The position numbers were made by a program, and so were the translations under genes. This document shows positions 1-48,773 of a stretch of DNA of 48,773 bases, in pieces. Every line of letters starts with the position of its first letter. Position 1 is the first letter of the stretch. Below the pieces are notes generated by a model, which was given only the letters and a program-made list of their open reading frames with translations, did not search any database and was not told the DNA's origin. This DNA is from a virus. The DNA is taken from the IMG/VR virus record IMGVR_UViG_3300026319_000008, positions 1 through 48,773 of that record. The stretch is one strand, 5' to 3'.

Positions 1-952
1 GTTGGACTTGCTTCTGGTCGGGTAGGGCATCCATGCCCGGCGATCGGCCGTAAGGGTCGTTGGAGACTATGTCCCATCGACAGGTGATGTTGGGCATGTC
101 GAAGTAGCCACGGCGTCGGAGGAAGCCTTGAGGTTGATAGTTTGAGCCCTGCGGCGACGCCGATCCACCCCACTCCCAATACAGTTCCCTGAAAGCGAAG
201 CGATCTGCGAAACCAAATTCACCAGCGCGGCCATCATCATTGGGCTCGAGAGAATGCGCAACGATAAGCTCGCGCGTGAGATTCGCGCCGCCCGGGTCGT
301 CGTAGAGGGAGCGAATTGAGATGCTGCAATGGTCATAGCCGAACTCGTTGACGACGGCACTGACCGTCATGGTGAATTCACGGTAGAAGATCGTGGGGCG
401 GTACTTGCCGTCAATGTCGATGTAGTACTCGCCCGCGCAGGGGTTGATGCAGTTGATGACGTTCTCGTAGTCCTCGTAGATCAGCATCGAGGCGGTGCCG
501 AAGATTACGAGGTCGAAGTAGAATTGAGCGATGGAGTTATAGAAGTTGGACTCGGCGAAGATCAGATACAATATACGCTCGCATTCCCCCAGCCAAAGTG
601 ACACGGGTGAAGTCGTTGTGGAATCCACAGTTCCCACACGTAGCTTGAACCACGGTCTTGTCGGTGAACTCTTTCCGCTGACGAGTCCTGAGGCGAGGTT
701 GCGAGCACATATAACACCAGTGGAGTCCAATATGTGCTGGTTGATCGGGCTGCCGCGAGCCATCTGGTTGGGGGTTACGATCCATTTGTATCTCCGTGGG
801 AGGAAGTAGTCGGCGAGTTCACGCCAGTGGGTCCACCATGAGTAGCGATTGACACGGAGGCCAATGAGGCGACCTTCGCTGTAGCGAAGCGCCTTTTGAT
901 CCGCGGTACCGACTGCGTCAGTCGTTGCTGGTAGCGAGACGCGTGCGTTCAT
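1..952 (-). CDS. Portal (head-tail connector) protein, partial: C-terminus lost at the window edge
   Basis: Forms the dodecameric DNA gate at the capsid vertex; TerL docks on it and the tail attaches to it. The 317 visible residues carry hallmarks of the T7-like head-to-tail connector family (Pfam Head-tail_con): WTHWRELADYFLPRR near residue 41, ILDSTG and ARNLASGLVSGKSSP near residues 75-97, RPWFKL, and GRSPGMDALPDQKQ at the break. The start ATG lies 34 nt inside the preceding small gene, and its ribosome site is weak. It is the last gene of the leftward packaging operon. Family members are usually 500-700 residues, so a third to a half of the gene is missing. Identification is firm; the exact start is less so. 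Confidence 0.93.
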   Translation of the reverse strand, partial: MNARVSLPATTDAVGTADQKALRYSEGRLIGLRVNRYSWWTHWRELADYFLPRRYKWIVTPNQMARGSPINQHILDSTGVICARNLASGLVSGKSSPTRPWFKLRVGTVDSTTTSPVSLWLGECERILYLIFAESNFYNSIAQFYFDLVIFGTASMLIYEDYENVINCINPCAGEYYIDIDGKYRPTIFYREFTMTVSAVVNEFGYDHCSISIRSLYDDPGGANLTRELIVAHSLEPNDDGRAGEFGFADRFAFRELYWEWGGSASPQGSNYQPQGFLRRRGYFDMPNITCRWDIVSNDPYGRSPGMDALPDQKQVQ

Positions 953-1091
953 CTGGGGCTTTCGTTTCGGGCTCAAGCAGGCGGCCTTCGCTGTGCATCT
1001 GCGCAGCAGCCATCAGCGCCCACGGCTCATCGGGCATCTGCGGGCGCTGCGGTTCGAAGGGTTGGACGTTGTTGAAGGGGACTACGAGCAT
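918..1091 (-). CDS. Small conserved-position phage protein (57 aa) between TerL and portal
   Basis: A 57-residue acidic protein beginning MLVVPFNNVQPFEPQRP and rich in Pro, Met and Glu. I recognise no domain. The ATG follows the TAA of the upstream gene by 33 nt. That gap holds one copy of the phage repeat family (1097-1123), which includes AGGTAGGAAAC and may serve as its ribosome site. The 3' end overlaps the portal start by 35 nt. Its place in the packaging operon argues that it is a real gene. Function unknown; a portal or packaging accessory is a guess from position only. Confidence 0.6.
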   Translation of the reverse strand: MLVVPFNNVQPFEPQRPQMPDEPWALMAAAQMHSEGRLLEPETKAPDERTRLATSND

Positions 1092-1096
1092 AGGGT

Positions 1097-1123
1097 AAGG
1101 TTTCCTACCTCGGTGAGGGTCAA
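1097..1123 (-). repeat. Repeat copy F (long form) between two packaging genes
   Basis: Reads TTGACCCTCACCGAGGTAGG followed by AAACCTT on the minus strand, in the sense of the genes around it. It matches the copy at 6289-6312 (plus strand) almost base for base, including a CGAGGT insert that the short copies at 1391, 3315 and 5947 lack. It fills nearly all of the gap between a TAA and an ATG, so it probably also supplies the ribosome site. Confidence 0.6.
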
Positions 1124-1124
1124 G

Positions 1125-1427
1125 TTATTGTCCGAGCAACGTTTTCTGCCCCGAGCCAGATGGGGCAGGGGTAGCCGCTGCACCAATGAAGGTAGGTTGG
1201 GTGGGCCGCTGCGCTGGCTTCTGCTGTGGCTGTTGCTGTGGTGGAGCCGAAGGCGGCGGAGCTTGCGGGGCAGCGGGTTCGCTGCTACCACCAAATGCGC
1301 CTGCGGCTGCTGCACCACCAAAGGCACCAGCTAGCCCGATCGCTAGGCCAGTGAGTGTGATGGGGTCGACGGAGCAAGTACGGTCGTGGTAATGTTTCCT
1401 GTGATGGTCAAGACGGGAAGTGATCAT
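1125..1427 (-). CDS. Small Ala/Gly/Pro/Gln-rich phage protein (100 aa) downstream of TerL
   Basis: Residues 20-50 form a hydrophobic Gly/Ala stretch beginning DPITLTGLAIGLAGAFGG. A Pro/Gln-rich disordered linker follows, and the C-terminus ends GQKTLLGQ. As far as I recall, small proteins of this build often lie between TerL and portal in T7/BPP-1-like phages, usually starting near the DPITL point; their function is unknown. The chosen ATG makes a 4-bp ATGA overlap with the TerL stop. This adds about 19 residues, encoded largely by repeat copy A, which reads LDHHRKH in this frame. No start codon is present at the expected DPITL position, where the codon before Asp is GTC. Confidence 0.7.
   Translation of the reverse strand: MITSRLDHHRKHYHDRTCSVDPITLTGLAIGLAGAFGGAAAAGAFGGSSEPAAPQAPPPSAPPQQQPQQKPAQRPTQPTFIGAAATPAPSGSGQKTLLGQ
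1391..1411 (-). repeat. Repeat copy A (short form) near the start of the 100-aa gene
   Basis: Minus strand reads TTGACCATCACAGGAAACAT plus T. It is identical over 20 bases to copy B (3315-3335) although the flanks differ, and it is oriented with transcription. It contains AGGA, but no usable start codon follows at normal spacing. Confidence 0.75.
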
Positions 1428-3007
1428 GCCAGCATCCTCTTCTCTTCGTATGGATCGTATTCGAATTCGACTAGTGGTTTCTGTGGATGGTCGCCACCGG
1501 CGTAGGCGTTGCGGTTGAGGGGTCCACCGAAGGTAAGGCAAAGGGCATCGAGGGTGTCGAGGTCGAGGTCGGGGTTCTCGTCGAGGAGGTCCTCTTTGGC
1601 AGTGAGGACGATCTCATCACGGACGTTGAAGGAGTATTTGATGGAAAGCATGGCGGTGCGGAGTTCGGGCATGGTGGGGAGCATACCGCCCTTGAGCCAT
1701 GCGCGCAGGGCACCATACATCGCGGCGCGCATATTGGCGTAGCGCTCGCCTGCGGTATCGGTGTTGGTGCCGGAGATTGAGTCCTTGGCACCGAATTGGA
1801 TTTCCCACACGAACAGGCGCTGGTTACGGCATTGATCTACGACGCCGCCACCGACACCGCCACCGTCGATGAAGATGCCATCGGGGTGCCAAAGGGTGAA
1901 GCAGTCGTGGATGCGTTGGGCTACCTCGACGGTGTTGAGGCCGGAGTAGAGGCGACGTTCTATGGTGCGGGCGTCACGACCCTTGCGCGGGAAGATGACT
2001 GAATTGTTTCGCCCAAAACGAGCGACATCGACACCAATGGCCAACGGGGTGAATGCATCAACAAAGACCTCACGATCAGCCGACATTGCAGCATCAATAT
2101 CCGATGCTGAGAAGAACTCCATCTCGCCTCGTCGGGGGAATTGCCCAAGTACGCGAACTCTGAACCAGTCACTATCGATTCCATAGATAGTCTCCCAGCG
2201 TTTGATGCGGGTCTTGTTGGTGATGGCAACCGTTCGGCTATCTAGCTGCCGCGACTTCCACATCGACGCGTGCTTACCCTCGCCGAAGCATTCACGAAAC
2301 CGACCGGAGTTGCGAGTCGGGTTGCCAAAGGCCAACCAGATGATTTGGGTATCGGAGTCGGTGGTGGCACCTTCGATAGTTTCCCAAATGATGTCAGCGA
2401 TCGCGGAGGCTTCGTCGAAGATTATGAGAAGGCGCTTGCCTTTGTTGTGCATACCCGCGAATGCTTCGGGGTTGGTTTCGGACCAAGCGATCATATCGAT
2501 GCGCCACGTGCGCTCGCGGGAGGGGTCCTTGGAGACAAGGCTGGTGGCGTTGAGGATGAAATGGTCACGAGTGAAGAAGCAGAGGTTGAACCAACGGCCG
2601 AGTTCAGCCCATGTCTTTGTTTTCAGTTGGGTTTCGGTATTAGCTGTAACAACTCCTCGACAGTCAGGGAACGTGGTGAACCCCCATATAATGAGCATGG
2701 AGACAAGAGCACTCTTCCCGACGCCGTGACCGGATGCAGTAGCAAGCTGAATTGGCTCTCCCTGATCTCCATCAGGGTGCTCTTCGATTCGCTGCATTGC
2801 TTCTTCGAGACTGATGATGCCAAGACGAATCTCCTCCATGATCGTGCATTGCCAATCGAGTGGTCCGTTGTACTTCTCAAGCACGGTTCCCTTATGGCCC
2901 CATGGGAACGCACCGAGGGCAAACGCGAGGGGGTCGTCGGCTACGCTCGCCAGCCACTCGAGTAGCTCAACGCTCATGCCCTCGTTGGTGACGGCAGTGT
3001 CACTCAT
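1424..3007 (-). CDS. terL: Terminase large subunit (ATPase-nuclease)
   Basis: Motor and nuclease that cuts concatemeric DNA and pumps it through the portal. The 527 residues show Walker A ASGHGVGKS at about 91-99, Walker B LLIIFDEA at about 193-200, a FGNPTRNSG segment near 228-236, and an RNase H-like nuclease half with acidic residues in GVDVARFG (D327), IFIDGGG (D380) and the C-terminal LDTLDALCLTF. Length is normal. The ATG overlaps the upstream 78-aa gene by 8 bp, and its TGA overlaps the next gene as ATGA, so the genes are translationally coupled. The preceding genes lead back to TerS, as expected for a packaging operon. Confidence 0.95.
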   Translation of the reverse strand: MSDTAVTNEGMSVELLEWLASVADDPLAFALGAFPWGHKGTVLEKYNGPLDWQCTIMEEIRLGIISLEEAMQRIEEHPDGDQGEPIQLATASGHGVGKSALVSMLIIWGFTTFPDCRGVVTANTETQLKTKTWAELGRWFNLCFFTRDHFILNATSLVSKDPSRERTWRIDMIAWSETNPEAFAGMHNKGKRLLIIFDEASAIADIIWETIEGATTDSDTQIIWLAFGNPTRNSGRFRECFGEGKHASMWKSRQLDSRTVAITNKTRIKRWETIYGIDSDWFRVRVLGQFPRRGEMEFFSASDIDAAMSADREVFVDAFTPLAIGVDVARFGRNNSVIFPRKGRDARTIERRLYSGLNTVEVAQRIHDCFTLWHPDGIFIDGGGVGGGVVDQCRNQRLFVWEIQFGAKDSISGTNTDTAGERYANMRAAMYGALRAWLKGGMLPTMPELRTAMLSIKYSFNVRDEIVLTAKEDLLDENPDLDLDTLDALCLTFGGPLNRNAYAGGDHPQKPLVEFEYDPYEEKRMLA

Positions 3008-3236
3008 CGCGACATACTCTATATTGAAGCAACGCCACTGCGCCCATCAATGCCCCACCACTCTCACAACGAGAGAACCCTGTACCGACAGCACCATCAT
3101 TGGATACATATGCTACTGCTACACCAATGATATGGCCATCACGTGCCATTCTTAATGCATGCTCCAGCTTATCTATTACATCATCATGAACAAGTGCAGG
3201 GCGAGTGACCAGTTTGACGAATGGGGTATCACTCAT
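3000..3236 (-). CDS. Hypothetical packaging-operon protein (78 aa)
   Basis: Begins MSDTPFVKLVTRPALVHDDV. A short helical region is followed by a small-residue-rich part containing GHIIGVAVAYVSNDGAVGTG, and the protein ends with LLQYRVCRDE. I recognise no family. The start chosen has an AAGG-type ribosome site and an 8-bp overlap with the upstream gene; the stop overlaps the TerL start by 8 bp. Matching 8-bp overlaps at both ends support a real, co-translated gene. Function unknown. Confidence 0.75.
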   Translation of the reverse strand: MSDTPFVKLVTRPALVHDDVIDKLEHALRMARDGHIIGVAVAYVSNDGAVGTGFSRCESGGALMGAVALLQYRVCRDE

Positions 3237-3432
3237 GCCCTTGCTTCCACGACTGCTTCGGCTGCTTCGGGTTGGAACTGTCGCGGGGCGACATAGCAAG
3301 CGAAGGTTCTGCTAGATGTTTCCTGTGATGGTCAAGAATGGGGCGGGGAGCCACAGCAACGAGCGACGACGAACCTAGTGCCCGACAAACACTGACTCGG
3401 CGCTCAGTCATCTGTGGCTCCCCTTTCGTCAT
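3229..3432 (-). CDS. Hypothetical packaging-operon protein (67 aa), carries repeat copy B
   Basis: Starts MTKGEPQMTERRVSV; its ATG forms an ATGA overlap with the stop of the 42-aa gene and its stop overlaps the next gene by 8 bp. The centre reads LDHHRKH, which is repeat copy B translated, in the same frame as copy A in the gene at 1125. The C-terminus is polar and basic. Coupling at both ends is good evidence for translation, but the protein may be little more than a coding spacer for the repeat. No family recognised. Confidence 0.5.
   Translation of the reverse strand: MTKGEPQMTERRVSVCRALGSSSLVAVAPRPILDHHRKHLAEPSLAMSPRDSSNPKQPKQSWKQGHE
3315..3335 (-). repeat. Repeat copy B (short form)
   Basis: Minus strand reads TTGACCATCACAGGAAACAT plus C, identical over 20 bases to copy A nearly 2 kb away and oriented with the packaging operon. 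The nearest in-register ATG is about 20 nt downstream and would open a 21-codon reading frame ending at 3229. Confidence 0.75.
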
Positions 3433-3557
3433 AGACGGAAATCAAATACAGGATTGTAGTTACGCCATAGTGCGAACTGATGCCGACCAATTCGTAGATT
3501 CCATACTTGACCAATAAGGTTCAGTTCAAAGGATTTATAGAAGATTCTGATTTGCAT
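3429..3557 (-). CDS. Microprotein (42 aa) following TerS
   Basis: Reads MQIRIFYKSFELNLIGQVWN at the N-terminus and ends VFDFRL. It has a clear ribosome site, TAGGAG, seven bases before the ATG; the TAG is the TerS stop. Its own TGA overlaps the next ATG as ATGA. Aromatic and basic residues alternate; there is no membrane segment and no recognisable domain. Tight packing between TerS and the next gene plus the strong ribosome site make it a convincing small gene. Function unknown. Confidence 0.7.
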   Translation of the reverse strand: MQIRIFYKSFELNLIGQVWNLRIGRHQFALWRNYNPVFDFRL

Positions 3558-3566
3558 AGCAATCTC

Positions 3567-4226
3567 CTATAGGCGACGGAATGATGCCGCAAGAGTGGAC
3601 GGTACCGGACTCCGGGATAGCGTGGGGCTGCGAGGGCCCGGTACCGATTGAGGCCGCGTGGATGGGGCCTCAATTACGCGAGCTTCGCGTGCAGTGGTGC
3701 TGCGCTTACGGGCCTCTTCGAGCTTGGCCGCGAAGTCTACGTTGATGTTGACGTTCTTATTGACCTTGCCGTAGCCGGTGCGATCGAGGCCGAGTTCGGC
3801 GATGCCGAGGAGATCACGGGTTGGAAGGAACTCCTCGTTCGCAGATGCAGCATCGAGCTTGTCGCTGAGCATGGCCTGCGCCTTGAGCGCGTTATTGCGC
3901 AGGTAATCGGTGACTGGGTCGGCCTCAGCGGCCCACTCAGCCGTGATGATCGCACGGTAGTGTGCAGTGAGTTCCTTGAACGACGGGTCTTGGTTGAGTG
4001 TGCTCACGCGGTTGACGCTGACGCCACAGAGTGCAGCGACCTCGCCGTTACTGATGCCACTGGCAACGGCGCGAGCCATACGGTGATGGGTGTCGCGGAT
4101 GTTCTGTAGCTGCGGACCCGGGCGCGGCTCTTGAAGCACGACGAGGTCGGCGCGCGAGAGGACACGGATGCCTGACACCTCGATCGGGGCGGCTATTGCT
4201 TTGGGTCCTGCTTGCAGTCGGGCCAC
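3567..4226 (-). CDS. terS: Terminase small subunit (DNA-recognition)
   Basis: Binds the packaging site and recruits TerL. In the 219 residues, a helix-turn-helix lies at about 57-80 (GISNGEVAALCGVSVNRVST), followed by a helical oligomerisation region up to about 165 with PTRDLLGIAELGLDRTGYGK, and a basic Pro/Ser-rich disordered tail ending SFRRL. The layout (HTH, helical core, flexible tail) and its position a few small genes upstream of TerL fit TerS. The Arg-Arg-Leu C-terminus is shared with several unrelated genes of this phage. Confidence 0.85.
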   Translation of the reverse strand: MARLQAGPKAIAAPIEVSGIRVLSRADLVVLQEPRPGPQLQNIRDTHHRMARAVASGISNGEVAALCGVSVNRVSTLNQDPSFKELTAHYRAIITAEWAAEADPVTDYLRNNALKAQAMLSDKLDAASANEEFLPTRDLLGIAELGLDRTGYGKVNKNVNINVDFAAKLEEARKRSTTAREARVIEAPSTRPQSVPGPRSPTLSRSPVPSTLAASFRRL

Positions 4227-4230
4227 GGGA

Positions 4231-4632
4231 TTAGAACCTTCGTAGGATGGTCACCCCTCCGGGTGCACGGTTGATCTGATTGAATGGAACAGTGAAGCCG
4301 TCGATGGTGATGTTGAACTCGGTCGAGACTGGATGCGGTGTCTTGAGCTTCATGTTATACTTCGGCTTGTAGAGGTCAATCATTGCGCGCTCAACGATGT
4401 CTAGGTCCTCAACGCGGCAGGGGAGCACATGGACTTCATCGAAGAGGATCGCTTTGATCGGTAGCCAGCCGGGTGCAGATGAGCGTTGCTTGCGGCCCCA
4501 CAAGGATCGGTGAGCCTCCACGCGCGAGAGTGGCTTCTTCGATTGACCGATGTACACCACAACGCCCTCACGGAGCAAGGCGTAGATGCCCGGCTTAAGC
4601 ATCGACGTCATATTAATAAAGCCTTCAAGCAT
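4231..4632 (-). CDS. GIY-YIG family nuclease
   Basis: Probable DNA endonuclease. The 133 residues show GIY at 15-17, YIG at 27-29, the conserved Arg at 37 and the catalytic Glu at 81 in DIVERAMIDLYKPKYN, the usual order for the family. There is no added DNA-binding domain beyond a short C-terminal part, so it resembles stand-alone phage GIY-YIG proteins rather than a full homing endonuclease. It lies 4 nt upstream of TerS and 8 nt after the collagen-like gene, in the same direction. An alternative ATG at residue 8 is possible. It ends ILRRF, another Arg-Arg-hydrophobic tail. Confidence 0.85.
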   Translation of the reverse strand: MLEGFINMTSMLKPGIYALLREGVVVYIGQSKKPLSRVEAHRSLWGRKQRSSAPGWLPIKAILFDEVHVLPCRVEDLDIVERAMIDLYKPKYNMKLKTPHPVSTEFNITIDGFTVPFNQINRAPGGVTILRRF

Positions 4633-4640
4633 AACCGATC

Positions 4641-4955
4641 CTAGTTAGCAGTGAGAAAATTCGTTGCAGTGCATATCCACGCGCTACCGCTCCAACGCTC
4701 TGTGAATCCACTGACGGCACAGGTGGAAGCGGGTAGCGTACCCGTAGGACCAATAGGACCAGCTGGTCCTGATGCACCAACGGGACCGACAGGACCTGCG
4801 GGACCGACAATGCCTGTGATCGTGGCACAGATGCAAGCGGTCGTTGTGAGTTGCAACGCCACGTTCGGTCCCACGCAGATTGGACACTTCATGTTCTGTG
4901 CGACTGCGCCCGATACGAACATCAAGCTCCACAGGATGATCCACAGCGTGCGCAT
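4641..4955 (-). CDS. Secreted collagen-like protein with signal peptide
   Basis: A 104-residue protein. Residues 1-19 form a Sec signal peptide (MRTLWIILWSLMFVSGAVA) with an AVA|Q cleavage site. The mature part has two CxxC/CxC pairs, then nine Gly-X-Y triplets at about 48-74 (GPAGPVGPVGASGPAGPIG), and two more Cys near the C-terminus, six in all. Collagen-like triplets trimerise phage fibre stalks. The start at 4955 is preferred over an ATG at 4982: it has AGGA upstream, and the 4982 ATG lies inside the -10 box of the gene's own promoter. With a promoter upstream it looks like a moron-type cargo gene. Export of a collagen-like phage protein is unusual. Confidence 0.8.
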   Translation of the reverse strand: MRTLWIILWSLMFVSGAVAQNMKCPICVGPNVALQLTTTACICATITGIVGPAGPVGPVGASGPAGPIGPTGTLPASTCAVSGFTERWSGSAWICTATNFLTAN

Positions 4956-4977
4956 GATTTTCCTATCCTCATATATC

Positions 4978-5005
4978 ACCATAGCACATCCGCCGCGCTT
5001 GTCAA
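4978..5005 (-). promoter_or_regulatory. sigma70-type promoter for the collagen-like gene and packaging operon
   Basis: On the minus strand: -35 TTGACA (5005-5000), 16-bp spacer, -10 TATGGT (4983-4978). The spacer end, GCGGATGTG, matches the promoter at 5913-5941 (GCGGATGTG before TATGCT), so the two share an extended element. Predicted transcription start is near 4971, about 16 nt before the ATG. Confidence 0.7.
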
Positions 5006-5096
5006 GTCCGCATTATACGTACCTTTCATACGCTCATTTCAATTTTTGCACAGTCAGCGCCAAAGCACTCTGGGCCACGCGCGAGGACAAAATTTT

Positions 5097-5121
5097 GGCC
5101 CACCCCCGGTCGGGATGGGCC
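5097..5121 (-). terminator. Possible terminator after the 83-aa gene
   Basis: On the minus strand GGCCCATCCC and GGGGGTGGGCC form a GC-rich stem around a short loop, followed by AAAATTTTG. The T-run is short and preceded by A residues, so termination strength is uncertain. It sits between the 83-aa gene and the next promoter, where a terminator would be expected. Confidence 0.5.
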
Positions 5122-5165
5122 TGAGTATTAAAGCGTGGCATGTGGCATGTGGTATGCCAGTCGGG

Positions 5166-5417
5166 TCACTTGCGGGTGAGCAATGCCTCATTCGCGACCA
5201 TGAAGGCTTTGAGGTTGTCAACGTCTGCGATGATCCGCTCCCACTGCGAAGCGTAAGCCGTGACCGGGAAGCGGCCGAGGCCGTAGATCGAGATGCCGCC
5301 CTTCTCACCGACCTTGTAGCTGAGACGCTTGGCAGGCTGTGCAGCCATCGTGGTGATGAGGGTGATGAGTTGCTCAGAAGTCATGGCAGAGAGTGCTGCC
5401 TGATTGAGTGCGGTCAT
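5166..5417 (-). CDS. Small conserved phage protein with a GLGRFPVT motif (83 aa)
   Basis: The N-terminal half is helical (MTALNQAALSAMTSEQLITL); the C-terminal half contains KGGISIYGLGRFPVTAYASQ followed by a helix ending ANEALLTRK. The YGLGRFPVT-x(4-5)-QWE pattern is one I recall from many small phage proteins, including cyanophage ones, all of unknown function. AAGGAT lies 10 nt before the ATG. This is the first leftward gene next to the divergent control region and appears to end at its own terminator-like hairpin, so it may be expressed early and alone. Confidence 0.75.
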   Translation of the reverse strand: MTALNQAALSAMTSEQLITLITTMAAQPAKRLSYKVGEKGGISIYGLGRFPVTAYASQWERIIADVDNLKAFMVANEALLTRK

Positions 5418-5475
5418 TGTCGAATATCCTTAGCGTCGCCGCTGGTTCCATCCCCATCGTCAGTGCAGGGGTAGT

Positions 5476-5492
5476 ACGGGCCGCAAGCCCGT
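5476..5492. repeat. Short perfect hairpin
   Basis: ACGGGC / GCCCGT around a CGCAA loop. No T-run follows on either strand, so it is not an obvious terminator; it may be part of an origin or leader structure. Confidence 0.45.
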
Positions 5493-5546
5493 CTCGGCGA
5501 CCATGCAACGATGCGCCCATTGCGGCGAGAATGCAAGCGCCGCGTT

Positions 5547-5562
5547 ATCACGCTTTCGTGAT
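5547..5562. repeat. Short perfect hairpin ATCACG-CTTT-CGTGAT
   Basis: A six-base perfect inverted repeat. A related ATCAC-GAAAAA-GTGAT arrangement precedes the promoter at 6377, so these could be operator sites for one regulator. Operator function is inference. Confidence 0.4.
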
Positions 5563-5666
5563 GCCGCATCGCAACAGCAAGCTTCGCATATGCAGCGACC
5601 GCAGTGCATCAATGCCCATCACAGCACAGCACTGGCGTAAGCCTAGCCCAATTGGCTCTCTGATTG

Positions 5667-5869
5667 GTCTCGTGGCACTCTCATAGTGCTCTAGCTGGTC
5701 TCCCTGAATATGGGTACTCTGTGTATGCCTCCCTCCCCCACGGACACGTGTTCTGGCCTGTCTTCTATAAAAAAATAGCTTGAAGAGACCACTCCACCCC
5801 TACCTATGCATACACAGGGTGCCTATATTCAGGGAGGTGAATTAGAGTGCCATGAGAGTGCCACGAGAC
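5667..5869 (+). repeat. 62-bp imperfect inverted repeat with 79-nt loop
   Basis: Arms 5667-5728 and 5808-5869 match at 51 of 62 positions when one is reverse-complemented. Eight of the eleven differences become G-U wobble pairs if the plus strand is transcribed, leaving only three unpaired positions (two A/C and one G/G). The outermost 18 bp, GTCTCGTGGCACTCTCAT, are perfect. The loop contains a smaller hairpin around CTATAAAAAAATAG. No target-site duplication is visible at the ends. It is either a long-stem RNA, an origin structure, or a small inverted-repeat element. Confidence 0.8.
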
Positions 5870-5912
5870 GCACCTGAGTAGCATGCAGTGGTGAAATAGG
5901 CTAAGATTGTTC

Positions 5913-5941
5913 TTGACTATGAGCAGCGGATGTGATATGCT
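5913..5941 (+). promoter_or_regulatory. sigma70-type promoter, first rightward early promoter
   Basis: TTGACT (5913-5918), 17-bp spacer ending GCGGATGTGA, TATGCT (5936-5941). The predicted start near 5948 places repeat copy C at the very 5' end of the message, followed by the ATG at 5972. Confidence 0.75.
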
Positions 5942-5946
5942 TAGAG

Positions 5947-5961
5947 TTGACCATCACAGGA
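5947..5961 (+). repeat. Repeat copy C at the 5' end of the first early message
   Basis: TTGACCATCACAGGA on the plus strand, the first 15 bases of the short consensus. Its AGGA lies 10 nt before the ATG of the gene at 5972 and is probably the ribosome site. Confidence 0.7.
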
Positions 5962-5971
5962 CGCAGCACAC

Positions 5972-6292
5972 ATGCCACGCAAGCCACGGCCACCGCTACC
6001 TAACATACATATTGAGGGATTGAGCAGCGGACAGGTTGTGATCATTGATGACTTCACTGGGCAGCCGATTGATCAGCAAAGGACACAACTTGCGCCACCG
6101 AAATCTAGTGCTGAGTATGTGCGTGAGCGTAAGCAGCGGGAGCTAGCAGCATCGCAGCAGGTGCTTAGGGATGCAGGGATTATTAAGCGTGAGCCTAAAT
6201 TGGTTGAGCTTATCCCTGTAGGCAAAATGAAGATTGGTGAGTTCAATGACATGGCTGTGCTAATGAATAAGCCTAAGTGGCGTAGGGTTTGA
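5972..6292 (+). CDS. Hypothetical early protein (106 aa)
   Basis: Basic, proline-rich N-terminus (MPRKPRPPLPNIHIEGLSSG), a short beta segment QVVIIDDFTG, a charged helix (SAEYVRERKQRELAASQQVL) and the C-terminus NKPKWRRV. No known domain was recognised. It is the first gene of the rightward transcript, directly behind a strong promoter, the position where phages keep host-takeover functions. The stop codon is embedded in repeat copy G. The C-terminal Arg-Arg-Val resembles the RRL/RRF tails of other genes here. Function unknown. Confidence 0.75.
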   Translation: MPRKPRPPLPNIHIEGLSSGQVVIIDDFTGQPIDQQRTQLAPPKSSAEYVRERKQRELAASQQVLRDAGIIKREPKLVELIPVGKMKIGEFNDMAVLMNKPKWRRV

Positions 6293-6312
6293 CCTTCACC
6301 GAGGTAGGACAC
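6289..6312 (+). repeat. Repeat copy G (long form)
   Basis: TTGACCTTCACCGAGGTAGG then ACAC, overlapping the TGA of the preceding gene. It matches copy F at 1097-1123 on the other strand, including the CGAGGT insert. Both point with transcription. Confidence 0.6.
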
Positions 6313-6376
6313 CCTGAGCTTCGTGCTTCGCTTCGTGCTTCGCGGCGCTATAGCGAGCGCATCACGAAAAAGTGAT

Positions 6377-6406
6377 TTGACGGCCGACGGCGCGGCGTGG
6401 TATACT
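6377..6406 (+). promoter_or_regulatory. Strong sigma70-type promoter of the structured leader
   Basis: TTGACG (6377-6382), 18-bp GC-rich spacer ending CGTGG, TATACT (6401-6406). An ATCAC-GAAAAA-GTGAT inverted repeat (6361-6376) abuts the -35 box and could be an operator. It would drive the non-coding stretch and the gene at 6861. Confidence 0.75.
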
Positions 6407-6432
6407 ATGCACCGTGGTCGATATGTTGTCGG

Positions 6433-6446
6433 TCACAGGAAACATC
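6433..6446 (+). repeat. Repeat copy D (partial)
   Basis: TCACAGGAAACATC, the 3' two-thirds of the short consensus, lying about 20 nt downstream of the predicted start of the 6377 promoter. The 5' part (TTGACCA) has diverged to TTGTCGG. A six-codon open frame (6455-6475) follows, but I do not call it a gene. Confidence 0.55.
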
Positions 6447-6581
6447 AAGCACTAATGAGGTGGCCCACCGTATAGGGCGCTGTTTGACAATAGCAAGGCG
6501 GGAGCGCACGGTCAATACGTGACGCAGGGATCGCTGAGCTTACATGCTGTGGAGCGAGGGCGCAGACGCAGCGCACGCTTA

Positions 6582-6680
6582 GGGATTGCATCGGCAGGTA
6601 ACGCAGTATCAATCTAAGATTGTGGGGGAGGTTAATTCGAACCACAGTTGGATATTAGCGTTGCCTCCCCGTGCAATCCC
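6582..6680 (+). ncRNA. Predicted structured RNA in the long leader of the 6861 gene
   Basis: Nested perfect pairings: GGGATTGCA (6582-6590) with TGCAATCCC (6672-6680) closes the structure. Inside are CAATC-TAA-GATTG (6610-6622) and GGGGAGG (6625-6631) with CCTCCCC (6664-6670). The flanking 6413-6860 stretch has no convincing gene and lies behind a strong promoter. It may be a stand-alone small RNA or a 5' leader. Not a tRNA: there is no cloverleaf, although AATTCGAACC superficially resembles a T-loop. Confidence 0.55.
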
Positions 6681-6860
6681 GCACGATTAAACCCAAATAG
6701 ATCGCTGTGAACTAGTGGCTCTGTTTGATGTGAGTGCAATTGTCGATACCGTTAGTGCATCATGCATTGTCGGTCCCGCATAGGCCAAAGACATCTCCCA
6801 ACCATTATGATGTTCGCATACAACGATGGAGGGTTTTCAACCCCAAGACGTAGGTAAATC

Positions 6861-7529
6861 ATGACCAACGTAGACACCGACACCACCACAGGCGAGGAAC
6901 TCCCTTCGACCTTAATCAAGTTTGCACTGAAGAATGGTGCAGGCGAGATCGAAATCGATACGGCACGAGTGCCAGGGGATGCATACCGCGAAGCCCTTAT
7001 GTTAGGCTTCAAGGCTATCGCTGAACGTGGTATGTCAAAGATGACCAAGGAAGCGTACCCGGTCGAAGACGAACGCAAGGCCGCGATTAAGACCAAGGCC
7101 GAGGCGAACGTCGAGGACATGTACGCGGGTAAGGTCAAGATCACTGGCGCTAAGACTGTGAAGAAGGCCAGCGGAGCCGTCATGACGGAAGCCATGCGGC
7201 TGGCCCGCAACTTGATTAAGGACGCCATGAAGGCGAACAAGATCAAGATCAGCACGGTTAAGGCATCGGAGATCACCAAGGCTGCGAAAGCGTACATTGA
7301 GACCAACCCCAGCATCATTACTACCGCTGAGGCCAACCTCAAGGCACGTGAAGAGACGCCAATGACCCTCGACATCAAGAGCTTGATCAAAGTCGATCCG
7401 GAGCTTGTGGCGAAGGACGCGGCCAAGAAGGCCAAGGCCAAGGCAGATAAGCCACTAAGTGCGAAGCAAGCTGGTAAGGTTGCTCCGCGGGCAGTGGGTT
7501 CAAAGCCATCGCCGAGAGCTAACGCCTAA
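6861..7529 (+). CDS. Lysine/alanine-rich early protein (222 aa)
   Basis: The N-terminal part (residues about 15-75) contains LPSTLIKFALKNGAGEIEID and VPGDAYREALMLGFKAIAER. The middle is helical, and the C-terminus is a Lys/Ala-rich basic tail that probably binds nucleic acid or is disordered. The P-x3-Y-x-EAL-x-LG signature also occurs in the 58-aa protein at 9163, so the two share a small domain of unknown function. A weak ribosome site (TAGG) precedes the ATG. The gene lies behind a long structured leader and is followed directly by hairpin E. Confidence 0.75.
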   Translation: MTNVDTDTTTGEELPSTLIKFALKNGAGEIEIDTARVPGDAYREALMLGFKAIAERGMSKMTKEAYPVEDERKAAIKTKAEANVEDMYAGKVKITGAKTVKKASGAVMTEAMRLARNLIKDAMKANKIKISTVKASEITKAAKAYIETNPSIITTAEANLKAREETPMTLDIKSLIKVDPELVAKDAAKKAKAKADKPLSAKQAGKVAPRAVGSKPSPRANA

Positions 7530-7530
7530 C

Positions 7531-7555
7531 TGACCATCACAGTTTCCTGTGATGG
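7531..7555 (+). repeat. Repeat copy E: perfect hairpin, half sense and half antisense
   Basis: CCATCACAG (7534-7542), TTTC loop, CTGTGATGG (7547-7555), two bases after the stop of the 6861 gene. The 3' part, GTTTCCTGTGATGG (7542-7555), is the exact 14-base complement of CCATCACAGGAAAC found in repeat copies A and B. No T-run follows, so it is not a classical terminator. Confidence 0.75.
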
Positions 7556-7581
7556 AAGCATCCATAAGCCCAAGCTTGGCA

Positions 7582-7657
7582 CCACTGACCAGCAATGAAC
7601 ATGGTACGAAGAAGGCGTAAGCCTGATCTGCCCCGACAAGTTCAGGATGGTCAGTGG
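7582..7657 (+). ncRNA. Predicted structured RNA between two early genes
   Basis: A 10-bp perfect pairing, CCACTGACCA (7582-7591) with TGGTCAGTGG (7648-7657), encloses AGGC-GTAA-GCCT (7613-7624), which has a GNRA-type tetraloop, with an alternative CCTGA/TCAGG pairing. The stretch 7530-7854 has no gene. Further hairpins follow: AGGGC-CAGT-GCCCT at 7672-7685 and a CCTAAG/CTTAGG pairing enclosing GCCC/GGGC at about 7690-7738. Together with hairpin E they suggest a structured transcript. Confidence 0.55.
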
Positions 7658-7854
7658 ACTAGATCACCTTACAGGGCCAGTGCCCTAACCTAAGTGAGCA
7701 ATGAGCAATGCCCAATCCCGTGGGCCACAAGCTTAGGATCACTCAGGGGCTACCCTACGCAAACGCAAGGTGTGAGCGGTCATTTATGAACCCATAGACA
7801 CCTTGGACACTGCAACCCCAGCGGCTTAGTCCGCACAACCAAAGAGCACACCAA

Positions 7855-8634
7855 ATGTCACCGACAACCGATAACTTCATCCATAGCCTTGTGGAGATGA
7901 GTAAGGCATTCGAGGAACTGCCGACGGTCAAGCAAGAGCTTGATGAGGCTAAGGCAACCAATGATAAGGTCTTGACCCATGTGGCAGGGCTTGAGAGCAA
8001 TATCATCGGCTATAAAGAGCAGATTGAAGCTCTCAACGCCAAGGTGCGTAGTGTGGAGGCAGAGCGTGATGACGCCGAGCTTCGGTTTCTCGAAGCTGAT
8101 GAGAAGGCTGGAAAGGTCTCCAAGTTACTGCGTTCGGCTCTTTCTGAGGTCGATCATGCCTTGGTAATCGTCGATCCGCCCAAGCCGATGCCTGAGCCGA
8201 TCCCGACACCGACGCAGGATCAGAGTGTCGTGGACCCTACGCAAGCGAACGCGACGACTACCTCCGAGCCCGTCTCTACGGCCCAAGGCGATACGCATTA
8301 TTCGGGTCAGAGTGAACATCTCCCTATTATGGACCAGCACGTTCCGATTGGTATTGGGATGGAGCCCGTAGCGTCAGGCTCTGAGGGTCAGCGTGCTCCG
8401 CTGGACCCTACTGCAAGCTTCGAGGCTGGCGATGGAGCCTCGCAAGGAAATGTTCTTCAGACCGATGCAACATCAGCGGCGTCTGCCAGTGGACAGGAGA
8501 CGCCAACTTCGACTCCACCCTATGACCTCCGTCCCTACACCGGCAAGCGCTGGTCCGAAGTCCAACCCCGTGTCTGGGATCAACAGGCATGGCTCGATGG
8601 TGGTGGCAGCATGGAAGGCTGGCACGCACAATAA
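7855..8634 (+). CDS. Coiled-coil protein with disordered linker (259 aa)
   Basis: Residues 1-100 form a coiled coil (ELDEAKATND, EQIEALNAKVRSVEAERDDA). Residues about 105-220 are a Pro/Thr/Ser-rich disordered linker. The C-terminus carries PYTGKRWSEVQPRVWDQQAW and LDGGGSMEGW. No enzyme motif is visible. A short ordered tail after a long linker suggests a scaffold or adaptor that presents a binding motif. It stands between the structured RNA region and a clear terminator, so it ends its own transcription unit. Confidence 0.75.
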   Translation: MSPTTDNFIHSLVEMSKAFEELPTVKQELDEAKATNDKVLTHVAGLESNIIGYKEQIEALNAKVRSVEAERDDAELRFLEADEKAGKVSKLLRSALSEVDHALVIVDPPKPMPEPIPTPTQDQSVVDPTQANATTTSEPVSTAQGDTHYSGQSEHLPIMDQHVPIGIGMEPVASGSEGQRAPLDPTASFEAGDGASQGNVLQTDATSAASASGQETPTSTPPYDLRPYTGKRWSEVQPRVWDQQAWLDGGGSMEGWHAQ

Positions 8635-8643
8635 GTGAAACTC

Positions 8644-8676
8644 TGGCCCTACAGTGTAATGCTGTGGGGCCATTTT
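8644..8676 (+). terminator. Rho-independent terminator
   Basis: TGGCCCTACAG (8644-8654), loop TGTAATG, CTGTGGGGCCA (8662-8672), then TTTT. The stem is 11 bp with one G-T pair. It lies ten bases after the stop of the coiled-coil gene. Confidence 0.85.
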
Positions 8677-8712
8677 CATAAGGTACAGGCAACAATCGGA
8701 GAACATAACGCT

Positions 8713-8796
8713 ATGAACACAATCTATTTCTTCGCCAGCCTACAAGCCGCATACCTCGCGTGCTTGTTTATTGAATGGTTAGTGGGAGGACCATGA
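8713..8796 (+). CDS. 27-aa membrane microprotein
   Basis: MNTIYFFASLQAAYLACLFI begins a single hydrophobic helix; the protein ends WLVGGP. GGAG precedes the ATG at about 13 nt. Its last codons contain GGGAGG, the ribosome site of the next gene, and the two overlap by four bases (ATGA). Two other genes of exactly 27 residues with one membrane helix occur at 11381 and 11745. Possibly a small inner-membrane regulator or superinfection factor; this is inferred from topology only. Confidence 0.6.
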   Translation: MNTIYFFASLQAAYLACLFIEWLVGGP

Positions 8797-8864
8797 TGGA
8801 CTACTCCCATCACATCCTCGCTTGGTACATGTGGCGATGCTTTCACCATACTAAGTTTCTATGA
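8793..8864 (+). CDS. 23-aa microprotein
   Basis: Begins MMDYSHHILAWYMWRC and is rich in His and aromatic residues. A strong ribosome site (GGGAGG) precedes a double ATG; the start could be 8796 instead. The stop overlaps the next ATG as ATGA, so the frame links the 27-aa gene and the zinc-finger gene in one coupled chain. No function can be assigned, and translation may matter mainly for coupling. Confidence 0.45.
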   Translation: MMDYSHHILAWYMWRCFHHTKFL

Positions 8865-9103
8865 CTAGGGACGAGGCTAAGGCCCTAAACCTCACTCATT
8901 ACTTCACAGGTAAACCCTGTAAGTCTGGGCATATATCCAAACGCAACACGCACGGCGGCTATTGTTATGAGTGTAAGCGCAATGCTCACCGTGTATGGGA
9001 ATTGAACAATCCAGAAAAGTACAAAGCATCCATACGATGTGCTAAGGCTAAGCACCGACTAAAACATGGTCCTAAAGACCAAGTACAGTTGATGCTTAAA
9101 TAG
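8861..9103 (+). CDS. Small zinc-binding protein, HNH/endonuclease VII-associated motif (80 aa)
   Basis: THYFTGKPCKSGHISKRNTH is followed by GGYCYECKRNAHRVWE: a C-x2-GH and C-x2-C pair typical of the N-terminal zinc site in phage HNH and endonuclease VII-like proteins. The rest is a short basic helix. The HNH catalytic His-Asn-His core is absent, so it is either a stand-alone zinc module or a remnant of a larger nuclease. Start is set by an ATGA overlap with the upstream microprotein. Confidence 0.7.
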   Translation: MTRDEAKALNLTHYFTGKPCKSGHISKRNTHGGYCYECKRNAHRVWELNNPEKYKASIRCAKAKHRLKHGPKDQVQLMLK

Positions 9104-9118
9104 TATGATCTTCAATGG

Positions 9119-9141
9119 CCCTAGCCCTAACCCGGCTAGGG
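9119..9141 (+). terminator. 8-bp perfect hairpin (possible terminator or processing site)
   Basis: CCCTAGCC (9119-9126), seven-base loop, GGCTAGGG (9134-9141), between two genes. No T-run follows, so it may be a processing or stability hairpin rather than a terminator. Confidence 0.45.
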
Positions 9142-9162
9142 TCAAAGCAACGGAGAACGCTA

Positions 9163-9339
9163 ATGCGAAAACCCAAGCTAACCTCACTCCCTAACACAAT
9201 GGCCATCCTAGTCAATGGCTCAATTCAAGACGTTGACCCCAACAAAATACCCGATCGCGAATACAAGGAAGCCCTAGCTCTTGGTACTGCTGAACTAATC
9301 CATCAAGGCAAGCTCAAGCTCGACGACATCTTGATCTAA
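9163..9339 (+). CDS. 58-aa protein sharing a motif with the 6861 gene
   Basis: Starts MRKPKLTSLPNTMAILVNGS with GGAG seven bases upstream. It contains IPDREYKEALALGTAELIHQ, closely resembling VPGDAYREALMLGFKAIAER in the 222-residue protein at 6861, so it looks like a short paralogue of that protein's N-terminal domain. Single-gene unit bounded by a hairpin in front and a terminator behind. Function unknown. Confidence 0.7.
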   Translation: MRKPKLTSLPNTMAILVNGSIQDVDPNKIPDREYKEALALGTAELIHQGKLKLDDILI

Positions 9340-9343
9340 CATT

Positions 9344-9377
9344 AGGCCCCCTTGGCATTCCCGCCTTGGGGCCTTTT
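9344..9377 (+). terminator. Rho-independent terminator
   Basis: AGGCCCC and GGGGCCT (9344-9350 and 9368-9374) with an inner GGC/GCC pairing, then TTTTG. It follows the 58-aa gene directly and precedes a fresh promoter. Confidence 0.85.
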
Positions 9378-9402
9378 GCATGTCTAGGGATTGCCAAGGG
9401 AG

Positions 9403-9431
9403 TTGACTTATGCGCGTTAGTGTGGTATAAT
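9403..9431 (+). promoter_or_regulatory. Consensus sigma70 promoter
   Basis: TTGACT (9403-9408), 17-bp spacer ending GTGTGG, TATAAT (9426-9431). This is the closest match to the consensus in the window. It starts a long chain of overlapping early genes beginning at 9456. Confidence 0.9.
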
Positions 9432-9455
9432 GGTAGTATAATCAGGAGAACCGAC

Positions 9456-9683
9456 ATGGGCACGAATGGTATAGGCTGTACTGAATGGGAGCGCGATTAC
9501 AACCCTATCAATGAACAACCATATGCAAGATCAGTAGACTATTCCCCTTGGGACATCGGCCACGCCCACGTCCGGGCCTATCATCTCTTTCTTCGCAGCG
9601 TTGGCCTCGGCCCGCTTGCAACGAATTGGCCGTGTGCGCGGTATCTCGATGGTGAGGGAGAGGAAAGGCTAGGTGCATCATGA
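9456..9683 (+). CDS. Hypothetical early protein (75 aa)
   Basis: MGTNGIGCTEWERDYNPINE at the N-terminus, an aromatic-rich centre (VDYSPWDIGHAHVRAYHLFL) and an acidic C-terminus. No family recognised. GGAG lies 9 nt before the chosen ATG, which sits about 18 nt after the predicted transcription start. First gene behind the best promoter in the window. Its stop overlaps the next ATG as ATGA. Confidence 0.7.
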   Translation: MGTNGIGCTEWERDYNPINEQPYARSVDYSPWDIGHAHVRAYHLFLRSVGLGPLATNWPCARYLDGEGEERLGAS

Positions 9684-9826
9684 CCAAGCGCAAAATATCC
9701 TATAAGATATGCCCACACTGTCGCGGTCGAGCAACAAAGATTATTCACCTATCGAATACTCCCGAACGTGCAATTGAATGCCAACAGTGCGGTCATATGT
9801 ATGCATTTCCGGAGCAAGAGTCATGA
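9680..9826 (+). CDS. Zinc-ribbon microprotein (48 aa)
   Basis: Two Cys pairs, CPHC at residues 11-14 and CQQCG at 34-38, separated by a basic segment: a minimal zinc ribbon. ATGA overlaps at both ends show coupling to its neighbours. Such ribbons bind nucleic acid or proteins; here the partner is unknown. The gene is too short for most gene finders but is well supported by motif and overlap. Confidence 0.7.
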   Translation: MTKRKISYKICPHCRGRATKIIHLSNTPERAIECQQCGHMYAFPEQES

Positions 9827-10236
9827 CCCACCCACTCTATTCCCTTCGCACCGACGGCGATCAATACCGTATCACCAAATTCGCCGACGGCAATGTTGAA
9901 TCCACCTATCTCTGCACCGAATCCGAATGCGAGTGCCCAGCAGGCCATCGCCACACCTGCCGCCATCGTCAGATGCTCCCGACAATGCTCGCGCATAAGC
10001 TCACTAACACCCATTGGTTCTTCGCCTTCGATTCCGGTGGCCAAATCGTCGACTTCAACGGCACACCTAAGCGGCTGTTTGATGAATTGGCCGCGATCCC
10101 CGGTATACAAGTCGTGAGTCTTGAGGACCCAGCTACACTACACAATACCTTAGCAGATGTATTTGATGAGCCGCACATTAACCAGCACACCGAATCAGTA
10201 CCCACACTCCCACGTGCGCCATGGAGGCGTTTATGA
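9823..10236 (+). CDS. SWIM-like zinc-finger protein (137 aa)
   Basis: MTHPLYSLRTDGDQYRITKF is followed at about residues 36-48 by CECPAGHRHTCRHRQML, a C-x-C-x(n)-C-x-H arrangement like SWIM zinc fingers, which bind DNA or protein. A WFFAFD segment and an acidic C-terminal half follow. It ends PWRRL; the last codons contain GGAGG, which doubles as the ribosome site of the next gene (ATGA overlap). Family assignment rests on the Cys/His spacing. Confidence 0.65.
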   Translation: MTHPLYSLRTDGDQYRITKFADGNVESTYLCTESECECPAGHRHTCRHRQMLPTMLAHKLTNTHWFFAFDSGGQIVDFNGTPKRLFDELAAIPGIQVVSLEDPATLHNTLADVFDEPHINQHTESVPTLPRAPWRRL

Positions 10237-10499
10237 ACGAACGCACAGCAACCCTTGCAGTGGAAGCGGTCGACAAAGATCGAATAGCTGTCTATACCAG
10301 CGTGAAGATGATTATGAATGTGCTCTATGACTACATTCCTCGCGCTGTATTCTACGAAGCCGAAGGTAAGCTCTTCGACGCCATGTTTATCAATGGCACC
10401 GAATTGACCAGCAACAATATGCGCAAGGAATATGAAGCTTGGAAGCGCATAGAACTTAATGCGCTGATGCTCAAACCCGGAATTGGAGTACAACCGTGA
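10233..10499 (+). CDS. Hypothetical early protein (88 aa)
   Basis: MNERTATLAVEAVDKDRIAV, then a mainly helical protein (SVKMIMNVLYDYIPRAVFYE; NNMRKEYEAWKRIELNALML). No domain recognised. The start chosen overlaps the upstream stop as ATGA and has GGAGG six bases before it; an upstream in-frame ATG at 10221 is less likely. It is a member of the coupled early chain. Confidence 0.7.
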   Translation: MNERTATLAVEAVDKDRIAVYTSVKMIMNVLYDYIPRAVFYEAEGKLFDAMFINGTELTSNNMRKEYEAWKRIELNALMLKPGIGVQP

Positions 10500-10840
10500 T
10501 GGCATCACTCGACACCGACCCGATCCCCCCATACGCCATCACCTGTTGGACCAACGACATCGAAATCTTCGTTGCGATGCCCATGACCAAGGGTGGGCAG
10601 CCGTTCATCATTAGCTTCCCACTCAATGAGGGTGGGCTCACTCGGGCACTCGAAGTGCTGCGTAGGCGCCCCAAAGAGGTCGTGCTCCCCACTGCTGCAC
10701 AACCCGCCAACTACACCAAGCCGCCCGTGCAGCCACAGGTTCGCACATCAAAGGCCCATGAACGTCTCGTGGCCGAGACCACCCCCGAGCAACGTGCAGC
10801 CGCGACAGAATTGCTGCGTAGGTTGGGGTTGGTCAAGTGA
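10499..10840 (+). CDS. Hypothetical early protein (113 aa)
   Basis: The N-terminal half is probably beta-rich (YAITCWTNDIEIFVAMPMTK; FIISFPLNEGG), followed by a linker (TAAQPANYTKPPVQPQVRTS) and a C-terminal helix TPEQRAAATELLRRLGLVK. No recognised family. The start overlaps the upstream stop (TGATG); a GTG three bases earlier is possible. Confidence 0.65.
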   Translation: MASLDTDPIPPYAITCWTNDIEIFVAMPMTKGGQPFIISFPLNEGGLTRALEVLRRRPKEVVLPTAAQPANYTKPPVQPQVRTSKAHERLVAETTPEQRAAATELLRRLGLVK

Positions 10841-11028
10841 CCCCGCGCAAGTCTTGGAAGATTTGGTACCGACAATATCGAATCATTCGTCGTGAATGCT
10901 TTAAGGCCGCAGTTGATACAGCGCTCTATGGCACTGGCGTTGTGTTAGTAACCAACGAACCCGACTATGTACAACACATTCCACTGCAAGATTGGATGGT
11001 AGAATGCCCGACACCCTCTACCTCATAG
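10837..11028 (+). CDS. Hypothetical basic early protein (63 aa), GTG start
   Basis: A basic, aromatic N-terminus (PRKSWKIWYRQYRIIRRECF) with no known domain. GTG start with a GTGA overlap at the upstream stop. The 3' end overlaps the next gene by 25 nt. The supporting evidence is the coupled start and compact spacing. Confidence 0.5.
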   Translation: MTPRKSWKIWYRQYRIIRRECFKAAVDTALYGTGVVLVTNEPDYVQHIPLQDWMVECPTPSTS

Positions 11029-11381
11029 CCCACCGCGTCCGCGGCGCTGCTGCCTTCGACATCGCGCAGCAAATGACGTGCCCTAAGTGTGAAGGCACAG
11101 ATGATCTTTGCACAGCGTGTGAGGGTGCAGGACAATGGTGGATCATACCAACGAGTGGGCACCGAGCATTCCCTTATTGGAGCCTACCAATCTACACCAA
11201 TGGCGATTATGGCTATTACATCAATTGTGAGCATGACACTATTATGTTCATGCCGGGTCCAGCACCAATTGACCTCCGCGACCATTACACCACCATCGTC
11301 GAAGCAGCATTCGACCTCACTAAGGCCCTTGGCTTCGACAAACCACAGGCGCCACCCACACCCATCCATCGGAGGTTTTGA
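11004..11381 (+). CDS. Zinc-binding protein with DnaJ-like CxxC repeats (125 aa)
   Basis: After an N-terminal segment, CPKCEGTDDLCTACEGAGQW gives two C-x2-C-x-G knuckles resembling a half DnaJ zinc domain. An aromatic/proline-rich region and a helical C-terminus ending IHRRF follow. The final codons contain GGAGG, which serves the next gene, whose ATG overlaps the stop. The ATG at 11004 is preferred to a TTG at 10992. Likely a metal-binding adaptor; partner unknown. Confidence 0.7.
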   Translation: MPDTLYLIAHRVRGAAAFDIAQQMTCPKCEGTDDLCTACEGAGQWWIIPTSGHRAFPYWSLPIYTNGDYGYYINCEHDTIMFMPGPAPIDLRDHYTTIVEAAFDLTKALGFDKPQAPPTPIHRRF

Positions 11382-11464
11382 TGCTTGAAACGATCGGTAA
11401 CATAGTCCTACTAATTGCATTCATCTGGGCTGTTGGTTGGCTCATCACGAAGCCATTCCGATGA
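11381..11464 (+). CDS. 27-aa membrane microprotein
   Basis: Starts MLETIGNIVLLIAFIWAVGW and ends KPFR: one membrane helix and a basic tail, so the C-terminus is probably cytoplasmic. GGAGG lies six bases upstream of the ATG, within the previous gene's last codons, and the ATG overlaps the stop. Same length and topology as the genes at 8713 and 11745. Confidence 0.65.
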   Translation: MLETIGNIVLLIAFIWAVGWLITKPFR

Positions 11465-11553
11465 CAAGTACGACATCCCAACTCTCAGCACAGCGACGGT
11501 AAGGCGGAATACAACGATAGCAAACTCAACGATGATTGGGGAGCTTAAAGCCT

Positions 11554-11748
11554 ATGTCCGAATGGGATCGCTTCAATGATCAATTCCGCGAGACGTTTGA
11601 TGAAATACAAGACCGCTGGCGAGCAGCGAGAGCCAAGCGAGTCGCTGAAGGTAAATGCTGGCAATGCGCCAAGTTGATCGCGGCCTGCACCTGTCCTAAC
11701 ATATCGCACCCCAGCGGTCTGGCGAGATTATCGGGGGACGGGAAATGA
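11554..11748 (+). CDS. Small Cys-containing protein (64 aa)
   Basis: MSEWDRFNDQFRETFDEIQD forms a charged helix; then GKCWQCAKLIAACTCPN has a CxxC and a CxC that could bind one metal. ATGA overlap with the next gene. The ribosome site GGGAG is about 12 nt upstream. About 90 nt after the previous gene's stop hold only a 13-codon frame that I do not call. Confidence 0.6.
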   Translation: MSEWDRFNDQFRETFDEIQDRWRAARAKRVAEGKCWQCAKLIAACTCPNISHPSGLARLSGDGK

Positions 11749-11828
11749 CAATTCGGTGGTTATTGTTCGGAATGGTCGCGAGTTACCTAATCGGTGTTGC
11801 GCACGGGTTATCGGGAGTTTGGTCATGA
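11745..11828 (+). CDS. 27-aa membrane microprotein
   Basis: Starts MTIRWLLFGMVASYLIGVAH; a single hydrophobic helix. It overlaps both neighbours by four bases (ATGA at each end), so a real coupled gene is likely. It is the third 27-residue one-helix protein in the early region. Confidence 0.6.
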   Translation: MTIRWLLFGMVASYLIGVAHGLSGVWS

Positions 11829-12286
11829 CGAAAACCCTCACCCCACTTGAAGCCGCCACCTTTGTTGACGAAGCGGCCGGTATCGCCAGCGGGCTCAGGC
11901 TTGATGAAGTCGCGGCGTTGCTGCGGTCGGTGGGATCACCATGTTCCAGTGGCGCCGTGTATGGCGATCAGGTGATTTTCGATGCCATTGTCGAGGCGAT
12001 CAGTGGGCGCACTGTGGGCGAACCAGTCACGATCAACACCAAGAAATTCATTGAGGCGTTTAACAACCACCGCGACCGCGCGCTTTGCACGGCTCTCCGC
12101 ACCCCCGCACCGGGAGGGCAGGCGGAGCCGGTGGCGTGGCGATGGCGATCAATTTTTAACAAAGATCATTGGAGTGTTTCAATTGAAAAACCTGTCATCG
12201 CCAATGAGCAGTACATCACTGAGCCGCTATTCGCCTCCTCCCCCACACAGATAGCGGGGGACGTGCGGGAGGACAGCGACAAATGA
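11825..12286 (+). CDS. Hypothetical early protein with EPVAWRWR-type C-terminal region (153 aa)
   Basis: A helical N-terminal half (TPLEAATFVDEAAGIASGLR; VEAISGRTVGEP) is joined to a C-terminal EPVAWRW...WSVS...PLFAS region. The latter is a pattern seen at the C-terminus of many phage early proteins of unknown function. Start by ATGA overlap. No catalytic motif visible. Confidence 0.7.
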   Translation: MTKTLTPLEAATFVDEAAGIASGLRLDEVAALLRSVGSPCSSGAVYGDQVIFDAIVEAISGRTVGEPVTINTKKFIEAFNNHRDRALCTALRTPAPGGQAEPVAWRWRSIFNKDHWSVSIEKPVIANEQYITEPLFASSPTQIAGDVREDSDK

Positions 12287-12486
12287 GACGCCCTCGCCCC
12301 GACACTCGCCCTTCATGGCGTGACCCGAACATGCCAGTCCTCCGCGACTACCACATGGCTGATGGCACTAAGTGCACGGTTGTGGACCCTGACTACGAAC
12401 ATCGCTACCGTGAGTACTTGATGCAAGTCAGCGAAAACCCACCATACAAGAACGACCCCACCTATAACCTTAAGAGGAAGCGCTAA
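12283..12486 (+). CDS. Hypothetical basic early protein (67 aa)
   Basis: MRRPRPDTRPSWRDPNMPVL, then a Tyr/Asp-rich centre (CTVVDPDYEHRYREYL) and a basic tail LKRKR. No recognised domain. ATGA overlap at the start and TAATG at the end place it firmly in the coupled chain. Confidence 0.65.
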   Translation: MRRPRPDTRPSWRDPNMPVLRDYHMADGTKCTVVDPDYEHRYREYLMQVSENPPYKNDPTYNLKRKR

Positions 12487-12797
12487 TGCCCTCACGCAAG
12501 CCCAAGACCAACTGGAAAGCTCTCGCGCTTGAGAAGGAATCCGACATCCTTGCCTTGCGCAACCAAGTCGATTACCTCATTCGTGAAATCCGCAGCATGG
12601 ACGATAAGCTCTTCTCAATCTCACAGTGCAGCGATTGGACCACTATGCGCCCACGGATCGCTGCGCTTGTTGATGAAATGACCGCGCGTAAGGTGATTGA
12701 ATCTAAGCGAATTAGCTCGCTGATCATCAACGAACTCCACAACACCTACAAGCCCAACTCCCCAGCAGTCCCACTCAGATTGGAGCATAAGAAATGA
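12486..12797 (+). CDS. Coiled-coil early protein (103 aa)
   Basis: Residues 12-45 are a heptad-like helix (LALEKESDILALRNQVDYLI), followed by a further helical part. No enzyme motif. Start overlaps the upstream stop (TAATG), AGAGGAAG lies just upstream, and its stop overlaps the next ATG. Probably oligomeric; role unknown. Confidence 0.65.
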   Translation: MPSRKPKTNWKALALEKESDILALRNQVDYLIREIRSMDDKLFSISQCSDWTTMRPRIAALVDEMTARKVIESKRISSLIINELHNTYKPNSPAVPLRLEHKK

Positions 12798-13027
12798 GCG
12801 AGATGTTTTCTACAATCGGCGGCGTCGCAACCAAGGACGAAGCTTACCGCAAACTGATGCACCACCTCGCGGAAGCTGAGAACAACGCCAATGTGATTGG
12901 TCACCTGCATCGCACCGAGGATTCCAATATGGACAGGCTTCTCGCTAAGGGTTGGTATGGCGTTGGGGAGATGCTCCATAACGCCCGTGAGCAGATTCGT
13001 AGGCTTGCAACGTCGAGGATGCAGTGA
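12794..13027 (+). CDS. Hypothetical early protein (77 aa)
   Basis: MSEMFSTIGGVATKDEAYRK; helical, with His-rich LMHHLAEAENNANVIGHLHR and a basic C-terminus (REQIRRLATSRMQ). It precedes the helicase gene by one base, so it could be a helicase partner, but no family was recognised. Confidence 0.6.
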   Translation: MSEMFSTIGGVATKDEAYRKLMHHLAEAENNANVIGHLHRTEDSNMDRLLAKGWYGVGEMLHNAREQIRRLATSRMQ

Positions 13028-13028
13028 T

Positions 13029-14516
13029 ATGAGCATCTTAGATATCCCTGCTACATCCGCACGCAGACCAGCACCCACCACCGACGAAGTCCACGCCCCA
13101 ACCGCTGAGCAACAGGACATCCTAGACTTCTGTGCAACCTCCACCGACAACCTAATGATCAACGCCCTCGCTGGCACCGGAAAGTCAGCGACCCTCAAGA
13201 TGATCGATCGCGCGTCGAAGACCAAGCCCGCACTATACCTAGTCTTCAACAAGCGTAACCAACTCGAAGCGATCGCTGCACAAAAGGCAGGTGAATTCAG
13301 TGATACAACCTCCATCAAAACCTTCAACGGACTCGGCCATGGCATCTGGGCCAAGGCCATCCCCCATCCTATCGCATTGGACAAATCAAAGAGCCGCACT
13401 CTATGGCGCGAATTGGTCGATGGCCTTTCCCGAGGCGACGCCAATGAAGCATGGCGAAACTATTCGGTGGTTATGGATGGTATGGAGAAATCCAAGGCCC
13501 TTGGATACATCCCCAAGGACGTGAAGTCCGTACAAGGTCTAATCACCGCCCATGACCTCACCCTTGCAATGGACGAGCGCCCCAATGAATATGCCATTGA
13601 ACTCCTCAACCAGCTTCTCCGTGAGTCTATCCGACGTGCGTATCTTGGGCTCATCGATTTCAATGATCAAATTTACATGCCCGCACTGTTCGGAGGAACA
13701 TTCCCAAAGTTTCCAAGAATCATGGTCGATGAATATCAGGACCAATCCCCGACCAATCATGCATTGCTTGCACGACTCATCAAAAACCGTGTCATTGGAG
13801 TCGGAGACCCATATCAAAACATTTATGGGTTTCGTGGAGCAGTATCGAGAGGTATGGCGACAGCGGTCACACAGTACTCTATGATCGAGCTTCCGCTTAG
13901 CGTTAGCTTCCGCTGCCCACAGGCCATCGTCGAAGCCGCACAATGGCGTGTTCCTCACTTCCGCTGGCTCCGCGAGGGAGGCTCCGTACATGCACATGAG
14001 AACATGGCTGGGTCCGATTTTCCTGATGACGCTGCTATCATTTGCCGTAATAACGCTCCTCTACTTAGGCTGGCCTTTCGTCTTATTTCTGATGGCCGCA
14101 GCGTCTCTGTGGTTGGCTCTGAGCTTGGTCCGCGGCTGGTTGCGATCATGAAGAAACTTGGCACGGACTCCACAACACAAAAGGACCTAATCGATGCAAT
14201 CGAACAATGGCGAGAGGAGAAGCTCTTGGCTAACTCTAAGTCCGCAAACGATCTTGCTGATTGTATGCGTGTGTTTGCTGATCACGGTACTACGCTCTCA
14301 AGCGCAGTCTCTTATGCCGAGCACCTGTTTGCTCAACAAGGTACCATACGTCTACTCACAGGACACAAGTCCAAAGGCCTTGAGTTCCCCAATGTCTATT
14401 GGCTGGACCCATCACTCTGCGACCATCGCGAACAAGACCGCAACCTAGCCTACGTAATCACCACGCGAAGCTCAAATATCCTCAACACGATTGACTCCTC
14501 TAGTATCCTGTGGTAA
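13029..14516 (+). CDS. UvrD/Rep-like superfamily 1 DNA helicase
   Basis: ATP-driven 3'-5' DNA unwinding in replication or recombination. The 495 residues show Walker A NALAGTGKSA (about 45-54), motif II VDEYQDQSP (near 233), motif III GVGDPYQNIYGFRG, motif IV-like LSVSFRCPQAI, motif V GHKSKGLEFPNVYWL and motif VI LAYVITTRSS near the end. It is shorter than Rep or UvrD (about 670 residues) because the 1B/2B insertions are small, as in phage versions such as Dda-sized enzymes. The ATG at 13029 has GAGG upstream. The last codons lie in the next promoter. Confidence 0.92.
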   Translation: MSILDIPATSARRPAPTTDEVHAPTAEQQDILDFCATSTDNLMINALAGTGKSATLKMIDRASKTKPALYLVFNKRNQLEAIAAQKAGEFSDTTSIKTFNGLGHGIWAKAIPHPIALDKSKSRTLWRELVDGLSRGDANEAWRNYSVVMDGMEKSKALGYIPKDVKSVQGLITAHDLTLAMDERPNEYAIELLNQLLRESIRRAYLGLIDFNDQIYMPALFGGTFPKFPRIMVDEYQDQSPTNHALLARLIKNRVIGVGDPYQNIYGFRGAVSRGMATAVTQYSMIELPLSVSFRCPQAIVEAAQWRVPHFRWLREGGSVHAHENMAGSDFPDDAAIICRNNAPLLRLAFRLISDGRSVSVVGSELGPRLVAIMKKLGTDSTTQKDLIDAIEQWREEKLLANSKSANDLADCMRVFADHGTTLSSAVSYAEHLFAQQGTIRLLTGHKSKGLEFPNVYWLDPSLCDHREQDRNLAYVITTRSSNILNTIDSSSILW

Positions 14517-14519
14517 GAT
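14491..14519 (+). promoter_or_regulatory. sigma70-type promoter inside the helicase 3' end
   Basis: TTGACT (14491-14496), 17-bp spacer ending CTGTGG, TAAGAT (14514-14519). The -10 includes the helicase stop. It shares the TGTGG element with the promoter at 9403 and would restart transcription for the recombination and replication genes. Confidence 0.75.
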
Positions 14520-14547
14520 AGTAGCATCATCATGGCGAGGTACCGCA

Positions 14548-14751
14548 ATGGATCATTTCGACGAAAGGCCACCCTGCGTGCAGCGCGCCGACGCTACCGT
14601 GCCCGTAAGAAAGCACAACACTCTTCACAACAAGCTGCGGCAGTGGCAAGCGAAGTCGGCACAAGCAGAGTCCAACAAGACCAATCATGTGGGCCACCCA
14701 CGTCGCCGCAAACCTTCGATGCCTCCTCTCCCATGGGACAAAAGTGAATGA
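14548..14751 (+). CDS. Hypothetical basic protein (67 aa)
   Basis: MDHFDERPPCVQRADATVPV; basic and polar, ending PLPWDKSE. Chosen because GAGG lies eight bases before the ATG and the stop overlaps the next gene as ATGA. A competing frame, 14532-14747 (71 aa, very Arg/Ala/Ser-rich, beginning MARYRNGSFRRK), starts only about six bases after the predicted transcription start and lacks a ribosome site. The two cannot be separated with certainty. Confidence 0.5.
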   Translation: MDHFDERPPCVQRADATVPVRKHNTLHNKLRQWQAKSAQAESNKTNHVGHPRRRKPSMPPLPWDKSE

Positions 14752-15149
14752 GCCAAATCAACTCCCTCCTCGCTTACACCGACTGCCAGAAGCTCTTTGA
14801 GGCAGCACTCGCGGACCCCAAGGGTGCCCGTGCCCGCTTCGGCACGCAGGAAGCCTGCATCAACATGCGCACGCGGATGCATTATTACCGCAAGCTCGAT
14901 CGTGAGGCGAACCAGCAAACCTATGAAGCCGGGCACATGATGTACGCCACGTCGATCTACGACCCTTACGTCGTCCGACTGATCATGGACGAGGATCGCG
15001 AATGGTGGGTCTACGTCGAACCTCGTGCCAACGCCAACATGGTCATCGAAGGACTCAGTGAAGTCGGCGACTTGATCGATATGAACGTCACTGATGTTGA
15101 TGGCCATGAAGTTCACCAGATCGAGGACAAGTCCAATGGCCCGTCCTAA
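14748..15149 (+). CDS. Conserved hypothetical phage protein (133 aa)
   Basis: Begins MSQINSLLAYTDCQKLFEAA; the LYTDC-type helix followed by DPKGARARFG and MRTRMHYYRKLDRE resembles small conserved proteins near the recombination genes of related phages. The C-terminal half is beta-rich (WWVYVEPRANANMVIE) and acidic. No catalytic motif. Coupled start (ATGA). Confidence 0.7.
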   Translation: MSQINSLLAYTDCQKLFEAALADPKGARARFGTQEACINMRTRMHYYRKLDREANQQTYEAGHMMYATSIYDPYVVRLIMDEDREWWVYVEPRANANMVIEGLSEVGDLIDMNVTDVDGHEVHQIEDKSNGPS

Positions 15150-15375
15150 CCCCGCCACATGGCTCCCCTTGCTCGACCGTGCCCTCGAAGTCGAGATCGG
15201 CATAGGCTTTAGGATCAGCGGCATCGAACGCGGCTACTTCCGCAAAATCCTCAATGATGCCCGCAAGGCATCTGCGGACCCACGTTATGATGCATTGATT
15301 ATGTTCCTTCCCGGTGGGGAGTGCACCGACGAAGTCTGGGTCTGTAAGAAGGAAGTTTCGTTGGAGGCTGAGTGA
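15136..15375 (+). CDS. Hypothetical protein (79 aa)
   Basis: MARPNPATWLPLLDRALEVE, then a mixed alpha/beta protein (IGFRISGIERGYFRKILNDA; DALIMFLPGGECTDEVWVC). The start is inside the previous gene (14-nt overlap) and follows its GAGG. The stop overlaps the next ATG (TGATG). No family recognised. Confidence 0.65.
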   Translation: MARPNPATWLPLLDRALEVEIGIGFRISGIERGYFRKILNDARKASADPRYDALIMFLPGGECTDEVWVCKKEVSLEAE

Positions 15376-15581
15376 TGCCAATTCGCTCCGATGATCCGCT
15401 GCGCCGTGTGACGCTTAATCTCTACGAAGCCGACTGCGAATGGCTCGAACGCGAATACGGCCATGGATGGACTGAACGCATTCGACAACATATCCACTCA
15501 GAAGTAGGCAAACGCTATTCTGAACAATACCTAATCCGACGCTCCCACCGAACCTTAGGAGACTTAGGTGACCAATCCTGA
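15375..15581 (+). CDS. Possible ribbon-helix-helix DNA-binding protein (68 aa)
   Basis: PLRRVTLNLYEADCEWLERE is a beta strand followed by a helix, as in Arc/MetJ-type ribbon-helix-helix proteins. A second helix (WTERIRQHIHSEVGKRY) and a basic tail follow. If correct it would bind operators as a dimer and could regulate this promoter unit. Assignment is from secondary-structure pattern only. Confidence 0.5.
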   Translation: MPIRSDDPLRRVTLNLYEADCEWLEREYGHGWTERIRQHIHSEVGKRYSEQYLIRRSHRTLGDLGDQS

Positions 15582-15870
15582 CATCCTCGATGCCCTCGCC
15601 AAGCCACCGCCACCACCCTCCGAACTCGACGAGCTTATGTCCCGCGACCCTCTCGACCTCGCCAAGGACCCCACCGCGATCGATAAGATCATCGGCTACC
15701 AGCGCCAAGTCCGTGCGCAGCGGGAAGCCGGGCCAAAGAGTCGTAAGCGCATCGACTTAATCGAACACGACAATACGAAGCCGATCGATCTCGCGGCGTT
15801 GGGGCTCATTAAGCCGCAGACCATCACAGCACCTAGGCCTTCCACTGGTGGAGGCTTCCGACGGCTATGA
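15568..15870 (+). CDS. Hypothetical protein with proline stretch and FRRL tail (100 aa), GTG start
   Basis: MTNPDILDALAKPPPPPSEL, a helical centre (TAIDKIIGYQRQVRAQREAG), a basic stretch, and the tail STGGGFRRL. The GTG start has GGAG about 7 nt upstream and overlaps the previous gene by 14 nt; the stop overlaps the nuclease start as ATGA. Like several other phage proteins here it ends in Arg-Arg-hydrophobic. Confidence 0.65.
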   Translation: MTNPDILDALAKPPPPPSELDELMSRDPLDLAKDPTAIDKIIGYQRQVRAQREAGPKSRKRIDLIEHDNTKPIDLAALGLIKPQTITAPRPSTGGGFRRL

Positions 15871-16886
15871 ACATTGGCATCTCCTCAACTCACTTGACCA
15901 GCACCAGCGAGGTTAAGTCACCGTACCTTGTTGGTACCAACATCCAATTCGCGTGGGACAGCACAAGCCTCGGCTTGCTCAAGACTTGCCCGCGGCTGTA
16001 CCAATATACCATGATTGATGGATGGGGCTCACGTGATGAATCAATCCACCTACGGTTCGGGATTGAGTACCACACTGCGTTGCAAGACTATGCAGTCAAT
16101 CGCGCATTAGGCGTTGGGCATGAAGAAGCAATTCGCATTACTGTTCGGCTGCTTCATAGCCGGGTGTTTAATTGGCTTCCTGATCGTAATAGCCGTGCTG
16201 GCAAGTATAAGAACTGCGAAACCATCGTGGGCATCGTCATCGACTATCTTGACCATTTCATTGATGACCCCGCTGAGACCTTCATCCTTGACGATGGACG
16301 CCCCGCGGTCGAGTTGAGCTTTAGGTTTGAATTGCCTTGGGGGCCGCAGGCGAGTGCAAAGCATGATCCAGATGGCAATGAATTAATTGGCTCCATTCAG
16401 CCCTACCTCCTCTCGGGCCACCTTGACCGCGTGGTGAACTTCGCTGACGCGCTCTATGTCATGGATCGAAAGACCTCCCTTAGCACGCTCAGCGGCTACT
16501 ACTTCAATCAATGGTCCCCCAACAACCAAATGACCCTCTACACCCTCGCCGGGAAGATCATGCTTAACAGCCCCATCAAGGGAGTAATCATTGATGCCGC
16601 GCAGGTACTACTGGAGAAACCCAACGCATTTCAGCGAGGATTTACATATCGAACTGACGATCAGCTTGACGAATGGTTGGTTGATCTTAGATATTGGCTC
16701 CATAACGCCGAAACTTATGCGACAAATAATTATTGGCCTCAAAACGATACTGCGTGTGATAAGTTCGGAGGATGTAAGTTCCGTGAGGTCTGTTCGCGTA
16801 GCCCGCAAGTGCGTGAGCAGTACCTAAAGGCAAGCTTCGATAAGCTGGATGATAGTGAAAAATGGAATCCTTTGAAAGCGAGGTGA
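15867..16886 (+). CDS. PD-(D/E)XK nuclease, RecB/Cas4-like with putative Fe-S cluster
   Basis: Probable exonuclease of the phage recombination system. In 339 residues: an N-terminal Cys in LLKTCPRLYQY (C41), the nuclease core with GHLDRVV (Asp near 183) and YVMDRKTS (the D-x-K pair near 198), a QW/NQMTLYTLAG helix, and a C-terminal trio of Cys in CDKFGGCKFREVC (about 296-310). One distal plus three clustered Cys is the 4Fe-4S arrangement of AddB/Cas4-type nucleases. It is followed by a Sak4-like ATPase, a usual pairing. Confidence 0.85.
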   Translation: MNIGISSTHLTSTSEVKSPYLVGTNIQFAWDSTSLGLLKTCPRLYQYTMIDGWGSRDESIHLRFGIEYHTALQDYAVNRALGVGHEEAIRITVRLLHSRVFNWLPDRNSRAGKYKNCETIVGIVIDYLDHFIDDPAETFILDDGRPAVELSFRFELPWGPQASAKHDPDGNELIGSIQPYLLSGHLDRVVNFADALYVMDRKTSLSTLSGYYFNQWSPNNQMTLYTLAGKIMLNSPIKGVIIDAAQVLLEKPNAFQRGFTYRTDDQLDEWLVDLRYWLHNAETYATNNYWPQNDTACDKFGGCKFREVCSRSPQVREQYLKASFDKLDDSEKWNPLKAR

Positions 16887-16891
16887 CCCTA

Positions 16892-17752
16892 ATGCCCAAA
16901 CTCTCCGACCACCAATCGAATGAATTCACCAAACTTTTGTTGATAGGCGAAGCCATGAGTGGCAAGACCGGCGCACTCGTTTCACTACTAAAGGTCGGTT
17001 ACAAGCTTCGTATTCAAGACTACGACAACAAACTGGACGTGCTCAAGTACTACGCCCAGCATGAATGCCCCCACCTCCTCGACAACGTCGAATATGTCTC
17101 ACTGCGTGACAAGCGTAAGACCACACCACTCGGCTCCATGATTGACGGCAAGCCCCGTGCATTCATCGAAGGCATGAAACTTCTCGACAACTGGAAGTAC
17201 ATCGATGACGCAGGAATGGAAGTTGACTTTGGAAAACCATCCGAGTGGGGACGGGATACAATTCTCATTATCGATTCTCTGTCCCGCTTGTGCGACGCAG
17301 CGTTTGATTTTCGAGAGCCCCTTGTCCCTGTGGGAAAATCGGGTGAGCGTGACATGCGCGCGGTGTATGGCGACGCACAAGATGCAGTGGAGATGCTCTT
17401 GGCTACACTCACGTCCAAGACGTTCGCTACGAATGTTATTGTCATTGCTCACATTACCTACCAAGACCAAGCCGATGGCAGCACCAAGGGCTTCCCACAA
17501 GGCGTAGGCCAGAAGCTCTCACCGAAGATACCGCAGTACTTCCCAAGCGCAGTGCTATTCACCAACAAGGGAGGCAAGCGCACCATCCAAACCAACAGCA
17601 CTCCGCTGATCGACCTCGCTAACCCCGCCCCGTTCAAGATGGAGAAGTCCTACCCCATCGAGACCGGCCTAGCCGACTTCTTTGCAGTTCTTCGAGAGCC
17701 TCCTGCAAAGGTGATTGAGAAACCCAAGGCTCTCCTCATGAGGAAGATTTGA
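16892..17752 (+). CDS. Sak4-like RecA-fold ATPase (single-strand annealing/recombination)
   Basis: 286 residues with Walker A GEAMSGKTGA (19-28), Walker B ILIIDSLSRL (near 123) and a later VIVIAHI strand. Single-domain RecA-like proteins of the Sak4 type promote strand annealing with a partner ssDNA-binding protein. The start at 16892 has GAGGTGACC upstream; an earlier ATG at 16862 lies in the preceding gene and is not needed. It is flanked by the Fe-S nuclease and a DUF669-like gene, a common recombination cassette. Confidence 0.85.
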   Translation: MPKLSDHQSNEFTKLLLIGEAMSGKTGALVSLLKVGYKLRIQDYDNKLDVLKYYAQHECPHLLDNVEYVSLRDKRKTTPLGSMIDGKPRAFIEGMKLLDNWKYIDDAGMEVDFGKPSEWGRDTILIIDSLSRLCDAAFDFREPLVPVGKSGERDMRAVYGDAQDAVEMLLATLTSKTFATNVIVIAHITYQDQADGSTKGFPQGVGQKLSPKIPQYFPSAVLFTNKGGKRTIQTNSTPLIDLANPAPFKMEKSYPIETGLADFFAVLREPPAKVIEKPKALLMRKI

Positions 17753-17753
17753 T

Positions 17754-17951
17754 ATGGGAATAAGAACCAGCATGAATCCCGACAGGCTTCAAGCTCTTAT
17801 AGCAGTGCATGATGAATTCTGCACCGCTGCTAGCCTTCCAGAAAGCGTTCGTCCTTATTCGACACAGAGCCGATTGGAAGATGTTCAGAAATTAATTATG
17901 GAGGAACTTAGCACACCAAAGAACGACGACAAAGACAAAGCTCCATTCTAA
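17754..17951 (+). CDS. Hypothetical acidic protein (65 aa)
   Basis: MGIRTSMNPDRLQALIAVHD; two helices and a charged C-terminus (PKNDDKDKAPF). AGGAAG precedes the ATG. No family recognised; position between the Sak4-like ATPase and the ssDNA-binding-like gene suggests a recombination accessory, by context only. Confidence 0.6.
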   Translation: MGIRTSMNPDRLQALIAVHDEFCTAASLPESVRPYSTQSRLEDVQKLIMEELSTPKNDDKDKAPF

Positions 17952-17995
17952 CCTCACCTCACCACACCCCACAGCACAGAAAGCACCCTACCCCT

Positions 17996-18472
17996 ATGGC
18001 AAAAGCAGAACCCGCAACTTCATTCGAATCCATCCTCGACACCCCAGCTGACGCAGTCGAACGCCCGAAGCCCCTACCGGCTGGGACCTACGACTGCATC
18101 GTCAAGGGCATGCCGGAACACGGACAGTCCTCACAGAAGAAAACCCCGTTCGTGCGCTTCACCTATGCCCTTCAAGCTGCTGGTGAGGACGTGGACGAGG
18201 ACGAACTGAAGGAGCTCCTCACGGACAAGGATGGCGACATCGGTGCCATCGGCACTAAGTCCATTAAGGACACCTACTACACCACACCCGACAGCCTCTT
18301 CCGCCTGACCGACGCGCTGGAGAACATGGGTGTCGACCTGACCGAGAAGACCATTCGCGCCGCACTCGACGAGACCCCCAACGCGAGCGTACGCATTCAA
18401 GTTGGCCACCGCGCTAGCGAGGACGGCACGCAGATATTCGCTGAGGTGAAACGGACGATGCGAGCCGAATAG
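17996..18472 (+). CDS. DUF669-like / ssDNA-binding-like phage protein (158 aa)
   Basis: LPAGTYDCIVKGMPEHGQSS opens a beta-rich domain, continuing KTPFVRFTYALQAAGEDVDE, TYYTTPDSLFRLTDALENMG and DGTQIFAEVKRTM. This pattern (AGTY-x-C, phe-rich strands, a T-x-LFRL helix) matches conserved phage proteins that accompany Sak4-type recombinases and are thought to bind ssDNA. The acidic insert DEDELKELLTDKDGD is typical of a disordered loop. It ends just before a strong terminator. Confidence 0.65.
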   Translation: MAKAEPATSFESILDTPADAVERPKPLPAGTYDCIVKGMPEHGQSSQKKTPFVRFTYALQAAGEDVDEDELKELLTDKDGDIGAIGTKSIKDTYYTTPDSLFRLTDALENMGVDLTEKTIRAALDETPNASVRIQVGHRASEDGTQIFAEVKRTMRAE

Positions 18473-18489
18473 CCTTCCTCCCAACCTCG

Positions 18490-18521
18490 ACCCGGGGCGC
18501 AAATGCTCCGGGTACCTTTTT
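18490..18521 (+). terminator. Rho-independent terminator
   Basis: ACCCGGGGC (18490-18498) pairs with GCTCCGGGT (18505-18513), six-base loop, followed by ACCTTTTT. It ends the recombination unit. Confidence 0.85.
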
Positions 18522-18532
18522 GGAGCCCCTGC

Positions 18533-18868
18533 ATGAAAGGCCGACCCCATCGCGTACCACCCCTCGACAGGGCCTTAGCCGTCTTAGCCTACCGCGAGCA
18601 TATGCCTGTGGGCGAAATCGCTAAGGCCCTGCTTCGCAATGACGCAGTCATCTACCGTATCCTCAACCAAGCTGGCTATGGAAGGAAATACAAATGGAAC
18701 AAGGGACCCCGTCCGCGCTGCACAGACCCTTTAAGGAAATCCTCGCCGCTGCCGAAGCCGAACTGCCCCCGTCCGACATCCTCACCGAGCGCGGCAAAAC
18801 CCACGGCGACTTTGGCGACAACGCGAGGATCTCGCAAGCGCTTAAGCGTACTTTCCGCGCTGAGTTAG
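18533..18868 (+). CDS. Small helix-turn-helix protein (111 aa) overlapping the next gene
   Basis: MKGRPHRVPPLDRALAVLAY and YREHMPVGEIAKALLRNDAV followed by IYRILNQAGYG form a helix-turn-helix of the kind in small phage regulators. After about residue 57 the sequence becomes Pro/Ser/Arg-rich because it is read through the start of the DUF6378 gene in another frame: a 175-nt overlap, unusually long for this genome. The HTH half is convincing; the C-terminal tail may be a simple read-through extension. The gene begins 11 nt after a terminator. Confidence 0.6.
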   Translation: MKGRPHRVPPLDRALAVLAYREHMPVGEIAKALLRNDAVIYRILNQAGYGRKYKWNKGPRPRCTDPLRKSSPLPKPNCPRPTSSPSAAKPTATLATTRGSRKRLSVLSALS

Positions 18869-19017
18869 GTTGGGAGATGTTGACCGATACTGAACGCGAG
18901 TCGATGGACATGATCGCGCTCAAATTCTCCCGCATCCTCAGTGGCAAGGCCCTTGAGAAGCAACATTGGGAAGATGTTGTGGGCTATGCACGGCTGGCTG
19001 AGAAGCTTTGTACATGA
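18694..19017 (+). CDS. DUF6378-like protein (107 aa)
   Basis: ILTERGKTHGDFGDNARISQ, MLTDTERESMDMIALKFSRI and HWEDVVGYARLAEKL are the signature segments of a phage family I recognise as DUF6378. It is all-alpha and possibly related to MazG-type nucleotide pyrophosphohydrolases, though the reaction is unproved. AAGGA lies nine bases upstream of the ATG. The stop overlaps the polymerase start as ATGA, consistent with a nucleotide-metabolism or replication role. Confidence 0.8.
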   Translation: MEQGTPSALHRPFKEILAAAEAELPPSDILTERGKTHGDFGDNARISQALKRTFRAELGWEMLTDTERESMDMIALKFSRILSGKALEKQHWEDVVGYARLAEKLCT

Positions 19018-20120
19018 CCCCTCCCATCGTCATCGTCGGCGAGGCCCGTGGTGCTGAGGAGCACCGAATTGGCTCCTCGTTCGTTGGCCCCTCTGGCGTC
19101 GAACTATTGAGATTGCTAAATGAAGCAGGAATTATTCACCTCTCAGGTAACGATAAAGGATTCATCGGAGATTATTATCGCCGAGGGGACCCTCGTTCAA
19201 TCGATAGCATTTGGAAAGCCCATCCAGAAGTTTACCGGACCAATGTATTTCAAATACATCCACCCGCTAACCGGCTCGAATGGTTCTGTGGAGATCGTGC
19301 TGGTGGGATCGAGTCCTATCCAGCTTTGCTCTCCAGCAAGTACGTCCGCCGAGAGTTTGAGCCCGAGTTGGATCGACTCGCTGAGGAAATTCTTGACCGT
19401 GACCCAAATCTCATTATCTGTTTGGGCAATACTGCTCTCTGGGCTTTGGCTGGTCGCACTGGTGTCGGGAAGCTCCGTGGGACAACTATCCGAAGTACTC
19501 ATTGCGTTAGTGGTTATAAACTTCTCCCTACATATCATCCAGCAAGCTTGTTCCGTCAGTGGGAAAACCGCCCCACCACCATCGTCGACTTGATCAAAGC
19601 CAAACGCGAAGCGGCGTACCCAGATATCCGTCGACCCAAGTGCGAAATCTGGATTGAACCCACCCTTAGCGATATAGAAAGCTTCATCAATGACTTCATC
19701 ATCGGATGTGATCTTCTTTCTGTCGACATTGAAACGGTTGGATCACGCATTACTTGCATTGGGTTCGGAGCAAGCGATAGCCTTACACTCATTATACCTT
19801 TCGATGACGAGCGATCAAAGAGCAGAAGTTATTGGCCGAATAAGGAGAGTGAGTCCGCTGCTTGGACTCTTATCCGGAATGTGCTTATTGACGGAAGCAT
19901 CCCAAAACTCTTCCAAAACGGAATGTACGACATTGCCTTCCTCCTCCGCAGCTATGGAATCACAGTGATGGGCGCAGCGGAGGACACCATGCTATTGCAG
20001 CATGCGTTGCAGCCGGAGGCACTTAAGGGACTTGGGTATCTGGGGTCGCTCTACACCGACTTCGGTGCATGGAAGGTCGATAATAAGAATCGCAAATCGA
20101 CCATCAAGCGGGACAACTAA
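19014..20120 (+). CDS. DNA polymerase N-terminal part: UDG-like domain plus first half of 3'-5' exonuclease
   Basis: 368 residues. The N-terminal third has VIVGEARGAEEHRIGSSFVG near residues 6-25 and TYHPASLFRQW, the two signature segments of family 4/5 uracil-DNA glycosylase-like domains, as found at the N-terminus of SPO1-type phage polymerases. The second half has exonuclease motif I LLSVDIETVG (near 237) and motif II FQNGMYDIAFL (near 301). The frame stops at KRDN, before exonuclease motif III, which lies in the next gene (TAATG overlap, different frame). Start by ATGA overlap; a TTG two codons earlier is possible. Confidence 0.85.
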   Translation: MTPPIVIVGEARGAEEHRIGSSFVGPSGVELLRLLNEAGIIHLSGNDKGFIGDYYRRGDPRSIDSIWKAHPEVYRTNVFQIHPPANRLEWFCGDRAGGIESYPALLSSKYVRREFEPELDRLAEEILDRDPNLIICLGNTALWALAGRTGVGKLRGTTIRSTHCVSGYKLLPTYHPASLFRQWENRPTTIVDLIKAKREAAYPDIRRPKCEIWIEPTLSDIESFINDFIIGCDLLSVDIETVGSRITCIGFGASDSLTLIIPFDDERSKSRSYWPNKESESAAWTLIRNVLIDGSIPKLFQNGMYDIAFLLRSYGITVMGAAEDTMLLQHALQPEALKGLGYLGSLYTDFGAWKVDNKNRKSTIKRDN

Positions 20121-21634
20121 TGGCCCGCATAATCTACACCGACCAAGAATCTCCCGATACCATTCGTGACAACTGGGTCGAGGACCAAATCTATAATGGT
20201 ATCGACGTACTCGCCACGCGTCAAGTCCTCGATGCACTCAAGCCCATGCTCGGCCCAGAGACCTCAGCGACCTACGACTTCTCTCGAGCCCTGCAAGGCC
20301 CAGCAATGGAGATGGGCCTCCGTGGTATCCTCGTTGACCAACACCAGAAAGCATTGGTCATCGATGATTTCTACGAGAAGATCGATGTGCTCGAGCGGAA
20401 CCTATCGCGGATTGTGCTTGAGGGTGTAGGCATGCCGGGGTTTAACTGGCGAAGCCCAAAGGACCTACAAGCATTGTTCTATGGTAAATTAGGCATCCCA
20501 CCCATCACCTTCAAGGGTAAGGTCACAACCGATCGTGGCGCACGAGATAAGCTCTATCAATACATGATCGCACGGCCGATCATCAACCACCTCAATATAA
20601 TCACTGAACTAGGGAAGAAGATCAATGTCCTCAAAACCGCAATCGACCCAGACGGACGGATACGCACGACTTATAACATTGCAGGCACAAATACTGGTCG
20701 ATTTAGTTCCTCATATTCCATATTCGGCACAGGTGGAAATCTTCAAAACATTGAGGAGTCTCTACGTTCAATATTCATCTCTGACCCCGGCTACAAGTTC
20801 GCAAAGTTCGACGCCAAGTCTGGAGAAAGCTTCATCGTTGGAGCCATCGAGTGGAACATCCTAGACGACTCAACTTACCTCGATGCCTGTGACACCGGCG
20901 ACCCCCACACCGCAGCAGCGCGCCTGTGCTGGCCCAAGATGCCGTGGACCGGAAACATGAAAGCCGACAAGAAGCTCGCGGATAACTCCGCTGCTCCATT
21001 CTATCGCCACCACACGCACCGCCAAGTTACCAAGAAGCTCGGCCACGCTAGCAATTATGGTGGGATGCCAGCAACCATCAGCACCCAAACCGGCCTCCCT
21101 CTCGACCTAGTAACCGCCTTTCAACCCGTGTACTTCCGCGCGTTCCCTGCACATCAAGAATGGCAAATGCACGTTGCGCAGCAGATCGCAACGAAGGGTT
21201 ACCTTACCAACCTCACCGGCCGCAAGCGCTGGTTCTGGGGCCGTCGTACCGACCCAGACACAGTCCGCGAAGCAATCGCCTACGACCCTCAAGGCTCCCT
21301 CGCGGATATCGTCAACCGTGCGATGCTCAACATATGGAGACAAAACTACACCATCATTGTCCTTCAAGATCACGATGCGATTACCGTTACCTACCCCGAA
21401 GCGATTGAAGACGAACTAATCCCACGCATCATGGCAGACCTTATAATCCGCATACCACTCAAACGCGGACGTGAATTAGCCATACCATACGATTGCAAGA
21501 CCGGTTGGAACAGGGGAGATTATGACGCAAAAACCAATCCAGAAGGACTCAAAGACTACACCGGGTCTGAAAAGCGCAAACGGCAAGCGCAAGCTGGAGT
21601 CTTGGATCGAGTCGTTCGTCGAGCATACGGATAA
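20120..21634 (+). CDS. DNA polymerase C-terminal part: exonuclease motif III plus family-A polymerase
   Basis: Replicative polymerase chain, 504 residues. It opens with the missing exonuclease motif III, YNGIDVLATRQV (25-36). The polymerase follows: motif A FAKFDAKSGES (near 227), motif B KKLGHASNYGG (near 304) and motif C LQDHDAITV (near 415). Catalytic Asp residues are present in motifs A and C. Its ATG shares one base with the upstream TAA, and a GGGAC ribosome site is nearby. The two chains must associate for proofreading, unless ribosomes shift frame to make one protein. The 3' end overlaps the next gene by 113 nt. Confidence 0.88.
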   Translation: MARIIYTDQESPDTIRDNWVEDQIYNGIDVLATRQVLDALKPMLGPETSATYDFSRALQGPAMEMGLRGILVDQHQKALVIDDFYEKIDVLERNLSRIVLEGVGMPGFNWRSPKDLQALFYGKLGIPPITFKGKVTTDRGARDKLYQYMIARPIINHLNIITELGKKINVLKTAIDPDGRIRTTYNIAGTNTGRFSSSYSIFGTGGNLQNIEESLRSIFISDPGYKFAKFDAKSGESFIVGAIEWNILDDSTYLDACDTGDPHTAAARLCWPKMPWTGNMKADKKLADNSAAPFYRHHTHRQVTKKLGHASNYGGMPATISTQTGLPLDLVTAFQPVYFRAFPAHQEWQMHVAQQIATKGYLTNLTGRKRWFWGRRTDPDTVREAIAYDPQGSLADIVNRAMLNIWRQNYTIIVLQDHDAITVTYPEAIEDELIPRIMADLIIRIPLKRGRELAIPYDCKTGWNRGDYDAKTNPEGLKDYTGSEKRKRQAQAGVLDRVVRRAYG

Positions 21635-22757
21635 TCTAGAGAGCCCCCTGCTGTTCAGGAAGTGGGCAGGCATCTTTACCATTGCAGCGGCCATGGAGAT
21701 GAAGTGCTTCCTACGAACTTCGTCGAATTTGTATCCAAACCTCTACGTATTCATCGTAGGCAACCCCGGAGTCGGGAAGAATAGAATCATCCGCGTAGCG
21801 AAGAGGTATATGAATGAGCTTCCAGAGTTTCATTTCGCTCCAACGAGTCTTACAGGCGCTGCACTTGTTGACACCCTTGCAATCTCGAAGCGCTTTATTG
21901 TACGTCTCCCGGATCCTCCGATCGAGTACAATAATACGGTTATTACTGCCGAAGAGCTTTCGGCGTTTATGCATAAATACGACGATGAGATGGTTGGCTT
22001 ACTCAGTGCGTTTTACGACCCCGATCCTTACGCGCAGTCACGGCGAGGACGAGATATCAAAATCAAGATCGATCACCCACAAGTGAACTTGATGTCCGGC
22101 ACCACTCCCAGCAACCTCATCCAACTAATGCCCGACAGCGCATGGGATCAAGGGTTCACCTCACGGGTGATTCTTGTTCACTCCGATGAGCGAGTGGTCG
22201 GTGATGACTTCGCACAGGAGTCACGAGACCTAGACACCAATCTGATCCATGATGTAAAGATGATAGGAACGCTCAATGGCGAGTTTAAGGTCACGCAAGA
22301 ATACCGAGACGCCATTAACAATTGGCGAGCGCTTGGGGAGCCTCCCGTCATCAACCATCCTAAGCTTCTCCATTACAAGACACGTCGACGTGTACACTTG
22401 TATAAACTATCGATGGTCTCGTGCGCGGATCGTAGCGACGTTCTGCTACTTACGAAGCAAGATTTCAATCGTGCTATGGGCTGGCTTCTGGAGGCCGAGT
22501 CCACAATGCCCGACATATTCACTGCCGGGGGGACCGGTACAGATTCACGGGCAATCGATGAAATCGCCCACTACATCAACGTAGCCGATAAGGGCGATGG
22601 AGTACCTGAACGCGTGATCGTAAACTTCGCCCGTACGCGAGTTCCAATGACATCCATCCTACGCATCATAGAGATCATGGTGGCCAGTGGCCAGATCACC
22701 ACTAAGGGCGTTGACCGTCACGGGCAAAGGTGGTTTAATACCACCACTCGGCATTAA
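21522..22757 (+). CDS. DUF3987-like ATPase, probable replicative helicase/primase component
   Basis: 411 residues, with a Walker A YVFIVGNPGVGKNRI near 72-87, a possible Walker B NTVITAEELSAFMHK, LMSGTTPSNLI as a sensor-like segment, and a C-terminal winged-helix-like part (MTSILRIIEIMVASGQITTK). The build resembles DUF3987 ATPases that sit beside phage polymerases. A strong ribosome site (GGGGAG) precedes the ATG although it lies 113 nt inside the polymerase gene. Its TAA overlaps the convergent late operon's last stop codon. Confidence 0.75.
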   Translation: MTQKPIQKDSKTTPGLKSANGKRKLESWIESFVEHTDNLESPLLFRKWAGIFTIAAAMEMKCFLRTSSNLYPNLYVFIVGNPGVGKNRIIRVAKRYMNELPEFHFAPTSLTGAALVDTLAISKRFIVRLPDPPIEYNNTVITAEELSAFMHKYDDEMVGLLSAFYDPDPYAQSRRGRDIKIKIDHPQVNLMSGTTPSNLIQLMPDSAWDQGFTSRVILVHSDERVVGDDFAQESRDLDTNLIHDVKMIGTLNGEFKVTQEYRDAINNWRALGEPPVINHPKLLHYKTRRRVHLYKLSMVSCADRSDVLLLTKQDFNRAMGWLLEAESTMPDIFTAGGTGTDSRAIDEIAHYINVADKGDGVPERVIVNFARTRVPMTSILRIIEIMVASGQITTKGVDRHGQRWFNTTTRH

Positions 22758-23041
22758 TCATGCTTGATAATAAACCCATTGCCATGTCGCAAGTCCTCAA
22801 TCCGCTGATCTAGAATATTCAACCGCTCTCCCTGCGAATCCATACGTACGGTCGCAACCGCTTGTTGAGTAATCACTACCATCAACGACTTCGCGACTTC
22901 CTTCAACTCCGTGATTTCCTTTTGCATGGTTAGGATACTCTCCGCGAACCGACCGGAACGGAACGCGTAGAACATACACGTTCCAGCCAATGAAGCTATC
23001 ACCGCAATGTCCCCAATGCGGATATTCCAATCGACCATCAT
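22754..23041 (-). CDS. Membrane-anchored coiled-coil protein, lysis region (95 aa)
   Basis: MMVDWNIRIGDIAVIASLAG begins an N-terminal membrane helix; the rest is a coiled coil (MQKEITELKEVAKSLMVVIT) with a polar end. The N-anchored coiled-coil form resembles i-spanins or small lysis accessories, but no outer-membrane lipoprotein partner was found. The ATG at 23041 has GGGGGG just upstream; an ATG at 23056 overlapping the previous stop (TAATG) is the alternative. It is the last gene of the late operon, converging on the early operon with overlapping stops. Confidence 0.6.
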   Translation of the reverse strand: MMVDWNIRIGDIAVIASLAGTCMFYAFRSGRFAESILTMQKEITELKEVAKSLMVVITQQAVATVRMDSQGERLNILDQRIEDLRHGNGFIIKHD

Positions 23042-23055
23042 GTCCCCCCACTCCA

Positions 23056-23397
23056 TTAGCCTTTAGCTATTTCCGCAACGGTTTGAATATCCTTGGTGGT
23101 AGGCGCTATCTTCGGCTGCGCCGCATCCACAGCAACGGCTGCTAAGGCCGAAGTGGCTTGGGCATTGACCGTCACCTTCTCGATCCCGGGCATTGCCAGT
23201 ACCTCTTTGACTTGACTGGTCTGTGAGGTGAGGATGGAGAGGATAGAAGCCAAGACAGTATTCCCAATAGTGGCTAAGGCAATCACTACCTTTGTTTCCT
23301 TAGCCCCAATGAGTTCGGTGAGTTGTGCTGTGGAACCTACAAGGACGCTCAGCACAGCAATGATGATCGCGATGATTTGGTTCCGCGTCAGGTTCAT
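23056..23397 (-). CDS. Putative holin (two membrane helices, 113 aa)
   Basis: MNLTRNQIIAIIIAVLSVLV and VVIALATIGNTVLASILSIL are two membrane helices separated by a short charged turn, followed by a soluble C-terminal part. Such class II-like topology next to an endolysin suggests a holin. AGGAG lies six bases before the ATG. No sequence family was recognised, so the call rests on topology and location. Confidence 0.55.
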   Translation of the reverse strand: MNLTRNQIIAIIIAVLSVLVGSTAQLTELIGAKETKVVIALATIGNTVLASILSILTSQTSQVKEVLAMPGIEKVTVNAQATSALAAVAVDAAQPKIAPTTKDIQTVAEIAKG

Positions 23398-23406
23398 GCA
23401 GGACTC

Positions 23407-23724
23407 CTATGCATTGCCGATGGTAGAGGGGTCAGCGACATGAGCAGCTGGGGCCAAGGCTGGCGTATTCGGTAGGCCCTTGCTGATGTGCTGGAGCAAC
23501 ATAACAAAGGACTGAAATGCATCCACTCCTTGACCAGCAGCGATGTCGTTAAGTGCCTTCTCAATGAATGGCACCACGGTGATAACCCAAGGCTGAACCA
23601 TTGCCACGATCGGCGCAGCGCCGGGTACGAACATTGAACTAACCCCAATGATCGTGGGTTCAACCTTCATCACGGCTTCGATAGCCTTCTCAGCGCCGCT
23701 AGCAACTTCCTGAACAGTAGTCAT
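23407..23724 (-). CDS. Hydrophobic small protein of the lysis region (105 aa)
   Basis: MTTVQEVASGAEKAIEAVMK, a moderately hydrophobic helix (VPGAAPIVAMVQPWVITVVP) and an Ala/Pro-rich end. AGGAG precedes the ATG. It lies between the endolysin and the putative holin; it could be a second holin-like or pinholin-type protein, or an unrelated late protein. No family identified. Confidence 0.6.
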   Translation of the reverse strand: MTTVQEVASGAEKAIEAVMKVEPTIIGVSSMFVPGAAPIVAMVQPWVITVVPFIEKALNDIAAGQGVDAFQSFVMLLQHISKGLPNTPALAPAAHVADPSTIGNA

Positions 23725-23779
23725 AACTCTCTCCTTTGCGCCTCGAATTGCAGTGATAGACCCAGCGCATCGAGGCCTA

Positions 23780-24430
23780 TCAAAGAGGGTGATCGAACCA
23801 AGAGGCTTCGGCCTCTCGACGCTTAGTGAGGGCTTCTAGGACTTGGCCTCCGGCGTGGTTGTATTGAAGTAGGTGGGACTTGGCTTCGTCGTACTTGCCG
23901 TCCTTGACTAAGGTCCCAAGGGTTTGTTGTTCCCAACCGGCACCAGCATTGTAGGTCAGGTCAGTTAAGGCTTGTTTGACACCGATTGGTGCCGAGGGCA
24001 CAAAGGTTGCTACTGATTGTGCGGCCTTGCCGATCTCCTCTGCCAATCGTCGCTCGGCCTCAGCTTGATCAATGACTTCACTAGGGCCAGAGGCTTTGGT
24101 CCCGTAGCCAATGGTGTATTGTTTGTAATCCCAATAGGCCTTAGCGGAGTAGCCTTCTTGTTTCTTCATGAAGTCCACTAAGCCTTGGTCTACTACGGTG
24201 GGGGCAGCAGCAGATGGCTTTGGGGTCACCACGGTAGGAGAGCCCACAGGCTTAGGAACCGAGGAGGGCGTCGGGATCAATTGTGGGGCGGCTGCGAACT
24301 GCGCAACCAACTGCGTTAACAGCTTAGCCTGTTCATGAAGAGCATCGATTACCTTCCACAGCAACCCTGCCATTCCTAGGAATACCACCAAGACAACAAA
24401 CCACGGAGCTAGCTGGAGGTATTCGGGCAT
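23780..24430 (-). CDS. Endolysin: GH24 (T4-type) lysozyme with N-terminal signal anchor
   Basis: Cleaves the peptidoglycan glycan backbone to release progeny. Of 216 residues, 9-28 form a membrane anchor (PWFVVLVVFLGMAGLLWKVI), 30-80 a linker, and 81-216 the lysozyme domain. The catalytic set matches T4 lysozyme spacing exactly: E92, eight residues, D101, five residues, T107. TYNAGAGWEQQTLGT and the C-terminal RREAEASWF are typical. An uncleaved anchor suggests a SAR-type or membrane-tethered endolysin that can export through Sec and may need only a pinholin. AAGGA lies seven bases upstream. Confidence 0.9.
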   Translation of the reverse strand: MPEYLQLAPWFVVLVVFLGMAGLLWKVIDALHEQAKLLTQLVAQFAAAPQLIPTPSSVPKPVGSPTVVTPKPSAAAPTVVDQGLVDFMKKQEGYSAKAYWDYKQYTIGYGTKASGPSEVIDQAEAERRLAEEIGKAAQSVATFVPSAPIGVKQALTDLTYNAGAGWEQQTLGTLVKDGKYDEAKSHLLQYNHAGGQVLEALTKRREAEASWFDHPL

Positions 24431-24433
24431 GAC

Positions 24434-24667
24434 TTATTCCTTCCCATCAATCGCTGGGTCGCCAGTATGAAAGGGTTTGAACGCTTCGGCGTCGGCCTTA
24501 CGTTCGGCAAGGGTTTCATCAGCGGACTCGACTCGCAAGGCGCCTGCATCTCGAGCCGTAACCACCGCTTCGGAGAGTGGTAGGACCCAATCCAATGGCA
24601 TGTTGGGCGGAATCTCTACCCCGTCAATGATAAGCGTTGCTTTGGTTATGTTAGTAATGACATACAT
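24434..24667 (-). CDS. Small late protein (77 aa)
   Basis: MYVITNITKATLIIDGVEIP begins a beta-rich N-terminus; the C-terminal half is acidic and helical (LSEAVVTARDAGALRVESAD). The start has GAGG upstream and the frame lies between the giant ejection protein and the endolysin. Small proteins with such a TLxIDGVxIPP beginning are common near phage tail genes and have no assigned function. Confidence 0.65.
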   Translation of the reverse strand: MYVITNITKATLIIDGVEIPPNMPLDWVLPLSEAVVTARDAGALRVESADETLAERKADAEAFKPFHTGDPAIDGKE

Positions 24668-24677
24668 CTCAGTTACC

Positions 24678-27600
24678 TCACTTCTTGAGTTTCGATTCGC
24701 CGGTGATGATACCTCGAGCCCAATCGCCAATGTTCTTGGGTTTCTGCTTGCCGCGCGCGACATCAACACCGAATTGAACAGTGCGACCAACTTGTGCTAA
24801 GGGTAATCCGGTTGCTAATCCAATCACGTTTCCAACGTGAGTAATGGGCTTATCAAGCCGCTCGTGTTTGTAAAGGTGCTTAGCATCGGTGTAGATCGAA
24901 CCAGCCGCCCCGAGCAACGATGCCAATGGCGACCGAGGTTGATACCCTTCCAAAGCATAATTAGCTGCGTCGCGCACGATGGGAATGGTTTGTAGTGGCT
25001 GCAACAGCAGCGCCTTCCCAATGATCTTAAACCACGAGTCATCTTCCTTACGAGTGTTGAATAAGGTTGCACCAAAGGCAGCACCAACTACCACAGAGCC
25101 AAGTCCGTTGACCATGAAGTTCTGAGCTTCGCCTCGACGTACATTCCCCGGTAATTGCCGTTGCCAATTATACATCGTGTTGAAGTACCCATAGAACATC
25201 GTGAGCATCTTCATACCTTCAGTAGATTGCATTATCGCTGGTAAGTCAACAACGCTGGCAGCGCCGTGGCGTTCACGTACGTACGAGTCCGCAATCAGAG
25301 CAGCCTCAGTTTCGGTCTTGCCTCGGCTGAGGGCTTTGTTGTACTGATCGACGAAGGTCGACACCCGAAACTCCTGCGAGACCTTTGCGATTGGAACAAA
25401 ACCCCACTGGACCGCCTTCTTTTGTAGGTCGCTGGCGTTCGGGTCAAGAGTAATACGATCAAGGGACTCACGGAAATCGCGGTCCATATTAAAAACCAGA
25501 TGGCGTATTTCATCGGACTTCTCCATTGCGAACTTGATGTTGGCGCTGCGGTTAGCAACATGGGATGCCCAAGCCACAGGATCAGGCACGCCAATATCAG
25601 GACTAAGGATGACCTTAAGGTTAAGCGGCAATACGTGACCGACAAGATTGATGCGGGTTCGACGCAGTGCATCGTTCATCGCACCAGTTGATGGGTCCTC
25701 GGAGTATTGATTAGCGACACGACGAAGCCAAGGGACAAGCTGTGCTTCGTACTCAGGACCATAGTGGTTTCGGATCGCTGCACGGATGCCCTTGTCGTAG
25801 AACACTCGACCAGCTTGAATCAGCGCGTCACGATAGGCGATGTCATGCATGGTCTGCTGCATTGTACCAGCAGCTTGCTCAAGGCTAGTGCTAATGTCAA
25901 CAAAGTCCACGTAGCCAGTGCGTTCTTTAAGGTGCCCCTTCGCAGTCGCTGCACGGAAGTAGTTGTTACCGAACACGCCATCGTCAGTGGGCCTTCGATC
26001 TTCGATCACGCCAATGTCACTGCGGATGCGATCATAGTGCACCGGCCAATAGCCGCCCTCAATCGTACCGTGCGGTGTATCAAACGCAGCCCTCTCAACC
26101 ATCTTAGGCACAACACCCGAAGTGCTTCGTGACACATCGTCCATCTTCTCGCGCCAACCCTCAAAGGGCTTCCACATCTGCTTCACGAAATCCCAATCGG
26201 CCGCTGTGGCATGCTTGTCAATGAGGCCTTTGATCTGAGCTTCGTAGAGTGGGAATTCATCCTTCGTAAGCCGTCGACCGAACTTAGCCATGGCTGCGCC
26301 TTGGACGTACTTGCCGATGTTGCTGCGGCTGCCCCAATTGAGCATGACTTGGATTAGGTTCTCACGGGTCATGTCGTAGGGTGCACGTTCACCAACTAGA
26401 CCAGTGCGTGGATCAACGATGATGTCCTGATTGATCGTATCGTTGAGGGACTTCCGCCACTTGTGGTCGAAGCTGCCACGCACGTCCCGGAAGTGTTGCG
26501 CGAGGTCAGTCTTAAGATCGAAGTCGAAGGCCTTGCTGTGCATCATTGGCACGATCACAGCCTGATACAGCGGACCCAGTTCCTTGCGAAGATCAAGGTC
26601 CTTAACCAACTCCTCCATGCGGGTGAGTTGCGCATCGAAGGCATAGATATAGCGGCCCTTGCCTTCCTTGCCTAGCGATGCATCCGTGCGTAGTGGCAGC
26701 ATGCGAATGTTGTCAATCACCCCTTGTCGGAACTCTTGCCAATCCTTCTTCTCACCAGCGATCTCAATGTTGCGGACCTTACGGCCGATGTGATTGAGCG
26801 AGGTGATCGCATCCATAAAGTCACGCATCTCAGCGACGTTCATGGCGTCAAGCTGCTTCACCTGACCGTCCTGAATGGCTTCGCTGACCGCTGGGTCCCA
26901 ACCCTCACGGGCACGAGCTTCCACATACTTCGGCAGCGTGCTCTCACCAGTCTCCTTGCCATAATACCCCTTAGATGCAAGGATTTCATCTAGGCTGCGC
27001 TTGACCGGGATGCCAGCATCAGCTAGCAGCCCATGGATGAAGTCTAGTGCAGCAGGGTCTACAGCTTTAACCTCACGCTTACTTAAGCGCCCAGCCAGCT
27101 TCTCGAACTTCTCGACTTGCATCTCAAACTCGATTGCGTGCTTCGCAAGAAGCGTCGAGTAGTACTGTTGTTGCTTAGCACGGAATGCACCCTCAGGATC
27201 CTTCTTAAGCAGCGACATCTCAAGCGCATCGCCTGCACGCTTAGTGATGCGAAGGAATGCATCGGAGTTGACCGCGCTGACAGGGTATGTCTCAAACTCC
27301 TCAGCGACGCGAGCCTTGATTGTGGCTTGATCGAGTGGAACCTGCTTGGCTTGCATACCATAGTACAACGTCTCTTCATGGAGCATATTCAACTGCGTTT
27401 CAGACGCCACTTGCTCCTTCACCGCGTCCATTATGTTCTCATCAAGCACCCCATACTTCTGCCGCATCTGTCGATCAGTTTCAATATCAATCACTCGTCG
27501 CTTAAACTCGATAGGCCGCATCCCGGACTGGCGCCTAATCTCCGACAGGCCCGAGAGATGGCTGATAAGCGTTGCGCCGTCAGGGAAGCCGAACAGGCCT

Positions 27601-30260
27601 GCCAAGTCGTCAGGAGCAGCGCCAGCTTTGTTGTAATAGTCCCGAGGAAGTGCTGCACGTTGAGCCTCCGTCAAGAAGTCGGTGCCGAGTTTGACACGCT
27701 CGACCTTGTTGCCGTAGAGAATGCCATCGGCGAAGTAGTTATCCGCTGCGATGTCAGGGCGAAGGTTGATATCCTCTGCGACTTGCGCTCGCATCTCAGC
27801 ACGGTCGGCTTTCCATTGCTTGGTTTGTGTGCGGGCTTGGGCTTGGCTAATACGCTTCGTAGCAGACTCGACATCCGCTGCGTGTCGCTCCTGCATGTTC
27901 TTATCATAGGCTTTAAAGCGTTCTACGCTCATGCCTAAGGCGTTAGCGCGTTCGAACACGCGGGAGGGCTCCTCAGGTACCGACAACTTCTCATCAAACG
28001 CCCGCGGATCAAGCGGCTTACCCTCGCGCGCACCAACCTCACCAGTGTCGACCTTCTGGAAGATATCTTCCCACGTGGCGTCCTTACCTAGCAGCGCCGA
28101 AATCTGATCCTTGATCGCAGTGAAGAACGCCTTCATGCGCTCGAATAGGCCGTGTACTTCTGGTGTTGGGGCTTTCGCTCCGTTGGCCCAATCCTGATAA
28201 GCCTCAGCAATGGACTCCTCAAGCTTCAAGCTTGGATTGGCATCAGGATACCGGCGATCAATACTATACTTGCTTAACCATCCACCTGCAAGTGCTTGCG
28301 CCTCCAACGTCTCCCACTCACCTTCCTTGAAGAAGCCGTAGCTACGCAAGTGATGAATCGCTTCATGCCGGGCTGCGCTAAGTGCGTTCTCACTATCCAG
28401 TGCGTACAGTATAATCGGATACGCATCACGATAGCGAATGTACGCGCCGCCAATCCCGCCAAGCGCTTCACCAGCCCACTGACCCTCAACCCCCTTCGCT
28501 CTGATACTCTCAACGCCCTCAACTGCCACCTTCTTTGGAACGATGCGATCCAACTCTTGACCGACAATGTCGACAAGCTGACGATCTTCCTCAGCGCGTG
28601 CGAAGTCAGGCTTGACGTAGGCTTTGATTTTATCCGAATAGGCTTCCCACTGACCGCCTTCAAGGACTTCACGGAATTGGTTGTAGTCGACGTTGTCGAG
28701 TCTATCAAGCTTGATCCACGCTACGCCTTCAGTCCCAGCCTTCTCCCTTGCGCCACTGATCCGATAACCACCAACACGCTCGGCTTCTGGATAGTTTTCC
28801 TTTATCTGGCGCAGCAACGACCGCATCAGTGCAGGACCAAAGTCCCTTGGGCCTAATCCATTGAGCCCCATCACCATATCAACCATAAGGTCCTTACCGG
28901 CAGGGGTAAGCTCAAGATGGCCGATCTTATTGCCTTGCTCATCGAGTAGGCGCCATTGGTCCGCTGGGATAGCGCCACCACGGAAGTCAGCGGTGTCTTG
29001 CGAGATAGCTTCACGCTTCTCCATCTTGATGGCACGGTCGCCTACGCTGAGCAGCGGTTCAAGGCCATAAGCTGCACGGGTGGCGGGCACCGCTTCGGGT
29101 AATGGAATTGGTGGTGGCTGCACGGCCTCCTTAGTCAGGTCCGCTTCGCGTTTAGTGATCCCATCCGGCCGCACACGGATGTCATCCGCAAGGGCCTTAA
29201 ACACCTCCGGTTCCATCTTGGCGGCAAGATCGCCTAAGGGTACGTGGATGTCATCGCCGCTTCGCTTCGCAGCTTCAAGTTGTTCCGCGAGGTTCGGGAC
29301 CCAACCAAGGATTCCGTCATCTGGTAATGGGACCTTATCGCCGTAGAGCGCAGCGACGCCTTCTACACTGATCCCCACATCAGCATCGCTGTGCTGACGA
29401 ACATAACTAGCAAGCAGATCAGCATTGCGCTCACGAAGAGTGCTTTGCTGTGCATCACTGATGACTTCGCCAAGGGCGTCGATGTCTTTGGCGTTGCGAT
29501 CGAGGAGGTAAGCGTCGTAGTCGGGAAGGACACCAGTTGGGGGCTTACGGTCATTACGGAGCCACATGTTCACTGAGGCTTGGTCGAGGTCACGGATCAG
29601 CTTCGCGTTGTGCTCACCAATGGCAGGGCCGAGGTGGTCATGTGCGCGGCCGGTCATACCAGCGGATTGCACCATTGCACCGACATCACGTACGCCAGTT
29701 AGGTTAGTAACTGCGTCCGCCACAGTGTTCTGAATCGCCCCAAGAGTCTGAAAGATAGACTGCCCAGACGCTTCGATTGCACTAAGCAGCGGATGGTTGT
29801 GCATGTCCTCAGTGCTGATGTCTTTAGTAGTATCAATCTCCTTGAACCGCACCAATGGATCGTCCGGCCACATCATCTTGCCGATGGCCTCGGGTGCACG
29901 AAGGACTTTCATCGGGAGATCTAGGAGCTTGAGCTTGGAGCTAAGGCTATCGAGGGTACCATAGTCATCGTTGATTAGCTTCGGCACCATTGGATTCGAG
30001 CGGACGAAGTCTTCGAGGTGAGGATTATTTCGAACGATGGCCCCAGCCATTTGGGCCTTGTAGTTCTTCTCGAATTCGTCGAGGTCATTGTATATGATAT
30101 TACCATCGACCCCAGATGAGCGTGAGAGTTCCATTGCCCGTGCGGCATCATCTGGGCTATCGCTAATGGCCGCCGTGACTGCCATAGACGTACGGGCGCG
30201 GTTGCTGTTGTGCAGCCTGACTATGTCCTCGCCTGTAATCTCTGGCGTCTCATCAGGCAT
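24678..30260 (-). CDS. Giant internal virion/ejection protein (1860 aa) with zinc metallopeptidase motif
   Basis: The position equals T7 gp16: last of three ejection genes, coupled to the transglycosylase gene by TAATG. The N-terminal 600 residues are mainly helical. A zincin motif lies at H632-E-A-I-H-H637 (AARHEAIHHLRSYG) with a downstream Glu in LKLEESIAEAYQDWA about 60 residues later, as in metallopeptidase domains of phage polyvalent proteins. The rest is long helical segments ending with a hydrophobic LGSVVVGAAFGATLFN and a basic tail. It is expected to be injected with the DNA, forming part of the trans-envelope channel and possibly cutting a host or virion protein on entry. Confidence 0.8.
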   Translation of the reverse strand: MPDETPEITGEDIVRLHNSNRARTSMAVTAAISDSPDDAARAMELSRSSGVDGNIIYNDLDEFEKNYKAQMAGAIVRNNPHLEDFVRSNPMVPKLINDDYGTLDSLSSKLKLLDLPMKVLRAPEAIGKMMWPDDPLVRFKEIDTTKDISTEDMHNHPLLSAIEASGQSIFQTLGAIQNTVADAVTNLTGVRDVGAMVQSAGMTGRAHDHLGPAIGEHNAKLIRDLDQASVNMWLRNDRKPPTGVLPDYDAYLLDRNAKDIDALGEVISDAQQSTLRERNADLLASYVRQHSDADVGISVEGVAALYGDKVPLPDDGILGWVPNLAEQLEAAKRSGDDIHVPLGDLAAKMEPEVFKALADDIRVRPDGITKREADLTKEAVQPPPIPLPEAVPATRAAYGLEPLLSVGDRAIKMEKREAISQDTADFRGGAIPADQWRLLDEQGNKIGHLELTPAGKDLMVDMVMGLNGLGPRDFGPALMRSLLRQIKENYPEAERVGGYRISGAREKAGTEGVAWIKLDRLDNVDYNQFREVLEGGQWEAYSDKIKAYVKPDFARAEEDRQLVDIVGQELDRIVPKKVAVEGVESIRAKGVEGQWAGEALGGIGGAYIRYRDAYPIILYALDSENALSAARHEAIHHLRSYGFFKEGEWETLEAQALAGGWLSKYSIDRRYPDANPSLKLEESIAEAYQDWANGAKAPTPEVHGLFERMKAFFTAIKDQISALLGKDATWEDIFQKVDTGEVGAREGKPLDPRAFDEKLSVPEEPSRVFERANALGMSVERFKAYDKNMQERHAADVESATKRISQAQARTQTKQWKADRAEMRAQVAEDINLRPDIAADNYFADGILYGNKVERVKLGTDFLTEAQRAALPRDYYNKAGAAPDDLAGLFGFPDGATLISHLSGLSEIRRQSGMRPIEFKRRVIDIETDRQMRQKYGVLDENIMDAVKEQVASETQLNMLHEETLYYGMQAKQVPLDQATIKARVAEEFETYPVSAVNSDAFLRITKRAGDALEMSLLKKDPEGAFRAKQQQYYSTLLAKHAIEFEMQVEKFEKLAGRLSKREVKAVDPAALDFIHGLLADAGIPVKRSLDEILASKGYYGKETGESTLPKYVEARAREGWDPAVSEAIQDGQVKQLDAMNVAEMRDFMDAITSLNHIGRKVRNIEIAGEKKDWQEFRQGVIDNIRMLPLRTDASLGKEGKGRYIYAFDAQLTRMEELVKDLDLRKELGPLYQAVIVPMMHSKAFDFDLKTDLAQHFRDVRGSFDHKWRKSLNDTINQDIIVDPRTGLVGERAPYDMTRENLIQVMLNWGSRSNIGKYVQGAAMAKFGRRLTKDEFPLYEAQIKGLIDKHATAADWDFVKQMWKPFEGWREKMDDVSRSTSGVVPKMVERAAFDTPHGTIEGGYWPVHYDRIRSDIGVIEDRRPTDDGVFGNNYFRAATAKGHLKERTGYVDFVDISTSLEQAAGTMQQTMHDIAYRDALIQAGRVFYDKGIRAAIRNHYGPEYEAQLVPWLRRVANQYSEDPSTGAMNDALRRTRINLVGHVLPLNLKVILSPDIGVPDPVAWASHVANRSANIKFAMEKSDEIRHLVFNMDRDFRESLDRITLDPNASDLQKKAVQWGFVPIAKVSQEFRVSTFVDQYNKALSRGKTETEAALIADSYVRERHGAASVVDLPAIMQSTEGMKMLTMFYGYFNTMYNWQRQLPGNVRRGEAQNFMVNGLGSVVVGAAFGATLFNTRKEDDSWFKIIGKALLLQPLQTIPIVRDAANYALEGYQPRSPLASLLGAAGSIYTDAKHLYKHERLDKPITHVGNVIGLATGLPLAQVGRTVQFGVDVARGKQKPKNIGDWARGIITGESKLKK

Positions 30261-32386
30261 TATGGTGCTGCTTTCTTCTTCTGGAAGAGTTCTTGATATT
30301 GCTTCTGAATATATAGGCGTCCAATGGCCTTATCATCAAGGGTTGGATCAAGCTTCTTGGCATCCTCAATGACTTTAGACGGCACTGGAAGTTTATACAG
30401 ACTGTCCTTGGAGCTACTGAACCAAAACTGTGACGAATGTTGCTGCGACAGCAACTGCGCTCCAACCTTCTTGATCTCCTCAATCCCCATTGGCTTCTTG
30501 TTCTGTTGATAATAATCCTGTAGTTGATCCATCAACGCCCCTTTGAAGAGTAAACGGTCATCACGGTTCGCCTTGTCATTGAAGTCGGGTGGCAGCGTCG
30601 GTGCGAGGTATCGCATCGCCTGCTCTGTCGCGAGGTCTTTAACATCAGGGTTGCGATTCTTCTCGGCTTGAAGGTCAATCATCTTGCCCCATGGCCCGCG
30701 GGGTATCTCGTACTTATCGCGCCACTTCGCCATATCCATCTGAACGAATTCGGCGGGGTGATCTTCGGCGAAGGCTTTCATCTTAGAGACTTCTACCGTG
30801 GCCATGTCAGAGGGGCCGTAATCATCCTTCGAGTTGTTGGCTAACATCTCGCTATAACGGTTTTTGGTATAAGGATCGAGCCGACCAAGCTTGTCCCATG
30901 CTTCTACCAGTTCGGGCTTGTTGCCAACCATCTCCTCGACTGACGTGGGCTTCTTACCTCCATTGACCGCAGCAATGGCTTGCAACAGCGTGTTCTTCGT
31001 CGTGAAGATTTCATTCTTCTCGGCCGCCACATCCCGATTATGATTGCCAAGGATTTGAGTGCGTACGGCCTCAGGGAGTTGAGTGTTATCCGGCGCGGAC
31101 GCCGAGGCAATCTGTTCACCGCGTTGGTACTTCTCCTCCAACCCAGCACTTCGCGCGAGGACCTTGTTCGTCGCGGAGAGGTATTGTGCGCCACTATGAT
31201 AGTGATCGCTCAGCTTATTGGGGTCAGCATTAGCCGAGCCGGGTCCACCGAACCAAGCTTTTACAGCGGTATTAAACGAACCATACTTCTCTTGGTACTG
31301 ACCGAATTTGAAATCGAAGAGCTTGTCCTGCGCGACGTGGTCCTTAAGGAATTCCTCCGGTGTCATCGAAGGCATCCCGGCTTCCTTGAGCCACGGCTGA
31401 AGGTTATACGACATCACTTGATAACGACCGAGGCCGTTACCAGTGGTGCCCGCACTGTCAGTGGCTTTGGGACCGACAGTCCAGTACTTGCCTTCGAAGG
31501 ACGCAACGGCTTCACGAGCGCGCGGCGCGGATACAACACCGGAGCCCCAGAAGAGATCATCCCCGGAGCCGACCTGCTTAGCGATCATCCGCGAGCCGAC
31601 GTTGGTCTGTTGAGTCTGGACGTAGTTGGCGGTCTTGACGATGTCATCGCCTTGCAGGATGCCACCCTTTGATGCTTCGTCCTGCATCTTGCCCGCGGCG
31701 ATTGGGTCCTTCTTGGCAAGGCCTTTGATCCGCTGCGCCCATAAATCGGACTTGGCGACCTCAACCGCTAGCTGCTCCTGATCCGGTGATTGCCCAAGTA
31801 GCTGCGACTTGGCACGAATTTGATTCTCGGTGTTGGTGACCGATTGGCGGAAGCTGACTTCGTCCTCTGGGTTAGCTAGGGCTTGGTTTGAGTTCTCTGT
31901 GATACGGGCATCCGCAGTACCGACTGCGTATTTCTTATTCTCCGTCGCGGCGTGACCAGCACCATTGAAGAGGCTGCGACCAACAGTGCTAAGCGATTGT
32001 GAATCGAAAAGCTTCCGCGCCATGTCGTTTGGCAAGCTATCACGCACGGACTTACGCGCAGTAGTCAAATCCTCGTTGAACCCTTTAGCATAATACTGCA
32101 CGGCTTGGTTGCCCTGCATAGCATCAAGCTTGGCCTTAATATCTCCCGCCTTCTGCATGAAGGAGACATCAGCCTCCTGTGCAGCGGTGTGATTATTGAG
32201 GTCCTGCATCGCGAGCCCGCGTGCGAACATCTCACCGCCAACAGAGTCGAGGGTCTTACCCATGCCATTGATAGCGTTGGCGACGTTGACACCGAACGAC
32301 TCAGGGCGAACGTCAGCAGTGTACCGCGGCGTCGGATCGAACGCGGGAGCAACCTGTTGCGTGCCTGAAAATGGTACTTGAGGCAT
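30260..32386 (-). CDS. Internal virion protein with lysozyme-like transglycosylase domain (708 aa)
   Basis: Corresponds to T7 gp15 by position; the muramidase that T7 carries in gp16 lies here instead. Residues about 290-385 hold the lysozyme-like domain: a Glu in VASFEGKYW, GNGLGRYQVMSYNLQPWLKE, MTPEEFLKDHVAQDKLFDFK and KYGSFNTAVKAWFGGPG. This would open the peptidoglycan during DNA entry. The rest is long helical and Gln/Asn-rich. The start MPQVPFSG overlaps the upstream TAA (TAATG) and is preferred to an ATG 48 nt earlier. Confidence 0.85.
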   Translation of the reverse strand: MPQVPFSGTQQVAPAFDPTPRYTADVRPESFGVNVANAINGMGKTLDSVGGEMFARGLAMQDLNNHTAAQEADVSFMQKAGDIKAKLDAMQGNQAVQYYAKGFNEDLTTARKSVRDSLPNDMARKLFDSQSLSTVGRSLFNGAGHAATENKKYAVGTADARITENSNQALANPEDEVSFRQSVTNTENQIRAKSQLLGQSPDQEQLAVEVAKSDLWAQRIKGLAKKDPIAAGKMQDEASKGGILQGDDIVKTANYVQTQQTNVGSRMIAKQVGSGDDLFWGSGVVSAPRAREAVASFEGKYWTVGPKATDSAGTTGNGLGRYQVMSYNLQPWLKEAGMPSMTPEEFLKDHVAQDKLFDFKFGQYQEKYGSFNTAVKAWFGGPGSANADPNKLSDHYHSGAQYLSATNKVLARSAGLEEKYQRGEQIASASAPDNTQLPEAVRTQILGNHNRDVAAEKNEIFTTKNTLLQAIAAVNGGKKPTSVEEMVGNKPELVEAWDKLGRLDPYTKNRYSEMLANNSKDDYGPSDMATVEVSKMKAFAEDHPAEFVQMDMAKWRDKYEIPRGPWGKMIDLQAEKNRNPDVKDLATEQAMRYLAPTLPPDFNDKANRDDRLLFKGALMDQLQDYYQQNKKPMGIEEIKKVGAQLLSQQHSSQFWFSSSKDSLYKLPVPSKVIEDAKKLDPTLDDKAIGRLYIQKQYQELFQKKKAAP

Positions 32387-32931
32387 TAGACTGTTGCACT
32401 CCCCCACATTCCCATCTGTGAACCCTGCATCCACTTGGAGCTTACGCTACCAACGGTGCCAAGAATGGATGACATTGCGTTGATATCGCCTGCCTTCTTA
32501 GCATTCTCACCAGCCATCACGTCGAGTTGTGCTTGGTTGAGGTCCATAACAGATTTCACGTCGTAGTCATACGCGACCTTCGCGGCGTTGCTGCGAATCT
32601 GTGTCAGGTCCATCCGTGTCAGCGTGCCTTGTGAAGCACGGACCTGAGCGGCAGAGCCGGAGTTGATGTCGAGGCCGCTAGCAGCTTGCGTAACCACAAT
32701 CTGACCACGTTGCTGCGCGGCCTTTTGTCCATACTGCGTCGCTTCGATCTCGCCCTTGTTCCGTGCGTATGCAGCGTTTTGCTTATCGATGTCGGCGTTG
32801 ATCCGCGCCACCTGCGCTTGGTAGTTGTACATGTCCTGTTGGCGCTGCCCAGCCTGCTGCGCACCAAAGGCCGACAGCAACCCTCCACCAAGGCTAGCGC
32901 CTAAACCGACGCCTCCTATACCTGCGGCCAT
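32386..32931 (-). CDS. Internal virion protein, gp14-like (181 aa)
   Basis: MAAGIGGVGLGASLGGGLLS is a Gly/Ala-rich hydrophobic start typical of gp14-like ejection proteins. A helical Gln/Ala-rich body follows (QQAGQRQQDMYNYQAQVARI), with ASGLDINSGSA in the middle. GAGGAAATC precedes the ATG. With the next two genes it completes the three-gene ejection set; gp14-type proteins insert in the outer membrane. Confidence 0.75.
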   Translation of the reverse strand: MAAGIGGVGLGASLGGGLLSAFGAQQAGQRQQDMYNYQAQVARINADIDKQNAAYARNKGEIEATQYGQKAAQQRGQIVVTQAASGLDINSGSAAQVRASQGTLTRMDLTQIRSNAAKVAYDYDVKSVMDLNQAQLDVMAGENAKKAGDINAMSSILGTVGSVSSKWMQGSQMGMWGSATV

Positions 32932-33353
32932 GATTTCCTCGTGATGTAAAATGGCAGGGCCTGCCCCTGTGGGTCTTCGAACTTTGCACCGAGCCACTTG
33001 AGCCAGCGGATCGCTTTGGCATTAGTGATCAATGTGTGACCGACAATGATTGGATAGCGCTCAAGTGCGGCTTCGAGCGCCCGCTGTGAGTGACGCACGA
33101 ATATAAAGATGTGCTCTTGCATGTGCTTGGTGGTGTACATCCATAAGTACGCGCGATCGCTTAGGAGCGTTGGTGCAATCAGCCCCCACACGCAGATGAT
33201 CTTTGTGTCCTGCATGCAGAGCCAGACGTATTCGGAGTTGCGCAGCGCACGATGCATCGTGTCCTGATCAATTGGCGCAGCCGTAGCCAGATGCTCCTCG
33301 AACATCATGTCGTATGCAACAAGACCAGAGATTGGTTGCATCACGAAGGTCAT
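32916..33353 (-). CDS. GNAT-like protein in the gp13 position (145 aa)
   Basis: Segments typical of acetyltransferase-fold phage proteins: SEYVWLCMQDTKIICVWGLI, AYLWMYTTKHMQEH, GHTLITNAKAIRWLKWLGAK and FEDPQGQALPFYI, the last two being the usual C-terminal motif (NxxAIRWLxxLGF). T7 gp13 occupies the same place and is needed for assembly of the internal core. Whether it acetylates anything is unknown. Coupled to the upstream gene by an ATGA overlap. Confidence 0.75.
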   Translation of the reverse strand: MTFVMQPISGLVAYDMMFEEHLATAAPIDQDTMHRALRNSEYVWLCMQDTKIICVWGLIAPTLLSDRAYLWMYTTKHMQEHIFIFVRHSQRALEAALERYPIIVGHTLITNAKAIRWLKWLGAKFEDPQGQALPFYITRKSWPQV

Positions 33354-36199
33354 CGCGGTCGGGCTCCGTTGTCACCGATGTCGAAGCTGGGGATCACGCC
33401 TAGGATGGTGGCAGGGTAGGGGTTGGATTGTTGGATGCAATATTGGCCGGGGATAGTATAGGTTGGATCAAGAAAGGTTCCAGCGTCGCCATCCACTAGG
33501 TCTGTTACGATTTGACTAGCTTGCCCAACTAGCATCGTTGAGACATTTCCACGTATAAGGTCTTTCATTGGTGTCAGACTGTTGAAGTCGGAGCCGATCG
33601 AGAGTCCTAGGGTCTCTGCTACACGAACGTCTACAGAGTTGATCTTCTTAACCTTGCCCTGCACGGTTGGATCGCCAATCTCAAGTGGAAGGGTCTGAAG
33701 GTCGCAGTTGTAGGCAATGCCTACGGTGACTTTGCTTGCGGGTGTAGCGAGTGTGAATGTGCCCGCAGTGTTCATAACGAATGGTGGGACGATTACTCCA
33801 TCAGCGAGTCCAGTCACCGTGCGCCCCGCGAGGAATTCGGCTCCACTAAAGTTAGTAGCTGGTGCACCGACGTAGCCGATGCCACAATCCACACACCAAG
33901 CGTCAGCGACGCCAGTCGTGAATACACGTTCAGAAATCCGTTCGATGTACTTAAGGAAGTGACCATCGATCAGGCGCTCCACCACGGTGTATACTGCATC
34001 GACTTCGCCCGCGAGGTCAGTGTTTTCAACCACGGTACACACCGATTTGAAGTTCCCTGCGGTAGTCGAGTGGGCCCAGCCGATGAACTCTTGTTCTTTA
34101 AGGAAGGTCAGTGTGAGCATCACACCATCGTCGCGAATAGCCCAAACTACCTTGAATGGCTCCTCGGCCCATGCCCATTCATCGACAGTGTGTCCATAGA
34201 AGAGGTGGGATGCAATAGCCGAGATATCGGTACCAGTGAACACATTGGCGTAGATATTATAGGCGCTGTCACGCACAATCGACCCCTTAGCTTGCACATA
34301 CAGCACGTCGAAGTTTGCGATGATAGGTGGAACGTTGGATATTCCATTGAAGGATTGCGCATTCGCGACCAGCGCCGTTGGGGATATGGGTGAGCCTTGA
34401 CCATTGCCGCCATTGATGATCCATGAGTTGCGGTCGGTGAACATTAACAGACCGGAGGTCTGTGAGACCATGGAGCGAATGGTATTGAGTTGACCTGAAA
34501 CGAGGGTGCCAGTGATTGAATCATCAGGCTGCGTGATCGACGAGACATCGAAGTTGAAGAACGAGCCGGGGCGAGACATGTAGAAGGTCTGTGGGTTGGC
34601 TAATGGCGCAGCGAGGATCAAACGCTGCTGGAAGAAGCTTGGGACGGTTGGGTTGCCCGTAGCAGTGGCTGAAACGATAGCAAATGCTGTGGCAGCGCCT
34701 GAGGAGAATACAACAGTCGGGACTGTGGTGTAACCTGTTCCGGGATTTAGAATTTCAACTAGGCCCACACCCCAAACGAGGTTTGTAGTCGCGCCAGTGC
34801 CACTACCAGAAGTCGATATCTGAGGTACAGGGTTGGATGGAGTTGATCCGAAGTGAATTTGCCCCGGATTTGAGCCGGGCACTGCGATATTGTAGAAGGT
34901 AGCTACAGCGCCACCACCGCCAACTGTAGCAACTACAAGTGTCACGTTATCAGCGAAGGTGACTGTGTCATTGATTGCATAGCCAGTGCCACCAGCACCG
35001 ACCGTTGGGGTACCATGTACTTGAAGAACAGCAGCAGCAGATGCGACTATAGTGAATGGTGAGCCGGTAAATGTAACCGTAGGTACTGTGGTGTAAGTTC
35101 CAGACGCGGTCACAGTTACACTAGCAATACCTTGCCCAAGAAATGGATTCTTTGCGATCGGTGGGGTTTGAGAGAAGTCCGCTGCGATGTTAGAGTCAAC
35201 AAACTCAGTTGCTTCGGTGGAACCAATGTAACCATAGATGGTACCAACAGCTACAACACCGAAGTAGCTGACATCGGCCTTGTAGACGTTGTATGCAACT
35301 GCTCCGGCTGCTGCTGACCAAGCGATCTTATTGGACCCAGCAACGGTGCGTAAGTCCTGAATAGAACTAAGACTACCGGGGCTGGATTGATTTGACTCTT
35401 GTCCACTACCATCAACTGAAGTGACTACATAGGAATAGAACACTGTCCCAGCAGCAAGCGTCGTGGTGATTGTTGGAGCAGCTGGAACAGCAGCAGAGGA
35501 GCCAAAGACGATTGGAAGTAAGGTCCAGTTGTTAGCAGCGACTAGCGTCAACACATATGGTGGGTGCTCAGGATGACACAAGATCATCTGGTTGACGTTC
35601 TGAGCGAATTTGATGTCATGGAGTTGATCGCTGGTGTACGGCGAGTTGATAGTGTACACACGAGCAGCAGTACCGCCGGTAGTATATGCGCTATAGCCGG
35701 TGGAGTTAATATTTGCGTCGTCAATGATTCGCCCAAGCGCCATGTTGATACTGTCGAAGGTATTCATATTGAAGTATCGGTCGTTAAGTTGGGTCATACC
35801 TCCCACACCTTCGACAAATATCCAATTGCCTACACCCCATGGTGGAAATCCGGAGACGCTTAAGGTCGCAGGATTTGCCTGCGTGACTCCGGTGATGGGG
35901 AATGCAGGCTCAAGCACTGGAGTGCTATTGAAGTAAAAACGAATGTAGCCGTGACCAAACTCAAGCACGTAGCCGACTGCGAAGCTGGCTTGAAAGGGGA
36001 TCAGCCGAACGTTCTCGTTAGAGTTGAAGCATTGAAGGATATATTTCGTCCCCGGCCGCGTGCTAGCGCCACCACGATAGTCAACAAAGAAGTTCTCTAG
36101 CAGCGCAGCGCCAGAGCGGTACTTCTGCATATCCACGCGCGCGAAGAGCTTGGGGCTCCATTCGCCACTGTTGAAGCTGGCTTGGATTACAGAAGTCAC
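33350..36199 (-). CDS. Tail tube nozzle protein, gp12-like (949 aa), GTG start
   Basis: The N-terminus SFNSGEWSPKLFARVDMQKY and GAALLENFFVDYRGGASTRP is the family signature of T7 gp12-like tail tubular protein B. LLRMVSQTSGLLMFTDRNSW-type segments and YVQAKGSIVRD follow in the second half. Residues about 370-520 contain tandem GxGYxxxPTV and GGTGYAINDTVTF beta units, an insertion shared with the neighbouring gp11-like gene. The GTG at 36199 gives a GTGA overlap with the upstream stop. An ATG at 36226 would reach into the upstream gene. Confidence 0.88.
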   Translation of the reverse strand: MTSVIQASFNSGEWSPKLFARVDMQKYRSGAALLENFFVDYRGGASTRPGTKYILQCFNSNENVRLIPFQASFAVGYVLEFGHGYIRFYFNSTPVLEPAFPITGVTQANPATLSVSGFPPWGVGNWIFVEGVGGMTQLNDRYFNMNTFDSINMALGRIIDDANINSTGYSAYTTGGTAARVYTINSPYTSDQLHDIKFAQNVNQMILCHPEHPPYVLTLVAANNWTLLPIVFGSSAAVPAAPTITTTLAAGTVFYSYVVTSVDGSGQESNQSSPGSLSSIQDLRTVAGSNKIAWSAAAGAVAYNVYKADVSYFGVVAVGTIYGYIGSTEATEFVDSNIAADFSQTPPIAKNPFLGQGIASVTVTASGTYTTVPTVTFTGSPFTIVASAAAVLQVHGTPTVGAGGTGYAINDTVTFADNVTLVVATVGGGGAVATFYNIAVPGSNPGQIHFGSTPSNPVPQISTSGSGTGATTNLVWGVGLVEILNPGTGYTTVPTVVFSSGAATAFAIVSATATGNPTVPSFFQQRLILAAPLANPQTFYMSRPGSFFNFDVSSITQPDDSITGTLVSGQLNTIRSMVSQTSGLLMFTDRNSWIINGGNGQGSPISPTALVANAQSFNGISNVPPIIANFDVLYVQAKGSIVRDSAYNIYANVFTGTDISAIASHLFYGHTVDEWAWAEEPFKVVWAIRDDGVMLTLTFLKEQEFIGWAHSTTAGNFKSVCTVVENTDLAGEVDAVYTVVERLIDGHFLKYIERISERVFTTGVADAWCVDCGIGYVGAPATNFSGAEFLAGRTVTGLADGVIVPPFVMNTAGTFTLATPASKVTVGIAYNCDLQTLPLEIGDPTVQGKVKKINSVDVRVAETLGLSIGSDFNSLTPMKDLIRGNVSTMLVGQASQIVTDLVDGDAGTFLDPTYTIPGQYCIQQSNPYPATILGVIPSFDIGDNGARPR

Positions 36200-37290
36200 A
36201 TATAGCTCGGGAAGACCCCGCCCCAATCGAATCCAGTGTAAGGCCCAGAAATGTAGCCCTCGGCATAAGCGATGCCACGAACGCGAATCCAGTCGGGGGT
36301 AACGTCGTTGATAGTGAGGCCTTCATTGCCATCGATCGATCGCGCGATTTCGATTGCAGTGTTGACCTGTTTGATGAGGTCATTAGCGACGTTACGGTCG
36401 CCACGCAGGGCCATCGCAAGGCCGGAGGCAAGTAGGTTGATCCACGCGGTTTGAAACAATGTGTCCATAACGTTGGGGTCAGTGACCTGCTTCACGTAGC
36501 CAAGTGTTGCGAACTCTTGATTCGTCAGGACTACTCGTTGAGAAATCTGGCTCGGGCCGAAGGTAAGCGTGAACGAGGCACCTGTGCCAGAGCCGGTGGT
36601 TGTGTCTTGAGCAATGGTACCGATTTGACGGGCGAAGTAGCTACCACCCTGTGGGACCGCGGAGCCATTGATGACCCCAACAACGCTAACCGTTGCGATA
36701 GCTGATCCGACGCCCAAAGTAGCGACACGGAGTTGAACGGGAGCCCCAATCGGTGCGTTAGTTGTAGGGCCGAGAGGTAAAGTGATGATGTCACCCACAG
36801 CGTATCCAATACCTCCAGACACGATTGCTGCTGCGATGACGGGGATGAATTCATCGATCTGGACCTTGTATTTGACCGGAGGGCCTTGCCAGAAGGCAGA
36901 GGCGCCACCAGTCACTGCGGTAGTGATGGGGATGTTGCCGGAGAAGCCGGTTTGATTAGCGGGGATGACGTAACATGCACGAAGGCAATCGATGGGGTAT
37001 TGATATTCATATGTCCATGGCGGTGCGGGCTGACCCGGCTGCCATAGTGTCGTTGCAGCGGATGTGTTCTCAGGGGTGCCGGGGACACTAGTGATGTATG
37101 TAAGGTTAGCGGTCTTAAGTGCGCAGTCCCACGGAGCCATTCGCAGCAAATCATCTCGCATGTTATTGAGGATCAGGTTTGCTTGAATGGCTTCGTTGGT
37201 GGAGCTAGTAGCGAGTTCGGCATCAGTCACTGTCGTGCGAGTGCCGATAGTTTGTAGCGCTCGGTTAACGATGTCAGTGACCGATGTCAT
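36196..37290 (-). CDS. Tail tube adaptor, gp11-like (364 aa), with beta-domain insertion
   Basis: Ring between portal and tail nozzle. DIVNRALQTIGTRTTVTDAE, NLILNNMRDDLLRMAPWDCA and YEYQYPIDCLRACYVIPANQ are typical of T7 gp11-like proteins, and QTAWINLLASGLAMALRGDR near the end completes the helical core. Between them, residues about 140-260 form a beta insertion with GGIGYAVGDIITLPLGP and TGSGTGASFTLTFGP, resembling the one in the gp12-like protein. Most gp11 proteins are near 200 residues; the insertion explains the extra length. Confidence 0.85.
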   Translation of the reverse strand: MTSVTDIVNRALQTIGTRTTVTDAELATSSTNEAIQANLILNNMRDDLLRMAPWDCALKTANLTYITSVPGTPENTSAATTLWQPGQPAPPWTYEYQYPIDCLRACYVIPANQTGFSGNIPITTAVTGGASAFWQGPPVKYKVQIDEFIPVIAAAIVSGGIGYAVGDIITLPLGPTTNAPIGAPVQLRVATLGVGSAIATVSVVGVINGSAVPQGGSYFARQIGTIAQDTTTGSGTGASFTLTFGPSQISQRVVLTNQEFATLGYVKQVTDPNVMDTLFQTAWINLLASGLAMALRGDRNVANDLIKQVNTAIEIARSIDGNEGLTINDVTPDWIRVRGIAYAEGYISGPYTGFDWGGVFPSYM

Positions 37291-37482
37291 TTAGTGCTTC
37301 CCTTGCGTACCGCAGCAACCTAGATTGTCCTCATGCAATCCGGGGCCTTGTTTCATTTGCCCCTTTGGCCCCATGGGTGTGGAGTAAGGAAGCGGCTTGA
37401 CCTCCATGTGTCCGCCGTTGGTAGCGCGAGGACGTTCGCCAGCGCCAGTGCTTTCATACTCGGAAAGGATATCATTGCTCAT
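37291..37482 (-). CDS. Small late protein ending in QGKH (63 aa)
   Basis: MSNDILSEYESTGAGERPRA and a Gly/Pro/Met-rich C-terminus ending CCGTQGKH. GGAG precedes the ATG, which overlaps the upstream stop (TAATG). Low-complexity and probably disordered. The QGKH end is also seen in the 68-aa protein at 37715. No function assigned. Confidence 0.6.
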   Translation of the reverse strand: MSNDILSEYESTGAGERPRATNGGHMEVKPLPYSTPMGPKGQMKQGPGLHEDNLGCCGTQGKH

Positions 37483-37703
37483 TAGACTTTCTCCGTGCTG
37501 GGCTCATCAGCCGAGGTGATCGGCGAGGTGCTGAGTTCAGGGGGAGTGTCAACCTTGGCGGCTTTCTCCGGCGGCGAGTTGGCCTTAGCGTATACGGCTT
37601 CAAGTTCATCCACTGCCGCGGCAGCGTACTTAGAGAACTTGGGCCCAGCGGCTGCGGCTTGATGAATGGTCGAGAGAAGTGCATTAACGTGGTTCCAGTC
37701 CAT
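37482..37703 (-). CDS. Small late protein (73 aa)
   Basis: MDWNHVNALLSTIHQAAAAG forms helices (KYAAAAVDELEAVYAK) followed by a Pro/Ser/Thr-rich acidic tail. AAGGAG lies eight bases upstream. No family recognised; part of a run of four small genes between the fibre gene and the tail tube genes. Confidence 0.6.
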   Translation of the reverse strand: MDWNHVNALLSTIHQAAAAGPKFSKYAAAAVDELEAVYAKANSPPEKAAKVDTPPELSTSPITSADEPSTEKV

Positions 37704-37714
37704 AGCTTTGCTCC

Positions 37715-37921
37715 TTACTTGTGTTTGCCTTGTGATCCGGTGGGATGGTTGGTGGTTCCTTGCATCGGTGCTTCAAGTCCACGGCCCTCGTAGAGGGGAA
37801 GGCTGGTGCCACGGACTTGATGGGCACCGATGTCCGAGACGGCAGGGACCGAGACTGCATTGGGTGCTGCTTCACGCTTAATACCGGTCATTCTAGACGT
37901 AGCTGCTTGACCTTGTTTCAT
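37715..37921 (-). CDS. Small late protein ending in QGKHK (68 aa)
   Basis: MKQGQAATSRMTGIKREAAP; Gly/Pro/Ser-rich, probably disordered, ending PTGSQGKHK much like the 63-aa gene two places on. A TGATG overlap couples it to the upstream gene, and GGAG precedes it. Function unknown. Confidence 0.55.
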   Translation of the reverse strand: MKQGQAATSRMTGIKREAAPNAVSVPAVSDIGAHQVRGTSLPLYEGRGLEAPMQGTTNHPTGSQGKHK

Positions 37922-38316
37922 CAGAAGCTCCTTTTGAAGGTTAGTTCCTTAGTGTGCTTGTAACGATTCTCTTCATCCCCAGCCATCTGTCGACGAATCT
38001 TTTCGATCGCACCGCCTTCAGTGTTGTGTTCCTTTAGGATTTGGCGATATCGGTCGTCGAGGCGCTCGATCTCATCGAGGATGTGCTGGGGTGGACGCTG
38101 TCCATGTTCTTCGTACATGTACTTGATGTCATGTACGTCGTGAAAGTAATTCGCGAACCGACGCAGCGACTCGGGGACTTCAGTCTCAGCATCGCGATAG
38201 AACTTCAGTAGTTCACTGTTCTGCTGACGAAGCTGCGTTAGCTCACGCGCGATGCGATGCAAGAGGTCCCGTTCAGTAACGGAGTCGTCAAGCTTGTAAT
38301 CAGTTTCTCTGCTCAT
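37921..38316 (-). CDS. Helical late protein (131 aa)
   Basis: MSRETDYKLDDSVTERDLLH, then an all-helical charged protein: ARELTQLRQQNSELLKFYRD, HDIKYMYEEHGQRPPQHILD, EIERLDDRYRQILKE. Probably a coiled-coil oligomer. Coupled to the fibre gene by an ATGA overlap. No family recognised. Confidence 0.65.
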   Translation of the reverse strand: MSRETDYKLDDSVTERDLLHRIARELTQLRQQNSELLKFYRDAETEVPESLRRFANYFHDVHDIKYMYEEHGQRPPQHILDEIERLDDRYRQILKEHNTEGGAIEKIRRQMAGDEENRYKHTKELTFKRSF

Positions 38317-39890
38317 TTTACATCATTCATCATGGCCGCGAAACAGAAACTTGAAGTGCGGCAGGAGAAGGAAAGGATGTCGATTGCGTTAGCGGTGGTG
38401 GTGAGGGTTGGGGTTACACCACCAGCGAACTTAAATGTCGAACTCCAAACTGTGGTGCGGCTGCCAGTGCCATCTTGAATGAAGGTGACGGTGCCAGATT
38501 TACCTACGACCACATTAGAGATAGTCATAGTGGTGATGTTACCAGTCAATGTCACCTTAGCATCACGGAAGGTGGACATGTCGAAGGTGGTTGTGGTGCC
38601 GTAAGTGACAGTGACTTCGGGTGGCCACACCACGCTTGGGGTGACGAGTTTGGTGGCTGAGGTGCCAGCGTACATGTCTGGAACGGTCGCAAGTGCATAT
38701 TCACCAACGACGCCGTTGTTGTTGTAAATGATGTTGGTGTTACTACCACTGGTGATGGTGGTTACACCAACAGTGATGTTGTTGTTACTTAAACCACTGT
38801 CTGGCAGGGCCTTGATGATCCAATCGATCGTAGCCATGGGATTGACGACTGAAAATGGTGTAGCGGTACCACCTTGTGCGTTGCCAGTGAAGGCTGCAGA
38901 GATGCCAGTCACGGCAGCGTTGATAGTGACGTTGCCTTGATAGATAGCATTAGGGCCATCGTTGGCGCTGCCTGCTACAGGAGGATTAATACCAGCAAAG
39001 GAATTATTGGTGTGGGTGTGACCCGGATCGGTAATGCCGACAGAGCCCGTTGGTGTATATGCGGGTAAGTTGATAGTAGCAAGACCTCGCTGCTGCGAAC
39101 CGCCAAGTGCACCAAGCGCATCAGGGTTTACACCGTAGTAGGTAGAGGTCAAGGTGCCTGCAATCGATCCGGACATGTTGTCACGACCGATCAGCGCACG
39201 GCCCATCAGGTTCGGAACGTTGAATGTGGTCGTGCCGTTGCCATTGCCCCATGGGAAGAAGCTAGCTGAGGTGGTTGTGGAAGCGATGGCATTCGTGGAC
39301 GCGGTGATCGTGGTACCGGATTTAGATAGCACGGTTGTACCCGCGTTGAAGCAGGCTGAGGCTTCAATAGGTGCACCTATTGGTAGGCGGTTTGAGATGT
39401 CAACGGTAGCAGCGAAGGTAGCAGTGCCACTGGTGCAGAAGATTGATTGGGTATAAACAAGAGTGGTGAATAACTGTGGATAACTGGCACGGACGATTGC
39501 TTGGCCATAAGCAAGCAGGTAGTTGTTTGGAACCGTCGCACCAGTCCACGGAAGGATGGTACCGACAACAGCGGAGCCGCCGCCAGCGGAGCAGGTAATG
39601 ATGCCCGTGGCCACCACGATGGTGCAGTCACCAGACATAGTGAAGCCACCAAAGGACCCAGAGTTGTTGTATTGAATTTGGCCACTGGTGCCACCGGGTG
39701 TACCGCCGCCCCCACCATTGTTATGCACGAAGCGGGTGTTGGCACAGGCATTGGAGATATCACCCGCTGGGCGATCTGAGCAGGTGGTATTCTGCGCCTC
39801 AGCGTCCAGTGACCACAAACCTACTATAGACAGCACTGGAAATGCTAATAGCGCTGTGACCGACAATGCAAGGAAGAGTTTCTTAAACAT
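38313..39890 (-). CDS. Tail-collar-type fibre protein with Sec signal peptide (525 aa)
   Basis: Residues 1-32 are a signal peptide (MFKKLFLALSVTALLAFPVL, then GLWSLDAEA) with an AEA|Q cleavage site. The mature chain has a Gly-rich linker (NNGGGGGTPGG) and a phage tail collar domain: VVGTILPWTGATVPNNYLLA, ASYPQLFTTL, FNVPNLMGRALIGRDNMSGS and GITDPGHTHTNN. A beta-rich C-terminal part follows. Eight Cys are present. Collar domains usually sit in cytoplasmic tail fibres; a cleavable signal on one is odd and is shared by eight neighbouring genes. Confidence 0.85.
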   Translation of the reverse strand: MFKKLFLALSVTALLAFPVLSIVGLWSLDAEAQNTTCSDRPAGDISNACANTRFVHNNGGGGGTPGGTSGQIQYNNSGSFGGFTMSGDCTIVVATGIITCSAGGGSAVVGTILPWTGATVPNNYLLAYGQAIVRASYPQLFTTLVYTQSIFCTSGTATFAATVDISNRLPIGAPIEASACFNAGTTVLSKSGTTITASTNAIASTTTSASFFPWGNGNGTTTFNVPNLMGRALIGRDNMSGSIAGTLTSTYYGVNPDALGALGGSQQRGLATINLPAYTPTGSVGITDPGHTHTNNSFAGINPPVAGSANDGPNAIYQGNVTINAAVTGISAAFTGNAQGGTATPFSVVNPMATIDWIIKALPDSGLSNNNITVGVTTITSGSNTNIIYNNNGVVGEYALATVPDMYAGTSATKLVTPSVVWPPEVTVTYGTTTTFDMSTFRDAKVTLTGNITTMTISNVVVGKSGTVTFIQDGTGSRTTVWSSTFKFAGGVTPTLTTTANAIDILSFSCRTSSFCFAAMMNDVK

Positions 39891-40275
39891 TGCTTTCCAT
39901 CACGGTTAGCGGATTGGTGATACCAGCACCAGTAACAGCGAGAGCCTGCCATGCACCAGCGCATTCACCAGTGATGGTCAATGCCCCACCGTTACCATAG
40001 ACACGAAAAGTGCCACCGAGCGCTGCGTTGGTAGGGGTCAATGCATGGTTCGAAGGTTGAGTTGGCGCGGTGCCAAGAACATTCTGAACAAATGCGGGAC
40101 CGACAAAGATGTCGTTAGGGCCGGGGTTATGAAAGATGATTGATTGGCGACTAGGGTTGGCTTGCGCAACGACAAGCACTGCGTCCTCACGCACGTTGTT
40201 ATAGCCATAGATTTTTCCACCGGACGCGGAGGAAAAGGCTAGTGGTGATCCCGGTCCGGTGGAGATAAGTCCCAT
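39883..40275 (-). CDS. Beta-rich virion-type protein without signal peptide (130 aa)
   Basis: FSSASGGKIYGYNNVREDAV, ANPSRQSIIFHNPGPNDIFV and GGTFRVYGNGGALTITGECA: a compact beta sandwich typical of small phage decoration or head-fibre proteins. No signal peptide and a single Cys, unlike its neighbours. The start overlaps the upstream TAA (TAATG); its stop overlaps the fibre start by 8 bp. Confidence 0.65.
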   Translation of the reverse strand: MGLISTGPGSPLAFSSASGGKIYGYNNVREDAVLVVAQANPSRQSIIFHNPGPNDIFVGPAFVQNVLGTAPTQPSNHALTPTNAALGGTFRVYGNGGALTITGECAGAWQALAVTGAGITNPLTVMESNV

Positions 40276-40811
40276 TATGCCCTCCGCTCAGCGCCACGCC
40301 CAATGGGCTGCGTTGCAATGAGCGCCTCGAGCTTTGCAAGGCGCTCTTTCAGCGCGTCGTATTCTTCCTTCGGCACGCTGGTGTTGGGGATGTTGGCTTG
40401 CGTTTCGAATGCCTTCATCATGGACGCGAAGAACGCTTGTTCCTGCACGTTCATTCCGCCGTTGGCCGGTAGAGATTCGATGGGGTTGTCCCACTTGCTG
40501 CGCATCCCATCAGAGATGGCTTGAGCCGCATCGTTGAGGGGTTCCATCTCGGGTGTGGGCACGCCGTTGAAGATGTAGTCCTGTGGATACGCTGTGCTGT
40601 GAGCATTAGCGACGATGATCTCACCGGGGTAGTTGCAGTCGCCCGACTCAATGGGATTGAGCAACATTGGAACCTTAAAGGTCTTTCGAATGGTTCGGCC
40701 GCTGTCACGGTTAGTCTCTTTGCTCTCCCACTCGACTTCGGTGCCGTCAGGTAGGGTTTCGACGTTAATGTAATGTGGGTTGGTAAGTCTCCAGCGGGCT
40801 GCTTCGGTCAT
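40275..40811 (-). CDS. Conserved phage protein (178 aa)
   Basis: MTEAARWRLTNPHYINVETL, WESKETNRDSGRTIRKTFKV, DCNYPGEIIVANAHSTAYPQ and PTPEMEPLNDAAQAISDGMR are segments I recall from a conserved phage family of unknown function. The C-terminal half is helical (KERLAKLEALIA). There is no signal peptide. AAAGGAG lies eight bases upstream, the strongest ribosome site in this stretch, suggesting high expression. Confidence 0.7.
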   Translation of the reverse strand: MTEAARWRLTNPHYINVETLPDGTEVEWESKETNRDSGRTIRKTFKVPMLLNPIESGDCNYPGEIIVANAHSTAYPQDYIFNGVPTPEMEPLNDAAQAISDGMRSKWDNPIESLPANGGMNVQEQAFFASMMKAFETQANIPNTSVPKEEYDALKERLAKLEALIATQPIGRGAERRA

Positions 40812-40833
40812 TGTAGGCTCCTTTGGTTGTAAG

Positions 40834-41682
40834 TTACATTCCCCATTTGTTCTTTAGATAGGTGTCGAGTGCTGCAACAGCGGTTGCATCTTTGAAGACG
40901 TTGTAGAGTCCCCATTCGCTGATGAGCCCAGCATAATTGCCATTGAAGAAGTTGGTATCAAACTGCGAACCGCCCATCGAAAGATAGCCGGGGGAAACGA
41001 AGTTGGCGACGATACTTGCTGATGTTGCTGCGACAGACCCATTGATGTAAAGAGTTCTAGTGCCATCGGATTTCAGAGTGAAGATCACTCGAATTTGAGC
41101 ACCATAAGTGACAGAGGTGCCGAGTGTTACTGCATTACGGTCGTAGGTTATATTGGCAGCGGCACCGAGGTTGATTATACCGAAGGAGCCAACGTTGTTG
41201 AAAGCACTGGTCGCACCTGATGCTGTGTAAGAGATCAACGGACCATTGGCGTGGAAGCCGTTGCTATCCGCATCCAATGTTCCAACAGAGAAGAACGTTA
41301 ATTCGTTTCCAGTGCCAAACGCGGCCGTGGGATAGTTGAGTGATGTTAAAGTAGCTGAGCCACTAAATGCTAAAGTTGGCCGTGCATTGAACCCGGCCGC
41401 GACGTACTGAGGCCCAATAGACCCCGCGCCAAAAGAATAAGCATGCGAACTTTGATCGATTGCTGTTTGCACAGCACCGGATGAAAGAGTGAATGAGCTA
41501 GCAATACATGCGTCAATCCAAGCAACCAAGCTAGTCGTTGATGGTATAGTGAATTGGCTGCAAAGCGAGGATGTTGGTGGTGGATAAACACAGAAGCCTG
41601 GGAGACACGCGCCGAATTGTGCGGAGGCCTGTTGCGTCAGCGTAAGGAATATAACAGCGGCTAAAGTACGAATACAACGCAT
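40834..41682 (-). CDS. Exported concanavalin A/LamG-like lectin (282 aa)
   Basis: Signal peptide MRCIRTLAAVIFLTLTQQAS with an ASA|Q site. Four Cys lie in the first part of the mature chain (GACLPGFC; SSLC; DAC). The rest is a LamG/ConA-type beta sandwich: YGAQIRVIFTLKSDGTRTLY, INGSVAATSAS, GLISEWGLYNVFKDATAVAA, ending YLKNKWGM, the usual end of such glycan-binding modules. Likely binds a cell-surface or extracellular carbohydrate. Start overlaps the upstream stop (TAATG). Confidence 0.8.
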   Translation of the reverse strand: MRCIRTLAAVIFLTLTQQASAQFGACLPGFCVYPPPTSSLCSQFTIPSTTSLVAWIDACIASSFTLSSGAVQTAIDQSSHAYSFGAGSIGPQYVAAGFNARPTLAFSGSATLTSLNYPTAAFGTGNELTFFSVGTLDADSNGFHANGPLISYTASGATSAFNNVGSFGIINLGAAANITYDRNAVTLGTSVTYGAQIRVIFTLKSDGTRTLYINGSVAATSASIVANFVSPGYLSMGGSQFDTNFFNGNYAGLISEWGLYNVFKDATAVAALDTYLKNKWGM

Positions 41683-43133
41683 TATGGAACTCCGACGGCA
41701 GTCATGAACGTCCGAGTTCTATTATAGAAGTTCAGAGCATCGGTGGCACTAAGCGAACTACCGATGCTTATCATCGCTTGTTGCCACGGACCACCTGCGA
41801 TAGTACCCCCATTATTACCAGCAAGGGCGCTATAGTTGTTGCTTTGTATGGTGAAAGATGCAGTTCCATCAGTGATGACGTTGGAACCGTTCTTGTAACC
41901 GTCACTAGAATTCGCCCCGGAGCGGTTTGCAATCCAGTGGCCAATGGAATTAGCAGATGCAACACCGCCTACGGCTTGCGAATTAATACGGAAGAAGGCA
42001 ACGTTAGAGCTGTGGAACGGAGAGGCGAACGTACCTTGCCCAAGGCCGTTGTAGACACCTATCGCTGGGAAGCCGCTGGAAGCATTGTTAACTGCCCAAA
42101 ATGAAACGTGGGCCAAGTTGGTTGTGTACTGTGGTGAAGGCGCAGTAGCTGCATTGAAGCCTGTGTCGATGTAAACAGTAGAACTGCCATCTACGCCTGT
42201 GTAGCCACGATCAACGGTGAAGGCTGGTGAACCATTCGCGATGCCGTTGTAGCTAGTGGATACTAAATTCAGCAACGCCGTTGTAGCGTTCTGCGTTGCA
42301 AGAATGTACAGAACATCAAACTTTGACCAGAGGCTATCGGTCACTAAGCCACAAATATATGCGTCGTAAGCATTTTGATGCGTAGCATCTAGCCCTGAGG
42401 TTCGCAGGAGGAATGTTTGGCTTTGCGAACATGTGCCGAAGGCAGGGGCAGTGGTCCAAATAACCAAAGCGATTTTAGGATTGCTAGTGGTTGGGCTGAT
42501 GGTGCTGGAAAGAGTACCGCCGTTACCATGAAGGGCCTGCGAGGCATGAACGCCCCAAAGATTCGCACCACAGGCCGATGAGAAGTCGTTGGCCATGTTG
42601 GAGAGCGAAGTCGAGACGTTAACGGTTCGACTTGCTGCGGCGAGGGCTAGCTGCTTGTTGTTGTAGCCTTGACTGACGCTGGTTGTGCCGGTAGTTGTGG
42701 CAAGGACGGATTGATAGCCGATCAGGCTATAGACCTCAATAGTAACGCCATCGACCGCAGTCGCGAACGTGGCGACTATGTTAGCAGTGGTTCCAGATGG
42801 ATTGGCAACATACCAAATCTCAGAATTGCTGTTCGTGGCTCCTGCCGTATTGCTGACGGCACGAAGCATTGTAATACCGCCGATTGTCATCCCTGTAAGT
42901 TGGGCGGTTCCAGCAGCAGTGCTATCGTCCCAATTGATCGATACGACAGAGATACGATTTGCGTTTGTTCCGCCTGTGCCTTGTGCGGTGAAGGTTATGA
43001 CAGTGCCAGAAGTGGTAGAACAAGCGTTGCTGATCGGCGCAGCGAAGGCGTCGGCGAGTGGAAACCAACCAGCCGAAGTTGGTGTGGCTGCGAGAACAAG
43101 GCAGATTAATAGGCGGATTAGTTTATTAAACAC
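41682..43133 (-). CDS. Exported beta-sandwich fibre-like protein (483 aa), GTG start
   Basis: Signal peptide from MFNKLIRLLICLVLAATPTS with cleavage at TSA|G or later at AFA|A. The first half is beta-rich (VVSINWDDSTAAGTAQLTGM). The second contains GLVTDSLWSKFDVLYILATQ, STSYNGIANGSPAFTVDRGY and TGVDGSSTVYIDTGF, a module I recall from phage tail and receptor-binding proteins. Four Cys in the mature chain. The start is a GTG with AGG upstream. Coupled to the LamG-like gene by TAATG. Confidence 0.75.
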   Translation of the reverse strand: MFNKLIRLLICLVLAATPTSAGWFPLADAFAAPISNACSTTSGTVITFTAQGTGGTNANRISVVSINWDDSTAAGTAQLTGMTIGGITMLRAVSNTAGATNSNSEIWYVANPSGTTANIVATFATAVDGVTIEVYSLIGYQSVLATTTGTTSVSQGYNNKQLALAAASRTVNVSTSLSNMANDFSSACGANLWGVHASQALHGNGGTLSSTISPTTSNPKIALVIWTTAPAFGTCSQSQTFLLRTSGLDATHQNAYDAYICGLVTDSLWSKFDVLYILATQNATTALLNLVSTSYNGIANGSPAFTVDRGYTGVDGSSTVYIDTGFNAATAPSPQYTTNLAHVSFWAVNNASSGFPAIGVYNGLGQGTFASPFHSSNVAFFRINSQAVGGVASANSIGHWIANRSGANSSDGYKNGSNVITDGTASFTIQSNNYSALAGNNGGTIAGGPWQQAMISIGSSLSATDALNFYNRTRTFMTAVGVP

Positions 43134-43138
43134 GGGCT

Positions 43139-43888
43139 TTACCTGCTATTGTACTCAGTGATCATAATGCAGCCGTTACCACCTTGACCACCTGCGGAGC
43201 CAGATGCAGTGCCAACTGTTGAAGCACCGCCACCTCCGGCTCCACAGATACCACCGGCATTACCCGTAACCGTTGAAGTGGAGCCTTGTACTGCGATTGG
43301 AGCACCACCGTATGGTCCTTCGGCACCCTTTCCGGCTGCTGTTGGGGCGGTTGTAATTGAGGCGCCTTCGCCGCCAGAGCCACCATTGCCATTGACCTTG
43401 AAGTCTCCAGTACCGCCCGACGCCAAGCCACCGCCACCACCAGCACCGTCGGCATTCACAGCAGCGCCACCTCCACCAGAGCCGCCCTTACTAACGCATA
43501 AAGCCCCCAATGAGGTATCGTTACCAGCAGTGCCAGAACCGCCAGCAGTTGCTCCCGCATTTGCTGCTGCTGTGTTGGTTGTTGCTTGTGAAGCGCCGAT
43601 CTGTGCAGCTGTGAGGCGCACGCGGACATAGCTACCTGCGCCTCCGCCCCCGCCGGAAGATACGCCTGTAGCGCTGGATGTTGATCCACCACCACCACCA
43701 CCTTGACCAATGCACTCGGCTACCGCGTACAGCAGATAGGCATTGGGTGTATAGGTACTGTTCGCGCTGGTGACAAAGTATTGAGTAGTGACACTGCCAA
43801 AGAGCGTCGTTGCACCACCGTAGATACTTTGAGCGGAAGCTGAGGTGGATAGGCATAGCGCTAGAAGTAGAGCTAAGGTTTTTTTCAT
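43139..43888 (-). CDS. Exported glycine-rich fibre-tip-like protein (249 aa)
   Basis: Signal peptide MKKTLALLLALCLSTSASA|Q, then a strand-forming start and long Gly-rich stretches (ECIGQGGGGGGSTSS; KGGSGGGGAAVNADGAGGGG) broken by YVRVRLTAAQIGAS. This is the layout of phage glycine-rich tail domains, where polyglycine helices form the receptor-binding tip. Four Cys. It ends CIMITEYNSR. The ribosome site is weak. Confidence 0.8.
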   Translation of the reverse strand: MKKTLALLLALCLSTSASAQSIYGGATTLFGSVTTQYFVTSANSTYTPNAYLLYAVAECIGQGGGGGGSTSSATGVSSGGGGGAGSYVRVRLTAAQIGASQATTNTAAANAGATAGGSGTAGNDTSLGALCVSKGGSGGGGAAVNADGAGGGGGLASGGTGDFKVNGNGGSGGEGASITTAPTAAGKGAEGPYGGAPIAVQGSTSTVTGNAGGICGAGGGGASTVGTASGSAGGQGGNGCIMITEYNSR

Positions 43889-43889
43889 G

Positions 43890-44609
43890 TTACTTCATCA
43901 TTCCGTGGATCATCGCCACAGTGCTAAGAGTGAGAGTGGCACAAGCTGTTGAACTAATAGCCGCTGTCATTCCAACGGAATAAACGGCTGGCGGACCCGG
44001 CGCGTAGTTGACGCCGCCAATGGCACCAGCGCCTATCGGTATGCACTCAACCATATTGCCAGAAGCGACTCCTGCGGTAGTGGCTCCATTGCTAGGAGCA
44101 GTAGTCGAATTGAAAACCATTAACCAACAGGCAGAAGTGCAGTTGGCATAAACGGCGTAGAGACTCCCCGCGGAAGCTTTCAATACCAGACTAGATACCG
44201 CCGAACCGCCTACGACTGGTGTGACACCAGCGGTGGCGTTTCCACTAGGGGATAAGACAACTGGTAGAGAAGCGGTATCGGCTGCTGCGCCTAGCTGGTC
44301 AGAAGCAATGGTCATCGGCACCGAAGCAGATTTAGTGGTCTGGCCGAGAGTGACGATACCGGGGCTATCGGTCGCAAGGGCAGTTCGCTGTGTGCCCGCG
44401 GTCATCACGCCAGAGCCAGTAGCGATCGCTGTGGCGTTGACTTGGTTCAGGTTGAAGTTATATTGACAGAAGCCATCCCCACCAGACGACATCGACATCG
44501 AGATGGTAGCGCCTGTTCCATCTTTGATGGAGAGTGGATTGGTGCACGCTGCAAATGCGCCCCCGCTGAACAGGGAAAGTGCAACGGACAGAATTAATTT
44601 CCTAAACAT
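43890..44609 (-). CDS. Exported beta-rich protein (239 aa)
   Basis: Signal peptide MFRKLILSVALSLFSGGAFA|A. The mature chain opens with a short Cys pair (ACTNPL and GFCQYNFNLNQV), then a linker with GQTTKSASVPMTIASDQ, and a C-terminal beta domain (GGSAVSSLVLKASAGSLYAV; NCTSACWLMVFN; VECIPI). Six Cys. The linker and C-terminal segments are common in phage structural proteins. The start is placed at the ATG with AGGGG seven bases upstream; an ATG six bases earlier is too close to it. Confidence 0.75.
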   Translation of the reverse strand: MFRKLILSVALSLFSGGAFAACTNPLSIKDGTGATISMSMSSGGDGFCQYNFNLNQVNATAIATGSGVMTAGTQRTALATDSPGIVTLGQTTKSASVPMTIASDQLGAAADTASLPVVLSPSGNATAGVTPVVGGSAVSSLVLKASAGSLYAVYANCTSACWLMVFNSTTAPSNGATTAGVASGNMVECIPIGAGAIGGVNYAPGPPAVYSVGMTAAISSTACATLTLSTVAMIHGMMK

Positions 44610-44620
44610 CTGCATTCCCC

Positions 44621-44791
44621 TTAGAGGAGGTATTGAGAGTTACAGGCCTGTGAGAAGTCGAGGGAATTGGAGCAAGCGCCGCCAGCACCACTGGAACCGG
44701 ATAGACCATCCGTGACTCCATGAAGGAGTTGTGCTGTGGCAGCGGTAGTAACTAAGACAAAGATTGTGAGGGCAATGATGCAGCGGATCAA
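44621..44791 (-). CDS. Small exported protein (56 aa), TTG start
   Basis: Signal peptide MIRCIIALTIFVLVTTAATA|Q, then only about 35 residues with two Cys (GGACSNSLDFSQACNSQYLL). The TTG start overlaps the upstream TGA as TTGA and gives a normal-length signal peptide; a GTG at 44806 would add five residues. The mature peptide is too short for a domain, so it could be a disulfide-looped peptide or an anchor. Confidence 0.6.
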   Translation of the reverse strand: MIRCIIALTIFVLVTTAATAQLLHGVTDGLSGSSGAGGACSNSLDFSQACNSQYLL

Positions 44792-45219
44792 TTCGTATAC
44801 CCCCACGCTGTAACTGCGCCCACTGTGCCAGCACCACCGGCGGGGGTGTTAACAACGATGCTGGTGTTGACTGCGGATGATGTGATGCATCCAGGGAAGG
44901 CGATGCCAAAGATGCCTTGACCGGTGGCGACAAAGGCGTATTCGAAGTTCATGGTGCCGCTAACGGTGCCGGTGACGGTGATGGCACCTAGGGTTGCGGC
45001 GGTGGTTCCGGCGGAAGAGACAACGAATCCACAGATGTAAGTTCGTTTACCAGCGACGCCAGTTAGGGTTGCAGATGATGTGCCGGTGGTGAAGGTTGCG
45101 GAGTTGGTCAGGTTGTTGATCTGCCCACCCTGTGGGAAGGGGGCAGTGGTTACGACTTGAGCCAGCGCGGCGCTGGCTAGCGCCAAGAGAAGGATTAGCG
45201 CCGCGCTGAGCTTATGCAT
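44788..45219 (-). CDS. Exported beta-sandwich protein (143 aa)
   Basis: Signal peptide MHKLSAALILLLALASAALA|Q. The mature part is one beta domain (SATLTGVAGKRTYICGFVVS; GTVSGTMNFEYAFVATGQGI; SSAVNTSIVVNTPAG) with one Cys pair that would bridge YICGF and PGCITS. It resembles small fibre-tip modules in metagenomic phages. AAGGA lies nine bases before the chosen ATG; the longer upstream frame overlaps the previous gene and lacks a signal peptide. Confidence 0.75.
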   Translation of the reverse strand: MHKLSAALILLLALASAALAQVVTTAPFPQGGQINNLTNSATFTTGTSSATLTGVAGKRTYICGFVVSSAGTTAATLGAITVTGTVSGTMNFEYAFVATGQGIFGIAFPGCITSSAVNTSIVVNTPAGGAGTVGAVTAWGYTN

Positions 45220-45230
45220 GGGCGATGTCC

Positions 45231-45683
45231 TTATGAGACCGAGGAGCAGATGTAAGAAATCTGCGAACTCGGGTTGGAGGTTTGGGTGATAGTCAGTGCG
45301 GTTGTGCTGGTGGCCCATGACATCGCGGCCAAGGGACCAGTTTTCCACGAGACAATGCAGTTAGGCGCGGTCACATATGCACGGCCGAAGGTCACGACGC
45401 AAGAGGTAGAAGCGGTGGTGCCCGCGGTGATGGTGCCAGCGAAGTCTGTACCGACAAGGGTAGGTGAGCCGCCAGTGATACAAGCAGAGAGTACTGGGAT
45501 AGGTCCAGCGGCGCCGGTGCTAAGAATATGCCCCGGGAAGTAGACGTTGTTGGTAGTGTCAACGCCGAAGGCACCAGAGGCATCCTGTGAGAGTTGGATA
45601 GCTTTGGTGATAGATTGAGCAAAGGCTAGCCCGCCAGCAAGGGCAAGGATCAGTAACGCTGGAAAGATATGTCGTCGCATCAT
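45231..45683 (-). CDS. Exported fibre C-terminal-type protein (150 aa)
   Basis: Signal peptide MMRRHIFPALLILALAGGLA then FA|Q. The mature chain contains CVVTFGRAYVTAPNCIVSWK and TALTITQTSNPSSQISYICS, the C-terminal module of many phage tail fibres, and has four Cys. A short YFPGHILSTG segment precedes it, as in fibre shafts. Start overlaps the upstream stop as ATGA. Confidence 0.78.
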   Translation of the reverse strand: MMRRHIFPALLILALAGGLAFAQSITKAIQLSQDASGAFGVDTTNNVYFPGHILSTGAAGPIPVLSACITGGSPTLVGTDFAGTITAGTTASTSCVVTFGRAYVTAPNCIVSWKTGPLAAMSWATSTTALTITQTSNPSSQISYICSSVS

Positions 45684-46147
45684 TGGATCCTATACCAGAT
45701 TTTGGAGGAAGCTTTATACTGCCAAGTGGGGAAGGAGGCGTTGGCAGTGAGGGTTTGAGTAGTGAAGGTGGTAGTGAGTGTGTCGCCGGTGCCAGCGGTT
45801 ACGGTGACCAAGGTGGTCAGAGTGGTGTCAGTGCATAGGCGTATGAAGGCACCATCAGCAGGTGCAGCAACGAGTGTGACGGCCCAAGTGGTTGGGGCAG
45901 TGCCGACCCAACAAAGGGTACCAGCAGTCGCGGTTGAGGTTGCAGCGCCAGAGCCGGATTTAGTGAAGATTGGCTCCGAGCCGCGGACGGTATTGATACC
46001 GATGTACGAACCGGGTCCACCGGGGCCTTGGCCGACAACCCAAACTTCGTTACCGGAGATGCCGGTCTGGACAACAGGTTGAGCAAGCACGGCGAGTGGG
46101 ATTATAAGTCCCACTGCCAATGCGGCCCATAAGAGCCTTTTGTTCAT
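45680..46147 (-). CDS. Exported fibre-like protein (155 aa)
   Basis: Signal peptide MNKRLLWAALAVGLIIPLAV then LA|Q. The mature part, GNEVWVVGQGPGGPGSYIGI, AGTLCWVGTAPTTWAVTLVA, FIRLCTDTTLTTLVTVTAGT and KIWYRIQ, is a beta-sandwich module common at fibre ends. Two Cys. GGGAG lies seven bases before the ATG. First gene of the exported array after the capsid genes. Confidence 0.78.
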   Translation of the reverse strand: MNKRLLWAALAVGLIIPLAVLAQPVVQTGISGNEVWVVGQGPGGPGSYIGINTVRGSEPIFTKSGSGAATSTATAGTLCWVGTAPTTWAVTLVAAPADGAFIRLCTDTTLTTLVTVTAGTGDTLTTTFTTQTLTANASFPTWQYKASSKIWYRIQ

Positions 46148-46158
46148 TTCTGATCTCC

Positions 46159-46698
46159 CTAGTTCGCAACCGTTATGCCAGCCGGGTAGTTAGAATAGAG
46201 TCCGGTTGGGCCAACGATTTGATCATCACGATCGAGCACGATCTGGGCTTCGAGGGCACCAGCGGTGTGTGTGCCGACGGTGATGTAGCGCAGGCGCAAG
46301 AAGCGAGGAACGACTTGGCCTGCTGCGGGGCGTGGGACATCAATGTTCGCAAGTTGCATACCGGCGACCAAGGTGGCTTCGACTACGGCGGCCGAGAGCC
46401 ACATGATGGTGTAGGAGCCAGGCAGGCCTGAGCCGTTGTCCGGGGCGCCGGAGAGTTCCAACTGAAGTGACGTGCCCGAGGCAAAGGCCGTGGTGACCAA
46501 TGCCGAGAGCTTCATTGTTGGGTCGTCACCGACGCCAATGTCACGGGCACCACCGCCGAGAGCGGAGGATGGAATGCCTGAAATCACACCAAGGTCGATG
46601 ATATTCGATGCGACCTGAGTGCCGGTGGTGGGGCTATCTAAGTTGGCTGCTGCGCCGCCCAAGCCACCTGAGAAGGTGAGTAGGTTGTCAAGAATCAT
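46159..46698 (-). CDS. Bbp16-like virion protein (179 aa)
   Basis: MILDNLLTFSGGLGGAAANL, DLGVISGIPSSALGGGARDI, LQLELSGAPDNGSG and AGMQLANIDVPRPAAGQVVP with RFLRLRYITVGTHTAGALEA match the Bbp16 family found next to the major capsid protein in Bordetella phage BPP-1 and relatives, where it is a capsid cement or decoration protein. No signal peptide and no Cys. GGAG lies six bases upstream. Expected in many copies per capsid. Confidence 0.85.
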   Translation of the reverse strand: MILDNLLTFSGGLGGAAANLDSPTTGTQVASNIIDLGVISGIPSSALGGGARDIGVGDDPTMKLSALVTTAFASGTSLQLELSGAPDNGSGLPGSYTIMWLSAAVVEATLVAGMQLANIDVPRPAAGQVVPRFLRLRYITVGTHTAGALEAQIVLDRDDQIVGPTGLYSNYPAGITVAN

Positions 46699-46710
46699 GA
46701 CTGGCTCCGA

Positions 46711-47754
46711 TCAAGTTACTTGGGCTTCGTTGTTGAGGACAGCATCGCAGGTACGAACCGGGATGCTACGGAAGGTGGTGACCACTTTACCGTTGAACTC
46801 TTCAAGGCGAAGCAAGACGTTGGTCTTATTCATCGCTTGAAGGTCAAGGTAGGTGCGGATAATGCGGTTGCAGTAGATGTGCACTCGGCCCATGTTTGCG
46901 CGGACCTCGGGGGTGTCTGAGGTTTGGATCGCGGTCGCTTGGGAAGGGGCAGTGGGCAGGCGATAGAGTCCGCGGACGATCAAGTTGATTAAGTTCGCGG
47001 CGCTGACGCCGGTCAGTTGAGTCACATCGATGTTCGCGATGCGGGCGGTGTATCGCCAATCGCGAAGGGTGAGGCCGACTTCCCACTTGAAGTGGTCACG
47101 GTAGGCTTGGAAGGTGTTGCCAGAGGCATCCTGCACGGGCCACTCACCCATGTCACGATGCTGGAGGCCGGTGATCTTGCCCTTCGGGAAGATACCGTGG
47201 ATGGTGTCCGAACCCCACGTGACAATCCATAGGGAGGTGTTGGTGTTGGAAGTGCCGCCCGCGTCAAGGACGTTTGCTGCGGTCTGTGAATTTGTGGCGT
47301 TGATGGTAGAGTAACGCGGGGCGAGGCCTGTGAAGCGCTCGGGGTTGATGTGCTGGTTGCCATAGATGAATGCTGCGGCGACCTGTTGCGACATACCTTC
47401 GAGGAACGCACGGACTTCGGAGAGGCGGAACTCAGCGGTGTTACCGTTGAGGTCAGCGATGTCTTTGTCGATCACGGCGTAGGTTTCGAGGTTGCCAACG
47501 GTGTCGACGATTTGTGCGGTGGTTGACTTGGCGTTTGGGACGCCTAAGTTGAGCAGGCGCCAAGTGGCCTGCGGGAGCCCAGTGCGGACGGTGGTTTTGT
47601 GTCCAGTGGGCAGGTTGCCTTCCATGACGAGGATGTCATCAAGGATTTCGTTGGTTTGGGAGAGGAGTTCGATGATTGAGGCTACACGATAACCGTCATC
47701 CATCCTCTTCGCCCAATCGGCGTAGGTTAGCGCCAGTGAGCCAATGGTGGCCAT
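46711..47754 (-). CDS. Major capsid protein (347 aa)
   Basis: LALTYADWAKRMDDGYRVAS, LLSQTNEILDDILVMEGNLP, TGHKTTVRTGLPQATWRLLN and AFIYGNQHINPERFTGLAPR are hallmark segments of the HK97-fold capsid family of BPP-1 (Bbp17) and related phages. Full length, with no visible prohead protease site. It lies between scaffold and Bbp16-like genes. GGAG about 10 nt before the ATG forms part of a hairpin arm (47768-47835), so translation could be tuned by that structure. Confidence 0.92.
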   Translation of the reverse strand: MATIGSLALTYADWAKRMDDGYRVASIIELLSQTNEILDDILVMEGNLPTGHKTTVRTGLPQATWRLLNLGVPNAKSTTAQIVDTVGNLETYAVIDKDIADLNGNTAEFRLSEVRAFLEGMSQQVAAAFIYGNQHINPERFTGLAPRYSTINATNSQTAANVLDAGGTSNTNTSLWIVTWGSDTIHGIFPKGKITGLQHRDMGEWPVQDASGNTFQAYRDHFKWEVGLTLRDWRYTARIANIDVTQLTGVSAANLINLIVRGLYRLPTAPSQATAIQTSDTPEVRANMGRVHIYCNRIIRTYLDLQAMNKTNVLLRLEEFNGKVVTTFRSIPVRTCDAVLNNEAQVT

Positions 47755-47767
47755 GTGAGGTTGTCTC

Positions 47768-47835
47768 CAGAGAGGTTAAGCTTAAGGTGACGTATCATTC
47801 GTTTCCAGTCTGAGCTTTGCTGTTCAACCTCTCTG
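47768..47835 (-). repeat. Inverted repeat in the scaffold-capsid gap
   Basis: CAGAGAGGTT (47768-47777 on the plus strand) and AACCTCTCTG (47826-47835) are perfect complements around a 48-nt loop. TTAAGCTTAA, a ten-base palindrome, lies at 47776-47785. In the leftward message the second arm abuts the capsid gene's GGAG. It could be a partial terminator, an RNase site or a stability element that sets the capsid-to-scaffold ratio. Confidence 0.65.
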
Positions 47836-47843
47836 AGGTCCGG

Positions 47844-48602
47844 TTACGATAGATTGGGGTAGAGGGCCTGTGCAGGCGAGGGCGGCTTGGTGCTCGGGGC
47901 CTGTTGGCCGTGTGCGGAGGGACCCTTGCCGGTAATGTGGGTGCCTTCGCCGATGAGTTGTGAGAGCTTCCAGAAGACCTTGATGAAGGCGGGGTTGTCG
48001 CCTGCGCCAGTGAGGTCCATAACGTCTTTGAATTCATTGGCGAGTTTGGCGTCGCCTAGGCTGCCTAGGGCACGACCCATATCGATCTTAATCGCGTCTA
48101 AGCCTGACTTGCCACCCTTAGAATATGATTGCATCTCGGTATCAGCACTGACCTTGCTGCGCCAGTCGGTGCGCAAGGCTTCGTAGGTGGCTTGGGGGCC
48201 CTTTGCAGCCTCGATCATTTGCCCCGTGTGAAAGTCGACGAGCTTTTGGGCTTGGTCTTGGGTAAGGCCGAGTTCTTTGAAGATGGGGCTGGCGGCCTCG
48301 ATGGTCTTTGGGTCGATCGTGTAGCCGTCGGGGGCGGTGAACGCGGTGTAAACGTCGGGAGCTTTGGCATCGGGCTTGGTCTCCTCGGTCTTTGCTTCGG
48401 GCTTGGTGAGAACTGTGGTGCCGTCTTTGGTTTCAGTGGTCCCAACCGGATCGACCGGTGCCGTCGTTGGTTCCGTCGTAGGGGTTGTAGTCTGGGTCGC
48501 TGTCGTCTGTGTTACGTCCCTCGCGTCCGTCAGGGTCCCCGTCGCGTCCCTCATCGGCTGACCTTCGGTTGGTGCTTGCGTCGTTACTGATGTGTCGCTC
48601 AT
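47844..48602 (-). CDS. Scaffolding protein (252 aa)
   Basis: Guides capsid assembly and leaves before packaging. A Thr/Pro-rich disordered N-terminus of about 85 residues (TTATQTTTPTTEPTTAPVDP) precedes a helical core, YTAFTAPDGYTIDPKTIEAA and LGLTQDQAQKLVDFHTGQMI, and a conserved LANEFKDVMDLTGAGDNPAF, typical of Bbp18-like scaffolds upstream of the capsid gene. GGGAA precedes the ATG. Its first 170 nt overlap the preceding Bbp19-like gene. Confidence 0.85.
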   Translation of the reverse strand: MSDTSVTTQAPTEGQPMRDATGTLTDARDVTQTTATQTTTPTTEPTTAPVDPVGTTETKDGTTVLTKPEAKTEETKPDAKAPDVYTAFTAPDGYTIDPKTIEAASPIFKELGLTQDQAQKLVDFHTGQMIEAAKGPQATYEALRTDWRSKVSADTEMQSYSKGGKSGLDAIKIDMGRALGSLGDAKLANEFKDVMDLTGAGDNPAFIKVFWKLSQLIGEGTHITGKGPSAHGQQAPSTKPPSPAQALYPNLS

Positions 48603-48773
48603 TGGATTCCCTCATGGCTTGAATGTAGTAGTCGGGGCAGTGGATCATAATGTCGGCGAGGAGGCTGAGGCCAACATTGCGCTGACCCTCGGCGAAGGCG
48701 GATTGGAGTGGGTCGCCTGCGAAGGTCGAGGCGAAGATGTGGCAGGAGCCAAGTAGATCCCACATCCATTGAC
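48433..48773 (-). CDS. Bbp19-like phage protein, possibly partial at the window edge
   Basis: MWDLLGSCHIFASTFAGDPL, QSAFAEGQRNVGLSLLADIM and HCPDYYIQAMRESNER match the Bbp19-like domain carried between portal and scaffold in BPP-1-like phages. The frame stays open to the right edge, so the ATG at 48765 may not be the true start. The C-terminal 55 residues are acidic and disordered and are encoded in another frame over the scaffold start, a long overlap. Role in virion assembly is presumed from position. Confidence 0.75.
   Translation of the reverse strand, partial: QWMWDLLGSCHIFASTFAGDPLQSAFAEGQRNVGLSLLADIMIHCPDYYIQAMRESNERHISNDASTNRRSADEGRDGDPDGREGRNTDDSDPDYNPYDGTNDGTGRSGWDH

Follow-up and report, generated by a model that had tools for sequence, protein, structure and literature searches.

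The podoviruses eps15, BPP-1, BcepC6B and the Caulobacter phage Jess A (Uetakevirus, Rauchvirus, Ryyoungvirus) share a late gene order consisting of protease, major capsid protein, cement protein, tail tubular proteins A and B, and internal virion proteins. In these phages only one or two small signal-less genes separate the cement and tail tubular A genes, and the fibres or spikes are encoded elsewhere and have ordinary, non-signal N-termini. Virions of tailed phages assemble in the cytoplasm, and their assembly is taught as a wholly cytoplasmic process. The DNA analyzed here (the window) is a 48,773-nucleotide IMG/VR fragment of an eps15/BPP-1-like podovirus, in which the major capsid, cement, tail tubular A and B, and internal virion proteins are homologous to those of the described phages and are found in the same order. 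Unlike the described phages, the window has an array of nine genes coding for putative exported proteins, interleaved with small non-exported ones, between the cement and tail tubular A genes (Table 1). The genome records used are linear and possibly short by a few kb, and the window includes no portal gene. Descent of g63, one of the small genes, from BPP-1 bbp15 was considered and rejected, as the two do not align.

Table 1. Features of the window discussed in the text (↓, predicted cleavage site)
Feature	Coordinates	Strand	Characteristics
sp10	4641..4955	−	MRTLWIILWSLMFVSGAVA↓Q, collagen-like G-x-y stretch, 6 mature Cys; upstream of TerL; ORF listed as 4641-4982
Tail tubular protein B	33350..36226	−	phrog_376
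Tail tubular protein A	36196..37290	−	phrog_394; downstream border of the array
g131, g68, g73, g63	37291..38316	−	Small, non-exported; between array and tail tubular A
sp1	38313..39890	−	Signal peptide ending AEA↓Q, Cys-paired fibre-repeat motif NTTCSDRPAGDISNACANTRFV, tail collar PF07484, fibre-tip C-terminus; 525 aa, 8 mature Cys
g130	39883..40275	−	Conserved neighbour, non-exported; signal peptides in family, 1/17
g178	40275..40811	−	Conserved neighbour, non-exported; signal peptides in family, 0/44
sp2	40834..41682	−	Sec signal ending ASA↓Q, LamG-like domain (weak PF13385); mature start QFGACLPGFC
sp3	41682..43133	−	Signal peptide (TSA↓G or AFA↓A), region related to phrog_18498; 4 mature Cys
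sp4	43139..43888	−	Signal peptide ending ASA↓Q, glycine-rich domain (weak PF21722; phrog_863, E 4e-19); 4 mature Cys
sp5	43890..44615	−	Signal peptide ending AFA↓A, followed by 219 aa; 6 mature Cys
sp6	44621..44806	−	Plausible signal peptide ending ATA↓Q, rule-negative; 61 aa, 2 mature Cys
sp7	44788..45219	−	Signal peptide ending ALA↓Q, short beta domain; 143 aa, 2 mature Cys
sp8	45231..45683	−	Signal peptide ending AFA↓Q, C-terminal beta-sandwich; 150 aa, 4 mature Cys
sp9	45680..46147	−	Signal peptide MNKRLLWAALAVGLIIPLAVLA↓Q, beta-rich fibre-type domain; 155 aa, 2 mature Cys; first gene of the array
Cement-type capsid protein	46159..46698	−	phrog_427; upstream border of the array
Major capsid protein	46711..47754	−	phrog_212; 47-55% to BPP-1, Jess A, phiV10 and Salmonella 66FD

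Signal peptides were predicted with a signal peptidase I rule of our own, not SignalP, that combines a positive n-region, an uncharged 10-residue core and the −3/−1 rule. All nine ORFs that a preliminary description of this DNA had read as signal-peptide genes are present on the minus strand with the ends given there; the rule accepts eight, and the ninth, sp6, is plausible, failing solely because a Glu cancels the charge of its n-region (net 0). The start of sp7 was placed at 45219 (MHKLS...) rather than 45348. Cleavage before Gln in seven of the nine, another claim of that description, was also predicted by us at every listed site (AEA, ASA, ASA, ATA, ALA, AFA and VLA), and in sp8 the +1 Gln is invariant among 21 relatives. 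None of the array proteins has the lipobox with a +1 Cys that characterizes superinfection-exclusion lipoproteins of the Llp/Cor type, apart from a weak and ambiguous FAAC in sp5. The rule was positive for 8 of 15 genes in the array versus 2 of the 44 others in the window (Fisher p = 1e-4), namely a holin-like gene (23056-23397) and the ORF of sp10. The latter, absent from the preliminary description, is a tenth fibre-like exported gene and defines a second exported-fibre locus adjoining the terminase. Among controls, 35/451 background ORFs and 4/131 core homologs were positive, and 6-23% of array N-termini passed after shuffling within their own first 45 residues. Since the rule alone is loose, the weight was placed on conservation in relatives and on the parity of cysteines.

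Of the 71 relatives whose sequence could be read, 69 carry signal-peptide genes between the cement and tail tubular A genes. The array is a property of a virus clade, consisting of uncultured bacterial viruses of mostly soil type, and not of a single phage. Members of the four large array families are signal-positive in 150 of 155 cases (48/50, 41/43, 35/36 and 26/26), against 1 of 154 in six interleaved families (0/44, 0/28, 0/26, 0/22, 0/17 and 1/17). These signal peptides are therefore well supported as real, conserved features of the families. The pass rate of shuffled N-termini would be compatible with Ala/Leu/Gly-rich hydrophobic stretches having been misread by chance, but the family counts together with the cysteine parity described below refute this for the clade as a whole and leave it practically no probability. 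An internal translation restart past the signal was also ruled out, as an ATG with a Shine-Dalgarno sequence follows the signal in 0/186 cases. Regularity is greatest in sp1 and in the first two genes of the arrays. The cassette in the middle differs strongly among arrays in number and type of genes, which include Wzy_C, LamG, glycine-rich and beta-helix proteins; about nine arrays harbor polytopic Wzy_C-like O-antigen ligase/polymerase genes (best E 8e-9). Queries of the sp7, sp8 and sp9 types found no matches among cultured phages, and the alignment of sp7-type proteins is too poorly conserved for scanning IMG/VR.

The mature exported proteins include an even number of cysteines in 176 cases and an odd number in 13, while the ratio for the other proteins of the array interval is 47:58 (Fisher 4e-20, a statistic that ignores tree relatedness); by family, even numbers predominate in 31 of 40 signal families and odd ones in 5. 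In three relatives (L029, L034 and L038) the signal has the characteristics of a Tat signal, i.e. a twin-Arg motif, a moderately hydrophobic core and an A-x-A-type site, and precedes a mature start QF(G/T)xCLPxxC similar to that found after the Sec signal of sp2; the Pfam TAT_signal match of one of them (L038:6687-7550, E 0.005) is below the cut-off. The residue at +1, which the rule does not score, is Gln in 118 of 170 strong phage signals. The exchange of Tat for Sec, the excess of even cysteines and this rule-independent Gln indicate cleavage and an oxidizing compartment. They argue against the hydrophobic N-termini being retained as membrane or tail anchors, either of fibres tethered to the inner membrane for assembly or of a tail plug; this reading, which could account for the hydrophobic N-terminal helix predicted in the sp9 and sp8 models, we consider very improbable. 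Taken together, the relatives, the cysteine parity and the Sec/Tat exchange make export of the array proteins well supported at the sequence level, and disulfide bonds formed in the periplasm, after removal of the signal, are the probable consequence.

The preference for Gln is not a plain copy of the habit of the candidate hosts, as it reaches 69% in the phages but 31% in Terriglobia signals (48 scored) and 16% in those of Telmatospirillum (19 scored). Assignment of a host through metagenome-assembled genomes failed; the close relatives in a Terriglobia and a Telmatospirillum assembly lie on short or phage-only contigs. In 784 genomes from these two classes, the short DNA matches that were checked had no CRISPR-like repeats next to them. 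Prophages of alphaproteobacteria whose capsid DNA is 65-67% identical, also considered as a route to the host, lack the array.

The preliminary description had assigned tail collar, LamG and glycine-rich modules to the array proteins. The tail collar of sp1 was confirmed (PF07484, E 1e-11), but the LamG and glycine-rich matches are below the Pfam cut-offs. In the sp1 slot, the last of the array, the signal and the sequence NxxCxxRPxGDxxNxCAxTxFV are kept among relatives while the C-terminus is exchanged among collar, beta-helix and pectate-lyase-like modules, and one relative (L023) has a 592-aa signal-bearing protein with a C-terminal Peptidase_S74. Modules that characterize fibres or spikes (collar, beta-helix, S74 chaperone) were found in the sp1-slot proteins and in this 592-aa protein. 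As the last slot includes tail collar or right-handed beta-helix modules, its products are real, full-length fibres or spikes, so the view that fibre building blocks had been split into separate exported genes applies to the short one-domain members and not to this slot. The short members sp6 to sp9 are fibre-like by fold or motif only: the sp9 fold resembles T4 gp10-type and CBA120 TSP4 structures, suggesting a putative adaptor, and a fold search with sp8 yielded nothing beyond weak matches to spike tips. Outside the array, no fibre gene without a signal was recognized in eight near-complete genomes (the window, G003-G008 and G795); in these and in G794, the stretch from the large late protein to the lysis genes was found to have no separate gene for a conventional fibre or spike. 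On the other hand, a few arrays themselves contain signal-less fibre-like genes (927 aa in L054, 519 aa in L055, and 1258 aa with GH5 in L066), and cytoplasmic fibres are therefore possible in the clade.

The clade thus appears to export nearly all its receptor-binding spike or fibre proteins and to fold them with disulfide bonds. Because phage tail spikes are unexpected outside the cytoplasm, the last building step of the virus may be extracytoplasmic. The nine array genes and sp10 would code for the receptor-binding subunits, each with a cleavable signal peptide, which would leave the cytoplasm by Sec in the window's virus and by Tat in some relatives and lose the signal at A-x-A↓Q after exit. 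The subunits would then fold with disulfide bonds in the oxidizing periplasm, with the assembly of heads and tail tubes going on in the cytoplasm at the same time, and at lysis the finished spikes would meet the particles and dock on the tail. This is in our opinion the best explanation, with about an even chance of being correct. The P22 tailspike reportedly docks on particles in vitro, and we know of no in vivo precedent among tailed phages for docking of exported spikes. A search of the literature, with most subscription journals outside its coverage, revealed no description of tail fibres that are exported. Two points speak against docking: lysis would dilute the exported spikes, and five to nine different subunits are many for one podovirus tail.

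Of three fates that had been listed without ranking, joining the virion after export or lysis is now favored, short of proof, over adhesins or a coat on the infected cell, because the spike modules of the last slot are genuine and, in the near-complete genomes, no receptor-binding protein without a signal is recognizable outside the array. A serious though unlikely alternative is that the exported proteins never enter virions and attach to receptors or surface glycans, either in the infected cell's envelope or, once lysis has occurred, outside, masking receptors, blocking superinfection or keeping progeny off debris and sister cells. The short members, which consist of a signal and one tip-like domain with no recognized tail-attachment domain, would fit such a role, as would the Wzy_C-like genes, the variability of the middle cassette and the serotype conversion for which eps15-like phages are known. 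It accounts poorly for virion-type full-length spikes in the sp1 slot and for the lack of another recognizable receptor-binding protein in most near-complete genomes; furthermore, a Sec or Tat signal alone is insufficient to cross the outer membrane. Labor could also be divided, sp1 and perhaps sp9 being virion spikes docked after lysis and the variable middle genes coding for exported proteins that act at surfaces, in masking, as depolymerases or, together with Wzy, in glycan remodelling. The regularity of sp1 and the first two genes next to a varying middle agrees with this division, but signal style, +1 Gln and cysteine parity are common to all members and position does not separate two classes, which makes it a rather improbable solution.

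If the preferred reading, docking of exported spikes at lysis, is true, disulfide-bonded spikes add an extracytoplasmic step to tailed-phage assembly, the folding of Cys-rich fibres is explained, and the spikes of one infected cell could be loaded onto the virions of another. Annotators should then take a signal peptide as compatible with a virion protein. The receptor-binding pIII of filamentous phages has a Sec signal and periplasmic disulfides; the likeness is an analogy, with no homology claimed, as pIII stays anchored in the membrane and joins an extruding inovirus. Superinfection-exclusion proteins of the T5 Llp type are also phage-encoded, exported and active at receptors, but they are lipoproteins. 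The array shares its C-terminal modules with known tail fibres and tailspikes (PF07484, right-handed beta-helix PF13229/PF12708, Peptidase_S74), and its repeat motif is a Cys-bearing version of a known tail-fibre motif. Unlike known fibres, those of the window and of most of the clade have a signal peptide in place of the tail-attachment N-terminus and paired cysteines; collar- or tip-fibre homologs in eight other phages lack a signal and have one to three cysteines. The Bradyrhizobium siphophage ppBdUSDA122-1 (OP596612) includes two adjoining fibre genes, of 482 and 865 aa, that are positive in the signal test and code for 6 and 18 cysteines; for the 865-aa fibre the mature protein is predicted to start with A-E-Q at residue 23. 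The phage is a prophage of B. diazoefficiens USDA 122. Its particles arise spontaneously in culture (PMC10127595), and as it can be cultured a direct test of the idea is possible. We tentatively propose, at slightly less than an even chance, that tailed phages with Sec- or Tat-secreted, periplasm-matured spikes attached at lysis have arisen independently at least twice, in this podovirus clade and in the Bradyrhizobium siphophage, which is unrelated to the window's virus and differs from it in being temperate and in having a long tail of another type.

The window record is listed in IMG/VR as linear with 48,773 bases, and its late genes are an eps15/BPP-1-type podovirus set: major capsid (phrog_212), protease, cement-type protein (phrog_427), tail tubular A and B, internal virion proteins and endolysin. 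With its counterparts in Bordetella BPP-1, Caulobacter Jess A, phiV10 and Salmonella 66FD, the capsid protein shares 47-55% identity. Among the window genes scanned, a family A polymerase, a UvrD-type helicase and a uracil glycosylase are present and no integrase was seen. No portal gene was seen in the window despite the presence of TerL and the protease, and the record is therefore probably not quite complete, being short by about 2 kb.

All nine putatively exported fibre-type ORFs of the preliminary description (sp1 to sp9) were found by mechanical ORF calling. A signal rule written for this analysis (net positive n-region, uncharged hydrophobic 10-mer, −3/−1 residues, no Pro at +1) accepted eight of the nine signal peptides, the gene at 44621-44806 being rejected on charge alone, and Gln at +1, which the rule does not score, was present in the seven proteins said to have it. 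Two of the remaining 44 genes in the window were also accepted: 4641-4982 and a holin-like gene. Taken alone the rule is loose, and the argument therefore depends on the related loci.

Scanning IMG/VR with the capsid yielded 80 loci with 86-93% capsid identity, several of them near-identical (e.g. L004/L005 and L021/L024). The interval between the cement and tail tubular A genes spans 2.7-9.3 kb in the window's clade, while in eps15, BPP-1, Jess A, BcepC6B, HU1 and others it has one or two small genes. Novelty is meant solely against the cultured phages and literature that were searched. At least one signal gene was found in 69 of the 71 loci with a readable interval, and at least two in 58. 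Gene order is regular: cement, an sp9-type gene or a 211-aa alternative, an sp8- or sp7-type gene, variable genes, and then g178, g130, sp1, g131, g68, g63 (g-numbers being non-exported genes) and tail tubular A. The array also occurs in a relative with 79% capsid identity, on a contig of a Terriglobia MAG, and is absent from Acetobacteraceae, Pseudomonas, Agrobacterium and Gastranaerophilales relatives (39-56%). At one locus a natural deletion within the clade has shrunk it to a remnant signal-peptide ORF (L045:7984-8202), with HNH-like genes close by.

The tail collar domain expected among the array modules is located in sp1. At other loci, proteins that occupy the sp1 slot retain the signal together with a fibre repeat with paired Cys (in the window, NTTCSDRPAGDISNACANTRFV); their C-termini are beta-helix or pectate-lyase-like spikes in L033, L080, L068 and L074. 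L023 encodes a 592-aa signal-bearing protein with a C-terminal Peptidase_S74, a tailspike chaperone; the repeat of a signal-less 927-aa fibre in L054 is without Cys. The sp9 model (pLDDT 83) is similar to T4 gp10-type baseplate proteins, CBA120 TSP4 and a capsid spike of Pa223 (best E about 1e-3), and also to numerous predicted proteins of phages, fibres and depolymerases among them; since TM-scores are modest (0.4-0.5), we claim for this model a shared fold type and not a function. A 1258-aa array protein without signal (L066:15253-19029), two stretches of which match GH5 cellulase (E 9e-61), is perhaps a depolymerase spike.

Mature signal-bearing proteins of at least 120 aa have an even number of cysteines in 176 cases, odd in 13 and zero in 13, versus 47, 58 and 45 for non-signal proteins from the same intervals (Fisher 4e-20, which is not a clean probability because the sequences are related). 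Of 40 families, 31 have mostly even counts and 5 mostly odd ones; counts in the four main families shift almost solely by twos (2, 4, 6, 8, 10, 12, 14, 16), and all nine window array proteins are even. This parity is independent evidence that the array proteins would reach an oxidising compartment.

Features and their coordinates in the window and in related loci (L) or genomes (G).
Feature	Position	Strand	Remarks
Portal-gap ends of window	1-1424; 48603-48773		
sp10, tenth exported fibre-like gene	4641-4955	−	beside terminase; signal AVA|Q, collagen-like repeats, six Cys
Signal-bearing genes upstream of TerL			G005: 541 + 118 aa; G794: 652 + 449 aa; larger than sp10
Twin-Arg (Tat) signals on LamG-type proteins	L034:4714-5589; L038:9640-10491; L029:9879-10733		
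Polytopic Wzy_C-like O-antigen ligase/polymerase genes	L018:5273-6256; L042:4045-5013; L070:10121-11098; others		about nine arrays
ppBdUSDA122-1 fibre genes	L184:5308-6756; 6792-9389		signal peptide; 6 and 18 Cys

When clustered on mature sequence only, four families are signal-positive in 150 of 155 members, versus 1 of 154 in six interleaved families, most of the exceptions being due to a wrong start or frame, or to a signal that the rule missed; that such signals arise by chance is scarcely credible. In LamG-type proteins the mature start QF(G/T)xCLPxxC follows a Sec signal in the window's sp2 and twin-Arg signals in L029, L034 and L038, and further Tat-like starts were found in L013, L034 and L038. 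The route has been swapped and the mature start kept, which argues that the N-termini function in export; their retention as anchors is disfavoured and quite improbable. Signal regions are under purifying selection, weaker than on mature parts (dN/dS about 0.32 versus 0.17, synonymous sites being near saturation). Internal translation restart was rejected.

Outside the array, the eight near-complete genomes examined (window, G003-G008, G795) yielded no signal-less fibre gene; G008 (L055) has a 519-aa fibre-like gene without signal within its array. Upstream of TerL, the window, G005 and G794 have a second fibre locus with signals, and in G791, where the array is a mere remnant, a 524-aa ORF with 12 Cys in this position is cut close to the contig end. 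By elimination, therefore, most of these phages would export their receptor-binding proteins. The mechanism we consider most likely, with middling confidence, is that the fibre and spike proteins would be exported from the cytoplasm, lose their signal peptides, form disulfides and dock as finished proteins on particles at lysis. P22 tailspikes can join heads in vitro, so late docking is chemically plausible. The proteins may instead act at the surface in non-virion roles, a clearly less likely reading. The Wzy_C-like genes would fit surface remodelling, and they bring to mind serotype conversion by eps15-like phages. A mix of virion and non-virion surface roles is rather unlikely.

Judged by its predicted signals, the Bradyrhizobium siphophage ppBdUSDA122-1 is a second phage type with signal-bearing fibres, encoded by two adjoining genes. 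Its particles have been made in culture (PMC10127595), and it is a practical test system for exported fibres. Unlike the ppBdUSDA122-1 fibres, the fibre homologs of eight other phages are without signal.
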